From Mucilaginibacter sp. PAMB04168 (GTDB taxonomy: Bacteria > Bacteroidota > Bacteroidia > Sphingobacteriales > Sphingobacteriaceae), in NCBI RefSeq assembly GCF_039634365.2, contig NZ_CP155079.2, positions 2,666,001 to 2,730,000 on the forward strand: 64,000 bases of DNA, written 5' to 3'. Below the pieces are notes generated by a model. It did not search any database. It saw nothing but the letters and a program-made list of their open reading frames with translations, and was not told the origin of the DNA. Shown one piece after another: positions 1-64,000 of this stretch. Position numbers and translations under genes: made by a program. The first letter of the stretch is position 1, and each line of letters starts with the position of its first letter.

Positions 1-227
1 AGTTTCGCCAGGATATACAGGTAACCTATCCTTTGGCTTTAGATCCAGGCGCCGATATATTTGGCCGCTTTGCTGATAAAAAAGCTGGTGTTACACGTAA
101 TGTAGTTATCGATCAAAGTGGTAAGATAGTTTTTTTGACGAGGCTTTACGACGTAAACGAATTCACGGAAATGGTAAAAGTGATAGACGATTTAGCAAAC
201 AAACCTTTGTTAAAGGCATCGCTTTAA
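1..227 (+). CDS. Thioredoxin-fold (redoxin/TlpA-like) protein, C-terminal part
   Basis: The gene is cut by the left window edge. The open frame runs from base 3 without a convincing start; the TTG at 33 lies inside the fold and is unlikely to be used. The 75 visible residues read like the end of a thioredoxin-fold redoxin: a YPLALDPG strand/turn, a segment GVTRNVVIDQSGKIVF typical of the last beta strands (a protein or residue named as source, then 'ID..G.I'), and a C-terminal amphipathic helix. The catalytic cysteines, if any, lie outside the window. Peroxiredoxin and TlpA-like thiol-disulfide oxidoreductase cannot be told apart from this piece. Confidence 0.6.
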   Translation, partial: FRQDIQVTYPLALDPGADIFGRFADKKAGVTRNVVIDQSGKIVFLTRLYDVNEFTEMVKVIDDLANKPLLKASL

Positions 228-234
228 AAGCAAT

Positions 235-306
235 GGTGGAGTGGCCGAGCGGTTAGGTAGGGGTCTGCAAAACCTTGTACGGTGGTTCGAATCCATCCTC
301 ACACCT
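235..306 (+). tRNA. tRNA-Cys (anticodon GCA), acceptor stem with an unpaired base
   Basis: The T-loop TTCGAAT (286-292) is closed by GGTGG/CCATC. The anticodon loop CTGCAAA carries GCA on a GGGGT/ACCTT stem, and the D-arm GCCGAGCGGTTAGG is typical of Bacteroidota tRNA-Cys. The 5' acceptor strand is GGTGGAG (235-241), but the 3' side before the expected discriminator T306 is the 8-nt CTCACACC, so A301 must bulge out. This may be a real lesion, a tolerated bulge or a base-calling error. No CCA is encoded. Confidence 0.8.
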
Positions 307-568
307 CATCATCGGGTTATTAAGTTTTAGGCGCTGTAGGCAACCCGGTGGCATTATTTCAAAGCGCTAAGGCAATTTAAATGTATCTACAATTTTATGA
401 ATTTTAATTTTTACTCTAAAACCGGCTTTTTTAAACTAATAGCCTGTATCCACTCTTCGAATGATGTTGCTTGTACAAGCAATGGTTGCTGTTGATCTCG
501 TCTTATTTATAGAGTAACCTTACCGATCCAGGTTCTCACCCTCTTTTTATTTAAATATAAATTTCTTT
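307..568. other. Intergenic region before the M28/SusCD operon
   Basis: No coding sequence was found in these 262 bases. They are AT-rich and hold the palindrome at 467-482. A loose inverted repeat CGGGTT (314-319) / AACCCG just downstream of the tRNA has no T-tract, so it is not called a terminator. No clear TAnnTTTG promoter box was found before 569. Confidence 0.5.
467..482. promoter_or_regulatory. 16-bp perfect palindrome, possible operator
   Basis: TTGCTTGTACAAGCAA is fully self-complementary and lies 86 bp upstream of the M28 peptidase start, where a dimeric repressor or activator could bind. About one perfect 16-bp palindrome is expected by chance in 64 kb, so position is the main argument. 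Confidence 0.3.
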
Positions 569-2797
569 ATGAAAAAAATAAGGATGCTGGCAGTGTTATG
601 CTTTGCCGGTTATGCTACATCATACGCACAAAACACAAACATTAAGGGCTTCACGGCGGCAGCTGCAACTAAACAACTTCAGGCAGAAAAAGACTTTGAT
701 AAGCACATAAGTAATGTGCGTATTGGCCATAATATTAAAGAATTGGCTGCACGTCCTCACCATTTGGGCTCGCCCGGAGGAAAGGCCGTAGCACAAGCCG
801 TTTTACAAAAGTTTAAAGAGTATGGATGGGATGCTCGTATCGAAACGTACCAAGTGTTGTTTCCAACGCCGAAAACGCGATTGCTTGAGCTTACTTATCC
901 TACTCGATATACAGCAAAACTTAAGGAACCGGCTGTTGCCGAGGATGCCACATCAGGGCAGGAAGGGCAGTTGCCCACCTATAATGCCTGGGGAGCCGAT
1001 GGTGATGTAACCGGCGAATTGGTATATGTGAATTACGGCTTGCCCGATGATTACGAGCAGCTTAACAAACTGGGCATTGATGTAAAAGGAAAAATAGTAA
1101 TTGCCAAATATGGCCGCTCGTGGAGAGGTATTAAACCAAAAGTAGCTTATGAGCATGGAGCCATTGGCTGTATAATATATTCAGATCCTAAAGACGATGG
1201 TTTTTACCAGGGCGAGGTATATCCTAAAGGTCCGTTCAAAAATGACCAGACCGTGCAGCGCGGCTCTGTGATGGATATGGTTATTTACCCGGGCGATCCT
1301 TTAACGCCGAATGTTGGGGCAACTGCAAAAGCCAAAAGATTAGACAAAAGCGAGGCGCAGACCATTTTAAAGATTCCGGTGTTACCCATTAGTTATGGTG
1401 ATGCACAACCGTTGCTTGCTGCATTGGGTGGCCCGGTTGCACCGGCAGATTGGCGCGGAGCACTGCCCATTACTTATCATGTTGGCCCGGGCAAAGCAAA
1501 GGTTCATTTAAAAATAGAGCATAACTGGGATTTAGTGCCCGCCTACAACGTAATTGCCAAAATAAAGGGTAGCCAATTCCCTGAGCAATGGGTAATACGG
1601 GGCAATCACCACGATGCCTGGGTAAACGGCGCTGATGACCCCATAAGTGGTTTGGCTGCCCAGTTGGAAGAAGCGAGGGCCATTGGCCTCTTAGTAAAAG
1701 CAGGCTACAAACCAAAACGTACACTGGTTTATTGCGCTTGGGATGGCGAAGAACCATCGTTGCTCGGCTCAACAGAATGGGTGGAGGATCATGCTGTGGA
1801 GCTGAAAGAAAAGGCAGTAGCTTATATCAATTCCGATGGCAACAGCCGTGGCTTTTTGGGTGCCGGAGGTTCGCATGCGCTTGAGGTATTCACCAGCGAA
1901 ATTGCTAAAGACGTGATGGATCCACAGACCCGCGTAAGCGTTTTTGAACGTAAGCGGGCTAATGATGCTGTGCATGCTGTATCAGCCAAAGCGCAAAAAG
2001 CGATACTTAAGCAAGATACGCTCACGCTTTCGGCATTGGGTACGGGTTCTGATTATTCCGCGTTTTTACAGCATTTAGGCATCCCCACACTTAACCTGGG
2101 TTATGGTGGCGAAGACAGCGGAGGTGATTATCATTCCATTTATGACTCGTATGATGATTATGTGCGTTTTAAAGACAGCAGCTTTGTATATGGTGTTGCC
2201 CTGGCCCAAACAGCAGGCCGCGCCGTGTTGCGACTGGCCAATGCAGACGTGTTGCCGTTTGACTTTGTAACCCTGGGTAAAGTTATTAACCAGTACGAAG
2301 GTGAGGTTAAACAACTTACCGAACAGCTACGTGAAAGATACAGTACCGAAAACCAGCTTATAAAAAGCAACAGTTACCAATTGGCTAATGATCCTAAGGA
2401 TAAATCCATTTTACCCGTTGCGAAGCCAGAGGTACCCAGTTTTGATTTTGCAGCGTTTGATAACGCATTACAAAAGCTCAAGCAATTGGCAACTGCTCTA
2501 AATGGGGTAAGTGGCCAGGCATTAAAAGACGCTAAACTGGCTGCAAAATTCAACAACGCAGTTTACCAGGCCGAGAAAAGTTTACTTATTGCAGAAGGGC
2601 TTCCTAAGAGACCATGGTATCGTCACAGTATTTACGCGCCCGGTTTTTACACCGGTTATGGCGTAAAAACGCTCCCCGGCATAAGAGAGGCCATTGAACA
2701 GAATAACTGGGAAGAAGCCAGGCAACAAATAGCCGTAGCTACCAAGGCTATCGAACAGCTTAACACAAAACTTGGAAACATAACTCAAGTTCAATAA
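569..2797 (+). CDS. Secreted M28B family zinc metallopeptidase (glutamate carboxypeptidase II-like)
   Basis: The 742-residue protein has a signal peptide (residues 1-21, ending SYAQ), a PA-type insert (about 100-290), the zinc peptidase domain (about 320-560) and a C-terminal transferrin-receptor-like helical dimerisation domain. All M28 metal and catalytic positions are visible: H347 in GNHHDAW, D357 in ADDPISG, the E394/E395 pair in WDGEEPSLLGSTEW, D423 in YINSDGN and H522 in DYHSIYDSYDDY. Family members are co-catalytic di-zinc exopeptidases that release C-terminal acidic residues or act as aminopeptidases. It is periplasmic or exported. The susC gene follows after 14 nt, so it probably trims peptides imported by that pair. 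Exact specificity cannot be read. Confidence 0.93.
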   Translation: MKKIRMLAVLCFAGYATSYAQNTNIKGFTAAAATKQLQAEKDFDKHISNVRIGHNIKELAARPHHLGSPGGKAVAQAVLQKFKEYGWDARIETYQVLFPTPKTRLLELTYPTRYTAKLKEPAVAEDATSGQEGQLPTYNAWGADGDVTGELVYVNYGLPDDYEQLNKLGIDVKGKIVIAKYGRSWRGIKPKVAYEHGAIGCIIYSDPKDDGFYQGEVYPKGPFKNDQTVQRGSVMDMVIYPGDPLTPNVGATAKAKRLDKSEAQTILKIPVLPISYGDAQPLLAALGGPVAPADWRGALPITYHVGPGKAKVHLKIEHNWDLVPAYNVIAKIKGSQFPEQWVIRGNHHDAWVNGADDPISGLAAQLEEARAIGLLVKAGYKPKRTLVYCAWDGEEPSLLGSTEWVEDHAVELKEKAVAYINSDGNSRGFLGAGGSHALEVFTSEIAKDVMDPQTRVSVFERKRANDAVHAVSAKAQKAILKQDTLTLSALGTGSDYSAFLQHLGIPTLNLGYGGEDSGGDYHSIYDSYDDYVRFKDSSFVYGVALAQTAGRAVLRLANADVLPFDFVTLGKVINQYEGEVKQLTEQLRERYSTENQLIKSNSYQLANDPKDKSILPVAKPEVPSFDFAAFDNALQKLKQLATALNGVSGQALKDAKLAAKFNNAVYQAEKSLLIAEGLPKRPWYRHSIYAPGFYTGYGVKTLPGIREAIEQNNWEEARQQIAVATKAIEQLNTKLGNITQVQ

Positions 2798-2811
2798 CAA
2801 CCTAATAAGAT

Positions 2812-5800
2812 ATGAAATATAAAATTTTACTGTTCATCTTCCTGGTAAGCTGGGTATCCTTTGCCCAAGCACAGGAACGCAAAATAAGCGGGACGGTAAC
2901 GCAGGAGGGTAGTACACAACCCTTGCCCGGTGTAAACGTCAATGTAAAAGGACAAAAAAAGAACACACAAACCGACCCTGATGGTAAGTTTAGCATTAAC
3001 CTGCAGAGCGGCGAAAATACGCTGGTGTTTACCTATGTAGGTTTTGAAACAAAAGAGATACCGGTAAGCGGTAATATATTATCTGTACAACTCAAAGCGG
3101 CCAACAATAATTTGAACGAAGTTGTTGTTGTAGCTTACGGTACGGCCAACAAGGCAACTTACGTTGGCTCGGCATCCGTTGTAAACGCTGCCGATCTTGA
3201 AAAACGGCAGGTATCAAACATCAGCCGTACTTTGCAGGGTGTTGTACCCGGTGTGCAGTCTGTGGCATCGGCCGGGCAGCCTGGTAGCGAAGCAACTATC
3301 CGGCTACGCGGTATAGGTTCCGTTAATGCCTCGAGCGATCCGCTATACGTGGTTGATGGTATTCCATACTCAGGAAATATCAACGCCATTAACACGGCCG
3401 ATGTTGAGTCTATATCTGTACTGAAAGATGCCTCAGCAAGTGCACTTTACGGCTCGCGCGGTGCAAATGGTGTAATTATTATCACTACTAAACGCGGTAA
3501 GTACAATGCTAAGCCTACCGTAACTTTAAACGCTAATACCGGCTTTGCCTCACGTGCAGTTAAGGATTACGACTTTGTAAATACGAACGATTATTTCGAG
3601 TTGCAATGGGAAGCGCTACGTAATAATCAGCTCGATCAAGGTAAGACGGCTCAACAAGCTGCTCAGTTTGCCAGTACCGAGCTGGTGAGTAATCTTAAAA
3701 TCAATCCTTACGGCTCCGCATTTCCTACACCGGTAGGGTTAGATGGCAAAATTGTACCGGGTGCAGTACCTCTGTGGAATGATGACTGGAGCAAATCATT
3801 AAGCCGTACCGGCATCAGGCAGCAGGTTGACTTAGGCATTAGCGGTGGGAGTGCAGACTCTCGCTACTTTGTTTCGGGTGGATACCTGGATGATAAAGGC
3901 TTTATTGTAGGTTCACATTTTAGAAGATACAATGCCCGTGTAAACTACAATACAAAAGTAAATAAGTGGTTTGAAGCAGGCGTGAATGTGGCTGCGTCAA
4001 GCACCAATCAGGATTCTCCTCGGCAAACCGATAGTGACCAGGGTAACTTTGCCAATTTCGGGCGCCTTGTAGCAGACATTTACCCGGTTTATGAGCGTAA
4101 TGCCGATGGTTCTTACAGGCTTGATGCGGCAGGTAATCGCATTTACGACTTCGGTAACTACCGACCCAGTGCTGCCGCCACTGGTAACAACTTGCTGGGT
4201 ATAGCCGATTTGAATACCTACAACAGCAAACAGGATGCATTAATACTACGCGGAAATTTACAGTTTAATATTACCGACGGGTTAAAGTTAAAAAGCAGCG
4301 TTAACACCGATTACAACAACCGTAGCGGCCTATCGTACACAAATCCCATTTATGGTTCGGGTATAACCGGTGGCGGATCGGTAAGTAAAAATGCTGCACG
4401 TACAGTAGGCTATACTATAAATAATCTGCTCGATTATACATTTAACGTAGCCAATGCACACCATTTTAATGTGCTGGCAGGGCAGGAAGTATATGTGCTC
4501 AACATATCAGCCCTATCGGGAAGCCGTAGTAACTTTGGTTTTGCCGATAAGCAAGAGCCTGCAGCAGCATCCCTGTTAAACAGCTTCACCGGCACTTCAG
4601 ATGAATACAAACTGGCGAGCTTTTTAGGTAAGTTAGACTATAACTTCAATCAGCGCTACTATTTTTCAGCCAGTTTCCGCCGCGATGGTTCGTCAAGGTT
4701 CAGTCCGCAATCAAGGTGGGGTAATTTCTGGTCATTGGGTGCATCATGGAATGCCAAATCAGAAAACTTTTTGAAAAATGTGTCATGGTTGAACACTTTT
4801 ACGGTGCGCAGCAGTTACGGTGCACAAGGTAATGACAACCTTGGCAGATACTATGCCTACCAGGACCTGTACTCCATTTACAATAGCTTGGGGCAGGCGG
4901 GCCTGGTTACATCAAGATTGCCGACGCCGGGTTTGAAATGGGAAACCAATTTGAACTTTAACGCCGGTATAGACTTTGCCGTATTTAATAATCGTATCAG
5001 CGGTACGTTCGAGGTATATCAGCGTCGTTCTAAAGACTTACTATTTAGTCGTCCTTTAGCACCGTCATTAGGCTACACTGCCATCGATGACAATATTGGG
5101 TCATTGCGTAACAACGGCTACGAGGGGCAAATTAATTTAGTACCTATAGTTAGCAAGGATGTTAAATGGACCGTTAGCTTTAATTTTGGTCACTATAACA
5201 ACAAGATTACCAAACTTCCTCAAAAGGAAATCATATCTGGTAATGTTGGACAATTAGGGTCAACTAAAAAGCTTACGGTAGGCAGCTCTGTATATGACTT
5301 TTATATCCGTGAGTGGGCCGGGGTAAACCCAGCAAACGGAAAACCGCTTTGGTATAAAAACACTTACACAACCGATGCCTCAGGTAACCGCACCGTAAGT
5401 GGCCGTACTACAACCAGTGTGTATGCCGAAGCTGATCAATACTTTTCGGGAAGCGCGCTTCCGAAATTATACGGCGGTGTGAATACCACTATCAGGTACA
5501 AACAATTTGAGCTGTATGCCTTAGTTGCTTACAACATTGGCGGTAAAATATTGGATTTAGATGAGGTAATGATTTTGCATACCGGCGAAAATACAGGCCG
5601 TACCTGGAGCACCGAGATACTTAACCGTTGGACACCCCAAAACACTGTTACCGATGTGCCACGCTTAACTACTACTGCAACAAATTGGAATAGTATATCA
5701 ACCCGTTTTTTACATGACGCCAGTTATGCCCGTTTAAAAAACGTGAGTCTTGCCTACAACCTGCCCGAAAAGTGGGCAACACGCATTGGCCTTAAAAATG

Positions 5801-5943
5801 TGAGGGTTTACGGAAGAGGCGAAAATTTATACACCTTGTACAATCATAAGGGGATGGACCCTGAACAAGCTGTTGATGGAGTTACCTTTTACCGTTACCC
5901 TGCTCAAAAAACTTACACCTTTGGTTTAGACCTTTCATTTTAA
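2812..5943 (+). CDS. SusC/RagA-type TonB-linked outer-membrane receptor (no STN domain)
   Basis: This 1043-residue protein has a signal peptide (1-20, SFAQAQ), a carboxypeptidase-regulatory-like Ig domain (about 23-100; GTVTQEGSTQPLPGVNVNVKG), a TonB-box-like segment (LNEVVVVAYG, about 103-112), a plug (about 115-225, with the SusC signature LYVVDGIPY and LKDASASALYGSRGANGVI), then a 22-strand barrel ending in an aromatic C-terminus (LDLSF). It imports oligomers bound by its SusD partner, using TonB energy. Unlike the other two SusC proteins here, it has no secretin/TonB N-terminal domain, so FecR-type signalling is not expected. It sits between an M28 peptidase and susD, which points to peptides or amino sugars rather than plain glycans (inference). 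Confidence 0.95.
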   Translation: MKYKILLFIFLVSWVSFAQAQERKISGTVTQEGSTQPLPGVNVNVKGQKKNTQTDPDGKFSINLQSGENTLVFTYVGFETKEIPVSGNILSVQLKAANNNLNEVVVVAYGTANKATYVGSASVVNAADLEKRQVSNISRTLQGVVPGVQSVASAGQPGSEATIRLRGIGSVNASSDPLYVVDGIPYSGNINAINTADVESISVLKDASASALYGSRGANGVIIITTKRGKYNAKPTVTLNANTGFASRAVKDYDFVNTNDYFELQWEALRNNQLDQGKTAQQAAQFASTELVSNLKINPYGSAFPTPVGLDGKIVPGAVPLWNDDWSKSLSRTGIRQQVDLGISGGSADSRYFVSGGYLDDKGFIVGSHFRRYNARVNYNTKVNKWFEAGVNVAASSTNQDSPRQTDSDQGNFANFGRLVADIYPVYERNADGSYRLDAAGNRIYDFGNYRPSAAATGNNLLGIADLNTYNSKQDALILRGNLQFNITDGLKLKSSVNTDYNNRSGLSYTNPIYGSGITGGGSVSKNAARTVGYTINNLLDYTFNVANAHHFNVLAGQEVYVLNISALSGSRSNFGFADKQEPAAASLLNSFTGTSDEYKLASFLGKLDYNFNQRYYFSASFRRDGSSRFSPQSRWGNFWSLGASWNAKSENFLKNVSWLNTFTVRSSYGAQGNDNLGRYYAYQDLYSIYNSLGQAGLVTSRLPTPGLKWETNLNFNAGIDFAVFNNRISGTFEVYQRRSKDLLFSRPLAPSLGYTAIDDNIGSLRNNGYEGQINLVPIVSKDVKWTVSFNFGHYNNKITKLPQKEIISGNVGQLGSTKKLTVGSSVYDFYIREWAGVNPANGKPLWYKNTYTTDASGNRTVSGRTTTSVYAEADQYFSGSALPKLYGGVNTTIRYKQFELYALVAYNIGGKILDLDEVMILHTGENTGRTWSTEILNRWTPQNTVTDVPRLTTTATNWNSISTRFLHDASYARLKNVSLAYNLPEKWATRIGLKNVRVYGRGENLYTLYNHKGMDPEQAVDGVTFYRYPAQKTYTFGLDLSF

Positions 5944-5953
5944 TTAGCTCGTT

Positions 5954-7435
5954 ATGAAAATACGCTATAATAATATTATTAAGATGCTTTTTGTGGCTGC
6001 TGTATTAACCTTATCAGCCTGCAAAGACGACTTTTTTGAAACCTCCCCGTCCGGCGATTTAACCGGCAGTGAAACCTATGCATCAACCAAAAATATTGAT
6101 GCGTTATTTAACGGAACGCTGCGCTATATGATGGAGACCAGCACCTCGCAAGACAATCCGGGCCTATCGGCCATTACCCTTACACATGAAGTAATGGGTG
6201 ATGACGCTATAGCGCGTGATGGAGTATATGGTTTTCGTGATTCATATCCTTACCGCGATCCATTTGATAATACCACAAGGAGGGCGCTTTTCTTTTGGAG
6301 TTTTCAGTATAAGGTAATTGATAACTGCAACAACATATTGGCCAATGTTGGTGCAGCAAGCGGTACGGATGCAGAGCGCCAATACCTTAAAGGACAGGCT
6401 CTTGCACTGCGTGGCTTTGTTTACCTCAATTTAGTAAGGCAATACCAATTTACGTATGCGAAGGATAAGAACGCCAAAGCTGTTCCCATTTACACCGAGC
6501 CAACCAGCCCATCATCAGTACCTAAAGCCCGGGCTACAGTTGAGCAGGTTTATAGCCAGATAATAAGCGACTTAACGCAAGCCGAAACTTTGCTTAACGG
6601 CTTTGTACGTAAAGTAAAAAACCGCCCAGATGCTAACGTGGTTAAGGGTTTGCTTGCCCGTACTTACCTTACTCAGGAAAACTGGACGTTGGCTGCTGCT
6701 AAAGCACGTGAGGCTCGTACAGGGTATAATATTATGGAAGCTACTCAATATACCCAGGGCTTTAACGATGTGAGCAATGTTGAATGGATATGGGGGCATC
6801 CGCAACAAGCCGATCAAAATTTAGGAGGAGCTTCTTACTTTGCTTACATCGACGTTACTCCGGCTGCCGGTTACCGTTCTATTATGCCTGATCCATACTT
6901 CCGACAATTATTTGCCGATGGTGACATTCGCAAAACATTATTTGAGACAGTTACCGTATCAACAGATCCTATGTACCGCTGGATCAAGTATAAAAAGTTT
7001 GTAAATAAGGCTGATCAATCAGGCCATATCGTATTAATGCGCTCTTCAGAAATGGCGCTAATTGAAGCTGAGAGCAAAGCCCGGTTAAATGATCTTACCG
7101 GAGCTATAGCAGCACTTAACGAAGTTAGGGTAAAGCGTAACCTACCCGTTGCTGTGGCGGCCAACTTCAATCAAACAACTTTAATAGAGGAGATATTGAC
7201 CGAACGTCGCCGTGAGTTATGGGGAGAGGGTTTCCGCTTGTATGATTTGTTGCGCTTGCAGCGTGCACCTGTAAGAAGGGAATCAACAGAGACGGTACGC
7301 ATCGGTGCGGCAGACGTGCCAATTAAAGGGCATTACGTTTTAAAATTACCTGATAACAGCAATCTGGTACCAAACAGTATTTACTACCTTTTTCCTATCC
7401 CGGTAAATGAAATTAACACTAATCCAAATCTGTAG
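5954..7435 (+). CDS. SusD/RagB-type outer-membrane binding lipoprotein
   Basis: The 493-residue protein has a lipobox with C23 (LTLSACKDD), TPR-like helices (for example YLKGQALALRGFVYLNLVRQYQ) and the C-terminal SusD core (LTERRRELWGEGFRLYDLLRLQR), ending IPVNEINTNPNL. It is the surface lid and ligand-binding partner of the SusC encoded 10 nt upstream. SusD proteins usually end NPNLxQNPGY. Here TAG follows NPNL and the next in-frame codons read VQYNY, so the protein stops a few residues short of the usual tail. This is probably harmless. Confidence 0.94.
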   Translation: MKIRYNNIIKMLFVAAVLTLSACKDDFFETSPSGDLTGSETYASTKNIDALFNGTLRYMMETSTSQDNPGLSAITLTHEVMGDDAIARDGVYGFRDSYPYRDPFDNTTRRALFFWSFQYKVIDNCNNILANVGAASGTDAERQYLKGQALALRGFVYLNLVRQYQFTYAKDKNAKAVPIYTEPTSPSSVPKARATVEQVYSQIISDLTQAETLLNGFVRKVKNRPDANVVKGLLARTYLTQENWTLAAAKAREARTGYNIMEATQYTQGFNDVSNVEWIWGHPQQADQNLGGASYFAYIDVTPAAGYRSIMPDPYFRQLFADGDIRKTLFETVTVSTDPMYRWIKYKKFVNKADQSGHIVLMRSSEMALIEAESKARLNDLTGAIAALNEVRVKRNLPVAVAANFNQTTLIEEILTERRRELWGEGFRLYDLLRLQRAPVRRESTETVRIGAADVPIKGHYVLKLPDNSNLVPNSIYYLFPIPVNEINTNPNL

Positions 7436-7556
7436 GTGCAATACAACTACAAGCGTGAAAACTGTTCGCAAGTTTCTATGCTGAGTAAGCAGTTTGCAAA
7501 TCAATAAGCTTTTCCTTAAATGGTGTATTAAAAAGTATTTGAGGTGATTTGCGCAG

Positions 7557-7600
7557 GGGTGACAATGTAGTACGAAAGTAGAACATTGTCACCCTTTTTA
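7557..7600 (+). terminator. Rho-independent terminator of the M28-SusCD operon
   Basis: GGGTGACAATGT (7557-7568) pairs perfectly with ACATTGTCACCC (7583-7594), followed by TTTTTA. The loop contains a small TAC-GAAA-GTA hairpin (7571-7580), a GNRA-type tetraloop. The site is 120 nt after the susD stop. Confidence 0.85.
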
Positions 7601-7929
7601 TTTGAGGTGCGTTTAGATATACTGTTATTGAATTTATTTTGAACCGGTTTTGAGCTGTTAAATACCTTACATCCAAATTAAAAAAGCACACCTATTTCTG
7701 TAATGCAGGTTATTTCCCGATTCAAGGTTCACGTGAGGTGTTTTCCATAAAAACCGTTTTCATGCTAACTATTTGAAAAGTGTCGTCTGTAACAAAAAAG
7801 GGTATTTAGTGACGTAGCATTCCGTTAAACCGCCCACACTCAGTCAGCGGCACGTCTAAATTTGTGATTGATTTTTATTAATGTTAGCTGAACGGTTCTG
7901 TACCTATATCGCTAAAAAATGCTTGCTTG
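7601..7929. other. Intergenic region between convergent genes
   Basis: Nothing recognisable was found in these 329 bases beyond the terminator just before them. There is no coding frame of interest, RNA gene or repeat, and no clear terminator for the minus-strand oxidoreductase. Confidence 0.5.
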
Positions 7930-8952
7930 TTAACGCCAACCCAATCCCGGAGCTACATGCTTTAAAATCGCTGACAGCACATGCACATTGTAATCGACAC
8001 CTAATGTGTTTGGAATTGTTAAAAGTAGCGTATCTGCTTCTTGGATAGCTTCATCTTTAGCCAGTTCTTCAATGAGTTTATCCGGTTCAGCCGCATAACT
8101 TTTTCCAAAAATTGCCCGCTTGTCACTTTCTATGTAGCCGAAACTATCAGCCGCTTTACCTTGCTGGCCAAAGTAATATCGGTCCTGGTCAGTTACAAGC
8201 GCAAAAATAGACCGACTTACCGAAACACGTGGTTCACGTTCATGTCCTGCTTTTTTCCAAGCTTCTTTATACAATCTGATTTGTTCTGCCTGCTGGATAT
8301 GAAAAGGCTTACCAGTTTCATCAAACTTTAAGGTTGAACTTTGCAGGTGCATGCCATTTTCGGCCGCCCAAATGGCAGTTGCGTTCGATGCAGCTCCCCA
8401 CCAAATGCGTTCCCGCAATCCTTCAGCATAGGGCTCCAGACGCAACAATCCCGGCGGATTGGGAAACATTGGGTATGGGTTAGGCTCGGCAAATCCGGCT
8501 CCTTCTAGTTTATTTAAAAACTCAAGCGCTTTTTTGCGCCCCATATCTGCATCGGTTTCACCATCGGCAGGTTCGTAACCGAAATGACGCCAGCCGTCAA
8601 TTACCTGCTCCGGTGATCCCCTGCTTATTCCTAACTGCAACCGGCCACCCGAAATCAGGTCTGCAGCACCAGCGTCTTCCACCATATACATAGGATTTTC
8701 ATAGCGCATATCGATCACGCCAGTTCCAATCTCTATTTTACTTGTTTTGGCACCAATAGCCGATAGCAAAGGAAATGGTGATGCCAATTGAGCCGCAAAA
8801 TGATGGACGCGAAAATAGGCGCCATCTAAACCAAGCTCCTCGGCCGCAACAGCCAGGTCGATGGACTGAAGCAACGTGTCACCTGCTGTCCGAGTTTGGT
8901 AAGCAGGATGGTTAGACCAATGTCCAAACGATAAAAATCCAATTTTCTTCAT
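7930..8952 (-). CDS. LLM-class flavin-dependent oxidoreductase (luciferase-like)
   Basis: The 340-residue cytoplasmic TIM-barrel protein has no signal peptide. Its N-terminus IGFLSFGHWSNHP, the block ELGLDGAYFRVHHFAAQLASPFPLLSAIGAKTSKIEIGTGVIDMRYENP and the segment LISGGRLQLGISRGSPEQ match bacterial luciferase-like monooxygenases that use FMNH2 or F420. The length is normal. Substrate is not predictable; many members are uncharacterised, and some oxidise alkanes, sulfonates or nitriloacetate. It is a single gene, divergent from the sigma factor at 9535. The ATG at 8952 lies 7 nt after a TAGCTTTG box on the minus strand, which supports this start. Confidence 0.9.
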   Translation of the reverse strand: MKKIGFLSFGHWSNHPAYQTRTAGDTLLQSIDLAVAAEELGLDGAYFRVHHFAAQLASPFPLLSAIGAKTSKIEIGTGVIDMRYENPMYMVEDAGAADLISGGRLQLGISRGSPEQVIDGWRHFGYEPADGETDADMGRKKALEFLNKLEGAGFAEPNPYPMFPNPPGLLRLEPYAEGLRERIWWGAASNATAIWAAENGMHLQSSTLKFDETGKPFHIQQAEQIRLYKEAWKKAGHEREPRVSVSRSIFALVTDQDRYYFGQQGKAADSFGYIESDKRAIFGKSYAAEPDKLIEELAKDEAIQEADTLLLTIPNTLGVDYNVHVLSAILKHVAPGLGWR

Positions 8953-8959
8953 TCTATCA

Positions 8960-8967
8960 CAAAGCTA
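8960..8967 (-). promoter_or_regulatory. Bacteroidota -7 box before the luciferase-like gene
   Basis: Read on the minus strand, TAGCTTTG matches TAnnTTTG. A TTTG lies about 14 nt further upstream, closer than the usual 17-23 nt spacing. The start codon begins 7 nt downstream, so any leader would be very short. Confidence 0.45.
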
Positions 8968-9490
8968 CTGAATAGCAAACTCAAATGGTATCAGCGGAAA
9001 GTCAATGTTTATTGTCTTATGTTGTATAGTTCAAAAGCAGTGCTTCTCAATCTGTAAATGGTATGATAAATGCGTCTTACTTCGTATTGGGAACGCCTCT
9101 TTTATGAATCAGTTCATACAAGTAACGAGATTGGTGGAAGGATAACCGGCTATACTGACTAATGTGAAGAAACATAAACAACCGGACATAAGTGTTTATA
9201 GCAATGGCTATACATCATCGTAAGTTTGCTGCCAATCTTTTAAGCGGTTATTAGGGGAGAATAATGGCTAATCGCATTAAAGAAGTACCTTCTGCTTTCA
9301 GGAAAAAATGCAAAAAATAATCTACTGTTTCCTTTTCATGTCCGAAATTTGAACTGAGCTATTTGCGCTGAAGGACATTCCAAGCGACATGATCAGTTTT
9401 TGTAGTGGTTTAAAAATGTGCATAAAGCCGCTTTTCTAAATTTTTTTTTTAGATTTATTTATCTTAACATCGGCTCAGTAAACCTAAGGC
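8968..9490. other. Intergenic region between the divergent oxidoreductase and sigma-factor genes
   Basis: Over 500 bases were searched on both strands without finding a coding frame of family resemblance, an RNA gene or a strong hairpin. The 3' end is A/T-rich (a T9 run at about 9441-9449). Confidence 0.5.
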
Positions 9491-9518
9491 ACCTGCAAGG
9501 CTGTCACAACATGCAGGT
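9491..9518. promoter_or_regulatory. Inverted repeat upstream of the ECF sigma gene
   Basis: ACCTGCA (9491-9497) and TGCAGGT (9512-9518) form a 7-bp inverted repeat separated by 14 nt, 3 nt upstream of the -7 box. It overlaps where a -33 element would sit, so it could be an operator. Arms this short also arise by chance. Confidence 0.3.
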
Positions 9519-9521
9519 AAA

Positions 9522-9529
9522 TACATTTG
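9522..9529 (+). promoter_or_regulatory. -7 promoter box of the ECF sigma gene
   Basis: TACATTTG is an exact match to TAnnTTTG and ends 5 nt before the ATG at 9535. No good TTTG -33 element was found. Transcription would start within a few bases of the start codon, giving a nearly leaderless mRNA. Confidence 0.5.
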
Positions 9530-9534
9530 TGTAA

Positions 9535-10122
9535 ATGGAAATTGATGAGATAAATTTTGCAGATACAGAACTGTGGAACCTTTTTAGATCGGGCGACGAG
9601 TTAGCTTACACAAAGCTGATGAATAAATATACTCGCCTCATGTATAATTATGGGTACCGGTTTTGTCAGGACGCAGATTTAATCAAAGATTGTGTACAGG
9701 AAGTCTTCCTCGAATTGTGGAAGAAACGGACTCGCATAAATTCAACCCCATCAGTCAAATGGTACCTTTTCAAATCGTTGAGGCTAAGAATATTCCGTGA
9801 CCAGCCCGGTTGGCAAAGAAACGAGGAACTCGAAGATGGTTATAACTTTGTGGTTGAATTTAACATTGAGTCGCAGCTTATTGAGGCCTCAGGGCTGCAA
9901 GAGCAGTCTTCAAAAATAACAGCGGCTTTAAATAACCTGCCACCCCGGCAGCGAGAAATTTTATATCTACGATTTTACGAAGGTTTAGATTTCGAACAGA
10001 TATCAGAACTGATGGGTATCAGCCGTCAATCAGTTCATAATTTACTGCAAAAGGCTTATAAAAGCTTCCGTGCGGAATGGGCTATCATTCTCCTTACCGC
10101 AGCCGTTATTTTTTATAACTGA
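9535..10122 (+). CDS. FecI-like ECF RNA polymerase sigma factor
   Basis: The 195-residue protein has sigma-70 region 2 (about 22-65; YTKLMNKYTRLMYNYGYRFCQDADLIKDCVQEVFLELWKKR) and region 4 with a helix-turn-helix (about 128-178; NLPPRQREILYLRFYEGLDFEQISELMGISRQSVHNLLQKAYKSFR). The C-terminus is hydrophobic (AIILLTAAVIFYN) and may aid contact with the membrane or its anti-sigma factor. It is followed by fecR and an STN-type susC, the classic cell-surface signalling order: ligand in the receptor signals through STN to FecR, which releases sigma. It probably controls PUL1 and perhaps PUL2, which has no regulator. Confidence 0.93.
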   Translation: MEIDEINFADTELWNLFRSGDELAYTKLMNKYTRLMYNYGYRFCQDADLIKDCVQEVFLELWKKRTRINSTPSVKWYLFKSLRLRIFRDQPGWQRNEELEDGYNFVVEFNIESQLIEASGLQEQSSKITAALNNLPPRQREILYLRFYEGLDFEQISELMGISRQSVHNLLQKAYKSFRAEWAIILLTAAVIFYN

Positions 10123-10224
10123 TATTCAATGATTTATAGATAATCTTAAATTTTCCTCTATTCTGAAGGGTAATTAAGATTTCCTTATTGCTTATTGCAT
10201 AAAAACCAGTTCAAACCTCACTTC

Positions 10225-11289
10225 ATGACCCCATATGAGCATTACGAAGTCGAAGACTTCATGCAGGACGAATTTTTTATAGAATGGGTATTGCACCCTA
10301 GCGAAAACAGCAACGCTTTTTGGTCGGGTTGGCTAATGCACAACCCAGACCGGCAACCTGTTTTGGAAAGGGCGCGCGCAATTGTGAGCAGTATCACTGT
10401 AAAACCAGTAGCAAGAGAACTGGCAGATACTGAAGTGCGAAGTATTATTGACCATGTAAGGTTAAACGGTTTTAAAACAGAGCAACCCGTACCAACTATC
10501 AAAATATTATTTCGTACCGGGTGGTTTCAGGCCGCTGCGGTTATTTTAATATGTTTTACTGCTGCATTGCTGATCTATCGCCAGGTAGATGTAAAACAGG
10601 TGCTGTCACAAACCAACAACGAATTTATACAGGTAAGCAACCAATCTAATCAATCTAAGCTGGTCCGGATGAACGATGGTAGCCTGGCGGTATTGCATCC
10701 GGCTTCTGTATTACGTTATCCCTCGCGTTTTAATGGTAGCTCGAGAAATGTCTATCTCAGTGGCGAAGCATTTTTTGAGGTGCATAAAAATCCCCGGAAG
10801 CCGTTTTTAGTACATAGCCAGAACATGATTACCCGGGTGTTGGGCACAAGTTTTACAGTGCGGGCCTTCAAAGATGAAAACGCTTTCAAAGTAATAGTTA
10901 ATACCGGCAAAGTGTTGGTTTATGCAGACAAGCAGCAAGCTCATAAAATTAATGCAAAGTCGGTTACGTTGCTTCCAAATCAAGAAGTAACGTTTGACCA
11001 TAACCAAATAGTGCTCAAAAAAGATACATTACAGACCCCGTTGTTGTTATCTAAAGAGGTGGCAACGGATAAGTTTACTTTTAATAATGCCCCGCTTAGC
11101 CAAATCATAGCCCGATTGAACGAAGCATATGCTATTCACATTGTATATGATCATGAAAAATTGGGCAATCAAACGCTAACCGCATCGCTGTCTGATTTGC
11201 CGCTTGATGAAAAGGTAAAATTGATTTGTAAGGCGATCAATGCACAGTGCAGCTTCGATGGGGGACAAATAAAGATACTCAACCCATAA
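10225..11289 (+). CDS. FecR-type anti-sigma factor (transmembrane)
   Basis: I start at ATG 10225 (354 residues); a TTG at 10195 would add ten residues of no clear value. Order: a cytoplasmic N-terminal sigma-binding region, one transmembrane helix (about 106-124; AAAVILICFTAALLIY), the periplasmic FecR domain (about 140-245; LVRMNDGSLAVLHPASVLRYP, VYLSGEAFFEVHKNPRKPFLV, VLGTSFTVRAF) and a C-terminal DUF4974/STN-like domain (about 280-350; FTFNNAPLSQIIARLNEAYAIHIVYD). It holds the upstream ECF sigma factor inactive until the STN domain of a loaded SusC touches its periplasmic part. It lies about 100 nt after the sigma gene, probably in the same transcript. Confidence 0.92.
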   Translation: MTPYEHYEVEDFMQDEFFIEWVLHPSENSNAFWSGWLMHNPDRQPVLERARAIVSSITVKPVARELADTEVRSIIDHVRLNGFKTEQPVPTIKILFRTGWFQAAAVILICFTAALLIYRQVDVKQVLSQTNNEFIQVSNQSNQSKLVRMNDGSLAVLHPASVLRYPSRFNGSSRNVYLSGEAFFEVHKNPRKPFLVHSQNMITRVLGTSFTVRAFKDENAFKVIVNTGKVLVYADKQQAHKINAKSVTLLPNQEVTFDHNQIVLKKDTLQTPLLLSKEVATDKFTFNNAPLSQIIARLNEAYAIHIVYDHEKLGNQTLTASLSDLPLDEKVKLICKAINAQCSFDGGQIKILNP

Positions 11290-11347
11290 CTAACCAAGAT
11301 TAAACGCTAATCCAAATTATGAACAGAGCCATAACCTATTTCTAAAA

Positions 11348-11490
11348 AAAGCTGACCGGAAGTACGTCAATACCTCCGGTCAGTAATTAAGCCCTAAAAT
11401 GATTCACAGCCATTTAATGAGCAGCCGCAGAGCGACCGCATGGGCATTTTGTGTCGAGTTAATAACGAATTAATAACCCAAATCAAAACT
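11348..11490 (+). promoter_or_regulatory. Conserved leader RNA of STN-type susC, copy A
   Basis: This 143-nt leader is recognisably the same as the one before the PUL2 susC (29794-29929), roughly three quarters identical by eye. It holds a hairpin, CTGACCGGA (11352-11360) with TCCGGTCAG (11375-11383), extended by GTA/TAC around the loop CGTCAA. It also holds the 19-nt block ATGATTCACAGCCATTTAA (11399-11417), identical in both copies, and an upstream ORF. No T-tract follows the hairpin, so it is not a simple terminator. It probably regulates susC expression after transcription starts (inference). Confidence 0.65.
11399..11473 (+). CDS. Upstream ORF (24 codons) in the susC leader, copy A
   Basis: ATG 11399 to TAA 11473 encodes 24 residues beginning MIHSHL, with RR in the middle and CV near the end. 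The counterpart before the PUL2 susC starts with the same six residues, has the same spacing to its CV and ends 18 nt before susC; this one ends 17 nt before. The middle shifts frame by paired indels, so part of the conservation may be at RNA level. No function is known to me. Translation is unproven. Confidence 0.4.
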   Translation: MIHSHLMSSRRATAWAFCVELITN

Positions 11491-14400
11491 ATGAAATTTA
11501 AACCTGTACTTGTAAAAATTATGAAAATAACATTTTTACAGCTTACACTCCTTTTGTCTGTGCTGGCCAGTGCGATGGCGAGGGAGGTACGGGCTCAGGC
11601 GATACTTAAGCAAACAACTTCGCTGAATGAAACTAATGTGACGTTAAACGACGTTTTGAAAAAGCTGGAGAGAGAATATAAGATCAACTTTGTTTACAGC
11701 ACTCAACTTGTAGACGTAAGTAAGCGCGTAAACGTTTTTGCACAACAGCGTCCTTTAGAAGAAGTGCTTGAGCAAACATTAAAGCCCCTATCGCTCATAT
11801 TTGAAGCATCGGGCGACGTGATTGTAATCAGAAAGCTTAAATCAGAGGCTTCAGTTTCGGCACAATCAACCACAGCAAGCCGCCTTGTACAGTCGGTAAC
11901 CGGTAAGGTGGTCGATGAGAAAACAGGGCAGCCATTGTCGGGTGTAACAGTTAAAGTTAAGGGAAGTACCACAGGGGCCACTACCAATGTTAACGGCATC
12001 TACAACGTAACAGTAAACGATCCTTCAGCAACGCTTGTGTTTAGCTTTGTTGGTTATGAAGAACAGGAAAAGTTGGTAGGGCAGTCTGCTATTATTAATG
12101 TTGTACTGCGGGAAAAAGACAGCAAACTTAATGAGGTAGTTGTGATTGGCTATGCGTCCGAAAAAAAGAGTCAGGTAACGGGCGCTATCAGCAGCATTAA
12201 AGCTAAGGACCTGCAGGATCAGCAGTTCACCCGCTTTGACGATGCGCTTCGCGGCCAAGTAGCCGGTGTAAATGTTATTCAAAGCTCTGGAGCACCCGGC
12301 TCAACACCTACGGTAAAGATAAGGGGAACCACTTCTATAAATAGCAGCAACCCGCTATATGTTATTGATGGAATAGTGATAGACAATGGCGGGCTGGATA
12401 ACATCAATCCTGCCGACATTGAATCCATTGATGTACTTAAGGATGCATCCGCTGCAATATACGGATCGCGCGCCTCTGCAGGTGTAGTTATTGTAACCAC
12501 AAAAAAGGGCAAATTAGGTGTGCCGCAACTTACGTACAATGGTTATTATGGCGTTCAAAACTCCATCAAGCGGCTTAAGCTGGCAAATGCCACACAATAT
12601 GCCGATCTGCGCAACCAGGCATTAACCAATGACGGCAAAGCAGCGGCTTTTACTAATACTGCTGCTTTAGGCAATGGCACCGACTGGCAAGATGTTTTGT
12701 TCGGTAAAAATGTGCCGATACAGAATCATAATCTTAGCATAAGCGGCGCTAATGACAAAGCGAGCTATTATACATCTTTTGGTTATCTCGGCAACAGGGG
12801 AGTGGCCGCACCTTCCATCGCCAATTATCAGCGGTTAAATTTAGCCCTTAACACCAGTTATAAGGTGGCAAGTTGGCTAACTATCGGCGAAAACCTTAAT
12901 ATTGCTACTTCCAAAAGTCAGTTGGCTTTAAGTACAAACACCATTGGTGCTAACGGCCCTCTCAGTTCTGCTATATTATTAGATCCTATCACACCTGTTG
13001 TTGTTACCGACATCAATGCGCAGCCTAATGCAACCGTTTATAAAAATAATGCGCAATACATCGTTTACAATGATCAGGGCCAGCCTTACGGCATATCCCC
13101 TTATATACAGAATGAGGCTGCCAACATAGCTGCCTATGTGGCTGTTAACCAGGGTAATTACTCGTGGGCTACCAACCTGATCGGTAATACATATGTTGAA
13201 CTGAGACCGATTACGGGCCTTACACTTCGTTCCCAAATTAGTATAAAAGCAGCTTACTACGGCGGCAACTCATTTACGCCAATGTACTTTTTCTCGTCAA
13301 GCTCTAATAATATCACTGCAACAGTTCAAAATTTGAGTAGCAGTCGCAACGCTACACTAAACTGGGACAATACAGCAACCTATAACCGCAAGTTTGGCCA
13401 GCACAGTGCTACGTTGCTTGTAGGTACAAGCATGCAAAACCAGAACGGACATGGCTTAAGCGGTGCATTTACTGGAGAACCAGTTAATACCTTTGCCGAA
13501 GCCTCACCCAACTTTTCGCTTGCAGCAGCTAACAAGGTAGCTAACGGCAGCGATAACCAGCCTTATAAATTGGCTTCTTTTTTTGGCCGGGCCAGCTATA
13601 ATTACGCTGAAAAATACCTGTTAGACGTTACCTTACGCCGCGATGGATCTTCAAAGTTTGGACAAACTAATCAGTATGGTGTTTTTCCATCTGCCGGCTT
13701 AGGTTACATTATTTCAAAAGAACCGTTTTTTCCCAAAGACAATTTTGTCGATTTTCTTAAACTGCGTGCATCTTATGGAGTATTGGGTAATGAACAATCG
13801 TTGGGTCTGTTCCAGTATACATCAGTGATTGGTAGCGGTAGTAATTATCTATTTGGCAATAGTGTCGCTAATATCGGGTACCGCCCTAACGGGTTGTCAA
13901 ACCCAGATCTGAAATGGGAGCAGGTTAAAATTACAAATCTTGGGCTGGATGCTGTAATGTTCGGCTCATTGAACGTATCGGTAGAGGCTTACCGCAAGCT
14001 AACTGAAGGTATGCTTCAACAAATTGTTCTCCCTAATTATATTGGCACCTCTTCTAACCCTTATGCCAATATTGGTAACCTCGAAAATAAGGGAATTGAA
14101 TTGAGCCTGAGCTATGCTAACAAAATAGGCAAGTTCAGCTATAGTGCAGGCGGCAACATATCTTACAATAAGAATGTAGTAACCTATTTAGGCACAACGC
14201 AGTACTATACCAATGGTAATCTTCGTGGCACAAGTTATGAATTGGAACGCACCTCCGTGGGCCAGCCATTTCAGTCATATTACGGTTTTGTAGAGCAAGG
14301 CGTTTTTCATTCGCAGGCAGATGTAAATGCTTACAACAATGCGGCTGGTACGCTCATACAGCCTAATGCCAAGCCCGGCGATTTTAAATGGAGCGACATT

Positions 14401-14925
14401 AATGGCGACGGTAAAATAGATGCAAACGACCGTACTTACCTGGGTAATTCGATTGCGCCGTATACTTATGGTGTTAACCTTACCGCGGCTTACAATCACT
14501 TCGATTTCAGGCTTTTTGGGCAAGGCGTTTGGGGAAATAAGTTGTTCCAGGATACGCATCGCCCGGATTACCCTACCGCTAACTATCGTATAGAAGCGCT
14601 TAACGCATGGTCGGTATCAAATCCCGACAGCAATTATCCGCGCTTGTCTGATGTAGATCCTAATAACAACTTTAAGAATCCTTCTAACTTTTTTCTTCAA
14701 AGTGGCGCTTATTTCCGTCTAAAGACTTTGCAATTAGGTTATTCGTTGCCTCAGGATGTGCTTAATAAGATACATATGAAGCGCAGCCGGATTTTTGTAA
14801 GCAGCAATAATCTGTTTACCATAACCAAGTATACCGGTTATGACCCCGAGATTGCCGGTGGCATAGATTCCTCGATTTATCCTCAGGCGCGCACATTTAT
14901 GGTTGGTTTAGACATTACCCTTTAA
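11491..14925 (+). CDS. STN-type SusC TonB-dependent transducer/receptor (PUL1)
   Basis: I start at ATG 11491 (1144 residues, signal peptide from MKFKPVLVKIM to REVRAQ). The longer frame from 11440 would add 17 residues and overlap the upstream ORF. Domains: STN (about 50-115; LNDVLKKLEREYKINFVYS), carboxypeptidase-regulatory-like Ig domain (about 134-215; VTGKVVDEKTGQPLSGVTVKVKG), TonB box region LNEVVVIGYAS, plug with LYVIDGIVID and LKDASAAIYGSRASAGVV, then the barrel ending MVGLDITL. The STN domain marks it as a transducer that signals to FecR while importing oligosaccharides. It is the first structural gene of PUL1, after the sigma/anti-sigma pair and the conserved leader. Confidence 0.95.
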   Translation: MKFKPVLVKIMKITFLQLTLLLSVLASAMAREVRAQAILKQTTSLNETNVTLNDVLKKLEREYKINFVYSTQLVDVSKRVNVFAQQRPLEEVLEQTLKPLSLIFEASGDVIVIRKLKSEASVSAQSTTASRLVQSVTGKVVDEKTGQPLSGVTVKVKGSTTGATTNVNGIYNVTVNDPSATLVFSFVGYEEQEKLVGQSAIINVVLREKDSKLNEVVVIGYASEKKSQVTGAISSIKAKDLQDQQFTRFDDALRGQVAGVNVIQSSGAPGSTPTVKIRGTTSINSSNPLYVIDGIVIDNGGLDNINPADIESIDVLKDASAAIYGSRASAGVVIVTTKKGKLGVPQLTYNGYYGVQNSIKRLKLANATQYADLRNQALTNDGKAAAFTNTAALGNGTDWQDVLFGKNVPIQNHNLSISGANDKASYYTSFGYLGNRGVAAPSIANYQRLNLALNTSYKVASWLTIGENLNIATSKSQLALSTNTIGANGPLSSAILLDPITPVVVTDINAQPNATVYKNNAQYIVYNDQGQPYGISPYIQNEAANIAAYVAVNQGNYSWATNLIGNTYVELRPITGLTLRSQISIKAAYYGGNSFTPMYFFSSSSNNITATVQNLSSSRNATLNWDNTATYNRKFGQHSATLLVGTSMQNQNGHGLSGAFTGEPVNTFAEASPNFSLAAANKVANGSDNQPYKLASFFGRASYNYAEKYLLDVTLRRDGSSKFGQTNQYGVFPSAGLGYIISKEPFFPKDNFVDFLKLRASYGVLGNEQSLGLFQYTSVIGSGSNYLFGNSVANIGYRPNGLSNPDLKWEQVKITNLGLDAVMFGSLNVSVEAYRKLTEGMLQQIVLPNYIGTSSNPYANIGNLENKGIELSLSYANKIGKFSYSAGGNISYNKNVVTYLGTTQYYTNGNLRGTSYELERTSVGQPFQSYYGFVEQGVFHSQADVNAYNNAAGTLIQPNAKPGDFKWSDINGDGKIDANDRTYLGNSIAPYTYGVNLTAAYNHFDFRLFGQGVWGNKLFQDTHRPDYPTANYRIEALNAWSVSNPDSNYPRLSDVDPNNNFKNPSNFFLQSGAYFRLKTLQLGYSLPQDVLNKIHMKRSRIFVSSNNLFTITKYTGYDPEIAGGIDSSIYPQARTFMVGLDITL

Positions 14926-14936
14926 TTGTAATTATC

Positions 14937-16388
14937 ATGAAAATTCGCAATTTAAAACTCATTATAGCACTGGTTAGCGTAACAGTGGCCATCACGTCTT
15001 GCAAAAAATACTTAGATACAAAGCCTGTAGGCCAATACCTTGCAGTTAATTATTATAAGAACCCATCCGAAGCATATGCTGGTTTAGTAGCCTGCTACAG
15101 TCCGCTCAACAGCGGTGAAGGCGGTATATTACTGGCGCTGAACGCAGGGTCAGACGATTGCTATGCCGGGGGAGGTAGTTCTACAGACAACCCGGTTGCA
15201 CAGGCTTTCAGTAATTTTAATCTGATGAATGCAGCTAATTCAATTGGTAGCACTTTTTGGAACCCCCTTTACGCAGGTATCTACAATTGCAACGTTAGCC
15301 TTTCGCAGCTGCCAACCGTCCCGGGGATGACCGCTGATTCGCTTAAGCGTTATACGGCCGAGTCTAAATTTCTGCGGGCTTATTATTACTTTGATCTGGT
15401 GAGGACGTTTAAAAACGTACCGCTCATTCTCAAGCCACTAACCTCATCCGAAGTATATGATCAGCCCCAGGCTGCTCCGGAAGCAGTTTACGCACAAATA
15501 GAAAGCGACCTCAACGCTGCTATCGCCGACTTGCCTGTCAAAATCCCGGCAACCCAAAATGGGCGTGTTACGCAAGGAGCTGCCAAGGCGCTTTTAGGCA
15601 AAGTTTTCCTTTTTGAAAAAAAGTGGACGCAGGCTGCAGACATGCTGGCGCAGGTTAACGGAACGCCCGGAGGCAGCAATAGTTACGGTTATAAATTGCA
15701 AGCAAACTTTGCCAGTCTTTTCGATCAAACCAATAAATTCAACAGCGAGTCTATCTTTGAAATACAACAGTCCAATACTATCTCGGGCTGGGCAAATTGG
15801 TATAGCAGGTATATTGGTCCGCGTTCATCCAGCCTTCCTGTAATTTTTAGTGGCGGCTATGGTTTCGAGGTGGTGACATTGAACCTTGTTAATGCAATAA
15901 AGAACGATCCGCGGTACCCAGCCACTGTTATCAACGCAGATAGTATTGCAAAGGCTACCAATACCAGTTACTCTCCCGGCTATCAAAACACCGGTTACTT
16001 TACCCGTAAATACGCGCCAATGGCAGCAACTTTTAACAGTTATGGAGAGGGGTATGATTACATTATTATCCGGTTGGCAGACACCTACCTGATGGAGGCG
16101 GAAGCACTGGTACAAGCCGGTACAAACACTACACGTGCCCAGGCACTGCTTGATGCCGTTCGCGCCCGTATAAAACTGGTGTCGATTCCGGCCACATTAA
16201 CTAACATCTATACCGAGCGAAGACTTGAACTGGCTCAGGAAGGGCACCGTTGGTATGATCTGGTTAGAACCGGACAAGCACCAACCGTGCTGGCCTTTAA
16301 GAACTTTACAGCTGGAAAAAATGAAATTCTTCCAATCCCACTCGGAGATCTAAATAACACCAAGCTAAAGCAAAATCCTGGGTACTAA
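14937..16388 (+). CDS. SusD/RagB-type glycan-binding lipoprotein (PUL1)
   Basis: The 483-residue protein has a lipobox with C22 (VAITSCKKYLD), an N-terminal SusD helical region (FLRAYYYFDLVRTFKNVPLIL) and a C-terminal core (IYTERRLELAQEGHRWYDLVRTGQA), ending in the family tail LKQNPGY. It pairs with the SusC encoded 11 nt upstream as the surface lid. Low similarity to the other two SusD proteins in this window suggests a different ligand. A 139-nt gap without a clear terminator separates it from the enzyme genes, and that gap holds a palindrome (16462-16479). Confidence 0.95.
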   Translation: MKIRNLKLIIALVSVTVAITSCKKYLDTKPVGQYLAVNYYKNPSEAYAGLVACYSPLNSGEGGILLALNAGSDDCYAGGGSSTDNPVAQAFSNFNLMNAANSIGSTFWNPLYAGIYNCNVSLSQLPTVPGMTADSLKRYTAESKFLRAYYYFDLVRTFKNVPLILKPLTSSEVYDQPQAAPEAVYAQIESDLNAAIADLPVKIPATQNGRVTQGAAKALLGKVFLFEKKWTQAADMLAQVNGTPGGSNSYGYKLQANFASLFDQTNKFNSESIFEIQQSNTISGWANWYSRYIGPRSSSLPVIFSGGYGFEVVTLNLVNAIKNDPRYPATVINADSIAKATNTSYSPGYQNTGYFTRKYAPMAATFNSYGEGYDYIIIRLADTYLMEAEALVQAGTNTTRAQALLDAVRARIKLVSIPATLTNIYTERRLELAQEGHRWYDLVRTGQAPTVLAFKNFTAGKNEILPIPLGDLNNTKLKQNPGY

Positions 16389-16461
16389 CTATTTTTAATA
16401 CTTTTTTTTCTAAATGACTGATTTATAGCATCAAAAAAATCACAGCATTTGATAAACAACA

Positions 16462-16479
16462 CACTTTGTATACAAGGTG
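16462..16479. promoter_or_regulatory. 18-bp palindromic site before the PUL1 enzyme genes
   Basis: CACTTTGTATACAAGGTG is self-complementary with one T/G mismatch pair; its core TTGTATACAA is perfect. It lies between susD and the first GH3 gene, 48 bp before the chosen start. The core resembles the TTGTACAA centre of the palindrome at 467-482, so one regulator could bind both, but chance is not excluded. Confidence 0.3.
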
Positions 16480-16527
16480 CACGCCACTGTATTGATTGGC
16501 CGTGTCCATTATTTTATTCCTCTTTTC

Positions 16528-18843
16528 ATGTCTGAACAAAAAAACAGCCTTTGCCAGTACTGGCTAATATTGGCTTTCATAAGTTCGCTATGCACAAATA
16601 TCGATGCAAGCGCGCAAACCACCTCTGCACAAAAGCCGGTGCCTCAACTAGGAAAAAATCCTATTGACGAAGTTATTGCGGCAATGACGCTGCAAGAAAA
16701 AGCGCTAATGGTAATTGGAGGTGGGCGGACAGGTACCGGCATTGACCTCGGCGATGGTTCAATGATAGGCCGTACCGAATCTCGTGTCCCTGGGGCAGCA
16801 GGATGCTCCAATGCTATTCCGCGGTTGGGCATACCGGCTATTGTGTTACCCGATGGCCCAGCCGGCGTACGTATTGATGTTAAGCGTAAAAACGATCCTA
16901 AATCTTATTACGCTACAGCCTTTCCATCGGCCACTACACTGGCATCTACCTGGGACATCGCTCTGGTGAAAAAGGTAGGGAAAGCATTCGGGAACGAAGT
17001 GCTGGAATATGGCGCTGATATTATTTTGGCGCCGGCTGTTAATATTCACCGCAACCCGCTTGGCGGGCGCAACTTTGAATACTATTCTGAAGATCCTGTG
17101 CTTGCCGGTAATATTTCCGCTGCCATTATTAACGGCATCCAGAGTAATGGCGTAGGCACTTCCATTAAGCATTTTGTAGCCAATAATCAGGAGACTAACC
17201 GTGCCATCATTAATGAGATGATTACTGAAAGGGCTCTGCGCGAAATTTATCTGAAGCCTTTTGAAATAGCTATAAAAAAATCTCAACCATGGACGGTGAT
17301 GTCGTCCTATAACTTGGTAAATGGCGTACATACGGCCGAACGTAGCGATTTAATTACCAGCATCTTGCGCGACGAATGGGGCTTTAAAGGCTATGTTATG
17401 ACTGACTGGGGAGGGATGGCCAAAGATATTATTGCCCAAATGAATGCCGGAAATGATGTGATCATGCCAGGCAATGCGGGCCAGGTAAGGACGATTGTCT
17501 CTGCAGTTGAGCATGACTCGCTGAGTGTGGAAGTGCTCAACCGTAATGTAAAACATGTGCTTAACATTATTGTGAACTCGCCCACGTTTAAAAAATACAG
17601 CTATTCTGGAGCGCCCGATCTAAAAGCTCATTCGTTAGTTTCGAGAGAGGCTGGAGCGGATGGGATTGTATTACTTAAAAATCATCAGGGTACACTGCCC
17701 TTAAACGTTTCGGCAAAGAACATCGCACTATTGGGAAATATGAGTTACTCAACAATTGCCGGTGGTACAGGTAGCGGCGACGTAAATAAAGCCCATACCA
17801 TTTCGCTGGCTCAAGGCCTGTTTAACGCTGGCTTTATACCGGAAGCCAACTTTGTTGCTACTTATAATACGTATGTGTCTGATTGGCGGAAGCGTTACCG
17901 TGAGCTGGACCTTACTGACGAACAGTTGGCCACGCTGGCCGAAAAATGTGATGTTGCATTGCTTACTATTGCCCGCAACAGCGGCGAAACCAAGGACCGC
18001 AGCCTGGACACTAACTATAAATTAAAACCGACAGAATTATCGCTAATTGATCGTACAGCCACGGCTTTCCACAAACTTGGAAAAAAACTGGTTATCGTAT
18101 TAAACATATGCGCGCCGATTGATACCAAAACCTGGCGGGATAAAGCAGATGCTATTTTATTAGCCTGGCAGCCCGGCCAGGAAGCCGGCGATGCCATGGC
18201 CGATGTGCTGACCGGTAAGGTAAACCCATCCGGCAAACTCGTGGATACCTTTGCAGAAAACTACGAAGACGTGCCCTCTGCCCGTGATTTCCCTGGAATG
18301 AATACTGAAAACACCGAGCAGATAAGTTACAAAGAAGGTATTTATGTGGGATATCGTTATTACGATACATTTAAAATTAAACCGGCATATGAATTTGGAT
18401 ATGGCATGTCCTATACCAACTTTAAAATCAGTCCGGTAAAGCTTTCGCAATCCACCGTCGAAAAAGTGTTTACTGCACAAGTTACCGTTACTAACACCGG
18501 TAAAGTTGCAGGTAAAGAAGTATTGCAGGTTTACATAGCTGCGCCGGTTCCATCAATTGCTAAGCCTGCCCAGGAACTTAAAGATTTTGCAAAGACCAGA
18601 TTGTTGCAACCCGGCGAGTCCCAAACGATAACATTTATCATTCCGGTTAGCAGTTTAGCGTCTTTTCATAATGATAAGAATGCATGGATTGCAGATGCTG
18701 GCTTGTACCAACTTAAAATAGGCACTTCATCAAGGCAAATAAGGCAGCAAAGTACATTTAAAATTCGCAGTCAAGTAATTACTGAGCGCGTCCACAGTGT
18801 AATGCATCCACCGGTAAAAGTGGCTGTTTACAATGCCCAATAA
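16528..18843 (+). CDS. Secreted GH3 beta-glycosidase (PUL1, first copy)
   Basis: I use ATG 16528 (771 residues): it places a proper signal peptide (MSEQKNSLCQYW to NIDASAQ) at the N-terminus, while the GTG at 16477 adds 17 residues. The GH3 barrel shows LPDGPAGVR, NIHRNPLGGRNFEYYSEDP, KHFVANNQETNR and the nucleophile motif YVMTDWGG (D293). The alpha/beta sandwich and a C-terminal fibronectin-III-like domain (VTNTGKVAGKEVLQVYI) follow. It is a beta-glucosidase-type exo-enzyme, probably periplasmic, removing terminal beta-linked sugars. GH3 also includes xylosidases and glucuronidase-active members, so substrate is open. It opens a tight run of enzyme genes (next gene after 12 nt). Confidence 0.93.
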   Translation: MSEQKNSLCQYWLILAFISSLCTNIDASAQTTSAQKPVPQLGKNPIDEVIAAMTLQEKALMVIGGGRTGTGIDLGDGSMIGRTESRVPGAAGCSNAIPRLGIPAIVLPDGPAGVRIDVKRKNDPKSYYATAFPSATTLASTWDIALVKKVGKAFGNEVLEYGADIILAPAVNIHRNPLGGRNFEYYSEDPVLAGNISAAIINGIQSNGVGTSIKHFVANNQETNRAIINEMITERALREIYLKPFEIAIKKSQPWTVMSSYNLVNGVHTAERSDLITSILRDEWGFKGYVMTDWGGMAKDIIAQMNAGNDVIMPGNAGQVRTIVSAVEHDSLSVEVLNRNVKHVLNIIVNSPTFKKYSYSGAPDLKAHSLVSREAGADGIVLLKNHQGTLPLNVSAKNIALLGNMSYSTIAGGTGSGDVNKAHTISLAQGLFNAGFIPEANFVATYNTYVSDWRKRYRELDLTDEQLATLAEKCDVALLTIARNSGETKDRSLDTNYKLKPTELSLIDRTATAFHKLGKKLVIVLNICAPIDTKTWRDKADAILLAWQPGQEAGDAMADVLTGKVNPSGKLVDTFAENYEDVPSARDFPGMNTENTEQISYKEGIYVGYRYYDTFKIKPAYEFGYGMSYTNFKISPVKLSQSTVEKVFTAQVTVTNTGKVAGKEVLQVYIAAPVPSIAKPAQELKDFAKTRLLQPGESQTITFIIPVSSLASFHNDKNAWIADAGLYQLKIGTSSRQIRQQSTFKIRSQVITERVHSVMHPPVKVAVYNAQ

Positions 18844-18855
18844 CACCGTACAAAA

Positions 18856-20628
18856 ATGCTAAAAAAACTAATTTACAGAACTGTAGGCGTTTTGTCGGCG
18901 ATTATAGTCACCGGACATACTAATGCACAAACCGCGGCACGCAGTTCCCAAAGCCTTGACGGCAAATGGCAGATACTTGTGGATTGGTATGGAAACGGAA
19001 ACGCAGATGATATAGCCCGTAACAAACAACCAGCTGATAAAAATGAGTTTGTTGAATTTTCTTTCGATAACAGCCAGACACTCGATGTACCCGGCGATTG
19101 GAATTCACAGCGAATTGATCTGAAATACTACGAAGGTACAATTTGGTATAAGCGTAACTTTGATCATCAACCGGAGCCGGGTAAACGCAGTTACCTGCAA
19201 TTTGCAGGCGTTAGCTATCGTTGCGAGGTTTATTTAAACGGCTCAAAACTAGGTGAGCATGAAGGTAGTTTTACCCCGTTTACGTTTGATATAACCAAGA
19301 GTATTAAACCTGGCAAAAATATCCTGGTACTTAAAGTCAACAATGAGCGGCGTGAAGATGCTATTCCGGCGCGCAAATTCGACTGGTGGAACTACGGGGG
19401 CATTACCCGTAGCATCACATTATCTAAGGTGCCCGATCAGCATATCCTCGACTATTTCATTCAACTTAAAAAAGGATCGCTTTATGAACTATGCGGCTGG
19501 GTTCAGTTGAATGCTAAACAGCAGCAACAAACAACCACCTTGGAAATCCCCGAGGCACACATTAAAAAAATACTGACTACAGACAGCAATGGTCGTGCGC
19601 AGATAAACTTCCCTGCCAAACTTAAGCTATGGTCGCCTGGGCAACCTAAACTTTACACCGTTAATATACATACGGCCAATGATACAGTGACTGACCAGAT
19701 AGGTTTTCGTTCCATAGAAGTTAAGGGAACACAAATTCTGCTTAATAAAAAACCTGTGTTTTTACGCGGCATCAGTTTTCATGAAGAAATACCACAGCGG
19801 GCGGGCAGGGCATATTCTGAAGCCGACTCACATATGATGCTTACCTGGGCAAAGGAATTAGGTTGTAATTTTATTCGACTGGCGCACTATCCACAAAGTG
19901 AGCAAACTGTAAAGCTGGCTGAACAAATGGGCCTGATGATGTGGGAGGAGATCCCTGTTTGGCAAGGTATTCAATTTACAAATCCCCAAATTTTAAGCAA
20001 GGCCAGCAATATGCTCGAGGAAATGATAAAGCGTGATAAAAACCGTTGCGGCATTGTCATTTGGAGCTTATCAAACGAAACGGCTCCAAGTCCCCAACGC
20101 AATAAAGTTCTGGCGCAAATGGCAAATGATGCCCGTTTGCTTGACCCCAGTCGCCTTATTTCATCTGCCTTTGACCATTTTAAATACGACGGCAACCAGA
20201 TACTGATCGACGATCCGCTGAGCGAAAGCCTGGATGTACTAGCCGCTAATAAGTATATGGGCTGGTACGCCAAATGGCCTGCCGGGCCGGGCAATGTAAT
20301 TTGGAAAAGCAATTTTAACAAGCCGCTCATCATTTCAGAGTTTGGTGCCGAGGCGCTTTATGGCAATCATGGTCCGGCAGACACTGCCAGCCTCTGGACG
20401 GAAGAATACCAGGAACAGTTGTATAAAGACAATATTAACATGTTTAACAAAACGCCTTTTTTAGCCGGCGTTTGCCCATGGATTCTGGCTGATTTCAGAA
20501 GCCCTTCTCGTATGCAGGCGCAATTTCAGCAAGGATGGAACCGTAAGGGATTGTTATCCGATAAAGGATTTAAAAAGAAGGCATGGTATGTAATGCACAA
20601 GTACTATCTGCAAAAACAAAAACAGTAA
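18856..20628 (+). CDS. Secreted GH2 glycosidase, beta-glucuronidase-like
   Basis: The 590-residue protein has a signal peptide (about 1-24, TGHTNAQ), a sugar-binding jelly-roll (about 35-195; GTIWYKRNF, VYLNGSKLGEHEGSFTPF), an immunoglobulin-like domain and a TIM barrel (about 290-590). The acid/base is E408 in VIWSLSNETAP and the nucleophile E495 in LIISEFGAEA. The lack of the large C-terminal domains of LacZ and the compact length fit beta-glucuronidase-type GH2. That agrees with the CE15-like esterase gene two genes downstream, which would act on glucuronate esters. A galactosidase or other activity cannot be excluded. Confidence 0.9.
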   Translation: MLKKLIYRTVGVLSAIIVTGHTNAQTAARSSQSLDGKWQILVDWYGNGNADDIARNKQPADKNEFVEFSFDNSQTLDVPGDWNSQRIDLKYYEGTIWYKRNFDHQPEPGKRSYLQFAGVSYRCEVYLNGSKLGEHEGSFTPFTFDITKSIKPGKNILVLKVNNERREDAIPARKFDWWNYGGITRSITLSKVPDQHILDYFIQLKKGSLYELCGWVQLNAKQQQQTTTLEIPEAHIKKILTTDSNGRAQINFPAKLKLWSPGQPKLYTVNIHTANDTVTDQIGFRSIEVKGTQILLNKKPVFLRGISFHEEIPQRAGRAYSEADSHMMLTWAKELGCNFIRLAHYPQSEQTVKLAEQMGLMMWEEIPVWQGIQFTNPQILSKASNMLEEMIKRDKNRCGIVIWSLSNETAPSPQRNKVLAQMANDARLLDPSRLISSAFDHFKYDGNQILIDDPLSESLDVLAANKYMGWYAKWPAGPGNVIWKSNFNKPLIISEFGAEALYGNHGPADTASLWTEEYQEQLYKDNINMFNKTPFLAGVCPWILADFRSPSRMQAQFQQGWNRKGLLSDKGFKKKAWYVMHKYYLQKQKQ

Positions 20629-20634
20629 GTCTTT

Positions 20635-22857
20635 ATGTACAAGATTAGAGAAACTATTATAGCCATTGTGTTTACAAGCATGCATTTTTCTGCTTTAGCA
20701 CAGCATAAAACTATTGACCAGCGTGTGGACTCTGTTATGCGATTGATGACACTAGACGAGAAGATAGGGCAACTAAACCAGTATTCCGGCCGGGAAGCGA
20801 CCGGGCCTGTAACTGCCCGAAATTCAGGTATTCTTGATGATATCAAAAACGGAAAAGTGGGGTCAATGCTAAATGTACAAGGTGTTAATAATGTAAGACA
20901 AATACAGGCAGTGGCCATGCAGTCGCGGTTAAAGATACCGCTGTTGTTTGGTATGGATGTCATTCACGGATATAAAACTATTTTTCCTGAACCTTTAGCA
21001 GAGTCAGCTTCGTGGGATTTGGCTGCCATTAGGCAGTCAAGCCACATTGCTGCGGTTGAAGCAGCGGCCGCCGGCCTTAACTGGACTTTTGCGCCTATGG
21101 TTGACATTGCACGTGATCCACGTTGGGGCCGCATTATGGAAGGCGCCGGCGAAGATACCTATTTGGGAAGCGAGATAGCCAAAGCCCGGGTGCTGGGTTT
21201 TCAAGGTGAAAAGCTGGGTGGTTTAGACGCGTTAATGGCTTGCGCCAAGCACTTTGCCGCTTATGGCGCGGTGTCATCTGGTCGGGATTATAACGATGTC
21301 GAGATGAGCGAACATCAGCTATGGGAAACTTTCCTGCCGCCATTTAAGGCATCAGTAGATGCAGGTGTAGCAACTTTTATGAGTTCTTTTAATACTCTAA
21401 ACGGCGTTCCCACAGCTGCCAGTAATTACCTGCAACGCGATATTTTGAAAGGCAAGTGGAACTATAAAGGCTTTGTAGTAAGTGATTGGGGGTCGATAGA
21501 CCAAATGATAAAATGGGGATACGTTAAGGATAAGAAGGACGGCGCTATGAAAGCCCTTATTTCCGGATGCGATATGGACATGATGAGCGACAGTTACATT
21601 AACAATCTGAAGCAACTGGTGGCGGAAAAGCAGGTAAGCATTAAGCTGATAAATGATGCTGTAAAACGGATATTATACAAAAAGTTTGAATTGGGATTGT
21701 TTGATGATCCTTATCGCTTTTGTAACGAGGAGCGTCAGCGAAAGGCCTGGAGTAATCCGGCACACAAGGAGGCTGCCTTGCGCACTGCCGAGAAATCTAT
21801 TGTGCTGTTAAAAAATTCCAGCAATATTTTGCCACTTCAAAAGCATGGACAAACCATTGCATTGTTAGGGCCTCTGGTTAAGTCGAAACGAGACCTGCAG
21901 GGTAACTGGATTGGTGCCGCAGAATTTGGCAGAATAACCAGTATGTATGACGGCCTCATCCAAAAGGGCGGCAACGATGTTCATTTTACGTATTCGGCCG
22001 GTTGTACCATTAAAAGTAATGATACTACAAGTATGGGCGAAGCGGTCCAAATGGCCAAGCGTGCCGATATGGTTGTGATGGCTTTGGGCGAAGCAGGTGA
22101 CATGAGCGGCGAATCGCGCTCGCGTGCCGATATCGGATTGCCTGGTCGGCAGATGGAATTGTTCAATGCGGTAAAAGCAACCGGCAAACCCGTAGTAGTA
22201 GTACTTATGGCGGGCCGCCCCATGATATTCAAGGAAATTGCTGACAAGGCCGATGCTATCTTATATGCCTGGTTTCTTGGGGATGAAGGTGGACCAGCTA
22301 TTGCCAATGTACTCTTTGGCGATTATAACCCCTCGGGGAAACTGCCGGTAACTTTTCCACGTTCGGTTGGACAGATTCCGCTTACTTATGACGGCTACAA
22401 AACCGGCCACCCGTTTACTACGTCGAGCACACAATACCAGACCGGCTATATCGATGTGCCTAATGCGCCACGCTATGCCTTCGGTTACGGGTTGAGCTAC
22501 ACTAACTTTAAATATGCTGATCTGAAGCTTGATAAGACCAGCATGGCAAGAACAGGCATTATTACCGCCAGTTTTACTCTTAGCAATACCGGCAAATATG
22601 CGGGCGAGGAGGTGGTGCAGCTTTATATAAATGACCCGGTCGCATCCGTAGTGCAGCCCATAAAAAAACTAAAAGATTTTCAGAATATACCTTTGAAACC
22701 AGGCGAGTCCAAAACGATCACCTTCAAAATTAATAATGAGAAGCTTTCTTTTTACAACCAGCAGTTACAATGGGTATCGGAGCCCGGAGATTTTACGCTG
22801 ATGATTGGCAGTGCATCTGATGATATCCGGCTGCAAAGTAACTTTAAGCTGCAATAG
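20635..22857 (+). CDS. Secreted GH3 beta-glucosidase, BglX-like
   Basis: The 740-residue protein has a signal peptide (about 1-22, SALAQ) and a GH3 barrel with IPLLFGMDVIHGYKTIFPEPL, FAPMVDIARDPRWGRIMEGAGEDTYL and KHFAAYGAVSSGRDYN. The nucleophile is D284 (GFVVSDWGS). The sandwich domain (VVVLMAGRPM) and C-terminal FnIII-like domain complete it. This is the E. coli BglX architecture, a periplasmic beta-glucosidase releasing glucose from the non-reducing ends of short oligosaccharides. It differs clearly from the GH3 at 16528, which suggests two different beta-linkages in the substrate. It lies 6 nt after the GH2 gene and 3 nt before the esterase gene. Confidence 0.94.
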   Translation: MYKIRETIIAIVFTSMHFSALAQHKTIDQRVDSVMRLMTLDEKIGQLNQYSGREATGPVTARNSGILDDIKNGKVGSMLNVQGVNNVRQIQAVAMQSRLKIPLLFGMDVIHGYKTIFPEPLAESASWDLAAIRQSSHIAAVEAAAAGLNWTFAPMVDIARDPRWGRIMEGAGEDTYLGSEIAKARVLGFQGEKLGGLDALMACAKHFAAYGAVSSGRDYNDVEMSEHQLWETFLPPFKASVDAGVATFMSSFNTLNGVPTAASNYLQRDILKGKWNYKGFVVSDWGSIDQMIKWGYVKDKKDGAMKALISGCDMDMMSDSYINNLKQLVAEKQVSIKLINDAVKRILYKKFELGLFDDPYRFCNEERQRKAWSNPAHKEAALRTAEKSIVLLKNSSNILPLQKHGQTIALLGPLVKSKRDLQGNWIGAAEFGRITSMYDGLIQKGGNDVHFTYSAGCTIKSNDTTSMGEAVQMAKRADMVVMALGEAGDMSGESRSRADIGLPGRQMELFNAVKATGKPVVVVLMAGRPMIFKEIADKADAILYAWFLGDEGGPAIANVLFGDYNPSGKLPVTFPRSVGQIPLTYDGYKTGHPFTTSSTQYQTGYIDVPNAPRYAFGYGLSYTNFKYADLKLDKTSMARTGIITASFTLSNTGKYAGEEVVQLYINDPVASVVQPIKKLKDFQNIPLKPGESKTITFKINNEKLSFYNQQLQWVSEPGDFTLMIGSASDDIRLQSNFKLQ

Positions 22858-22860
22858 CCA

Positions 22861-24048
22861 ATGAACAGATTTAAAGCATTGGTTGGGCTGGCATTAATCC
22901 TGATCACATCGGCTACTTTTGCGCAAAACTACGACGAAAAGCTGGTGCCAAAATACACCCTGCCGGATATGCTCACAACCCTTAACGGAAAAAAGGTTAA
23001 ACGTAAGGATGTGTGGGAACATACACGCAGGTTGGAATTGCTCAAGCTTTTCGAAGACAACGTATACGGTCAAATGCCGCAGGACTTTGATAGCATAAAG
23101 TACCAAATAACTCATTTGGATAATTCGGCTATGGGAGGCAAAGCCGTCCTGAAAGAAATAGATATCAAAGTTTTTCGCCAACAGCAAAGCGTCGGTATTC
23201 ACCTGGTGATGTTTACACCGTTACATGCCAGGCAGGCATCACCTTTATTCCTCTTGATCAATAATCGAGGTAAAAACAACATGGACCCGGCACGCATCAG
23301 CAAAACGGAGTTCTGGCCTGCCGAACAGGTAATTGACAGTGGCTACGCAACAGCAGTCTTTCATGTAAGCGATCTGGCACCTGACCGCAAGGATAGTTAC
23401 GCCAACGGTGTATTAAGACTTTATCCGGAGCAACTGAAAGCCCCGAACGGTATGAAAGCCATAGGAGCTTGGGCCTGGGGTGCAAGCCGGGTGATGGATT
23501 ATCTGCAAACCGACAAGTCCGTCGATGCTAAAAAAGTAGCCATCGTGGGTCATTCAAGGGGTGGTAAAGCCGCACTCTGGTTAATGGCCCAAGACCGCCG
23601 TTTTGCGATGTGTTTTGCTAGTTGTTCGGGCAATACTGGCGCTGCCTTGTCGCGCAGACGCTTTGGTGAGACTATCGAAAAAATCAATGCCACATTTCCG
23701 TATTGGTTTTGTGATAACTATAAAAAGTACAACAATAACGAAGACGATTTGCCAGTGGATCAGCACATGCTGATTGCCCTTAGCGCCCCGCGGCCGGTAT
23801 ATACAACTAATGCAACAAAAGATAAGTGGGCCGATCCAAGTGGAAGTTATATGGCTATAAAAGCAGCGGAACCAGTATATGAGCTATACCGCATAAAATC
23901 TGCTTTGTATGCTAGTTTGCCACCGCCCAACAGGCCAGCTTTGCAGCCACCTTTGGGCTATCATCTCCGCGAGGGTATACACGACCTTACTGCTTATGAC
24001 TGGGATAAATTTATTCGCTTCGCTCACAATTACTACCAAAAACAATGA
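22861..24048 (+). CDS. CE15-like glucuronoyl esterase (alpha/beta hydrolase)
   Basis: The 395-residue exported protein (signal ending TFAQ, about residue 22) has the alpha/beta-hydrolase nucleophile elbow GHSRGGK (S232), as in bacterial CE15 enzymes with GHSRLGK. It also carries the CE15-type strand SGNTGAALSRRRFGE, the WFCDNYKKY-x-LPVDQHMLIAL-APRPV block and a C-terminal REGIHDLTAYDW that would supply the catalytic histidine H374. CE15 enzymes cleave ester bonds between (4-O-methyl-)glucuronic acid and lignin alcohols or methyl groups. Its place between a GH3 and a GH2 gene (4-bp ATGA overlap with the latter) fits glucuronate-decorated plant glycan use. Assignment is by motif memory. Confidence 0.82.
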   Translation: MNRFKALVGLALILITSATFAQNYDEKLVPKYTLPDMLTTLNGKKVKRKDVWEHTRRLELLKLFEDNVYGQMPQDFDSIKYQITHLDNSAMGGKAVLKEIDIKVFRQQQSVGIHLVMFTPLHARQASPLFLLINNRGKNNMDPARISKTEFWPAEQVIDSGYATAVFHVSDLAPDRKDSYANGVLRLYPEQLKAPNGMKAIGAWAWGASRVMDYLQTDKSVDAKKVAIVGHSRGGKAALWLMAQDRRFAMCFASCSGNTGAALSRRRFGETIEKINATFPYWFCDNYKKYNNNEDDLPVDQHMLIALSAPRPVYTTNATKDKWADPSGSYMAIKAAEPVYELYRIKSALYASLPPPNRPALQPPLGYHLREGIHDLTAYDWDKFIRFAHNYYQKQ

Positions 24049-26402
24049 GACAATACTTCTGGAAACCAATACGAAATATAGGTTTAGTCTTTTGGGCAAC
24101 CCTGTTCTTTAACCAACAAGCTTCTGCACAGCAAATGGTCCGAAAGGACAGCTTGCTTAATTTTGGCTGGAAGTTTCGGGTCGGAGACAATCCTGATGCC
24201 AAACATATTGTGTTCGATGATAAAAAATGGCAGTCTGTAGATCTTCCGCACGATGGCAGTATAGCCGGTGCTTTTGACACCGTTAGCGGATCGCGGCAAA
24301 ACGGCTTCCGTCCACGGCATATCGGGTGGTATCGTAAAGTTTTCACTCGTCCGCCGGGCACAAATGGTAAGCTGGTAAGCTTGGAATTTGAAGGCGTGTA
24401 CCGCGATGCCGAAGTTTGGTTAAACGGTACTTACCTAGGCAGGCACCGTAACGGCTATACAGGTTTCAACTACGACATCACAAAACTCGTAGCGCCGGGC
24501 AAACAGGCAACCATAGCCGTCCGGTACGACAATACGTTTAAGCAGAGCTCACGATGGTATACAGGCGAAGGTATATACCGGAATGTATGGCTGCATATCC
24601 AATCGCCGGTTCATGTGGCCGAAAATGGCACCTATATAAGTACGCCCTTTATTGGCGATAGGAGGGCTGATATAGCCGTACAAACACAAGTGGTTAACTC
24701 AAATGATAGTACTGCTCTCACTACATTGAAAACGGTAATTATCGATCCCGATGGCAAAGAGATAAAGGAAATCGTCAGCAATGTTCCATTGCGCGCTCAC
24801 GAAACATACACCTACAAGCAAAACACTGTAATAACTAATCCCCAACGCTGGGACATCAGTTCGCCTAAACTTTACACAGCCAAAACTTATGTATGGCTTG
24901 GAAGCAAATTAACAGATACTTATCAGAGCCGTTTCGGTATAAGAACAGTTGATTTTAATTCACAACAAGGCTTTTTGCTTAACGGCCGTAAAGTATTTCT
25001 TAATGGTGTAAATATTCATCACGACCTTGGGCCGCTCGGCGCAGCTTCTTTCGAAAAAGGCTACCGCCGGCGTTTATCAGGGCTTAAGCAAATGGGCGTA
25101 AATGCCATACGTTTAGCACATAATCCTTATTCGAAAGCTGTACTTGACTTAGCGGATGAGTTGGGAATCCTGATTTTTAACGAAAGCTTTGATAAGTGGA
25201 GCAGCGAATATTATGGTCCGGGTGAAGACTTCCATCAGCTTTGGCAGCCTGATCTCGAGTGGTTCATCAAGCGAGATCGCAATCATCCATCCGTTTTTAT
25301 ATGGAGTGTGGGTAATGAGGTGGCTGTAAAGCAGGAATATAAAGACAGCGCATTTGTTATACAACTGGACAAGATGGTGGAAGTAGTTCGCCGGCTCGAT
25401 CCGTCGCGTAAAGTAACCAGCGGATTGTATCCGTCACGCGATGAAGATACCCCGGCACCGATGGCGTTTCATATGGACGTAATGAGCGATAATTATATGG
25501 CCCGCTTTTACAAACGCGATCGTTTAAAATTCCCGCAGTTAATTTTTCTGGAAAGCGAGATGACCACTGACAATGGTGGGGAAAACTTTTTCGCTTACGA
25601 TCACAGCTATACGTGCGGACAGTTTTATTGGGGTGGCACCGATTATATAGGCGAGTCGTTTGGATGGCCATCTAAAGGGTGGAATGGTATTATTGACTGG
25701 TGCGATTTCTGGAAGCCCATCTCTTTTTACATCAAAAGCCTGTACTCCCCAGAGCCAATGGTTAAGATTGCCGTTTTGGACGCAAAAGGCAGTGATGCCA
25801 GAGTTTGGAATGATGTGTTTATGAAAACGCTTAAGATGACCGATAGTTGGAACTGGGAAGCTGGTAAAAAGCTTACCCTCTATACATTCACCACAGGCGA
25901 TGAAGTGGAGCTGTTTCTGAATAACAAGTCGGTAGGAGTAAAACGGATGAGTGACTTTACTAAGAACAAAATAGTATGGGAACTAAATTATGAGCCGGGC
26001 AGCATCAGAGCAGTGGCACGGTTAAATGGGAAAGAAATTGCGGCAGACGAAATAAAAACGGCCGGTCAGGCGCGCCGCGTAGTGCTCAAAACCGATTCAA
26101 CTCTTATGCAGGCAAATGGGCTTGACCTTGCCTACATTACAGCAACTGTGGTTGACCAGAACGGAATTATTGTGCCGCAAGCAACAAATGATATTAAGTT
26201 TGATGTTAAAGGAGCTGCTACCATTGCAGGCGTAGCCAACGGCAATCGTATGAGCGATGAACTTTTTGTAGCTAATCATCGTCAGGTATTTGAGGGCAGG
26301 TGCCTGCTGGTTTTGCGCAGTAGCCGCCTATCCGGACCGGTACAGGTAAAGGCCACCTCTAAAGGCCTAAGTAGCGGCGTTATGAATATAACTGTAAAAT
26401 AA
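24045..26402 (+). CDS. Secreted GH2 beta-galactosidase-type glycosidase
   Basis: The 785-residue protein has a signal peptide (about 1-29, ASAQQ), a jelly-roll (VSLEFEGVYRDAEVWLNGTYLGRHRNGYTGF), an Ig-like domain, a TIM barrel (about 300-590) with acid/base E425 in VFIWSVGNEV and nucleophile E505 (or E503) in LIFLESEMTT. C-terminal DUF4982-like and Ig-like domains follow (about 600-785). This modular plan is common in PUL-encoded beta-galactosidases of Bacteroidota. It starts inside the esterase stop (ATGA), indicating translational coupling. It could also be a beta-mannosidase or other GH2. Confidence 0.92.
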   Translation: MRQYFWKPIRNIGLVFWATLFFNQQASAQQMVRKDSLLNFGWKFRVGDNPDAKHIVFDDKKWQSVDLPHDGSIAGAFDTVSGSRQNGFRPRHIGWYRKVFTRPPGTNGKLVSLEFEGVYRDAEVWLNGTYLGRHRNGYTGFNYDITKLVAPGKQATIAVRYDNTFKQSSRWYTGEGIYRNVWLHIQSPVHVAENGTYISTPFIGDRRADIAVQTQVVNSNDSTALTTLKTVIIDPDGKEIKEIVSNVPLRAHETYTYKQNTVITNPQRWDISSPKLYTAKTYVWLGSKLTDTYQSRFGIRTVDFNSQQGFLLNGRKVFLNGVNIHHDLGPLGAASFEKGYRRRLSGLKQMGVNAIRLAHNPYSKAVLDLADELGILIFNESFDKWSSEYYGPGEDFHQLWQPDLEWFIKRDRNHPSVFIWSVGNEVAVKQEYKDSAFVIQLDKMVEVVRRLDPSRKVTSGLYPSRDEDTPAPMAFHMDVMSDNYMARFYKRDRLKFPQLIFLESEMTTDNGGENFFAYDHSYTCGQFYWGGTDYIGESFGWPSKGWNGIIDWCDFWKPISFYIKSLYSPEPMVKIAVLDAKGSDARVWNDVFMKTLKMTDSWNWEAGKKLTLYTFTTGDEVELFLNNKSVGVKRMSDFTKNKIVWELNYEPGSIRAVARLNGKEIAADEIKTAGQARRVVLKTDSTLMQANGLDLAYITATVVDQNGIIVPQATNDIKFDVKGAATIAGVANGNRMSDELFVANHRQVFEGRCLLVLRSSRLSGPVQVKATSKGLSSGVMNITVK

Positions 26403-26411
26403 ATTCAAATT

Positions 26412-28574
26412 ATGAATAATATAAAGCTATTCTTTTTGTTGGCATTGATGCTGTCTTTTATAACAGGCTATGCACAAAACAATAAACGTATCATTATTGA
26501 AACTGATCGCACCTCGCTTATATTAACGGTAGGTAAGAATGGGCACGTTTACCAGTCTTATTTGGGCGAGCGCTTCCAAAACCGCGAGGATAACAACAGT
26601 GCGCCTCAAGGAAAAAACGCCTATATCACCGGTGGTATGGACGATCAGTTTCAGCCGGCCATCCGTATCACTCATGCCGATGGCAATCCCTCACTAGATC
26701 TTGTTTATGTTGATCAGAAGGTAAACAACCCTGATGCAGCGAGTACAGAAACCGTCGTCACTTTAAAAGACCCTCAATATCCTGTCATAGTTAAGCTACA
26801 CTATCAGGCATACGCCCATGAGGATGTGATCAAGTCCTGGACCGAGATCATCAACAACGAGAAAGGAACGATCACCCTGAACGATTATGCCTCATCCATG
26901 CTGCATTTTGATGCTGAGAGCTATTGGCTTACTCAGTTTCATGGCGATTGGGCTTATGAAATGCAAATGCAGGAGTCGAAACTGACCAGCGGAATTAAAG
27001 AGATCGATAGTAAACTCGGTACCCGGGCAAATATGTACCAAAGCCCAATGTTTTTGCTGTCGTTGAACAAATTAAGCGATGAAAATACCGGTGAGGTTAT
27101 AGCCGGTACACTGGCCTGGACAGGGAACTTTCGCTTTCACTTTGAGCAGGATCAAAACAACTCGCTGCGTGTTGTATCAGGTATTAATCCATATGCATCA
27201 GCTTATCAATTAACCGCAGGCAAAACCTTTACTACTCCGGCTTTCATTTTTACCTATTCAGCAAATGGACGCGGACAGGTAAGCCGAAACTTACATACCT
27301 GGGCACGTAACCATGATGTAATGGACGGCAACGGGTCTCGCCTGGTATTGCTTAACAATTGGGAAACCACCAAATTTGATTTTAATGAACAGCAGCTCAA
27401 CGGGATGCTTGATAATACCGTTAAAATAGGCGCAGATCTTTTTCTGCTTGATGATGGCTGGTTTGGAAATAAGTATCCTCGTAGTGACGACAAGACTGCA
27501 TTGGGCGATTGGCAACCCACTCAAAATAAGCTTCCGAATGGGATCGGTAATCTGATAAAGCAAGCCAAGGCAAAAGGTACTAAGTTTGGTATATGGATTG
27601 AACCTGAGATGGTAAATCCTAAAAGCGAACTATACGAGAAACACCCCGATTGGATATTGAAGCTGCCTAATCGTGCCGAAAACTATTATCGCAATCAACT
27701 GGTGCTAGATCTTACTAACCCAAAAGTAGCTGATTTTGTATTCCGTACGATGGATGAACTAATTGAAAAAAATCAGGGACTGGCGTTCATTAAGTGGGAT
27801 TGCAATCGGCTGATGACTAATACATGGTCAGCACATCTCAAGGATAAGCAATCGAACTTGTTTGTCTACTATGTTCAAAGCTTTTATAATATATTAAAGC
27901 GTTTACGTGCTAAGCACCCTCAGCTGCCTATAATGTTATGCTCAGGAGGCGGTGCCAGAACAGATTACGAAGCTCTAAAATACTTCACCGAGTTTTGGGC
28001 AAGCGATGATACAGATCCGGTTGAGCGCGTATACATTCAGTGGGGCTATAGCAATTTTTTCCCCGCAAATACTGTGGCCTGCCATGTAACTTCATGGGGT
28101 AAACAATCACTAAAGTTCAGAACTGATGTAGCCATGATGGGTAAGTTAGGTTATGACATCGACGTAAATAAAATGACGCCCAACGAACTTGTCTTTACAC
28201 AACAGGCCATCAAAAATTACAAACGCCTTAGCAATGTAATTTGGCGCGGCGATATTTACAGGCTCATCTCGCCCTATGAGGCCAACCGTGCAGTGCTTAT
28301 GTACGTAGACAGTACAAAAACTAAGGCGGTTCTATTCAATTATAATCTAAATATCCGCGAACGTGAACAAGTGAACCGTGTACGTCTTCAGGGGCTTAAC
28401 CCACAGGCCAAGTACAAAATAGAAGAAACCAATTTGATGCCTGGTACAAAGGCAATTCTTACCGACAACGGCCGGACTTTTACCGGCGACTACTTAATGA
28501 AAGTTGGCCTCGACCTGAATAACTGGCACTTGAAGGCATTAACAAGTTCAGTAGTAGAAATAACCCTACAATAG
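26412..28574 (+). CDS. Secreted GH36 alpha-galactosidase
   Basis: The 720-residue protein has a signal peptide (about 1-21, GYAQ), an N-terminal beta-supersandwich (to about 300), a catalytic TIM barrel (about 310-640) and a C-terminal beta domain. Barrel motifs are FLLDDGWFG, GIWIEPEMVNP, nucleophile D463 in FIKWDCNR and CSGGGARTDYE followed by the acid/base aspartate near 532 in WASDDTD. GH36 releases alpha-1,6-linked galactose from raffinose-type sugars and galactomannan side chains. With two GH2 and two GH3 enzymes it completes an exo-acting set able to strip alpha-Gal and beta-linked sugars. It lies 9 nt after the GH2 gene. Confidence 0.94.
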   Translation: MNNIKLFFLLALMLSFITGYAQNNKRIIIETDRTSLILTVGKNGHVYQSYLGERFQNREDNNSAPQGKNAYITGGMDDQFQPAIRITHADGNPSLDLVYVDQKVNNPDAASTETVVTLKDPQYPVIVKLHYQAYAHEDVIKSWTEIINNEKGTITLNDYASSMLHFDAESYWLTQFHGDWAYEMQMQESKLTSGIKEIDSKLGTRANMYQSPMFLLSLNKLSDENTGEVIAGTLAWTGNFRFHFEQDQNNSLRVVSGINPYASAYQLTAGKTFTTPAFIFTYSANGRGQVSRNLHTWARNHDVMDGNGSRLVLLNNWETTKFDFNEQQLNGMLDNTVKIGADLFLLDDGWFGNKYPRSDDKTALGDWQPTQNKLPNGIGNLIKQAKAKGTKFGIWIEPEMVNPKSELYEKHPDWILKLPNRAENYYRNQLVLDLTNPKVADFVFRTMDELIEKNQGLAFIKWDCNRLMTNTWSAHLKDKQSNLFVYYVQSFYNILKRLRAKHPQLPIMLCSGGGARTDYEALKYFTEFWASDDTDPVERVYIQWGYSNFFPANTVACHVTSWGKQSLKFRTDVAMMGKLGYDIDVNKMTPNELVFTQQAIKNYKRLSNVIWRGDIYRLISPYEANRAVLMYVDSTKTKAVLFNYNLNIREREQVNRVRLQGLNPQAKYKIEETNLMPGTKAILTDNGRTFTGDYLMKVGLDLNNWHLKALTSSVVEITLQ

Positions 28575-28600
28575 ACATACATCAACCAGGTCATTAAACC

Positions 28601-29392
28601 ATGCACTTATCTTACCGTAAATTTTTGATTGCCGCCATATGCTTGTGCATCCATGTGATGGCAAAGGCTCAAAGCATTGACGCAGGGCGTCAAAATGTTA
28701 ATATCGTTTTTATTGGCAATAGTATCACTTATGGCGGTGGCTTAAAAAGTCCGGCAACCGAAGCGCCTCCGGTATCAGCTGTTGGGTGGTTGCGCACTCA
28801 AGCCAAAGTTGGAACCGTTAGTTTTAAAAACATGGGCTTTAGCGGGCATACCACACTGGATTTTTTGCCTGGTAGTGGCCGGGATTTCAATCAGGTTGAG
28901 CGAGCCGTAGCCAGTTTTGAGGATAGCAAGGCACAGCTTGTTTTCTCGCTGATATTGGGTACTAATGATAGTGCTGTTAAAGGGCCGCACGGTGCACCCG
29001 TATCTCCTCAAAGCTATGAGAAAAACCTGCACGCCATCGCCAATCAACTACTGAAACAATACCCGGGGTGTAAACTTGTGTTTCAACAGCCTATCTGGTA
29101 CAGCCCCAATACGCATAACCGGGGTGCTACTTATGATGCAGAGGGATTGGAGCGACTGCAAAGCTACTTTCCGGTCATACGTGCGGTCGTTATAAGTTAC
29201 CGTAAAACGTACCCGAATCAGGTCTTTCTGGGCGATAAAAAAGCATTCAAATTCTTTAAGCATCACGCCGAAGATTTTTTTCAACATGAAGATGGAGTGG
29301 AAGGAGTGTTTTTCTTGCATCCTAATAAAATGGGTGCTGTTAAATTAGGTGAGTTTTGGGCAAAAGCTATTTACAGAACGGTTTTGAATTAG
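28601..29392 (+). CDS. Secreted SGNH/GDSL-type esterase
   Basis: The 263-residue exported protein (signal ending VMAKAQ, about 23) has block I IVFIGNSITYGG (catalytic Ser of GNS), a block II glycine in NMGFSGHTT, block III ILGTNDSA (G..N) and block V HPNKMGA with the catalytic His. The usual Asp three residues before that His is replaced by a hydrophobic stretch (GVFFLHPN); an Asp-Gly lies several residues earlier. It probably deacetylates sugar esters in the PUL1 substrate. It is last in the PUL1 operon, 26 nt after GH36; no terminator with a T-tract was found after it. Confidence 0.85.
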   Translation: MHLSYRKFLIAAICLCIHVMAKAQSIDAGRQNVNIVFIGNSITYGGGLKSPATEAPPVSAVGWLRTQAKVGTVSFKNMGFSGHTTLDFLPGSGRDFNQVERAVASFEDSKAQLVFSLILGTNDSAVKGPHGAPVSPQSYEKNLHAIANQLLKQYPGCKLVFQQPIWYSPNTHNRGATYDAEGLERLQSYFPVIRAVVISYRKTYPNQVFLGDKKAFKFFKHHAEDFFQHEDGVEGVFFLHPNKMGAVKLGEFWAKAIYRTVLN

Positions 29393-29793
29393 TACCAAGT
29401 TGATTTTCATAAAGAGCAAACTTTTCGACCTGTAAACCAATGGTTTAAATTAAAATTTTAAAAGAAATGATTTTTGGAGGGTATTATTAGGTACCTCGAT
29501 GCTTATCTGTATTAAACCAATATAAACATCAAATGATACAGCCGCGAAGTAGTTAGATTCGAGGTTTTCTGATGTAATAAATTTTGTGGCCCCGGTAAAC
29601 CCTTTGCGCATACCATGTGAAGCAAATAGCTTTAGATATTTTTTTAAAAATGCTTTTATGTAGCACGTAGGGAACGGGTAAGATAAAGTCGGGAATAAAG
29701 TTCATTTCCGGAGGATAAAGAATAGATAAATATTCCAGATAAAACCAATTAAACCTAATAGAATATGAATAAAACCTATACCTGACCTTCGTA
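29393..29793. other. Intergenic region between PUL1 and PUL2
   Basis: About 400 bases were searched without finding a gene, tRNA or terminator. A 15-bp near-palindrome TAAACCAATGGTTTA (29436-29450) lies 43 bp after the SGNH gene in AT-rich DNA. ACCTAT (29774-29779) also occurs before leader copy A (at 11334), a weak hint of a shared promoter element. Confidence 0.4.
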
Positions 29794-29929
29794 AAAGCTG
29801 ACCGTAGGTACGTCAATACTCACGCTCACTTAATTCCGCCCAAAGATGATTCACAGCCATTTAAGAGCAGCTGCCAGGCGGCCGCATGGGCTTTCTTGTG
29901 TCAAAAAATAACGATTAACAACCAAAACC
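29794..29929 (+). promoter_or_regulatory. Conserved leader RNA of STN-type susC, copy B
   Basis: This 136-nt leader matches copy A (11348-11490): AAAGCTGACCG at the start, the loop GTACGTCAATAC, the identical 19-nt block (29846-29864), a GCATGGGC segment, TTGTGTC, and the susC start region CCTGTACTTGTAAA. The hairpin is kept with mismatches, and one pair has changed on both sides (T29805-A29822 here, G11359-C11376 in copy A). That favours selection on RNA structure. Confidence 0.65.
29846..29911 (+). CDS. Upstream ORF (21 codons) in the susC leader, copy B
   Basis: ATG 29846 to TAA 29911 encodes 21 residues beginning MIHSHL, with an Ala/Arg-rich middle (RAAARRPHG) and CVKK at the end. The distance from the MIHSHL block to the Cys-Val codons equals that in copy A, despite compensating indels between them. 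The stop codon lies 18 nt before the susC start. Leader-peptide control of susC is possible but untested. Confidence 0.4.
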   Translation: MIHSHLRAAARRPHGLSCVKK

Positions 29930-32900
29930 ATGTATTGTAAACCTGTACTTGTAAAGTTCATGAGATTTAGTTTTTTACAATTAATACTCGCTTTGACCAT
30001 TTTGGGTAGCAGCCTCGCCGAGGGAAGCGGTGCGCAACCCATTCTGGACAAGAGGGTTAGTATTAACCGAACGGGTTTGGAACTTAAAAAAATCCTAACC
30101 GAACTCGAACAGAAATATAAAGTCAATTTTGTTTATAGCCCAGCGCTTATCAATGTTGACGATAAAATTGACTTGAAATTTCGCGATACGCCCCTTTCTG
30201 AGGTGCTCAAGCAATTGCTTGATAAAAAGGAACTCTACTTTGAGGTTTCGGGAGATGTTATTGTCATTCGTAACACCAAAACATCTGGCAATTACCCCGT
30301 TTTGCCAAAAGAGGTATCACCACCTGCTGAGATACCTGTTTCAGGAAGAATAACCGATGAAAAAGGTGATCCTGTTCCGGGTGTCACTATTAATATCAAG
30401 GGGAGCACTAAAGGTACGGTGTCAGACCCGGACGGTAAGTATCAGCTCACGGTTCTTACCGGAAATGAAACCTTGGTATTTAAATTTGTAGGGTATAAAA
30501 CCCAGGAGATCTCTTTAGATACCAGAAGACAACTTAATGTATCGCTCGAGCCTGATGTGACCAGCCTCAACGAAGTGGCCGTGGTAGCTTACGGCATACA
30601 AAAAAAGGAAAGTTTGGTAGCATCTATTTCTACGGTAAATGTAAGAGATGTGAAACAGGCGGCTCCCCGCTCGCTAACTAATGCACTTGCCGGCAAAGTT
30701 TCAGGTTTAATATCCGTACAAAGAAGTGGCGAACCGGGTTATGATGATGCCCAGTTCTGGATAAGAGGTATCAGTACATTTGGTGCCGGAGCCAGTCCGC
30801 TAGTATTGGTTGACGGTGTTGAGCGGCCCATATCAAATATAGAACCTGAAGAAATTGCTACCATTTCTGTGCTCAAGGATGCTGCTGCCACTTCGGTATA
30901 TGGTGTAAGAGGAGCTAACGGAGTAATCCTTGTTACAACCCGCAGAGGGTCCACCCAGAAACCAGCTATCAGTTTTAAACTGGAACAAGGCAGCAATAGG
31001 CCTACCAGGCTTCAGGATTATGTAGATGGTCCCACATGGCTTACGTTGTACAACGAGGCACAGTTAGCTACTAACCCAAGCTTTGTTACTCCTTATACTC
31101 CCGCAATTATAGATAAATATCGCAGCGGCGAAGATCCATACTTGTATCCTAATGTAGATTGGCTAGACCTGATACTGAAAGACCATGCCAATAATCAAAG
31201 AGCAAACTTAAACGTAACCGGTGGCAGCGATATGTCAAAATATTTTATATCCGCCGGCTATTATCAGGAGGATGGGATTTGGAAAGGCGATAATCTCAAC
31301 GCATACAACACCAATGCAAAAGTAAAACGATACAATTTCAGAGCGAACGTTGACGTAAACCTGAATAAGTATACAGAGCTTAGCCTTGGTTTGGGCGGTA
31401 TCTTAGTTACATCAAATTATCCCGGAACGAGTAGTGGAAATATCTGGTCGACGATACAAAATAACACACCCATCGGTTATTCTCCAACTTACCCCGACCC
31501 CGCAAACCCTGGAAAATCTCTTTACGGTGGAATCAGCAGCCTTATTAACCCGTATGCACAACTTACGGGCACAGGCTTCATCACTGAATGGAGAAACAAC
31601 ATCCAGACTGATCTCACTCTCAGGCATGATCTGTCGAGGTTTGTGAAAGGACTTACTATCCAGGGAAAGTTCGCTTTCGACGGTTACAACTATCATAATA
31701 TTAATCAAATACGATCATACTTGGCTAACAGCGACCAGGTTGATAAGTATTTTGCATCGGGTCGTGATGCTGCCGGGAATTTAATCCTGAGCAGATTAGT
31801 GACCGGAAAGGCCGACCTTGGCTTTTCAAAAGCTGCGGGCGGAAACCGGCGAATCTATGTTCAGGCCAACATTGATTATAGCCGTAGTTTTGGAAAACAT
31901 GATGTAAAAGCATTATTGCTATACAATCAGCAGGACTACCAGGACGCTGATGCCACAGATGCTATAAGTGCACTCCCTTTCAGGCTTCAGGGGGTGGTTT
32001 CCAGGCTTTCGTATGGTTATAATAATCGTTATTTTCTGGAAGTGAGCGCCGGCTATAATGGCTCTGAGAACTTTTCACCGGGACACCGTTATGGCTTGTT
32101 CCCTGCAGTTGCTGCGGGTTGGATCGTTTCTCAGGAATCCTTTTTCAAGAACAACATATCCTGGATTGAATATTTGAAGCTACGCGGCTCTTGGGGTATA
32201 AAAGGAAACGACCAGATTGGCGGCCGGAGGTTTGCTTACCTGACAACTGTAGGGGGCGGCAATGGCAGCTATACCTTCGGTATCGACGCTAATAATGGCT
32301 TTGGTGGAAGAGGCGAGGACCAATGGGGCGCAGATCTTACCTGGGAAAAGGAGCGTGAAGTGGATTTGGGATTAGAGACCAGGTTTTTAAATGGCTTTAA
32401 CATTCAAGCCGATGTATTTAAACGCCACCGTAAAGGTATTTTCCTGCAACGCGCCTCGTTACCTGCAACCCTGGGTTTGCAAAACAACCCGTACGGCAAC
32501 CTCGGAGAAATGGAAAATAAGGGTTTTGAGGCTACCGTGGAGTACAGAGCCCGGGTAGGCGCCTTAGATGCCACTTTTAGAGGCAACTATACTTATGCCA
32601 GAAACAAGCTGCTCAATACAGATCAGCCCGATTATCTTTATAACTACCAAAACCGGGTAGGAAAGCGCTATAACCAACCTTTTGGGTTAATTGCACTTGG
32701 TCTTTTCCAGGATCAGCAAGATATAGCAAACTCGCCGGTGCAACAGTTTGGTGCTGTAAGACCTGGCGATATCAAGTACATGGATTACAATAACGACGGT
32801 GTGGTCAATGCCTATGACCAGGTAGCCATAGGTAATCCGGCGGTGCCTCAATCAATTTACGGGTTTGGAACAACGCTCGCTTTAAAGGGATTTGACTTTT

Positions 32901-33331
32901 CCGTTTTCTTTCAGGGAAATGGTTCAGCCAGCTTTACACTTGGCGGCACGGGCTGGTATCCTTTTCAGGGAGGCGGACTTATCGGCAACCTGAATGTGAA
33001 CAGTCTTGACCGCTGGACGCCTGATAATCCCCGGCAGGATGCGCTGTTCCCAAGATTGTCTTTCGGAAGCAATACCAACAACTATCAAACTTCCACATGG
33101 TGGCAGCGTGATGCGGCTTATATCCGGCTTAAGACAGCCGAACTTGGTTATACCTTACCTAAATCACTCACAAAAAGGTTGAAAATAAATACGCTCAGGG
33201 TTTACGCCAGTGGGCTCAACCTGTACACCTGGAGTAAGTTTAAGTTTTGGGATCCTGAATTGGGCAGTGCCAATGGCGGGGCCTATCCGATTCAGAAAAC
33301 GTTCAACTTTGGTGTAAACCTTAATCTTTAA
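29930..33331 (+). CDS. STN-type SusC TonB-dependent transducer/receptor (PUL2)
   Basis: The 1133-residue protein has a signal peptide (MYCKPVLVKFM to EGSGAQ), STN domain (about 48-112; LKKILTELEQKYKVNFVYSPAL), carboxypeptidase-regulatory-like domain (about 135-215; ISGRITDEKGDPVPGVTINIKG has the family pattern), TonB box LNEVAVVAYG and plug with LVLVDGVERP and LKDAAATSVYGVRGANGVI. The barrel ends FNFGVNLNL. The STN domain implies signalling to a FecR protein, yet none is encoded in PUL2; the nearest is at 10225 in PUL1. The N-terminus and leader resemble those of the PUL1 susC, while the plug and barrel differ, as expected for another glycan. Confidence 0.95.
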   Translation: MYCKPVLVKFMRFSFLQLILALTILGSSLAEGSGAQPILDKRVSINRTGLELKKILTELEQKYKVNFVYSPALINVDDKIDLKFRDTPLSEVLKQLLDKKELYFEVSGDVIVIRNTKTSGNYPVLPKEVSPPAEIPVSGRITDEKGDPVPGVTINIKGSTKGTVSDPDGKYQLTVLTGNETLVFKFVGYKTQEISLDTRRQLNVSLEPDVTSLNEVAVVAYGIQKKESLVASISTVNVRDVKQAAPRSLTNALAGKVSGLISVQRSGEPGYDDAQFWIRGISTFGAGASPLVLVDGVERPISNIEPEEIATISVLKDAAATSVYGVRGANGVILVTTRRGSTQKPAISFKLEQGSNRPTRLQDYVDGPTWLTLYNEAQLATNPSFVTPYTPAIIDKYRSGEDPYLYPNVDWLDLILKDHANNQRANLNVTGGSDMSKYFISAGYYQEDGIWKGDNLNAYNTNAKVKRYNFRANVDVNLNKYTELSLGLGGILVTSNYPGTSSGNIWSTIQNNTPIGYSPTYPDPANPGKSLYGGISSLINPYAQLTGTGFITEWRNNIQTDLTLRHDLSRFVKGLTIQGKFAFDGYNYHNINQIRSYLANSDQVDKYFASGRDAAGNLILSRLVTGKADLGFSKAAGGNRRIYVQANIDYSRSFGKHDVKALLLYNQQDYQDADATDAISALPFRLQGVVSRLSYGYNNRYFLEVSAGYNGSENFSPGHRYGLFPAVAAGWIVSQESFFKNNISWIEYLKLRGSWGIKGNDQIGGRRFAYLTTVGGGNGSYTFGIDANNGFGGRGEDQWGADLTWEKEREVDLGLETRFLNGFNIQADVFKRHRKGIFLQRASLPATLGLQNNPYGNLGEMENKGFEATVEYRARVGALDATFRGNYTYARNKLLNTDQPDYLYNYQNRVGKRYNQPFGLIALGLFQDQQDIANSPVQQFGAVRPGDIKYMDYNNDGVVNAYDQVAIGNPAVPQSIYGFGTTLALKGFDFSVFFQGNGSASFTLGGTGWYPFQGGGLIGNLNVNSLDRWTPDNPRQDALFPRLSFGSNTNNYQTSTWWQRDAAYIRLKTAELGYTLPKSLTKRLKINTLRVYASGLNLYTWSKFKFWDPELGSANGGAYPIQKTFNFGVNLNL

Positions 33332-33374
33332 TGCTTAACGTAATCAAAGTAAAATAAATGCTAAATCAAAAGCC

Positions 33375-35189
33375 ATGATAAGAAATAAACTAAAATATAT
33401 TCTGCTGGTACTTTCAAGCATCGCGTTAGTATCCTGCAAAAAGTTTCTTGATAAGCAGCCGAACGATATGCTCAACATCGACCAGGTGTTTACAATCCGG
33501 CTCGAAACGGAGCGTTACCTGGCAAACGTGTATAGTTACATCCCAGACCCGCTGATTTGTAACGGAACAAATTATACCCCGCTTTCGGATGAGGCAGACT
33601 GGGTTTTCAACTGGCCTCATCAGCAGATAAACACCGGGAACTGGTCACCCGTTTCGGCACCTTTTGACTTGTGGGCTAAATATTATAAAGGTATTCGCGC
33701 AGCAAGTACGTTTATTAACAGAGTAGGAGAGTGTGCGGAATGTGATCAGCTTAACCCAGGAATTACCGCGCAGTACAGGGAACAGGCAAGGGTGCTAAGG
33801 GCCTATTATTACTTTTTGTTATTGCGCCAATACGGCCCGGTTGTTATTTTGCCCGAAACGCCGCTACCAATTGATGCGCCGCTCGACGAAATTCAGATGC
33901 CGAGAAACTCTTATGACGAATGTGTAGACTTTATTGTATCCGAGCTTGATAAGGCAGAAAAGGTGTTGCCGGATAATCCACTTAATACGATTGACTATGG
34001 CAGAACTACGGCAGGAGTAGCAAGGGCACTAAAATCTCGGGTGTTACTTTATGCGGCAAGCCCACAGTGGAATGGCAATACAGATTATGCGGATTTTAAA
34101 AACAAGGACGGTAAACAGTTAATTAACCAGGTTTTCAACAAAGAGAAGTGGGTAAAAGCTGCTGCGGCCGCAAAGGCGGTTATAGACAAAATGCCTGGCG
34201 GATTATATAAAAAGAATGGCATAGATGGCAAGTTTGATCCGCTTCTTTCTTATCAGTATCTTTTCTTAGACCGTTGGAATGCAGAAGTTATTTGGGGGCG
34301 CCCGCAAACCGGCGACGTGATCCGTTATGAGCGATGTGCTTCTCCAAGGCAGCTTAATGGCTACATAGGCCTTGGCCCTAGCCAGCAACTGGTAGATGAG
34401 TATGAAATGGAAAATGGTATAGCTCCGTTCACTGCTAACAGTACCACGGCCAACCCGGTAATCAATCCGGCATCTGGCTATCTGGAAGCTGGGTTTTCAA
34501 CCGCAGCAACCAAATATGCAAAGGCCGGAACCTTCAATATGTTTGTAGGAAGAGAACCTCGCTTTTATGCATCAATCGGCTACAATGGTATGGATTGGTT
34601 ATATAAGGGAGCCGATGGTAAAACAATTACCCGTGTTGAGCTTTTTGCAACAGGCAGGGACGGTTATAACGGATCCAATGACCACTCTACCACTGGCTAT
34701 ACCACTACTAAGATGGTAAATCCGGAAAGTGATGTAAAAAATGGCAAGCATGTACTTAAGGCCTGGATATTTTTCAGGCTCGGCGAGTTTTATCTTAATT
34801 ATGCAGAGGCCTTAAATGAAGCCGACCCTGGTAATTCCGATATCGCCAGATATGTAAATCTGGTAAGGGAACGCGCCGGCCTGCCGGCACTCATTACCGG
34901 TTTGTCTCAGGACCAAATGCGGGAACGGATCAGGCATGAGCGCAAGATTGAACTTGCCTTCGAAGAACATCGCTTTTGGGACGTTAGACGTTGGAAAATA
35001 GCGGATAAGACCGAAACCACACCTATTTATGGTCTTAATGTTACTGCCGGTACCAGCTTCACGGATGTTAATTTTTATAAGCGGACCATAGTAGAGACAA
35101 GAGTTTTTAATAAAAAACACATGCTTTGGCCATTGCCGCAATCGGAGATGGATCGTAACAACATCCTGGTGCAAAATCCCGGATGGTAA
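33375..35189 (+). CDS. SusD/RagB-type glycan-binding lipoprotein (PUL2)
   Basis: The 604-residue protein has a lipobox with C21 (ALVSCKKFLDKQPND), SusD helices (YREQARVLRAYYYFLLLRQYGPVVILP) and the C-terminal core (MRERIRHERKIELAFEEHRFWDVRRWKIAD), ending MDRNNILVQNPGW. At 604 residues it is about 110 longer than the other two SusD proteins here, with extra loops that may serve a larger or branched ligand. It lies 43 nt after its susC partner and is followed by a strong hairpin without a T-tract. Confidence 0.95.
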   Translation: MIRNKLKYILLVLSSIALVSCKKFLDKQPNDMLNIDQVFTIRLETERYLANVYSYIPDPLICNGTNYTPLSDEADWVFNWPHQQINTGNWSPVSAPFDLWAKYYKGIRAASTFINRVGECAECDQLNPGITAQYREQARVLRAYYYFLLLRQYGPVVILPETPLPIDAPLDEIQMPRNSYDECVDFIVSELDKAEKVLPDNPLNTIDYGRTTAGVARALKSRVLLYAASPQWNGNTDYADFKNKDGKQLINQVFNKEKWVKAAAAAKAVIDKMPGGLYKKNGIDGKFDPLLSYQYLFLDRWNAEVIWGRPQTGDVIRYERCASPRQLNGYIGLGPSQQLVDEYEMENGIAPFTANSTTANPVINPASGYLEAGFSTAATKYAKAGTFNMFVGREPRFYASIGYNGMDWLYKGADGKTITRVELFATGRDGYNGSNDHSTTGYTTTKMVNPESDVKNGKHVLKAWIFFRLGEFYLNYAEALNEADPGNSDIARYVNLVRERAGLPALITGLSQDQMRERIRHERKIELAFEEHRFWDVRRWKIADKTETTPIYGLNVTAGTSFTDVNFYKRTIVETRVFNKKHMLWPLPQSEMDRNNILVQNPGW

Positions 35190-35211
35190 ACTGTGTAGTC
35201 CCGTTAGTGCA

Positions 35212-35238
35212 TCCGCCCTTTCACTAAGCAAGGGCGGA
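35212..35238 (+). other. Strong intercistronic hairpin after PUL2 susD
   Basis: TCCGCCCTT (35212-35220) pairs perfectly with AAGGGCGGA (35230-35238) around a 9-nt loop. Only ATTATTTAAAA follows, so it is a poor terminator. It could stabilise the 3' end of a processed susCD transcript or partly attenuate the downstream enzyme genes. Confidence 0.5.
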
Positions 35239-35272
35239 GCATTATTTAAAATGAAATAGTACAAACACCAGT

Positions 35273-36409
35273 ATGCTAAGTAGCTGTCAAATGTCAATTT
35301 ACAAATCCAATTTCCCTTTAAAAAAATTCTGTTGTTTAGCATTCCTTATATTTTTAAAGATAAGTCCAATCCTGGCGTTTGATACCTCCGGCGGTATGCA
35401 TCCTAAAGCGCAGATTGACTTTGTAAAAAAACAAATTAGATTAAAAAAGGAACCTTACGTTTCGGCTTATAACTTGCTGATTAAAAAGGCTGATTCGGCA
35501 CTTTTAATAGAAAATCATGCGATTGTAGATTTCAGTATCCCCGGATATTATTCAGATAAAGCAGGACATCAAAAGAATTCGCTGGCATTGCAGGTAGATG
35601 GTATTTCGGCATATAGCTGTGCTTTAGCGTACAGGCTGAGCAATCAAAAAAAATATGCGGATAAGGCCTTGTATTTCTTAAACTCCTGGTCAAGAATTAA
35701 TCAAAGATATTCCCAGTTAGACGGATCGTTAGTTATGTCGTATTCCGGAACCACTATGATGATAGCTGCAGATCTGTTAAAAGGTTATAACGGCTGGGGC
35801 CAAGCAAGTCAGCAGCAATTCAGATACTGGACTGTCCACGTATTTCGTGATGCAGCTAATAGCATCCGGGTCAGACATAACAATTCAGGCGATTGGTCCA
35901 GGTTAGCCTCATTACTTGCCGATGTCTATCTGGAAGATAAAGAAGACCTTCAAAAGAATATAGATTTAGTTAGAGCAGATTTATTTGATAAAATTTCGCC
36001 TGATGGTCATATGGTAGAAGAAGTAAAGCGTCAGGTTAAAGGTATATGGTATACCTATTTTTCGCTTGCGCCGTTAACGGCTTCTTGTTGGGTAATTTAT
36101 AATCAAACTGGTGAGAACCTCTTTAAAGCCGAAAAGAACGGCTCATCTATCCAAAAAGCGCTTGCCTATTTGTTATATTATGACCAGCATCCCGCCGAAT
36201 GGAAATATGCTAGTAACCCTGAAACAAGTTTAACTTATACAGAAACTGGTCCGTGGCCAGCCAATTTACTGGAGGCAATGAATGGAATTTATAAAGGCCC
36301 TGATTTTGATGCTTTTGTACTACCATACCGGCCAGTTATGTACCCCAAGCATGATTATGCCTGGACATTCCCAACCTTAATGCCACTTAGCTTAACGGCT
36401 TACAAATAA
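35273..36409 (+). CDS. Alginate-lyase-superfamily polysaccharide lyase (PL5/PL38-like)
   Basis: The 378-residue exported protein (hydrophobic stretch to about residue 35, ILAFDT) is all helical, as expected for an (alpha/alpha) toroid. Landmarks are SLALQVDGISAYSCALAYRLSNQKKYADKAL, the Asn-Asn pair in VRHNNSGDWSRLASLLADVYLEDKEDL and SPDGHMVEEVKRQVKGIWYTYFSLAPL, matching the alginate_lyase fold where NN, His, Arg and Tyr form the active site. These enzymes beta-eliminate uronic-acid chains; PL5 cuts mannuronate and PL38 glucuronan. The GH88/105 gene downstream, which removes unsaturated uronate ends, supports lyase activity. Alternative start at 35291. Subfamily is uncertain. Confidence 0.78.
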   Translation: MLSSCQMSIYKSNFPLKKFCCLAFLIFLKISPILAFDTSGGMHPKAQIDFVKKQIRLKKEPYVSAYNLLIKKADSALLIENHAIVDFSIPGYYSDKAGHQKNSLALQVDGISAYSCALAYRLSNQKKYADKALYFLNSWSRINQRYSQLDGSLVMSYSGTTMMIAADLLKGYNGWGQASQQQFRYWTVHVFRDAANSIRVRHNNSGDWSRLASLLADVYLEDKEDLQKNIDLVRADLFDKISPDGHMVEEVKRQVKGIWYTYFSLAPLTASCWVIYNQTGENLFKAEKNGSSIQKALAYLLYYDQHPAEWKYASNPETSLTYTETGPWPANLLEAMNGIYKGPDFDAFVLPYRPVMYPKHDYAWTFPTLMPLSLTAYK

Positions 36410-36454
36410 AAGGCTGCATATCACGAAAAGTGGTATGTCTGCTTGATACTTACT

Positions 36455-37330
36455 ATGAATCAAATAATGAAAACACACCTATTAAAATATTCTTATGTTG
36501 GCCTCATGCTTTGTGCCGCACTTACGTCTGCCGCTCAGCGTAATACCGCTGCCAAGCCGCCTAAATTGCAAAGCGATGGTTACAAATTGGTTTGGGCCGA
36601 AGAATTCAACTACAATGGGGCCCCTGACCAATCTACATGGAGCTTTGAAAAGGGCTTCGAAAGAAACGAAGAATTACAATGGTACCAGGAAAACAATGCC
36701 AGGTGCGAACACGGGCATCTGATCATTGAAGCGAGGAGGGAATCTGTAGCTAACCCCAATTTCCAGGCAAACAGCAGCGACTGGAAAAAAAATAGAAAAG
36801 AAGCAACTTATACCTCTTCCAGCATCAAGACCCGGGGTTTGCACAGCTGGCTTTATGGGCGTTTTGTGATGCGTGGGAAAATTGATATTCGTGACGGAAT
36901 TTGGCCCGCTTGGTGGACTTTAGGGATTAAAGGGAAGTGGCCGGCAACCGGAGAGATAGATATTATGGAATACTACCGAAAAAAGCTGCTTGCAAATATT
37001 GCTTATATGGGTGCCGATAACAAAGACGCATGGTTTACCGTCAATAAAAATATCGATTCTCTTGGCGGTAAGGCCTGGGCTGATAAATTTCATATCTGGC
37101 GGATGGACTGGAATGAAAACAGTATCGCGCTGTATGTTGATGATCAATTAATAAATAGGGTTGAGATGGATAAACTCATGAATAGAGATGGCACCGGTAT
37201 CAATCCATTTAAACAGCCGCATTATATGCTGCTAAACTTAGCCATAGGCGGAAAACAAGGAGGCAACCCCGAGGCAACCCTTTTTCCTGCCAAATTTGAA
37301 GTAGATTATGTTAGAGTATATCAGAAGTAA
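36455..37330 (+). CDS. Secreted GH16 endo-beta-glucanase/galactanase-like
   Basis: I use ATG 36455 (291 residues; signal to about LTSAAQ). The GH16 jelly-roll shows LVWAEEFNY, WYQENNARCEHGHLIIEARRE, TSSSIKTRG and the catalytic GEIDIMEYY, with nucleophile E167, helper D169 and acid/base E172. The spacing ExDxxE is that of the laminarinase-type (beta-bulge) GH16 enzymes. It is expected to cut beta-1,3 or mixed beta-1,3/1,4 bonds internally, so the PUL2 glycan probably has a neutral beta-linked backbone or block besides the uronic acids. It lies between the lyase and GH88/105 genes, with only 8 nt to the latter. Confidence 0.92.
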   Translation: MNQIMKTHLLKYSYVGLMLCAALTSAAQRNTAAKPPKLQSDGYKLVWAEEFNYNGAPDQSTWSFEKGFERNEELQWYQENNARCEHGHLIIEARRESVANPNFQANSSDWKKNRKEATYTSSSIKTRGLHSWLYGRFVMRGKIDIRDGIWPAWWTLGIKGKWPATGEIDIMEYYRKKLLANIAYMGADNKDAWFTVNKNIDSLGGKAWADKFHIWRMDWNENSIALYVDDQLINRVEMDKLMNRDGTGINPFKQPHYMLLNLAIGGKQGGNPEATLFPAKFEVDYVRVYQK

Positions 37331-37338
37331 GCAACGAA

Positions 37339-38550
37339 ATGTCAGTTAGTAATTTCACAATGAGAAACGTAACGAAGCTTACTGCTTTTATGCTGGTCTT
37401 TATAACCGTAAACAGCAAAAGTCAGTCGGTTGTTAAAGCTAATATTTCCAATGCCGAATACGCAATTAACGTAAAGCCAAGATATGGTCAGATTTTCGAG
37501 GATACCGTTTTTAAAACCAAAGCGATCTTCAACGCCATGCAACGTGTGGCAGACTGGCAGATTAATACTTGGAACAGCAAAGGCTTTAAGGCTTCAAAAG
37601 TGGACTGGACCAACGGTGCATGTTACACCGGTTTATTTGCCTTCGGAAGTCTAAAAGGTAACCAGAAATACCTAAAAGTGTTACTGGATATCGGTAATGA
37701 CGTAAAATGGAATACTGGACACCTGCGTTTTTATGCCGATGATTATTGTGTGGGCCAAACCTATGCACAGTTATACGGCAGATATCGAAGAAAAGAAATG
37801 ATCACACCGTTTACTATTCAGGCCGACAGCATTGTGGCTAGCCCACATGATGAGCCGCTACACTGGAGAAATAATATTCAGTTGAGGGAATGGGCATGGT
37901 GTGACGCGCTTTTTATGGCGCCGCCATCGCTGGCGTACCTGAGCACTACTACAGGTGATCAAAAATACCTAAATACAGCTATTAAACTTTGGTGGAAGAC
38001 GACAGACTTTTTATATGACCCAGCAGAAAAGCTGTATTTTAGAGACGAAACCTTTTTCAACAAAAAGGAAAAGAACGGTGAAAAGGTATTTTGGTCGCGG
38101 GGAAACGGTTGGGTAGTTGCTGGTTTAGTCCGGGTGTTGGAGAATACGCCAAAAAATCATCCCGACAGAGCAAGACTTGAGAAGTTATTCAAGAATATGA
38201 TAAGCAGAATAGCCAGACTACAACAGCAGGACGGAAGCTGGCATGCCTCATTACTTGATCCGGATAGTTATCCGATTAAAGAAATGAGCGGGACAGGCTT
38301 TTTCTGTTATGCAATGGCTTGGGGCCTTAATCAAGGTCTGCTTGATGAAAAAACCTACCTTCCGGTCGTTAAGCGGTCATGGCTTGCGCTAAATTCAGCG
38401 GTTAAAGATGGAATGTTAGGCTATGTACAACCCATAGGCGCAAGCCCGGATCAAGTAAACGCTAATAGTACGGCGGTCTATGGGGTCGGAGCTTTTTTAC
38501 TGTCCGGCGTACAGTTATACAATTTTATGGAAAGACATCCAAACTACTAA
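37339..38550 (+). CDS. GH88/GH105 unsaturated uronyl hydrolase
   Basis: The 403-residue exported protein (signal to about VNSKSQ) has an (alpha/alpha)6 barrel with DWTNGACYTGLFAF, YADDYCVGQTYAQLY, REWAWCDALFMAPP (D189 is the likely acid that hydrates the double bond) and WSRGNGWVVAGL, all typical of GH105/GH88. These enzymes hydrolyse the delta-4,5-unsaturated uronic acid left at non-reducing ends by a polysaccharide lyase, which is encoded two genes upstream. The Asp-based hydration mechanism is family knowledge. GH105 acts on rhamnogalacturonan or ulvan fragments and GH88 on glucuronyl ones; I cannot separate them here. Confidence 0.88.
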   Translation: MSVSNFTMRNVTKLTAFMLVFITVNSKSQSVVKANISNAEYAINVKPRYGQIFEDTVFKTKAIFNAMQRVADWQINTWNSKGFKASKVDWTNGACYTGLFAFGSLKGNQKYLKVLLDIGNDVKWNTGHLRFYADDYCVGQTYAQLYGRYRRKEMITPFTIQADSIVASPHDEPLHWRNNIQLREWAWCDALFMAPPSLAYLSTTTGDQKYLNTAIKLWWKTTDFLYDPAEKLYFRDETFFNKKEKNGEKVFWSRGNGWVVAGLVRVLENTPKNHPDRARLEKLFKNMISRIARLQQQDGSWHASLLDPDSYPIKEMSGTGFFCYAMAWGLNQGLLDEKTYLPVVKRSWLALNSAVKDGMLGYVQPIGASPDQVNANSTAVYGVGAFLLSGVQLYNFMERHPNY

Positions 38551-38563
38551 CGATTTTTGTCAA

Positions 38564-40825
38564 ATGTTATCAATCAAATCTATTGTTACCTGCATTTTGG
38601 CATGTTTAATTCTGCAAGCAAATTTACAGGCGCAAAACAAGGTTATTTACCAAACTGAAGCCTACACGCTATACCGCGACAGCGTTGTTCAGGCGAACTT
38701 TACAGGCCGTGCGTTGTCATCAACCCAATTAACTTCCAATTACAAGGGTCGGGATAAAGCAGGTAGATACAAGGAGACATTAGCTACATCCTGGAAGCTT
38801 TCAAAAGACATATCCAACTTTCCTCACTACCACTCTGACTTCCCAATAGTAGATGCCATCTATAACCTGTCTCTTGAGGAGATGCAAAATGCTGTTGAAC
38901 CTGACAGCACCTTCAGAACAGGCAAATCATGGAAGGGCGTATGGACAAGGGACATTAGTTACAGCATCATTTTGTCAATGGCTGTATTGCAGCCAGAAGT
39001 AGCCATGAAAAGCTTGATGCGGAAGGTTAAGGACGGATTTATTGTTCAGGATACCGGTACCGGCGGAGCATATCCCGTATCATCCGACCGAATGATTTGG
39101 GCAGTTGCAGCCTGGGAGATATACAAAGTAACGGGGGATAAAGGCTGGTTGAAGAACGCATACGACATTATCAAAAGATCGGCAGTCAATGACGAGGTGA
39201 ATTTGCATAATTCTAAAACAGGCTTGGTTAAAGGCGAATCGTCCTTTTTGGATTGGCGGGAACAAACTTACCCACGCTGGATGCAGCCGGCAGATATTTA
39301 TGAATCGGAATGCCTGAGCACTAATGCTGTGCATTACCGTATGTACAAAGTACTGGCAGACATGGCAGCTTTATTTGGCGATGATAAATCGGCAAATTTT
39401 TATAACAAAAATGCAAGCGTTATTAAGAAAGGCATTAACAAATATTTATGGCAGGAAAAAAAGGGGTATTACGGTCAGTATTTATACGGACGGGTCCATA
39501 AAACTCTTTCTCCGCGTGCCGAAACCTTAGGTGAGGCCTTGGCTGTTCTTTTTGATATTCCGCCTGTTTCCAATCAACGTAAAATAATTGAAAATATACC
39601 CACAGGTGTTTACGGTACGCCCTGCATTTATCCGCAGATACCAGAAATTCCGCCTTATCACAATAACGCCGTATGGCCTTTTGTAGAAAGTTACTGGGCA
39701 CTGGCTGCAGCTAAAGCAGGTAACGAAAGTTCAGTTTTAAAAAGTTTGAGTGCTATTTACCGGGCAGGCGGGTTATTTCTGACTAACAAAGAAAACTTTG
39801 TTTCCAGCACTGGTGATTTTGGTGGAACAGAAGTCAACTCAAGCAATATGCTCTGGAGCCTGTCTGGCAACATTGCCATAATTTATAAAGTGCTGTTTGG
39901 TATCAGTTACAATACAGATAACCTAAGCTTTACGCCTTTTATACCCAAAGCATTAAGCGGGAAACATTTACTTAAAGCATTTAAGTATCGGGACGCCGAA
40001 CTGGACATCTCCATATCGGGATATGGACATACAATAGCCAAGGTCACTTTAGATGGGAAGCCGCTGCCTGCTGCCACTATACCTGCCTCATTATCAGGAA
40101 AGCATAGCATCAATATTACCTTGTCTAATTATTTTGCTCCATCTAAAATTAATACGCTTCCTGCTTATACAAGCCTTCCCAACCCTCAGGTTCGTTATAA
40201 CAACAATACACTGTCATGGGAGCCAATCCTGGGTGCCCAACGTTATCAAATATTTAAAAATGGCAGTTCGGTTGCAGAGGTTGTGAAACCTAGTTATGCC
40301 ATTGCCGCTGGCAATAGCGAATATCAAATAATAGCCATTGATAAAAATAGTATTGGCTCATTTACAAGCGAGCCCGTGCTGGTTGCGGCAGCCCGGCCTG
40401 CCACCATTTTACAGGTAGAGGATTATACCGAAAAATCTTCGCTCCCTCACGTTGGCTATTCAGGAAAAGGTTTTGTGAATACTGATACAAAGGAAAATAC
40501 GAATATTAAAATGAATGTAGATGTAGCCCTTGCGGGCTGGTATACGATGGATGTACGTTACGCCAACGGTAACGGCCCGATTAATACCGGTAATACATGT
40601 GCCATCCGTACCATCGTACTGAATGGGCAATTTGCGGGGGTGGTAGTCTTGCCGCATCGGGGCAAAGGTCAATGGTCTAACTGGGGGTTTAGCAATTCCT
40701 TAAGAGTAAAGCTACGAAAAGGAATAAACCAGTTGTCTATACAGCTAAAGAGTACCAATACCAACATGAACATTGATGTGAATCAGGCTATGATCGATTA
40801 TGTCCGTCTTTTACCGGCGTTATAA
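38564..40825 (+). CDS. Exported six-hairpin glycosidase-like protein with C-terminal CBM
   Basis: I use ATG 38564 (753 residues), which gives a signal peptide (CLILQANLQAQ); the frame opens 84 nt earlier but that part overlaps the GH88/105 gene. The catalytic part (about 100-480) is (alpha/alpha)6-like: SWKGVWTRDISYSIILSMAVLQPE, YPVSSDRMIWAVAAWEIYKVTGD, ESSFLDWREQTYPRWMQP and YHNNAVWPFVESYWALAAAKAG, reminiscent of glycogen-debranching/GH63/GH78-type folds. A FnIII-like segment (about 560-620) and a CBM6/35-like domain (about 625-753; LQVEDYTEKSSLPHVGYSGKGFV, WYTMDVRYANG) follow. The GH family and activity are not recognised. It is the last intact gene of PUL2. Confidence 0.7.
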   Translation: MLSIKSIVTCILACLILQANLQAQNKVIYQTEAYTLYRDSVVQANFTGRALSSTQLTSNYKGRDKAGRYKETLATSWKLSKDISNFPHYHSDFPIVDAIYNLSLEEMQNAVEPDSTFRTGKSWKGVWTRDISYSIILSMAVLQPEVAMKSLMRKVKDGFIVQDTGTGGAYPVSSDRMIWAVAAWEIYKVTGDKGWLKNAYDIIKRSAVNDEVNLHNSKTGLVKGESSFLDWREQTYPRWMQPADIYESECLSTNAVHYRMYKVLADMAALFGDDKSANFYNKNASVIKKGINKYLWQEKKGYYGQYLYGRVHKTLSPRAETLGEALAVLFDIPPVSNQRKIIENIPTGVYGTPCIYPQIPEIPPYHNNAVWPFVESYWALAAAKAGNESSVLKSLSAIYRAGGLFLTNKENFVSSTGDFGGTEVNSSNMLWSLSGNIAIIYKVLFGISYNTDNLSFTPFIPKALSGKHLLKAFKYRDAELDISISGYGHTIAKVTLDGKPLPAATIPASLSGKHSINITLSNYFAPSKINTLPAYTSLPNPQVRYNNNTLSWEPILGAQRYQIFKNGSSVAEVVKPSYAIAAGNSEYQIIAIDKNSIGSFTSEPVLVAAARPATILQVEDYTEKSSLPHVGYSGKGFVNTDTKENTNIKMNVDVALAGWYTMDVRYANGNGPINTGNTCAIRTIVLNGQFAGVVVLPHRGKGQWSNWGFSNSLRVKLRKGINQLSIQLKSTNTNMNIDVNQAMIDYVRLLPAL

Positions 40826-40895
40826 TGAAGGGATAATTCTAAATACTTTCTTGTTGTCTATTTAATATGTTATTGATATTTTTTTCTTAGCTATG

Positions 40896-40922
40896 CTGAA
40901 AGGAGCACAATGTGTCTTTCAG
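40896..40922. other. Hairpin downstream of PUL2
   Basis: CTGAAAG (40896-40902) pairs with CTTTCAG (40916-40922), and CAC/GTG can pair inside the loop. No T-tract follows on either strand, so this is not a standard terminator, though it could define the 3' end of the PUL2 transcript. The rest of 40826-41100 shows nothing recognisable. Confidence 0.35.
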
Positions 40923-41100
40923 TATAACTATTGATGATTGACGATTGGGCGAATTAAAGAGCATACACAGCTGCTGATGTAACCGAACTGTTAAGGCTGG
41001 AAACAGATTTCCATTGCAGAGATCTACACAAGTTAATATTATTTAGCCCGCCCGGAATAAAACGCGTAATGCGTCAGAAGCGCAGAACCTGTTACATATT

Positions 41101-41373
41101 AATATTAGGAAAGAAAGTTTTGCTGTGCCTGCCGTTCTTAATGAGTGCCTAATGTAGGGTTATTCGGGCATTATTCACTTATTTCAAAACTGGACTAAAG
41201 ACGCTGAATTCAGCACCCTGCGTGCAGCTGGTGCATTTTTAGTAAGCGCAGCTCAAAGGAACGGCAAGGTGCAAACGGTTACCATAATTAGGTCTGATGC
41301 CGGTATAATGGTCTACTGGCTGGTGGATGTTGGTTTCTTTTATCGCCAATCACATAATGGTCTTTACCGTTGA
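41101..41373 (+). pseudogene. C-terminal remnant of a large glycoside hydrolase, amber-interrupted
   Basis: The frame through 41101-41373 reads VPAVLNECLM, then TAG (41155-41157), then GYSGIIHLFQNWTKDAEF and STLRAAGAFLVSAAQRNGKV. This resembles the C-terminal part of big Bacteroidota glycosidases (GH95-like and relatives), where the pattern is NE-LLQSY-G-IRLFPNW..., then LRA-GAFLVSA...G.V. The TAG falls where Gln is expected (CAG to TAG). Another TAG lies upstream (41044-41046), and the similarity fades after about 41320. It was probably once a PUL2 enzyme. The family call is from memory of conserved patterns. Confidence 0.6.
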
Positions 41374-41461
41374 GGCAGTAAAAACAATAATGTCTTCGCA
41401 GCCCTTGCGCCATTCGCGGTAATGGCCCAATGCTTTCGGAAAAAAGCCAGGACCTAAAATA

Positions 41462-41500
41462 GCAAAAAGGCCGCAAAATTAAATTTTACGGCCTTTTTGC
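41462..41500 (-). terminator. Terminator of tRNA-Ser, possibly bidirectional
   Basis: GCAAAAAGGCCG (41462-41473) pairs perfectly with CGGCCTTTTTGC (41489-41500), and AAAATT/AATTTT inside extends the stem. It lies 17 nt beyond the 3' end of the minus-strand tRNA-Ser and provides T-runs in both directions. Confidence 0.75.
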
Positions 41501-41517
41501 TGTTTAATTATAATCTG

Positions 41518-41602
41518 CGGAGAGTTAGGGATTCGAACCCCAGGACCTGTTACAGTCAACAGTTTTCAAGACTGCCGCAATCGACCACTCTGCCAACTCT
41601 CC
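41518..41602 (-). tRNA. tRNA-Ser (anticodon TGA)
   Basis: On the minus strand GGAGAGT (41602-41596) pairs with ACTCTCC (41525-41519), with discriminator G at 41518. The anticodon loop CTTGAAA reads TGA on a GCAGT/ACTGT stem. A long variable arm typical of serine tRNAs lies between the anticodon and T arms, and the T-loop is TTCGAAT. No CCA is encoded. All stems are intact. Confidence 0.95.
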
Positions 41603-41706
41603 GGGGACAAAAGTACAAATCCGGAGCGAATTGGCAAATTTGAAATGCATTTTTTTTAGATATTTTTAAACGGCTATTTAACGTATTTATTATCAGTAAA
41701 TTAAAT

Positions 41707-42687
41707 TTAATACACCTGCTTTATTTTGTTAGTACGGAACGTATTTACCTTGGGTTTTACGATTTTGATGCTCCGTTTTGACAAATCAACGCTTGCATTT
41801 AGCTCAAATCCGATTAAAATAATCAGGGAATTGAGGTACAACCATATCATCATTACGATAAGCGTTCCTATAGACCCGTAAATTTTATTGTACGATGAAA
41901 AGTTATTGATGTAGTAAGAGAACCCAAGCGAGGTGAGTACCGCAAGGGTAGTAGCCAGTATAGAACCTGGGCTCGAAAATTTCCAACGGTTCTTATGTGC
42001 AGGGCCGTAACGGTACAACAACGATACCACTACAAAGAAGATCATTACTACAATGACCCACCGCGTAAGTGATATAAGCCACAGCCAAAAGTGCCAGCTG
42101 GTAAACATATGCGATTGTAAAAATTTAAGCAGGGCCTGGCCGGCTATTAATATAGATACAGCGAGCAACAATGAAAAGCTAATTACTATAGTTAATGTAA
42201 TAGATACCAGCCGACGTTTAATCCAACTGCGCGACTCCAGGATAAGAGATGACTTGTTGAAGGCCTGCATTAGGTTATAAACGCCGTTTGATGCAAAATA
42301 TAGGGCTGATGCAAAACCTACCGAAAGTAATTTTCCATTTTGATTTTTGATGATATCCTTCATGGTGCTTTCAAACGCTTTCGACGCATCATGAGGTAGA
42401 ATAACCGTTATCTGGTTAAGTAACGTCTCCTGAAATCTATCAATAGGTACAAAGGGGATAAGCGTAAACAAAAATATGGTGGCCGGAAAAAAAGCCAGCA
42501 TAAAGTTATAAGCTAACGATGATGCGCGGTTAATGAGTGAGCTTTTCTTAAGCTCGCCGAAAAAGAAAACACCGATGGTATATAAAGGCAGCGGCCTAAA
42601 ACCCGGCAATATCACCGATTTAGTCCACTCTAAAAATCCCCTGTATAAACTCGTTTTAAGCAGTAATCGGTGCAGCCAATCCATCAA
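41707..42687 (-). CDS. YihY/virulence factor BrkB family membrane protein
   Basis: The 326-residue inner-membrane protein has about six hydrophobic helices. Family landmarks are RASSLAYNFMLAFFPATIFLFTLIPFVP, ASALYFASNGVYNLMQAFNKS, a long central membrane pair, and GSILATTLAVLTSLGFSYYINNFSSYNKIYGSIGTLIVMMIWLYLNSLIILIGFELNA. The family was once misnamed ribonuclease BN; its real function is not settled, and transport or envelope roles are proposed. It lies 6 nt after the thioesterase gene at the end of the minus-strand operon that starts with the PASTA protein. Confidence 0.92.
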   Translation of the reverse strand: MMDWLHRLLLKTSLYRGFLEWTKSVILPGFRPLPLYTIGVFFFGELKKSSLINRASSLAYNFMLAFFPATIFLFTLIPFVPIDRFQETLLNQITVILPHDASKAFESTMKDIIKNQNGKLLSVGFASALYFASNGVYNLMQAFNKSSLILESRSWIKRRLVSITLTIVISFSLLLAVSILIAGQALLKFLQSHMFTSWHFWLWLISLTRWVIVVMIFFVVVSLLYRYGPAHKNRWKFSSPGSILATTLAVLTSLGFSYYINNFSSYNKIYGSIGTLIVMMIWLYLNSLIILIGFELNASVDLSKRSIKIVKPKVNTFRTNKIKQVY

Positions 42688-42693
42688 CCAAAT

Positions 42694-43101
42694 TTACGCA
42701 AAATAGGGCTTCACTTTATCTAAAAATTCTTGCGGCGGTAAACTCGGCCGATTCGTCTTCATATTGATGAATGCCAGCAGCGTTTCGCCCACATGTATCA
42801 GTTCCTGTTTCTCGTTATATAATTCATACTTAAAATGAATCTTTATTCCTGGCATCTTTTCCATGCTTACCTGTATGCTAATCTCTTCGTCATACAAGGC
42901 GGGTTTAAAATACCGGCACTTCATTTCAAGCACAGGCATCATAACGCCGGTCTCTTCCATCCAACGGTAGGTTAAGCCCAGGCTGCGCAGCATCTCCACA
43001 CGGCCTACTTCAAAAAATTCCGCGTAGTTGCCATAGTACATGTAGCCCATTTGGTCGGTTTCGCCGTAGCGTACGCGTAGTTTAGTGGTGTGAACAAACA
43101 T
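42694..43101 (-). CDS. Acyl-CoA thioesterase, hotdog fold (4HBT/YbgC-like)
   Basis: The 135-residue single-hotdog-domain protein has the YbgC-type motif VRYGETDQMGYMYYGNYAEFFEVGRVEMLR, in which the Asp of TDQMG is the catalytic residue, followed by the VMMPVLEMKCRYFKPALYDEEISI strand region. It hydrolyses acyl-CoA thioesters in the cytoplasm; chain-length preference is unknown. It is likely cotranscribed with mltG (8 nt upstream) and the BrkB gene (6 nt downstream). Confidence 0.9.
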   Translation of the reverse strand: MFVHTTKLRVRYGETDQMGYMYYGNYAEFFEVGRVEMLRSLGLTYRWMEETGVMMPVLEMKCRYFKPALYDEEISIQVSMEKMPGIKIHFKYELYNEKQELIHVGETLLAFINMKTNRPSLPPQEFLDKVKPYFA

Positions 43102-43109
43102 GAGACAGT

Positions 43110-44165
43110 TTAGCGTTTAATGCCACGTTCATTTAAAGCCTGCTGAAAGCGGCGTGCATTGGCCATATGTTCTGCCACATTGGTGGCAAAGTTGTGGTAG
43201 CCCGAAAAATCTTCTTTGGCACACATGTAAATATAATTGTGCTCTTTGTGATTTAACACTGCCTTAACTGCATTTACCGAGGGCATCATGATGGGACCTG
43301 GGGGCAAACCGCTAACGCGGTAAGTGTTATATGGCGATGGCGTGTTTAAATATTTGTTCAACACACGCTTAATAGTAAAATCTCCGGTAGCGTAAATAAC
43401 GGTAGGATCGGCCTCAAGCTTAATACCGCGTTTTAAACGGTTAAGGTACAAACCGGCTATTGTGGGCATCTCGTCGTCATGTAAAGCCTCCGCATCAACA
43501 ATTGATGCCAATATAGACACCTGAATGGGGGTAAGATTTAGTTCAGCTGCTTTTTGCTTGCGATCAGCCGTCCAAAATTTAGTGTACTCCGCGTGCATCC
43601 GCTCAAAAAACTTTTCGGCGGTGGTGTTCCAATACATCTGGTAAGTATTGGGCAAAAACATGGTGTAAACGTTTTCGGTGGTAAAACCATACTTTTCCAC
43701 AAACTTTGCCGAGTCTAGCAAACTGATAATGGCAATGGAGTCGGGCTCTATTTGCTTAGATACGTAACCCGCAAACTGCGGCTTTAATCTCAAACCACGA
43801 AACTTCAAATCAACCGGCTCCTGGGTACCAGATGCCAGCATATTAATAAGCTTACGGTTGCTCATGCCTTGTTTAAGGCGGTACTTACCTGGCTTTACCC
43901 GGCCAACATAGTGCATATTGTGAGCCGACCACAAAAACGTGGCGGTATCCTTTACAATACCTTCTTCTCGTATAGTTTGGTAAACATCATCAAAAGTGGC
44001 TTCGGTATGGATATAAAGGTATTCCTGCTTATCAGTTACATTGGGTCCAAACCAGCGCAAATAATATACTACGCCGGTTATGCCTAGCCCCAGTATGATA
44101 ATAGCCAACAGGGCAATGAAGAATTTTTTAGTTGTGCCGCCTGATGACGTTTTTTCGGTAGACAT
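43110..44165 (-). CDS. mltG: MltG endolytic murein transglycosylase
   Basis: The 351-residue protein has one N-terminal transmembrane helix (about 15-35; FFIALLAIIILGLGITGVVYYL), a LysM-like region and the YceG catalytic domain: ILASIVDAEALHDDEMPTIAGLYLNRLKRGIKLEADPTVIYA, with the catalytic Glu in the VDAEAL helix, then SPYNTYRVSGLPPGPIMMPS and YIYMCAKEDFSGYHNFATNVAEH. MltG cuts nascent glycan strands at the membrane and so sets glycan chain length. Its length and start are normal. Envelope-linked neighbours (PASTA protein, BrkB) fit. Confidence 0.95.
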   Translation of the reverse strand: MSTEKTSSGGTTKKFFIALLAIIILGLGITGVVYYLRWFGPNVTDKQEYLYIHTEATFDDVYQTIREEGIVKDTATFLWSAHNMHYVGRVKPGKYRLKQGMSNRKLINMLASGTQEPVDLKFRGLRLKPQFAGYVSKQIEPDSIAIISLLDSAKFVEKYGFTTENVYTMFLPNTYQMYWNTTAEKFFERMHAEYTKFWTADRKQKAAELNLTPIQVSILASIVDAEALHDDEMPTIAGLYLNRLKRGIKLEADPTVIYATGDFTIKRVLNKYLNTPSPYNTYRVSGLPPGPIMMPSVNAVKAVLNHKEHNYIYMCAKEDFSGYHNFATNVAEHMANARRFQQALNERGIKR

Positions 44166-44191
44166 AACAGATGTATGGTTTTTTATAGGTA

Positions 44192-44533
44192 TTAATGTTT
44201 AAGTCGTTGTATGGCCAGCAATCCGCCGGTTAGATTGCGTATATGCTCATAACCGTTTTGTTGCAAAATTGATTGCGCTGTTCGGCTGCGTACGCCCGCC
44301 TTGCAAATCACAATAATTTCATCGTCCGTGTTCCACTCCAGTTCATCGAGCTGGCTATGCAGTTGCCCTAAAGGAATATTGGTACCCCCAATGTTGTGCG
44401 TATGGTATTCAATAGGTTCCCTTACATCAAGCAAATGCAAAACCTCGCCGCGTTGCAAGCGTTCCAGCAGTTCACCGGCTTTAATATCCGGGTTAGGGCT
44501 GTTGTTGTTGCTGCTGCTGCTGCTGTGGCTCAT
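44192..44533 (-). CDS. Single-domain rhodanese-like protein
   Basis: The 113-residue cytoplasmic protein has a rhodanese fold (LLDVREPIEYHTHNIGGTNIPLGQL) with an active-site cysteine in VICKAGVRSRTAQSIL, the six-residue loop CKAGVR of a sulfurtransferase. Family members move sulfane sulfur to cyanide, thiols or protein acceptors. The N-terminus MSHSSSSSNNNSPNP is low-complexity and comes from a trinucleotide repeat that also encodes the Gln run of the upstream PASTA protein in another frame; the two genes overlap by 41 bp. The first usable ATG is inside that overlap, so translational coupling is likely. Confidence 0.9.
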   Translation of the reverse strand: MSHSSSSSNNNSPNPDIKAGELLERLQRGEVLHLLDVREPIEYHTHNIGGTNIPLGQLHSQLDELEWNTDDEIIVICKAGVRSRTAQSILQQNGYEHIRNLTGGLLAIQRLKH

Positions 44534-45305
44534 TGGTTGTTTTAGCTTGTGTAACAGTCAAATTAACACGTGTGCCTATGCTGGTTTTAGCTGTAGAATC
44601 GGTACGCATAGGGAACTGAGATACCACTACCAAATTGGTTGAGTCGGTTATGCTTCCCTCGTAAGTAATAGTACCTATTGATAGGCCAGCCCCGCGTATG
44701 GCAAAACGGGCCGCATCCAAATCCTGGTTCAACAGATCGGGTATATCTACTTCGTTGGCACCCGCGCCATCTCCCAACACCAGGCTTAAGCGTGAACCTT
44801 TGGGTAATTTTTGACCGGTATGAATAACCTGGCCATTAAAACGTACTTCCAAGATACGGTCTCGGGCAATGTCAGATGCGTAAGTGGTATCACCCACTTT
44901 CAAGCCATTGTTTGATAAGATGGCCACAGCCTCACGGTAAGTGCTCTGCTCCAGATCGGGCAGACCAACTGCTGGGGCCTGGGTGGTAACCATTGTTAAG
45001 TATATGGTACGGTTTTCTTTAACATTTGTGCCTGCGTCCGGATCTTGCTCTAATACTGTACCCGGCGGCTGGTCTTGCACATAAACAGAATCTATCTGGT
45101 AGCGGAAGCCCTGCTCATCTAATATAGCAGTAGCGCGATCAATACTTAAACCTTTTAGTTTAGGCACCGGTATACCTGAGCCATGACGGGTATAATACCC
45201 TAAGCTAAGATAAGCAATCAGTATAACGGCCAGCACCGATCCCGCTGCGCCTATAAGGTGATTTCTAAAGTCTTTGGTTTTTAAATAAGTCCAGAATTTA
45301 CTCAT
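44493..45305 (-). CDS. PASTA-domain membrane protein
   Basis: The 270-residue protein has one transmembrane helix (about 17-38; LIGAAGSVLAVILIAYLSLGYY), then three PASTA domains in the periplasm (about 45-110, 112-180 and 188-255; each starts with a P-L-like strand such as VPKLKGLSIDRATAILDEQGF, VGLPDLEQSTYREAVAIL, VDIPDLLNQDLDAARFAI). It ends in a Gln run and a final Pro. There is no kinase or transpeptidase domain. PASTA modules bind muropeptides or act as spacers in cell-wall proteins. It heads the operon with rhodanese, mltG, thioesterase and BrkB genes. Confidence 0.9.
   Translation of the reverse strand: MSKFWTYLKTKDFRNHLIGAAGSVLAVILIAYLSLGYYTRHGSGIPVPKLKGLSIDRATAILDEQGFRYQIDSVYVQDQPPGTVLEQDPDAGTNVKENRTIYLTMVTTQAPAVGLPDLEQSTYREAVAILSNNGLKVGDTTYASDIARDRILEVRFNGQVIHTGQKLPKGSRLSLVLGDGAGANEVDIPDLLNQDLDAARFAIRGAGLSIGTITYEGSITDSTNLVVVSQFPMRTDSTAKTSIGTRVNLTVTQAKTTNEPQQQQQQQQQP
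44499..44525 (-). repeat. Trinucleotide repeat coding in two overlapping frames
   Basis: On the minus strand this is five CAG, three CAA and one CAG. In the PASTA gene it gives nine Gln just before its end. Shifted by one base it gives AGC and AAC codons, the Ser/Asn run at the N-terminus of the rhodanese protein. Unit gain or loss would lengthen or shorten both proteins without a frameshift. Confidence 0.85.
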
Positions 45306-45342
45306 CTGCAGCTGTAAAGTAGTAATAGCTTAAATTAACTGT

Positions 45343-45350
45343 CAAACATA
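45343..45350 (-). promoter_or_regulatory. -7 promoter box of the PASTA-mltG operon
   Basis: Read on the minus strand, TATGTTTG matches TAnnTTTG. It ends 37 nt before the ATG at 45305, a normal leader length. A TTGTTT stretch about 14-18 nt upstream on the same strand may serve as the -33 element. Confidence 0.5.
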
Positions 45351-45364
45351 GGGAAAATTGAAAC

Positions 45365-45494
45365 AAGAGACAAGAACCAAGGGCCAAGACCCAGCATTAC
45401 AGGTGGTTAGTAATCAGCTAAAGATATGGTCAATTTAAAAAGTGGGGAACAATACGATAAGTCTTGGTTCACGGCGCTTGGCTCTTGGCTCTAA
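45365..45494. repeat. Inverted pair of AAGRNCC heptamer arrays before alaS
   Basis: Four tandem heptamers of the form AAGRNCC/AAGAGAC run from 45365 to 45392. About five heptamers of the same type, in reverse orientation, run from 45494 back to 45460 (on the minus strand AGAGCC, AAGAGCC, AAGCGCC, GTGAACC, AAGAC). The 67 bases between are unique. The arms can fold into a long imperfect hairpin, like a REP or MITE-type element. Confidence 0.55.
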
Positions 45495-45499
45495 AGCTT

Positions 45500-45507
45500 T
45501 ATCTTTG
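45500..45507 (+). promoter_or_regulatory. -7 promoter box of alaS
   Basis: TATCTTTG matches TAnnTTTG exactly and ends 5 nt before the alaS ATG. TTGG repeats 10-20 nt upstream, inside the heptamer array, could act as the -33 element. The mRNA would be nearly leaderless. Confidence 0.5.
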
Positions 45508-45512
45508 CTGCT

Positions 45513-48149
45513 ATGACTGCTCAACAGATACGCCAGGCTTTTCTGGATTTTTTTGCCTCAAAGGGCCATACAATTGTACCATCGGCACCAATTGTGGTTA
45601 AGAACGACCCGACGCTGATGTTCACCAACGCCGGCATGAACCAGTTTAAAGATATATTTTTAGGTGAGGCGCCAGCCAAAGCATCACGTGTGGCCGACAC
45701 ACAGCGTTGTTTGCGCGTATCGGGCAAACATAACGATTTGGAAGAAGTAGGGGTAGACACCTATCACCACACCATGTTTGAAATGTTGGGCAACTGGAGC
45801 TTCGGCGACTATTTTAAAAAGGAAGCCATTGACTGGAGCTGGGAACTGCTTACCAGTGTTTACAGGTTAGATAAAGACCGCCTTTACGTAACTTATTTTG
45901 AAGGCGACGAAAAAGAAGGGTTGGCGAAAGATACCGAGGCTTACGATTTTTGGAAACAATATGTAAGCGAAGACCATATTTTACCGGGCAACAAAAAAGA
46001 TAATTTTTGGGAAATGGGGGAGACCGGCCCCTGCGGACCATGTTCTGAAATACATTTTGACGGTCGCAGCGACGAGGAGCGGGCTAAAGTAAGCGGCGCT
46101 AACTTGGTAAATGCTGATGATCCTAACGTTATTGAAATATGGAATAACGTATTTATGCAGTTCAACCGCTTAAAGGATGGTTCATTGCAGCCTTTGCCTG
46201 CCCGCCATGTGGATACGGGTATGGGCTTTGAACGTTTGGTGCGGGTGCTACAAGGCAAAACATCTAATTATGATACTGACGTTTTCCAGCCGCTGATACA
46301 GTTTTTATCAGAGAAAAGCGGAAAATCCTATAATGCAGACGCTTCACCAGGAACTGAAGGATGGAATGAGGCTGTAGCTATGCGAGTAATGGCCGATCAT
46401 ATACGGGCTATTAGCTTTGCCATTGCTGATGGACAGTTGCCGTCAAACAACAAGGCGGGATACGTGATTCGCCGTATTTTACGCCGTGCTGTGCGTTATG
46501 CTTACCAGTACCTGGGCTTTAAAGAGCCGTTTTTGAATCAATTAGTTCCTTTATTAGCCAATCAGTTCGAAGGCGTTTTTGATGAGTTATTTAGTCAAAA
46601 AGATTTTGTGCAGAAAGTGGTTTTGGAGGAGGAGATAGCGTTTTTGAGGACGCTTCAAAATGGTATAGTACAGTTTGAACAAGTTGTAGCCTCTGCAAAT
46701 GACAATATAATTGGTGGGGAATTTGCTTTTGAATTATCTGACACTTTCGGTTTTCCTTTAGATTTAACGGAACTGATGGCACGTGAAAGAGGGTTTACTG
46801 TTGATGTAGAAGGGTTCAATAAAGCCCTTGAGCAACAAAAAAGCCGCTCACGTGCTGCAACTGCTATTGACACCGGCGATTGGATTTTGTTGAAAGAGGA
46901 TGATCATGTAACCTTTACCGGCTACGATGAAACTGAGAGCGTAGCGCATATAACCAAGTACCGCAAGGTAAAAGCAAAAGGCAAAGAGCAATTTCAACTG
47001 GTGCTGGATAAAACTCCTTTTTATGCCGAGAGCGGCGGTCAGGTAGGCGATACCGGCGATTTAATTTTCCCTGATGGTGAAATTTTAAAGATAACCGATA
47101 CCAAGAAAGAAAACGGCCTTATTGTCCATTTTGCTGATACCTTACCTGCAACAATCGATGATGCCCTAACTGCGTATGTTGACCCTGAACGCAGACGAAG
47201 TATAGAAAGCAATCATACAGCCACGCATTTGCTGCATGCAGCCATGAAACAGGTACTTGGCCATCACGTAAATCAAAAAGGCTCACTGGTGAACGGAGAT
47301 TATCTCCGTTTCGATTTTTCGCACTTCAGCAAAGTAACCGACCAAGAGCTAGCGCAGATTGAAGCCATTGTCAACCAGAAAATACGGGAAAATATATTGC
47401 TGAAAGAAGAACGTAACGTACCTTACCAACAGGCGTTAGACAGCGGTGTAACAGCACTGTTTGGCGAAAAATATGGCGATTTTGTGCGTGTAATTACCTT
47501 TGACGATAGTTTTTCGAAAGAACTTTGTGGTGGTACTCACGTTAAAGCTACCGGTTCAATTGGACTTTTTAAAATAACCGGTGAAAGTGCAGTTGCTGCC
47601 GGCGTGCGCCGTATCGAAGCGATTACGGGTGCAGCAGTGGAACACTATATTAATGAGCAAACACAACTGATGCAGCAACTTAAAGAGTTACTGAAAAACC
47701 CGAAAGATATAGCTAAAAGTATTGAAGGCTTGCTGGAAGAAAATAGCCGTTTGAAGAAGGAGATCGAGAAATCGGTTATGGAAAAAGCGGCCGGCTTAAA
47801 AACCGAACTTGCACAAAAAGCAGAGCCGTTGAATGGCATCAACCTTATAGCACAAAAGGTAGCACTGCCTAATGCCGATGCCATCAAAACGCTGGCTTAC
47901 CAGCTGAAAGATATGGTAAGCGACCTGTTCCTGGTACTTGTTGCCGACATTGAGGGGAAACCGAATATTACCGTTATGATTGCAGAAAATTTGGTGAAAG
48001 ACCGCGGCTTAAATGCCGGCAACATTGTACGCGAACTGGCTAAAGAAGTACAAGGCGGCGGTGGAGGTCAGCCGTTTTTTGCTACAGCTGGTGGTAAGGA
48101 CGTAAGTGGATTGGAGCGGGTATTAACTAAGGCACGAACATTCGTGTAA
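45513..48149 (+). CDS. alaS: Alanyl-tRNA synthetase
   Basis: The 878-residue cytoplasmic class II synthetase charges tRNA-Ala. The N-terminal catalytic core holds APIVVKNDPTLMFTNAGMNQFKDIFLG and GPCGPCSEIHFD (about 170-185); the helical tRNA-binding region follows. The editing domain has the zinc ligands HTATHLLH (about 569-576) and CGGTHV (about 671-676). The C-terminal coiled coil and C-Ala domain end GGGGGQPFFATAGGKD. Length is standard. It is a single gene with its own promoter box and terminator, downstream of the heptamer-repeat element. Confidence 0.99.
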   Translation: MTAQQIRQAFLDFFASKGHTIVPSAPIVVKNDPTLMFTNAGMNQFKDIFLGEAPAKASRVADTQRCLRVSGKHNDLEEVGVDTYHHTMFEMLGNWSFGDYFKKEAIDWSWELLTSVYRLDKDRLYVTYFEGDEKEGLAKDTEAYDFWKQYVSEDHILPGNKKDNFWEMGETGPCGPCSEIHFDGRSDEERAKVSGANLVNADDPNVIEIWNNVFMQFNRLKDGSLQPLPARHVDTGMGFERLVRVLQGKTSNYDTDVFQPLIQFLSEKSGKSYNADASPGTEGWNEAVAMRVMADHIRAISFAIADGQLPSNNKAGYVIRRILRRAVRYAYQYLGFKEPFLNQLVPLLANQFEGVFDELFSQKDFVQKVVLEEEIAFLRTLQNGIVQFEQVVASANDNIIGGEFAFELSDTFGFPLDLTELMARERGFTVDVEGFNKALEQQKSRSRAATAIDTGDWILLKEDDHVTFTGYDETESVAHITKYRKVKAKGKEQFQLVLDKTPFYAESGGQVGDTGDLIFPDGEILKITDTKKENGLIVHFADTLPATIDDALTAYVDPERRRSIESNHTATHLLHAAMKQVLGHHVNQKGSLVNGDYLRFDFSHFSKVTDQELAQIEAIVNQKIRENILLKEERNVPYQQALDSGVTALFGEKYGDFVRVITFDDSFSKELCGGTHVKATGSIGLFKITGESAVAAGVRRIEAITGAAVEHYINEQTQLMQQLKELLKNPKDIAKSIEGLLEENSRLKKEIEKSVMEKAAGLKTELAQKAEPLNGINLIAQKVALPNADAIKTLAYQLKDMVSDLFLVLVADIEGKPNITVMIAENLVKDRGLNAGNIVRELAKEVQGGGGGQPFFATAGGKDVSGLERVLTKARTFV

Positions 48150-48177
48150 GCTAAGTCTGCGTTTATATATTTGCAAG

Positions 48178-48218
48178 GCCTTGTATAATTGTTAACGCAA
48201 CAATATACAAGGCTTTTT
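48178..48218 (+). terminator. Rho-independent terminator of alaS
   Basis: GCCTTGTATA (48178-48187) pairs with TATACAAGGC (48204-48213). After a bulged A, TTGTT pairs with AACAA around the loop AACGC, and T5 follows (48214-48218). It starts 28 nt after the alaS stop. Confidence 0.88.
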
Positions 48219-48260
48219 ACTTTAAGTAAGTCGTGTTAAAATGCGAAAATATATAGGATG

Positions 48261-48932
48261 CTAATACACAACTGCAGGACGGTTTACATACTTTTTGATA
48301 ACCGCTATTATAGCGCTTGCGTTGTACAACTCACGCACATTAGCATACTGCTTTAGTAAAGCATTTGGATTGCCATAGCCGTAACTACGCTGCCGGCCCT
48401 GTGTACGCAGATTGTAATGGTAATACATGCCGTCTGTCATTTCGGTTCGGCGTTCCAGACTGTAAGGCAGGTTGGCGGTGTCCAGCTCAAGGTGGATCAT
48501 TTGAGGGCGTAACTTATTATGGTCGGGTAAAGTGAGCACCTCAAGTTGGGTCAGCATACACCACAAATTATCGGCATAGGCTGTGCTCACCGGGCGTTTT
48601 CGCAGGTTTTTTGTTAAATTTCCTTTATCATCATAATGATTAAAGTAACGAATTTCCCAAGTCTTGTTTTTGGTAAAGGTCATGATGAAGGCGGCTTGAG
48701 ACTGAACAGACAATCCCATTTCATATAATCTAAATTCGAATAGTGCGTCTGGTACGGGTTTGAACAACGAATCGAGGCCAGCTATTTTGAAACTATTTTT
48801 TGCAGACGTATCAGCAGCGAATGTAAAATCGTTTGTACAGGTCTTACTCAAGCCTGCCGTAAACAACTTTTTTTGGGCTTTCGACAATAAAGCCACGCTA
48901 AGTGCAAATACTATCAGGACTGCTTTTTTCAT
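48261..48932 (-). CDS. Exported protein of unknown function
   Basis: The 223-residue protein has a signal peptide (MKKAVLIVFALSVALLSKAQ) and no lipobox. The mature part mixes beta strands and helices, with FEFRLYEMGLSVQSQAAFIMTFTKNKTWEIRYFNHYDDKGNL and a C-terminal RRTEMTDGMYYHYNLRTQGRQRSYGYGNPNALLKQYANVREL. I recognise no domain. It stands alone, convergent with alaS and divergent from mqnE. The alaS terminator lies 42 nt beyond its 3' end. The ATG at 48932 gives a clean signal peptide, so the start is likely right. Confidence 0.8.
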   Translation of the reverse strand: MKKAVLIVFALSVALLSKAQKKLFTAGLSKTCTNDFTFAADTSAKNSFKIAGLDSLFKPVPDALFEFRLYEMGLSVQSQAAFIMTFTKNKTWEIRYFNHYDDKGNLTKNLRKRPVSTAYADNLWCMLTQLEVLTLPDHNKLRPQMIHLELDTANLPYSLERRTEMTDGMYYHYNLRTQGRQRSYGYGNPNALLKQYANVRELYNASAIIAVIKKYVNRPAVVY

Positions 48933-49081
48933 GATGACTGAAGTTGGGTTCTTACATCCTAATGTAAATGGGATTCGTAGAATTCGGTAAAACTAAGGTA
49001 GTAATTAGCCTCTGATAATAACCCAAATTGGGGGCCTGCACAATGTTACAAACAACTGATACACTAACCCCGCCTATTTAT

Positions 49082-49089
49082 TACCTTTG
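49082..49089 (+). promoter_or_regulatory. -7 promoter box of the mqnE operon
   Basis: TACCTTTG matches TAnnTTTG and ends 19 nt before the ATG at 49109. Because it lies inside the longer open frame that begins at TTG 49028, it argues for 49109 as the true mqnE start. Confidence 0.55.
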
Positions 49090-49108
49090 CAGCATCAAAA
49101 ACGAATAC

Positions 49109-50302
49109 ATGGATGCTGAACAACAAGTAAGGGTATTACTCCAAGATGCCCGTTTAGCTGATGATCTGAAACACATCGCCCAAAAAGTACTTAACCGCGA
49201 GCGCATTACTTTTAATGAGGGCGTTACTTTATATCAAAAAGGCGAGCTTAGTTACCTGGGTATATTAGCTAATTACATTCGTGAGGCGCGTCACGGTAAC
49301 ACCACTTACTTTAACCGTAACTTCCATATCGAGCCTACTAACCTTTGTGTGTACGATTGTAAGTTCTGTTCTTATTCTCGTCTCATCAAGCAACGCTCTG
49401 AAGGGTGGGAGTATACTATGGACGATATGCTCAACATTGTTAAAAAGTACGATAACGAGCCAGTTACAGAGGTGCACATTGTAGGTGGTGTTTTGCCTCA
49501 GTATGATATGCCATTTTACCAGCAACTATTTAGTGCCATTAAAACGCACCGCCCGGATCTGCATGTAAAAGCGCTTACCCCAGTTGAATACCACTACATT
49601 TTCAAAAAAGCTAAGGTGGATTATGCCACGGGTATGCGCCTCATGAAAGAAGCCGGCCTGGAATCAATGCCTGGTGGTGGCGCCGAGATTTTTCATCCGG
49701 AAGTACGTGATCAAATAGCGAAAGACAAGTGTACAGGTGACCAGTGGCTACAGATACATGAAGAATGGCATAAGCTGGGCATGCGCTCAAACGCTACTAT
49801 GCTTTATGGCCACATAGAGGAGTACTGGCACCGGGTTGACCACATGGAACAATTGCGCCAGTTGCAGGACCGCACGCACGGATTCCAAACTTTTATTCCA
49901 TTAAAGTTCCGCAATAAGGATAATCAAATGTCTAACGTTGCAGAATCATCTGTGATTGAAGATCTGCGTAACTACGCTATAGCCCGGATTTATCTGGACA
50001 ACTTTGATCATATTAAAGCTTACTGGGCCATGATTAGCCGCACTACTGCGCAATTATCCCTTAGCTTTGGGGTTGATGATATAGACGGCACTCTGGACGA
50101 TACCACCAAAATTTATTCGATGGCAGGTGCAGAGGAGCAAAACCCGGGTATGAGTACCAAACAGCTTGTTGAACTGATAAAGCATGTTGGCCGCCATCCA
50201 ATTGAACGCGATACTTTATACAACATAATTACCGATTATAACGACTATGTGTTTGCGGAAGAGGTGAAACCACAGTTTTATAAGTTACCGGTTATTAATT
50301 AA
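49109..50302 (+). CDS. mqnE: Aminofutalosine synthase MqnE (radical SAM)
   Basis: I start at ATG 49109 (397 residues), downstream of the -7 box. The radical-SAM cluster motif CxxxCxxC is C80, C84 and C87 (NLCVYDCKFCSYSR), preceded by FHIEPTN and followed by VTEVHIVGGVLPQYDMPFYQQLF and ESMPGGGAEIFHPEVR. MqnE joins SAM to the chorismate-derived product of MqnA, giving aminofutalosine, the second step of futalosine-type menaquinone synthesis. The mqnA gene lies two genes downstream in the same operon, which makes the assignment firm. Other pathway genes are not in the window. Confidence 0.95.
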   Translation: MDAEQQVRVLLQDARLADDLKHIAQKVLNRERITFNEGVTLYQKGELSYLGILANYIREARHGNTTYFNRNFHIEPTNLCVYDCKFCSYSRLIKQRSEGWEYTMDDMLNIVKKYDNEPVTEVHIVGGVLPQYDMPFYQQLFSAIKTHRPDLHVKALTPVEYHYIFKKAKVDYATGMRLMKEAGLESMPGGGAEIFHPEVRDQIAKDKCTGDQWLQIHEEWHKLGMRSNATMLYGHIEEYWHRVDHMEQLRQLQDRTHGFQTFIPLKFRNKDNQMSNVAESSVIEDLRNYAIARIYLDNFDHIKAYWAMISRTTAQLSLSFGVDDIDGTLDDTTKIYSMAGAEEQNPGMSTKQLVELIKHVGRHPIERDTLYNIITDYNDYVFAEEVKPQFYKLPVIN

Positions 50303-50304
50303 GC

Positions 50305-50925
50305 ATGACTGAAAAAACGCTATATATTGTCCGTCATGGGCAAACAGATTTGAATAAAAGGGGCATTGTACAAGGCCGGGGCATGGATACCGACCTGAAC
50401 GATGAGGGCCGATTACAGGCCAATATGTTTTACAATGCCTATAAGGATGTTGCCTTTGATAAAATTTATATATCTACTCTTAAGCGCACACAGCAAAGCA
50501 TCCAGCAGTTTATTGATACCGGCATTCCTTTTGAAAAGCTATCGGGTTTGGATGAGCTTGCATGGGGTATCCACGAAGGTCAGCCCAGCACACCTGAAAC
50601 TAAATCCGCCTTTTTTAAATTAATGCGCGACTGGACAGCCGGTCGTCTTGATTCAAAGTTCGAAAGAGGGGAGAGTCCTAACGAAGTTCAGGAACGGCAG
50701 AAAGAAGCTTTAGAAATCATGATGAGCCGGCCGGAAGAGAAGAACGTGCTGATTTGCATGCATGGCCGCGCTTTACGCTTATTCCTGTGTCTGTTAACAG
50801 ATAAGTCGCTTATCCACATGGAAGATTTTCCGCACCAGAACCTTGTTCTCTACAAAGTAACTTATGATGGCAGCCGGTTCGACATAGCCGATTTTAACAA
50901 TGCCATCCATTTGCAAATTCACTAG
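50305..50925 (+). CDS. Histidine phosphatase family protein
   Basis: The 206-residue cytoplasmic protein has the catalytic RHG motif (IVRHGQTDLNKRGIVQGRGMDTDLNDEG), phosphohistidine at the His of RHG, and a second conserved region DELAWGIHEGQ plus MHGRALRLFLCLL containing the second active-site His. It resembles phosphoglycerate-mutase-like phosphatases such as CobC or broad sugar-phosphate phosphatases. It begins 2 nt after mqnE and ends 9 nt before mqnA, so it is in the menaquinone operon, though the known futalosine steps include no phosphatase. Its substrate is unknown. Confidence 0.9.
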   Translation: MTEKTLYIVRHGQTDLNKRGIVQGRGMDTDLNDEGRLQANMFYNAYKDVAFDKIYISTLKRTQQSIQQFIDTGIPFEKLSGLDELAWGIHEGQPSTPETKSAFFKLMRDWTAGRLDSKFERGESPNEVQERQKEALEIMMSRPEEKNVLICMHGRALRLFLCLLTDKSLIHMEDFPHQNLVLYKVTYDGSRFDIADFNNAIHLQIH

Positions 50926-50934
50926 TTTAATTTC

Positions 50935-51678
50935 TTGAAAAAAGTTAGAATTTCGGCTGTTAGTTATACTAACACCAAACCTTTTTTATACGGTATACAG
51001 CACACTGATATCATTAACCAAATTGACCTGAGTTTAGATATACCAGCAGATTGTGCTCAGAAATTAATAGATGATACAGTTGATATTGGCCTCATACCTG
51101 TAGCCGCTACGCTTAACCTACCCGAGTGGCATTTAGTTTCTGACTACTGCATTGGTGCGGTAGGAGCTGTTAACTCCGTTTTTATTTTTAGCAACTGTCC
51201 GATAGAACAGGTTAAAACTTTACAGCTCGATCCAGAATCACGGTCTTCAAATAACCTGGCAAAGGTTCTGTTAAAAAATTATTGGAAGCTACAGCCTGAG
51301 ATGGTTGTTGCAGCATCTGATTATAGTAAGTCGACTGATTCGACAACGGCGTTTGTACAAATAGGTGACCGTACCTTTGGTAAGGCAAGCGCTTACTTAT
51401 ATGTATATGACCTTGCCGCGGAGTGGACAAAATTTACAGGGTTGCCTTTTACATTTGCTGCATGGATAGCCAACAAGCCCATTTCTCAATCATTTATTAA
51501 TGATTTTAACCAATCACTACAGTATGGCCTGGATAACCGCAATGAATTATTCGAAGAAATGGAAATGCGAACTGATTTTGATTTAAAGGACTATTTGATG
51601 CATAAGATTGACTATCCGCTTACGGAAGCCAAAAAGCAGGCCCTATATTTGTTTTTAGATTACATAAAACAACTATAG
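50935..51678 (+). CDS. mqnA: Chorismate dehydratase MqnA
   Basis: The 247-residue protein has a periplasmic-binding-protein-like fold: the N-terminal RISAVSYTNTKPFLYGIQ matches the MqnA signature (S-Y-NTKP-L), with DIGLIPVAATLNL and a later FTFAAWIANKP hinge segment. It dehydrates chorismate to 3-enolpyruvyl-benzoate, the first futalosine-pathway step. The start is TTG (50935): the family's first beta strand begins immediately after it and no ATG lies nearby. A rare start could lower translation relative to mqnE. Confidence 0.93.
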   Translation: MKKVRISAVSYTNTKPFLYGIQHTDIINQIDLSLDIPADCAQKLIDDTVDIGLIPVAATLNLPEWHLVSDYCIGAVGAVNSVFIFSNCPIEQVKTLQLDPESRSSNNLAKVLLKNYWKLQPEMVVAASDYSKSTDSTTAFVQIGDRTFGKASAYLYVYDLAAEWTKFTGLPFTFAAWIANKPISQSFINDFNQSLQYGLDNRNELFEEMEMRTDFDLKDYLMHKIDYPLTEAKKQALYLFLDYIKQL

Positions 51679-51866
51679 TGTTAGCAAATCAGTAAGTATT
51701 CTATTGTTTGGGTAGCATTTTGATTTCTATAATATGTTTTTATTAACAATATCTAAATTTCACCGTAATGAAATCGGTTTAATTTTAAAACGGCAAGTTG
51801 TAAAGCCGAATTTTATGAAATTATCATAAAAGTTCAAATAAGTTTATCATTTTGATATTTGAGTTG

Positions 51867-51874
51867 TAAATTTG
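51867..51874 (+). promoter_or_regulatory. -7 promoter box before the PepSY-like gene
   Basis: TAAATTTG matches TAnnTTTG and ends 41 nt before the ATG at 51916. The 237-nt intergenic region around it is very AT-rich and shows no other feature. Confidence 0.45.
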
Positions 51875-51915
51875 TTGCGGATTTAAAATTTAATACAACG
51901 CAAATTTAGAACATT

Positions 51916-52416
51916 ATGAAAAAGTTAACTTTACTTAGCGCTTTGTTCGCCATATTCACTTTAAGCGCTTTTGCCGATGGTGGTAAAAAAACAGATGATT
52001 CGAACAAGGTTCCTTACCACGTTATTCGTCAATTCGAATACGAGTTTAACGATGCAAAAGATGCAACCTGGACCGTAACCGATTCTTTTGAAAAAGTTGA
52101 GTTTACCTCTAACAAAGTTAAGATGGCTGCTTACTACGATCTGAATGGTAAATACCTTGGTCATACAGAAGCCGTATCTTACACTACTTTGCCTGCACAC
52201 GCAAAAAAACAAATTGCCAAAGAATACGAAGGTTACCATGTAAAAGAACTTATTCGTTTCCAATATGCAGATGCTCCTTCTTCAGCTCTTTCACGTCTTA
52301 CTGCAATCAATGTAGCTGACGACGAAGTATACCTTTTGAGCCTGTACAAAGCTGACAAACAAGCTACTTTAAGAATCACCCCTTCTTCAGCAGTTGAGCT
52401 ATTAAGCAAAAACTAA
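51916..52416 (+). CDS. Exported PepSY-like protein
   Basis: The 166-residue protein has a signal peptide (MKKLTLLSALFAIFTLSAFA). The core matches the PepSY-like/beta-lactamase-inhibitor-like fold of Bacteroidota: DAKDATWTVTDSFEKVEFTSNKVKMAAYYDLNGKYLGHTEAVSYTTLPAHAKKQIAKEYEGY, followed by a second half with VYLLSLYKADKQ. Such proteins are periplasmic, often abundant, and of unknown role. The N-terminus of the mature protein is Lys/Asp-rich (DGGKKTDDSNK). It is a single gene with its own promoter box and terminator. Confidence 0.85.
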   Translation: MKKLTLLSALFAIFTLSAFADGGKKTDDSNKVPYHVIRQFEYEFNDAKDATWTVTDSFEKVEFTSNKVKMAAYYDLNGKYLGHTEAVSYTTLPAHAKKQIAKEYEGYHVKELIRFQYADAPSSALSRLTAINVADDEVYLLSLYKADKQATLRITPSSAVELLSKN

Positions 52417-52447
52417 TAGTTAATTCAACTCATCTATATATAATGTG

Positions 52448-52475
52448 AGCCACGCCTTAAAGGTGTGGCTTTTTT
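52448..52475 (+). terminator. Rho-independent terminator of the PepSY-like gene
   Basis: AGCCACGCC (52448-52456) pairs with GGTGTGGCT (52462-52470) around the loop TTAAA, followed by T5 and GTTG. It lies 31 nt after the stop codon. Confidence 0.88.
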
Positions 52476-52562
52476 GTTGCCTTTCATATTCAATATCCAT
52501 CAAAAAACGGCAAACAAGTTTTGGCTTAAGCGCTTTATCTAAGCAAGCAAACGTTTCGTATT

Positions 52563-54752
52563 ATGCCAAAAGTAATTATTGTAGCTAACCGGCTGCCGGT
52601 TAAGATACAGGAAAGTGAAGAAGGATTGAAACTGATGCCAAGCGAGGGCGGACTTGCCACCGGCCTTGGCTCAGTTTATAAGCAGAATGACAATGTTTGG
52701 ATTGGCTGGCCCGGACAGGTTATTGCCCACGAGCAACAAGATCAAGTTACCGAGCAACTGGCCGATTTGAGCCTGATGCCGGTCTATTTAACGCAAGAAG
52801 ACATTAGCGAGTTCTATGAGGGTTTTTCTAACGAGGTATTGTGGCCGGTTTTTCATTACTACGCATCAACGTATGCAACCTACAACCCCTCAAATTGGGA
52901 ATACTACAAAAGTGTAAACGAAAAGTTCAAGGATGTGGTGCTCAGCATTGCAGAACCGGGCGACACCATTTGGGTACATGACTACCAGTTACTGCTACTG
53001 CCGTCGTTAATACGTCAAGCAAGGCCAGATGTGTCTATCGGCTTTTTCCTTCATATACCATTCCCGTCTCATGAGATGTTCAGACTTATACCATGGCGGA
53101 TGGAATTGCTGGAAGGAATGCTGGGAGCTGATCTTATTGGTTTTCACACTTTTGATGATGTACGGCACTTCTTGAGTTCTGTAAGTCGTATATTACCTTA
53201 CCAGGTATCTTCTAACACCATTACTTGCGATGAACGTTTAGTAATAGTAGAGTCGTTCCCGATGGGTATTGACGAAAAGAAATATGCCGAACTTACGGGC
53301 ACTCCCGAAGTGCAGGATCAATCCAAGCAAATTAACGACATTTATAAAGACAATAAGTTAATCCTTTCTATAGATCGGCTGGACTATAGCAAAGGCATTT
53401 TACAGCGCCTACAAGCGTTTGAGCTCTTGTTGGATGAAAACCCGGATTATGTAGGTAAAGTAACCCTTTACATGGTTGTTGTACCATCGAGAGATACAGT
53501 GGCACAGTATGCCCATCTTCGGGATCAAATTGATAAAAAAGTAGGTAATATAAATGCACGGTATCGCTCTATAGAATGGACGCCCATAAGTTATTACTAT
53601 CGATCGTTGCCTATTGAAACACTAGTTGCGCTTTATAGTACCGCTGAGGTTTGCCTGGTAACGCCCATGCGCGATGGTATGAACCTGGTAAGTAAAGAGT
53701 ATGTAGCCAGCCGTACGCGGGATGATGGGGTTTTAATATTAAGTGAAATGGCAGGTGCTTCTAAAGAACTCATTGATTCATTGCTGGTTAACCCTAATAA
53801 TATAATTCAGGTAAAAGACGCTATAATAGAGGCACTTAATATGCCTTTAGACGAGCAAACGCGCCGCATGAAACAAATGCGTAGTGTAGTGGCCAAATTT
53901 AACGTTACCCATTGGGTTGCTTTGTTTATGGAACGCTTGAATGAAGTAAAGGCAATGCAACGGTCAATGCAAACACGGCATGTTCACTCGGCTACCGCAC
54001 AATCTATCGTTAATCGTTACCATGATACCAGTAAACGTATCATATTTTTAGATTACGATGGTACACTGGTTGGCTTTAAACCTAATGTTGATCAAGCGCG
54101 CCCGGATGCTGAACTATACGATATTCTTACCCAGCTTTCATCAGATCCTAACAATCACCTGGTTATTATTAGCGGTCGTAAACACGAAAACTTGGGGGAG
54201 TGGTTTGGGGACAAAAATATTTACCTGATTGCCGAACATGGTGCATGGTTTAAGCAGCAAGGCATGGAGTGGTATAAAACCAGTGGCCTGTCAACCAGTT
54301 GGAAAAAAGACATTTTTGGCGTGCTGGAAAAATACGTAGACCGTACACCTGGTTCTTTCATTGAGGAAAAAACGTATTCACTGGCGTGGCATTATCGCAA
54401 AGCGGAACGTGGCCTTGGCGAGTTAAGAGCAAATGAGCTCATAAATACACTTAAATTTTTAGCAACTGACAAAGGATTGCAATTACTGCCCGGTGATAAA
54501 GTTGTGGAGGTGAAAAATATTGACGTAAACAAGGGTAAAGCGGCGCTAACCCTTGTTGAGCAAAGAGATTACGATTTTATTATGGCCTTTGGCGATGATT
54601 TAACAGATGAGGATCTGTTTAAGTCATTACCAGATAGAGCAATTACTATAAAAGTGGGCACAGGGGCATCAGCTGCCAAGTTTTATGTACGTAACCCTAC
54701 AGAGGTCCGCAACTTACTTAAGGCATTAACGTCAAATGTAACGGTATATTAA
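52563..54752 (+). CDS. Bifunctional trehalose-6-phosphate synthase/phosphatase
   Basis: The 729-residue cytoplasmic protein fuses both trehalose enzymes. The GT20 synthase (about 1-465) shows [60 protein letters not shown] and [16 protein letters not shown]. The HAD phosphatase (about 485-729) has DYDGTL (near 496), [10 protein letters not shown], a lysine-containing motif near 640 and [11 protein letters not shown]. It makes trehalose from UDP-glucose and glucose-6-phosphate through T6P. Fusion of OtsA-type and OtsB-type domains is common in Bacteroidota, so it is not an assembly artefact. The gene converges on the GH15 gene with a 4-bp overlap. Confidence 0.95.
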
Positions 54753-56563
54753 ATTTTAGTTTCGTTTAAGTCGGAACCATTGTTTTGAAGAAAGATAGGC
54801 TTATCTAATTTCATAGCAATGCGGTATGCAGCGTTCATTAATCCAACATGGCTGTATGCTTGCGGAAAATTTCCCCACTGGCTGCCATCTTCTTCAGCAA
54901 CGTCCTCACTGAACAACTGCAGGTGGTTAGAGTGCTGAACAATGTTTTCAAATTCGCGCACAGCATCTTCCAACCGGCCAACACAGGCCAGGGCCTCTAT
55001 ATACCAAAAGGCACAGACCAAAAAAGTGGTTTTCGGCTTCCCAAAATCATCGGCATGCAGGTAGCGGTAAAATAATCCGCTTTCTGTTTTTAATTCTTTT
55101 TCAAGGGCTATTAAATGGTCCTTTGCTCGTTGGGAGTGCGGGTCAAGGTAATTCATCATAATGAGCTGAAGAGTGCTCGCATCTAAATATGGGCTTCCCA
55201 CAGCATTGGTGTACACCTTTCTAACCGGGTCATAACAATTTTCGATGTGCGTGGCGGCACGGTTTTTTAAAGCAATAGCACGTTTTATAAGATCCGGGTT
55301 GTTAATGGTCCTGGCCATCTTTTCGGCTGCGCAAGCGCCTGCCCACTGAAAAAGGTTAGTGTAACAATGTATATTGGCCATGTTCCTGAACTCCCATATA
55401 CCGGCATCTTTTTCGTCAATGGTGCGTTCTACTTTACTGAGAAGGTAATCCAGCCATTTAGTTGAATCTTTACGTTCATCAAAAATAAAGCGATGATCGG
55501 TGTATAACGGCAAAACAGAAATCATCACCTGTCCGTAAATATCGTTTTGGATATGTTCGGCGGCTTGGTTGCCTATACGCACAGGTTTGTTACCTTCATA
55601 CCCATCTAACTCAAGAATGCGTTCTGTAAGCTCCTTCTTACCTGTAATGCCATACAAGGGTTGGTACCGCTCATCATCAGCGAATGAAATATCTGTAACA
55701 TAATTAAAGTACCGTTCCAATTCCTCAAAATGACCTATATGGCTCAATGCACTAATAACATAATGTGTATCACGCAGCCAGCAATAGCGGTAATCCCAGG
55801 TACGGCCGCTTCCGGGAGATTCGGGCAGGCTTGTTGTACTTGCCGCAATAATGGCACCAGTATCTTCATACTGATGTATTTTAAGCGCAAGGGCAGACCG
55901 AATTACATATTCCTGATAAAAGCCAGAGATAGACGAATGCTTTATCCAGGTACGCCAGTAGTGAGCGGTTTCTCTTAAAAACCATTCTACTGTGCTACTT
56001 AACGGCTTCTCTAAAGGTTCACCATAAGTAAGCACCAAGTATTTGTTTTCGGTGAGTACAAAAGATTGGTGATCAAAAACGTAGCTTATAGGAATGTTAG
56101 TGGTTAACCGAATTTTTTCTTCACCACCCAAATATTGTATATGGTTGCTGCCGCGGTTAACGTCAAGCTTAACAGCACCATAGTCCGAAACAGGTTCGCA
56201 TTTTACACGTATACGAGGGGCACCTTCCAAAACTTCTACCTTCCGAACCAACATTAGTGGTTTAAAATAGCGCTGATGTTCTTGAAACCTGGGCGCAAAA
56301 TCAGTGATCCGGTAGCGCCCGCCGTCTTTTATGGTAATATCTGTGATTAAAACATTAGTATTTTCCAGGTAATATTGCTCAGACTCGTAATCGCCTTCGG
56401 GCCGTATAGAAAACTCGCCGCCTTTTTGTGTGTCCAGCAAACCTCCAAAAACAAAGGTACTATCGAACTGTGGCCAGCACAGCCAGTCGACGTTTGTGTT
56501 TTTATTAATGTGTGCTAAAAAGTTACAGTTGCCGATTATGCCCGTATTGTAGGTATGCTTCAT
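54749..56563 (-). CDS. GH15 family glycosidase (trehalase/glucoamylase-like)
   Basis: The 604-residue protein lacks a signal peptide. The N-terminal beta domain starts [31 protein letters not shown]; the (alpha/alpha)6 domain holds [33 protein letters not shown] and the catalytic-region motif [18 protein letters not shown], and near the end [22 protein letters not shown]. This is the bacterial GH15 type in which several members are trehalases. Adjacency to the trehalose synthesis gene supports trehalase, while glucoamylase remains possible. The stop codons of the two convergent genes share the palindrome TTAA at 54749-54752. Confidence 0.9.
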   Translation of the reverse strand: [604 protein letters not shown]

Positions 56564-56800
56564 TTAACAAGTGTTTGCAAGGGCTTAATGACGAGCCCAA
56601 AGTGTGGTAACAAGCATTTACCATTTATGTTGTATGTAACTTTTTAGTCAGTACATAACGCTCTCTTTATTAATTCAAAGGAAAACATGCCAAATCATAG
56701 TTTCCTTAGAATTAATACAGCTATAATATGCAGGTTGTCAGTAGCTTAAACTGTAAGTTTTAGAAAATGTAAAAATATTATTGTGTGATACTAAAATTTT
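56564..56800. other. Divergent intergenic region between GH15 and cold-shock genes
   Basis: GGGCT (56582-56586) and AGCCC (56595-56599) form a small inverted repeat just upstream of the GH15 start, on its 5' UTR side. Apart from the cold-shock promoter at 56801, nothing else recognisable was found. Confidence 0.4.
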
Positions 56801-56808
56801 TATATTTG
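56801..56808 (+). promoter_or_regulatory. Promoter of the cold-shock gene with a long 5' UTR
   Basis: TATATTTG matches TAnnTTTG, with TTG (56781-56783) 17 nt upstream as a -33 element. It implies a 5' UTR of about 95 nt. Long leaders are usual for cold-shock mRNAs, where they act as temperature-dependent structures. Confidence 0.55.
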
Positions 56809-56910
56809 GACAAAATACTTTAATTTGCTGTAACCTTTCTGACTATGAGCTTATAGTTTTCAGTTTGGCGTTAGCTATCAATCTCTTATAAATCTATACA
56901 ATTATTAATT

Positions 56911-57108
56911 ATGAAAACTGGAAAAGTTAAGTGGTTTAACACTCAAAAAGGCTACGGCTTTATTATTACCGATGATGGAAAGGACTTATTTGTGCATTTT
57001 AAAGACGTTGAAGGCGGCGTAAATGCCATTAAAGATAACGACAGTGTGGAATATGATGTTGAGGACGGACGAAAAGGATTGCAGGCCGTAAAAGTTAAAA
57101 AGATATAA
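56911..57108 (+). CDS. Cold-shock domain protein (CspA family)
   Basis: The 65-residue protein is a single OB-fold cold-shock domain. RNP1 is KGYGFI (residues 13-18) and RNP2 is LFVHF (27-31); VKWFNTQKGYGFI is the family hallmark. It binds single-stranded RNA/DNA as an RNA chaperone at low temperature or during stress. Length is normal. It has its own promoter with a long leader and its own terminator. Confidence 0.97.
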   Translation: MKTGKVKWFNTQKGYGFIITDDGKDLFVHFKDVEGGVNAIKDNDSVEYDVEDGRKGLQAVKVKKI

Positions 57109-57130
57109 AACTAAAATATACTTAACTTAA

Positions 57131-57157
57131 ACCTCTGTGACAACAGAGGTTTTTTTT
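57131..57157 (+). terminator. Rho-independent terminator of the cold-shock gene
   Basis: ACCTCTGT (57131-57138) pairs with ACAGAGGT (57143-57150) around GACA, followed by T7 (57151-57157). It is 22 nt after the stop codon. Confidence 0.9.
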
Positions 57158-57210
57158 GCACAAAACTTTTATATTGCCGACAAAAAATAAACAAGGCGTT
57201 CTAACATCCC

Positions 57211-58506
57211 ATGCAAGATCTATCCATTACTAAGAGCAATAAAAACGTTATTTTCCTGGTGGCAGTAGCTGCACTTGGTTACTTTGTTGATATTTATGAC
57301 CTGCTGTTATTTTCGATAGTGCGCTTGCAGAGCCTGCGCGATATTGGCGTTGCTGAGGCAGATATACGAACTAAAGGTGAATTTATCATTAACATGCAAA
57401 TGTTTGGTTTGCTGGTTGGTGGTATACTTTGGGGCGTAATAGGCGATAAATTTGGCCGCATTAAAGTTTTGTTTGGCTCCATTTTGTTGTACTCATTAGC
57501 CAACTTTGCCAATGGCTTTGCTACCGACTACCAAACCTATGCAATCATAAGGCTTTTAGCTGGTATTGGCCTCGCTGGCGAACTAGGTGCTGGCATTACG
57601 CTGGTGAGCGAAACAATGAGTAAGGAAAAACGCGGCTACGGAACAATGATTGTGGCAGTTGTGGGATTGTTAGGTGCAGCAGCAGCGGCCACTGTTGCTA
57701 AATACGGATGGCAGCGTGCGTACTTTATAGGAGGTGGCTTAGGTTTGTTACTCTTACTGTTGCGGGTGGGTACATTTGAGTCGGGCATGTTTAAGCAGGC
57801 CGAGCAGAGTGATACCGAAAAGGGCAACTTTTTAATGCTGTTCACCAACAGGAAACGTTTTATAAAATACCTATGCTGTATACTGATCGGAACGCCGCTA
57901 TGGTTTGTAGTAGGTATTTTAATCACCCAGGCCCCTGAGATAGGCAAGGAGCTGGGAGCACCTGAAACTTTAAGTGCAGGCACCGGAGTAATGTATACTT
58001 ATATAGGCTTATCGGTTGGTGATATGTTCGCCGGCTTATTTGCGCAGATTACCAAATCAAGGCGCTTAACAATGCTTATATTTCAGCTCATGTCGGTGGT
58101 AAGCGTGGTTTTTTATTTAAATGCACACGGTATTACAGAAGGGCGTTTCATTTCAATCTGCTTATTTATCGGATTCTTTATAGGGTATTGGGCAACATTT
58201 GTTACTGTGGCGTCTGAGCAGTTTGGTACCAATATCCGTGCAACGGTAACTACCACCGTTCCGAATTTTGTACGTGGTTTCTTAATTCCGATAACCTTAA
58301 GCTTCGAATTTTTTGTAAAGTATTTTACAGCACAGGGGTATAAAAACAGCATTATTGTTAGCTCTTATGTCATGATGGGTATTGTTACCGCAATATCACT
58401 ATTGGCGCTTACGCAACTTAAAGAAAGCTTTGGCAAGGATTTGAATTACATGGAAGGCGAGGAGCCGGCTGGTAATCTCAACGCCGCTTCTGAAATGAAG
58501 GCGTAG
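57211..58506 (+). CDS. MFS transporter
   Basis: The 431-residue inner-membrane protein has about 12 hydrophobic helices. The MFS loop motif between helices 2 and 3 is GVIGDKFGRIKVLFGS, and helix 4/5 carries IIRLLAGIGLAGELGAGITLVSE, the sugar/organic-acid-type signature. The second half repeats the plan (SVGDMFAGLFAQITKSRR). It is a proton-coupled or facilitated transporter of unknown substrate; aromatic acids, organic acids and sugars are all represented among relatives. No neighbour hints at the substrate. It lies 31 nt before hemF and could share its transcript. Confidence 0.92.
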   Translation: MQDLSITKSNKNVIFLVAVAALGYFVDIYDLLLFSIVRLQSLRDIGVAEADIRTKGEFIINMQMFGLLVGGILWGVIGDKFGRIKVLFGSILLYSLANFANGFATDYQTYAIIRLLAGIGLAGELGAGITLVSETMSKEKRGYGTMIVAVVGLLGAAAAATVAKYGWQRAYFIGGGLGLLLLLLRVGTFESGMFKQAEQSDTEKGNFLMLFTNRKRFIKYLCCILIGTPLWFVVGILITQAPEIGKELGAPETLSAGTGVMYTYIGLSVGDMFAGLFAQITKSRRLTMLIFQLMSVVSVVFYLNAHGITEGRFISICLFIGFFIGYWATFVTVASEQFGTNIRATVTTTVPNFVRGFLIPITLSFEFFVKYFTAQGYKNSIIVSSYVMMGIVTAISLLALTQLKESFGKDLNYMEGEEPAGNLNAASEMKA

Positions 58507-58524
58507 CATTAGCCCATTTTTTTG

Positions 58525-58532
58525 CATTTTTG
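58525..58532 (+). promoter_or_regulatory. Possible -7 box of hemF
   Basis: CATTTTTG differs from TAnnTTTG only in the first base and ends 5 nt before the hemF ATG, the same spacing as at alaS and the ECF sigma gene. No -33 element is clear. Confidence 0.35.
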
Positions 58533-58537
58533 TACCG

Positions 58538-59449
58538 ATGGTGACTAAAGAAACGATTGCAAGCGAGTATCAGCAAATACAGGATGAAATATGCAGCGCT
58601 CTTGAAGCGCTGGATGGTGTAGCCACTTTTGAACAGGAGGTTTGGGAACGAGACGGCGGCGGCGGTGGCCGCACCCGTGTAATTCAAAACGGAACCATAT
58701 TGGAAAAGGGCGGTGTGAATTTTTCGGCCGTGTATGGTAAGTTGCCCGACGCTGTAAAGAAAGGTTTGAAGGTAGAGCAGGATGACTTTTTTGCAACCGG
58801 TGTGTCTATCGTTATCCACCCAAATCACCCCATGGTACCCATAATCCACATGAACATCCGGTACTTTGAAATGCCATCTTCTATTGAAGGCGGGCAGCCA
58901 TTGCGCTGGTTTGGTGGTGGCATTGATTTAACGCCTCATTATGTTTTTGAAGAAGATGCCCGGTTCTTTCATGGCCACTTGAAATCTGTTTGTGATTTGT
59001 TCAATGCTGATTTCTATCACCGCTTTAAAACCTGGGCAGATGATTACTTTTTTATTAAACACCGCGACGAGACGCGCGGTATAGGTGGCATTTTTTATGA
59101 TCGGTTAACTGCCAGTGACGACTTAACATGGGAAACCATATTTGAGTTTTCTAAAGCCGTGGGCAGATCATTTGCACCGGTTTATACTGAATTGGTTAAT
59201 CGGAACCGAAATAAACAATATACTGAAGAGCAACAGCAGTGGCAGTACCAGCGCCGCAGCCGTTACGCAGAATTCAATCTGGTATATGATGCCGGCACTA
59301 AGTTCGGCTTGGAAACCAACGGGCGCATTGAGTCCATCTTAATGAGTTTGCCTCCAACCGCTAAGTGGCTTTACAACTATCAACCGGAAACAGGTGGTGA
59401 AGAGGAAAAAACGTTAAAACTTTTAAAGAAGGGGATTAACTGGGTTTAA
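58538..59449 (+). CDS. hemF: Oxygen-dependent coproporphyrinogen III oxidase
   Basis: The 303-residue soluble protein shows the HemF landmarks GGGGRTRVIQNGTILEKGGVNFS, SIVIHPNHPMVPIIHMNIRYFE, LRWFGGGIDLTPHYVFEEDARFFH, FIKHRDETRGIGGIFYDRL and the C-terminal EFNLVYDAGTKFGLETNGRIESILMSLPP. It performs the two oxidative decarboxylations of coproporphyrinogen III to protoporphyrinogen IX using O2, so heme synthesis here can run aerobically. Length is standard. No other heme genes are in the window. Confidence 0.97.
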   Translation: MVTKETIASEYQQIQDEICSALEALDGVATFEQEVWERDGGGGGRTRVIQNGTILEKGGVNFSAVYGKLPDAVKKGLKVEQDDFFATGVSIVIHPNHPMVPIIHMNIRYFEMPSSIEGGQPLRWFGGGIDLTPHYVFEEDARFFHGHLKSVCDLFNADFYHRFKTWADDYFFIKHRDETRGIGGIFYDRLTASDDLTWETIFEFSKAVGRSFAPVYTELVNRNRNKQYTEEQQQWQYQRRSRYAEFNLVYDAGTKFGLETNGRIESILMSLPPTAKWLYNYQPETGGEEEKTLKLLKKGINWV

Positions 59450-59755
59450 CAATTGAACCCTTTACATACATACGACGTGTGTCATACTTATAAACCTTAA
59501 AGCCGTGCCACACTTAAAATCCTTTTTCGCTTTTCCTATTCAGCCTTTCGCTGCAGCACAACTAACAATTTTTAAACTCTTCTGAAATCCTTACCGTTCT
59601 GTACAGCGCAAGAGCCGCATTACGGCAGTTTTTGCATGATAAATTTAAACAGTTATATATCAGACAAAATTTTTTTCATTAAAAACACTTTATTTGTACT
59701 GCAGTTTATTGAGCTGCGGCATCTTTATTTAAGAAATTAATCTGCCTCTATACAA
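59450..59755. other. Intergenic region between hemF and a small lipoprotein gene
   Basis: TTTATTTG (59689-59696) is one base from the -7 consensus and lies 59 nt before the next ATG. GCAG/CTGC around 59701-59717 could form a small hairpin in that leader. No terminator for hemF and no gene were found. Confidence 0.4.
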
Positions 59756-60154
59756 ATGAAAGCATTATTTATACTCACTGCTATAGCTATGATATCATTA
59801 TCGGCATGCAACGGTTCTGGAAAACTGGAAGGAAAATGGTTATACGCTGGGGGCGTATACAACGGAAAAAAAGAGGGAGGCACAGAGGGATACCAATTGC
59901 AGCGGACTTACACCGATAAAAAGTTTGAAGCTGTTATGATAGAAGATGGCGGTGAACCACAAAAGTACCAGGCAGGCGATTACAAAATTGATGGCAATAC
60001 CTGTACCGAAACCGAAACCTTCTCAACCCAGCCTTCAAAACTGACCAATGTGCCTGTACACTACAATTACCAGATCAAAAACGACACGCTGATTTTGGAA
60101 GGCAAATTACCAACCGGTATGCAGGTTGAAGAGCATTGGACGAAGATGAAGTAG
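59756..60154 (+). CDS. Small lipoprotein, lipocalin-like beta domain
   Basis: The 132-residue protein has a lipobox with C18 (MISLSACNGSG). The mature part is rich in beta strands: LEGKWLYAGGVYNGKKEGG, QRTYTDKKFEAVMIEDGGEPQKYQAGDYKIDGNTCTETETF and VPVHYNYQIKNDTLILEGKLPTGMQVEEHW. The G-KW opening and later D.Y...GNT resemble small lipocalin-like or DUF4488-type lipoproteins of Bacteroidota. Function is unknown. It ends just before the convergent 44-residue gene. Confidence 0.78.
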   Translation: MKALFILTAIAMISLSACNGSGKLEGKWLYAGGVYNGKKEGGTEGYQLQRTYTDKKFEAVMIEDGGEPQKYQAGDYKIDGNTCTETETFSTQPSKLTNVPVHYNYQIKNDTLILEGKLPTGMQVEEHWTKMK

Positions 60155-60176
60155 GCCTTGAAGGTGACATTTCTGC

Positions 60177-60211
60177 AAAGTAGCTACCAAAGAGCTATAC
60201 TACTTTTTTTT
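60177..60211 (+). terminator. Possible terminator of the small lipoprotein gene
   Basis: AAAGTAG near 60177 can pair with CTACTTT near 60200-60206, with AGCT/AGCT pairing inside, followed by T-rich sequence. It overlaps the stop codon of the convergent 44-residue gene. The stem is AT-rich and imperfect. Confidence 0.35.
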
Positions 60212-60334
60212 AGCGCCTGCGCCTGCATCGTCTTTAGAAGATGATTTCTTACCCGATTGATAGTCGGAAGTTGCTTTTTTACCTTCCGTACTGGGTGCTT
60301 TTTTAATGTTTTTGCCGCCTTTATCTTTACTCAT
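60200..60334 (-). CDS. Small basic protein, 44 residues
   Basis: On the minus strand, ATG at 60334 to TAG at 60200-60202 encodes 44 residues starting MSKDKGGKNIKKAPSTEGKK and ending AGAGAKKK. It is Lys/Ser/Gly/Asp-rich with no hydrophobic segment, so it is probably intrinsically disordered and cytoplasmic, possibly nucleic-acid binding. Similar tiny MSKDKGGKN-type proteins occur in Sphingobacteriaceae genomes as I recall, with no assigned role. It is too short for usual gene-calling cutoffs. The start is fixed by the only in-frame ATG. Confidence 0.7.
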   Translation of the reverse strand: MSKDKGGKNIKKAPSTEGKKATSDYQSGKKSSSKDDAGAGAKKK

Positions 60335-60712
60335 GATTATTTGTTTTATGTAGTGTGCGTGTAAGCTCCGACCGCTTTTTTAGAGAAGTAATGGGATTTA
60401 TATTTGCAGAGTTACAACTAAAGATACAACTGAAAATAATGGTAATAGTTTTGCTAATCCTATTAAAAGCATCGCACGAGTAGTCTTAACCGCCCTTTGC
60501 CTTTGCTGCTGTTAACGGTCTGCCTTTTTACCCCGTAATTATTCGGTAAGCTGAGTTACTTTTCCTTTATTGCAAAGCTTGTATTGTAAGCCTTACCGGC
60601 CGGAATGTTAGTAATTTTACCTTTAAAATGGCTTAAAATTCGTATCTTCGCAAGTCAAATTTTTCGCATCAACCTAACACATTGAGCAAATTTTTCTTAC
60701 ACAAAAATTGAA
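60335..60712. other. Upstream region of gyrA
   Basis: This stretch holds two promoter-like boxes on the plus strand: TATATTTG (60399-60406), an exact match to TAnnTTTG, and TATCTTCG (60643-60650), one mismatch, 62 nt before gyrA. CGGTAAG (60544-60550) pairs with CTTACCG (60592-60598), with GCTT/AAGC inside. A 14-codon hydrophobic ORF (60439-60483) follows the first box. The second box is the more likely gyrA promoter; the first may drive a long leader or a small RNA. Confidence 0.4.
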
Positions 60713-63286
60713 ATGGCTGAAGATAATTCACAGAACGAAGACAGAATCATTCCTATAAACATTGATGAAGAAATGCGAGCGGCCTACATTGATTATTCAA
60801 TGTCGGTTATCGTATCACGTGCACTTCCAGATGTGCGCGACGGCCTAAAGCCTGTACACAGACGCGTATTATTCGGTATGCTCGATTTGGGTTTATCCAG
60901 TGGTAAACCTTTTAAAAAATCGGCGCGTATTGTAGGGGAGGTTCTTGGTAAATATCACCCGCACGGCGACTCGTCGGTATATGACACCATGGTGCGTATG
61001 GCTCAGGATTGGAGCTTACGTTATCCGCTAGTAGATGGTCAGGGCAATTATGGGTCTATTGACGGTGATAGCCCTGCGGCTATGCGTTACACGGAGGCTC
61101 GCTTGCAAAAGATAGCCGAAGAAATGATGGCCGATATCAATAAAGATACTATCGACTACCAGTTAAACTTCGACGACTCATTAGAAGAGCCAAGCGTACT
61201 GCCCGCTAAAATTCCTAACCTGCTTGTTAACGGTGCCTCGGGTATTGCGGTGGGTATGGCCACTAATATGGCGCCGCACAATCTTTCGGAAGTTATAGAT
61301 GCTACGGTAGCGTTGATTGATAATCGCGATATTGAAGTTGCCGAGTTGATGAATTATATCAAAGGTCCCGACTTTCCGACTGGTGCAATTATTTATGGTT
61401 ATGAAGGTGCCCGTGACGCCTTCGAAACCGGCCGTGGCCGCGTAGTTTTACGAGCACGTGCCGAGATTGAAACCTTTAACAATGATCGTGAACGTATAAT
61501 AGTTACCGAGATTCCTTACCAGGTAAACAAGGCGCAGATGATTGAGCGCACTGCCGAGCTGGTTAACGAAAAGAAAATAGAAGGTATATCTACCATTCGC
61601 GACGAGTCCAGCCGCGAAGGTATCCGTGTAGTTTATGAGATAAAACGTGATGCCAATGCCGCTATCGTTTTAAACAACCTCTATAAATATACCTCACTGC
61701 AAACTTCTTTTAGTGTAAACAACATTGCGCTGGTTAAAGGCCGCCCTATGTTGCTTAACCTACGAGACCTTATACACCACTTTGTGGAGCATAGGCAGGA
61801 AGTTGTTGTTCGCCGTACCCGGTACGAACTGGCGGAAGCTGAGAAGCGCGCGCACATCTTAGAGGGCTTATTAATTGCTTTAGATCATTTAGATGAGGTA
61901 ATACGCCTTATCCGTGCTTCGGCAACGCCTGAAGAGGCACGCGATGGTTTAATGACTCAGTTTGGCTTAAGCGAAATACAAGCCCGTGCAATTTTGGATA
62001 TGACGCTGCGCCGTTTAACGGGACTGGAGCGCGACAAGATTAAAGAGGAGTACGCTGAGTTAATGAAAACTATCGAGTACTTGAAATCTATCCTTGCAGA
62101 CCCGGCGTTGCAAATGCAGATCATCAAGGATGAGCTATTAGAAATCAAAGAAAAATATGGCGATGAGCGTAAAACCGAAATGGTTCACTCGAGCGCCGAA
62201 ATGATGACTGAAGATTTCATTGAGGATGAAGATGTTGTTATCACTATTTCACATGAGGGATATATTAAACGCACGCCACTTACTGAATATCGCCGCCAGG
62301 GCAGAGGAGGTAAAGGCGCTATTGGCAGCAACAGCCGCGATGAAGACTTTATAGAGCACTTGCTGGTAGCATCAAACCACAATTATATGCTGTTCTTCAC
62401 TGAGGCCGGCCGTTGCTTCTGGTTAAGGGTATTCGAAATTCCGGAAGGCACCCGTACCTCAAAAGGACGTGCTATTCAGAACATCATTAACATCCCTAAA
62501 GAGGAAAAGATTAAAGCCTATATAAAGGTTAAGAATTTGAAAGACCAGGAATACCTGGAAAACAACTTCATTATCATGTGTACGGCTAAAGGCACCATCA
62601 AGAAAACTTCTTTAGAAGCCTATTCCCGTCCGCGTTCTAACGGTATTAACGCTATTAATATTAATGATGGCGATACCTTGCTCGAAGCCACATTAACTAC
62701 CGGTAGCAGCGAAATTGTAATGGCCTTAAAATCAGGCCGCGCAATCCGCTTTAATGAAGCTACAGTTAGGCCAATGGGTCGTACTGCAACCGGAGTTAGA
62801 GGCGTTACTTTAGAGAACGAGCAAGATGCTGTTGTTGGAATGATAGCCGTTAACGATTTAGACACAACCATACTTGTTGTTTCTGAAAAAGGATATGGCA
62901 AACGTACCGACGTTGATGATTACCGCGTTACAAACCGTGGTGGTAAAGGTGTAAAAACTATTAACGTAACTGAAAAAACCGGCAAACTTGTTGCCATAAA
63001 AGATGTTACAGATGGTGATGATTTAATGATCATTAATCGCTCTGGTGTCATTATCCGTATTGCCATGAACCAATTAAGGGTTATGGGCCGTGCAACTCAG
63101 GGTGTTCGTTTGATCTCTCTGAAAGAGGGTGATGAAATTGCTTCGGTAGCTAAAATTGAGCACAGCGAAGAGGAAGAACTGGAACAGGCGATTGAAAGCA
63201 GCTTGAACACCAACGGCACCGACGTTGGAATTGAAGACAATGATAGTCCGGCGGCAGATGCACCGGATGATGCAGAAAACGAATAA
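60713..63286 (+). CDS. gyrA: DNA gyrase subunit A
   Basis: The 857-residue protein contains the breakage-reunion domain with [26 protein letters not shown], the catalytic Tyr126 in AAMRYTEAR, the coiled-coil arm and a C-terminal beta-pinwheel carrying the GyrA box QGRGGKG (after YRR), which separates it from ParC. The quinolone-resistance region [11 protein letters not shown] keeps Ser87 and Asp91, the sensitive-type residues. The last 40 residues are acidic. With GyrB it introduces negative supercoils. Length is normal. The TPR gene starts 3 nt after its stop. Confidence 0.98.
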
Positions 63287-63289
63287 ATT

Positions 63290-64000
63290 ATGCTACTAAG
63301 CCGTAAAATCATTGTACTGGTTTTATTAGGATTGTTTACCGCACCGTTAGCCTTTGGCCAAAGCGAGGCATTAAAGGTTGTGGTAAACAATCTGGCTTAC
63401 TATCGCCAGCGCGGCGAGCTCAAATATCTGAGCAACGCCAAAAAATCGGTTGATAGTTTAATTAAAACCCGGTCAGATTCATCTAATCTTGGTAAAAACA
63501 TATACAAAGCTATTGTTTACTCAAGCATAGCTTATATAGACTCCACTAACCGCTTAAATCAGCCTGCCGATTTCTCGAACAAAACAGTTGAACTGGTTGA
63601 TAGACTTTCTCACCATAAACGAATCTACAAATACCAAACGGAACTCGATTTTTCGAAGCGATGCCTGGCTAATGTTTTGATCAGAAATGGATTTGAGCAA
63701 TGCCGGCATTTAGATTTTACAAATGCGGTTGAATCTTTTAAAAAAGCACAGCAGTATTCACCTAAGTTTGGTCAAATAAACGCTTATATAGCCTATGCCA
63801 ATACCCGGGCCGGCCGTTTGGAGGAAGCAGTTAAATTTTATAACACCTTGCTAACTGCCGACAGCGCCAAAACAGAATATGTGATTGCGGCGTCAAACAT
63901 TTATAAAACGATGGGGGATACCGCAAAGGCACTGGAAACGTTGCAAAAGGGTAGGCGCTTTTTACCTGGCGATAAAAGCCTTGTTTTGGAAGAAGCTAAT
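63290..64000 (+). CDS. Exported TPR-repeat protein, N-terminal part
   Basis: The gene is cut by the right window edge; 237 codons are visible from ATG 63290, 3 nt after the gyrA stop, so it is probably cotranscribed. A signal peptide (MLLSRKIIVLVLLGLFTAPLAFGQ) is followed by helix pairs such as LKVVVNNLAYYRQRGELKYLSNAKKSVDSL, DFTNAVESFKKAQQYSPKFGQINAYIAYANTRAGRLEEAVKFYNTLL and AASNIYKTMGDTAKALETLQKGRRFLP, which are tetratricopeptide repeats. It is periplasmic or outer-membrane associated, with unknown partners. Confidence 0.85.
   Translation, partial: MLLSRKIIVLVLLGLFTAPLAFGQSEALKVVVNNLAYYRQRGELKYLSNAKKSVDSLIKTRSDSSNLGKNIYKAIVYSSIAYIDSTNRLNQPADFSNKTVELVDRLSHHKRIYKYQTELDFSKRCLANVLIRNGFEQCRHLDFTNAVESFKKAQQYSPKFGQINAYIAYANTRAGRLEEAVKFYNTLLTADSAKTEYVIAASNIYKTMGDTAKALETLQKGRRFLPGDKSLVLEEAN

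Follow-up and report, generated by a model that had tools for sequence, protein, structure and literature searches.

A predicted cis-antisense RNA opposite the start of FecR-associated STN-type susC genes in Mucilaginibacter and other Bacteroidota

Bacteroides was already known to have antisense RNAs that oppose susC genes. These RNAs, of the DonS type, are described as 78–128 nt in length (PMC7366714, PMC10994844). DonS and its relatives are proposed to be repressors of their PUL (Cao et al. 2016, as cited in PMC7366714, PMC10994844 and PMC9723704), and several antisense RNA/susC pairs are reported to be anti-correlated (PMC10994844). The FopS and GibS sRNAs of B. thetaiotaomicron offer a second comparison since they act at translation starts, which for FopS are susC starts, and have a 3′ terminator hairpin; however, FopS is multicopy and reaches other loci by seed pairing, whereas each copy of the element described here opposes the gene that it overlaps (PMC11697453).

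The locus considered here belongs to a window of 64,000 nt from the genome of Mucilaginibacter sp. PAMB04168 (Sphingobacteriaceae). Like the DonS-type RNAs, the predicted RNA would be encoded opposite the upstream region of a susC homologue, as indicated by a predicted terminator and a promoter-like box. The comparison is one of position and of predicted length (~130 nt, against the 78–128 nt reported), with both ends predicted from the box and the U-tract. It differs in its hosts, which are Sphingobacteriaceae rather than Bacteroides, comparable junctions being present in further families of Bacteroidota, and in the P2 domain and small upstream ORF that are added in the leader type of the window. 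The original prediction knew of no described family that fits this element. There is indeed no Rfam match at the curated threshold in the window, and seven homologous loci gave none up to E 0.5, but DonS-type cis-antisense RNAs do fit by position and predicted length (PMC7366714). At fecR-susC junctions of Sphingobacteriaceae and other families, the anatomy can be recognised from sequence alone: a promoter-like box on the start codon and, ahead of the gene, a terminator hairpin. If this reading is true, many nutrient receptors under sigma/anti-sigma control, a large class, come with an antisense brake of their own that computation can detect. The features of the two leader copies in the window, designated A and B, are as follows.

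9535–10122, plus strand: ECF sigma factor (Pfam Sigma70_r2, Sigma70_r4_2)
10195–11289, plus strand: FecR anti-sigma factor (Pfam FecR, FecR_C)
11319–11345, plus strand: small upstream ORF of copy A, MNRAITYF and stop; 19 of 21 leaders of the same type have such an ORF
11344–11383, minus strand: HP1 of copy A, predicted antisense intrinsic terminator (hairpin 11383–11352, U-tract 11350–11344; match to model R2 on the minus strand, 35.4 bits)
11345–11477, minus strand: predicted cis-antisense RNA of copy A, ~130 nt (start ~11477, end in the U-tract ~11345; from the -7 box, HP1 and the fold z-score)
11391–11450, plus strand: P2 domain of copy A (stem GCCC 11391–11394 / GGGC 11442–11445, two possible small hairpins inside, then ATTTT)
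11484–11491, minus strand: putative antisense -7 promoter box of copy A, TAGTTTTG, overlapping the susC start codon (consensus TAnnTTTG)
11491–14925, plus strand: STN-type susC of PUL1 (Pfam STN, CarbopepD_reg_2, Plug)
29765–29785, plus strand: small upstream ORF of copy B, MNKTYT and stop
29800–29827, minus strand: HP1 of copy B, decayed, with unpaired positions and a four-T tail
29838–29899, plus strand: P2 domain of copy B (GCCC 29838–29841 / GGGC 29888–29891, TTTCTT)
29923–29930, minus strand: degenerate -7 box of copy B, TGGTTTTG, with one mismatch
29930–33331, plus strand: STN-type susC of PUL2 (Pfam)

The pairing of leaders before the two STN-type susC genes, from which the original prediction started, is real in both coordinates and similarity. 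Copies A (11347–11490) and B (29793–29929) align end to end with 80% identity over 139 nt (blastn against the whole genome, E 3e-25), and the conserved unit extends to the small upstream ORF and to the susC start itself. No third close copy was found in the 5.4 Mb genome, where the next best blastn match has an E-value of 0.11. The sigma and FecR genes lie directly 5′ of the copy A leader, whereas a GDSL-lipase gene precedes copy B. The STN domain (PF07660) is present in both susC proteins behind the leaders and absent from the third susC (2812), as had been proposed; just 14 nt separate the start of the latter from the preceding ORF. An alternative start of the PUL1 susC at 11521 was rejected in favour of 11491 because the homologous leader L074 has ATA at the position of 11521 and the upstream codons vary without breaking the frame. 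By Pfam, the genes that follow encode SusD, two GH3, two GH2, a glucuronoyl-esterase-like protein and GH36 in PUL1 (14937–28574), and SusD, an alginate-lyase-family protein, GH16, GH88 and a rhamnosidase-like protein in PUL2 (33375–40825).

A search of 250 genomes of the family, followed by a search with covariance model R1, yielded 30 loci. The hosts found by a protein-based search are Mucilaginibacter, Pedobacter, Desertivirga and one Chitinophaga (Chitinophaga oryziterrae). A susC-like ORF lies 3′ of 27 of the 30 loci, copy A included, and 25 of these 27 also have a FecR-like ORF upstream; in the other two (L074, L075) the upstream ORF was missed by the script. The remaining exceptions are a broken susC (L081), a locus at a contig edge (L090) and one that is unrelated (L092). 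In L081, a leader of this type stands before a broken susC start and no long ORF was found after it. Nearly all of the homologous leaders stand after fecR and before an STN-type susC; the original prediction had expected further covariance-model matches upstream of such susC genes.

In the sense direction, the leaders share one order: the fecR stop, a small ORF of ~3–12 codons, an A-run, the hairpin HP1, a P2 stem of the form AGCCCC...GGGGCT around two small hairpins, a T-run, an A/T-rich stretch and the susC start. The layout in copy A is the ORF at 11319–11345, the A-run at 11344–11350, HP1 at 11352–11383, P2 at 11391–11450 and susC at 11491. The HP1 loop, CGTCAA closed by GTA/TAC, is present in both copies just as described, and G11359–C11376 in copy A is replaced by T29805–A29822 in copy B in a genuine two-sided change. 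Two copies alone prove little, however, and the proof of covariation comes from the wider family and from ~25 homologous leaders that are distinct from one another. In an alignment of the antisense hairpin, each of the ten pairs has two-sided changes, and 98.9% of cells are paired compared with under 48% in slid controls, a figure that leans upward since the aligned sequences were picked as hairpins. Covariation over many copies is far above shuffles, and the proposal that a conserved RNA element with covariation accompanies STN-susC genes under sigma/anti-sigma control is supported. A MAFFT alignment of P2 lined up its stems poorly and was set aside for the pair counts.

The strand on which HP1 is formed may be read from its mismatches. 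In copy A, the sense hairpin has an A·C mismatch at 11361–11374, which is a G·U pair on the antisense strand. Across 25 distinct leaders, sense A·C outnumbers sense G·U by 19 to 4, with two hairpins misplaced and with a finder that gives A·C and G·U equal scores; including the wider survey, 65 hairpins contain 45 sense A·C (antisense G·U) and 13 sense G·U. Since a sense A·C is a G·U on the other strand, selection for pairing would act on the antisense RNA, and a sense-strand hairpin model for HP1 was rejected on this polarity. Folding of each strand agrees, with the antisense hairpin more stable in 24 of 29 leaders and the sense hairpin in five. The A-run before HP1 in the sense direction is a U-tract after HP1 in the antisense direction. 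By its sequence, HP1 is an intrinsic terminator on the antisense strand, with a G+C-rich hairpin followed directly by a U-tract.

Both the loop and the stem sequence of HP1 are conserved. The sense loops (loci L115–L190; 11365–11370 in the window) are unusually uniform and often end in AA, as in CGGCAA, CGCCAA, CTGCAA and CGTCAA. Such loops read UUGNNG in the antisense RNA, a preference that the ordinary terminators of this genome do not share when inspected by eye. A shared factor that binds the HP1 loop is possible. By eye, the HP1 loop pairs with the last hairpin of P2 in L065 and L072, an idea that was discarded because this pairing is not conserved in the others.

The wider occurrence of HP1 was surveyed at 61 fecR-susC junctions of 60–300 nt with a long downstream ORF, collected from FecR_C matches in the phylum and family samples. 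By eye, the downstream ORFs are mostly STN-type susC genes. One fixed rule found antisense terminators at 32 junctions and sense terminators at none, compared with two and none after shuffling; neither this set nor the hairpin alignment consists of phylogenetically independent members. Among 90 ordinary same-strand gaps drawn from 400 kb of the genome in 20 stretches, the counts were two antisense and 19 sense. The strict rule found no terminator at 29 of the 61 junctions, many of which have a hairpin with a weaker T-run and some of which have no hairpin. In the genome of the window, the top four matches of model R2 are all antisense at fecR-susC junctions (32.8–44 bits, the next match reaching 20.5), although three of them were in the training set and only the match at 909625 is independent. 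In the family sample, 27 of 30 R2 loci have the order fecR, hairpin, susC in the correct orientation. Outside the family, R2 matches occur at fecR-susC junctions of several other families and many others resemble ordinary terminators; the model is not specific at the scale of the phylum. Judged by sequence comparison, the antisense terminator layout recurs across several Bacteroidota families. HP1 lies mostly 50–111 nt from susC, while its distance from fecR can be anything between 1 and 146 nt, which ties HP1 to susC and not to fecR. A search of the junctions for a shared dyad motif of an ECF sigma promoter gave nothing above shuffles.

A candidate start for an RNA ending at HP1 was found at the susC start codon. 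The -7 consensus of Bacteroidota, TAnnTTTG (PMC7366714), occurs in antisense orientation at the susC start in 18 of the 24 leaders of the R1 set and at 25 of the 61 surveyed junctions, compared with 6 of 192 ordinary genes. Permuted -7 motifs reach 0–7% with no comparable rise. A -33 TTTG element was looked for upstream of the antisense box and not found; none was found in Flavobacterium johnsoniae either (PMC7366714). From the box at 11491–11484 and the position of the U-tract, the RNA of copy A is predicted to start at ~11477 and end at ~11345. This stretch has a fold z-score of -4.8 on the minus strand versus -2.7 on the plus strand, each against shuffles. Predicted lengths of the antisense RNA in leaders of this type are 123–136 nt, with the ends as set for folding. 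In several receptors (e.g. L115, L179), the box crosses the start codon as CAA|ATGTA. Since this box spans the start codon, codon 2 is fixed as Tyr, and the MY with which these proteins begin may be a side effect of an antisense promoter at this site.

From these observations, 11348–11490 is probably, in the main, the template of a short cis-antisense RNA that would oppose and damp susC. A housekeeping -7 box over the susC start codon would start the RNA ~14 nt before susC; the RNA would cross the leader and end at HP1 and its U-tract, just after fecR and the small ORF in the sense order. As long as the cell has no need of the receptor, susC would be held low by antisense transcription or by its RNA product, and a FecR signal that releases the FecI-like sigma factor would let sense transcription win. 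By analogy with DonS, the most likely function is to repress susC, through the antisense RNA or through the act of transcribing it. Sequence comparison shows the antisense terminator signature, its strand polarity and covariation, its place between fecR and STN-susC and the promoter-like box; we infer that the RNA is transcribed and that it represses, be it by RNA pairing or by promoter interference. At several loci the hairpin is very close to fecR, so that the antisense unit would contain any intergenic sense promoter, which makes it plausible that the two transcriptions interfere with each other.

The original prediction had placed the hairpin in a leader RNA on the sense strand of susC. 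On this point it is not supported, since the mismatch polarity, the position of the A/T-run, the terminator counts by strand and the -7 box all point to the antisense strand. A broader form of the idea takes the whole region as a cis-regulatory RNA or attenuator in the susC 5′ UTR, where the small ORF, HP1, and P2 with its U-run end transcription unless a signal or a ribosome prevents it. In attenuators of the trp type, a leader peptide encoded by a small ORF precedes hairpins and a terminator-like stem with a U-run. The leader type of the window resembles them in this layout, but has no run of a single codon in the small ORF and no clear antiterminator pairing, and the signature of its first hairpin is on the other strand.

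Some of the evidence does favour such a sense-strand leader. The 19 of 21 leaders with a small ORF compare with 9.3 ± 2.2 in shuffles, and in nine leaders the ORF ends in Thr compared with 0.9 in shuffles, though the leaders are related and the shuffle test overstates their independence. In the wider family, the ORF is present in 12 of 28 leaders versus 8.8 expected, which is not significant. A T-run follows P2 in most leaders, and the stem has compensatory variants such as AGCCCC/GGGGCT and AGTCCC/GGGACT (L087). P2 with its U-run resembles a sense terminator in most relatives, weakly so in copy A, and could be a sense attenuator. Copy B also keeps the ORF and P2 despite the absent fecR. Against this stand the antisense polarity and U-tract of HP1 and the sense terminators found at none of the 61 junctions, a count made with a rule that detects single hairpins and not a branched P2. 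In copy A, P2 has a stem of 4 bp, a weak T-run and a sense z-score of 0.0; P2 folding is neutral with no strand preference, and the domain is missing from most fecR-susC junctions. A sense-strand leader of this kind is therefore unlikely, if still worth weighing. Equally tentative is a two-strand switch, where the same 130 bp serve both an antisense RNA and, through the small ORF and P2, a sense attenuator, and where sigma activity, transcription of the antisense strand and translation of the ORF jointly set the readout of the receptor operon, with HP1 and its preferred loop widespread at FecR-controlled Bacteroidota receptors and possibly bound by a factor.

HP1 might instead merely insulate fecR from stray antisense transcription, with an antisense RNA that has no function. 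Its position less than 20 nt from the fecR stop in several loci is what such a terminator would show, but the spacing varies on the fecR side and is narrow on the susC side, the loop and stem sequences and the promoter-like box at the susC start are conserved, and ordinary same-strand gaps practically lack such terminators on the antisense strand, which makes this reading improbable. A DNA operator for the sigma factor or another regulator, suggested by an inverted repeat within a regulatory region, is very improbable because an operator would conserve its bases and be strand-neutral, while the stem bases change freely with compensation, the wobble falls mostly on one strand and the T-run is strand-specific.

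Under the antisense RNA reading, every predicted part is present in copy A, and copy B provides some contrast. Copy B has no adjacent fecR, its hairpin is weak with extra unpaired positions (-8.2 sense, -12.2 antisense), and model R2 gives no match to its HP1 up to E 10; the small ORF and P2 are retained. Copy B is best read as a copied leader of the same origin that appears to be losing its antisense part. The leader and susC start of L101 (Chitinophaga oryziterrae) are nearly identical to those of L068 and L109 (Mucilaginibacter), which suggests a transfer of the whole unit.
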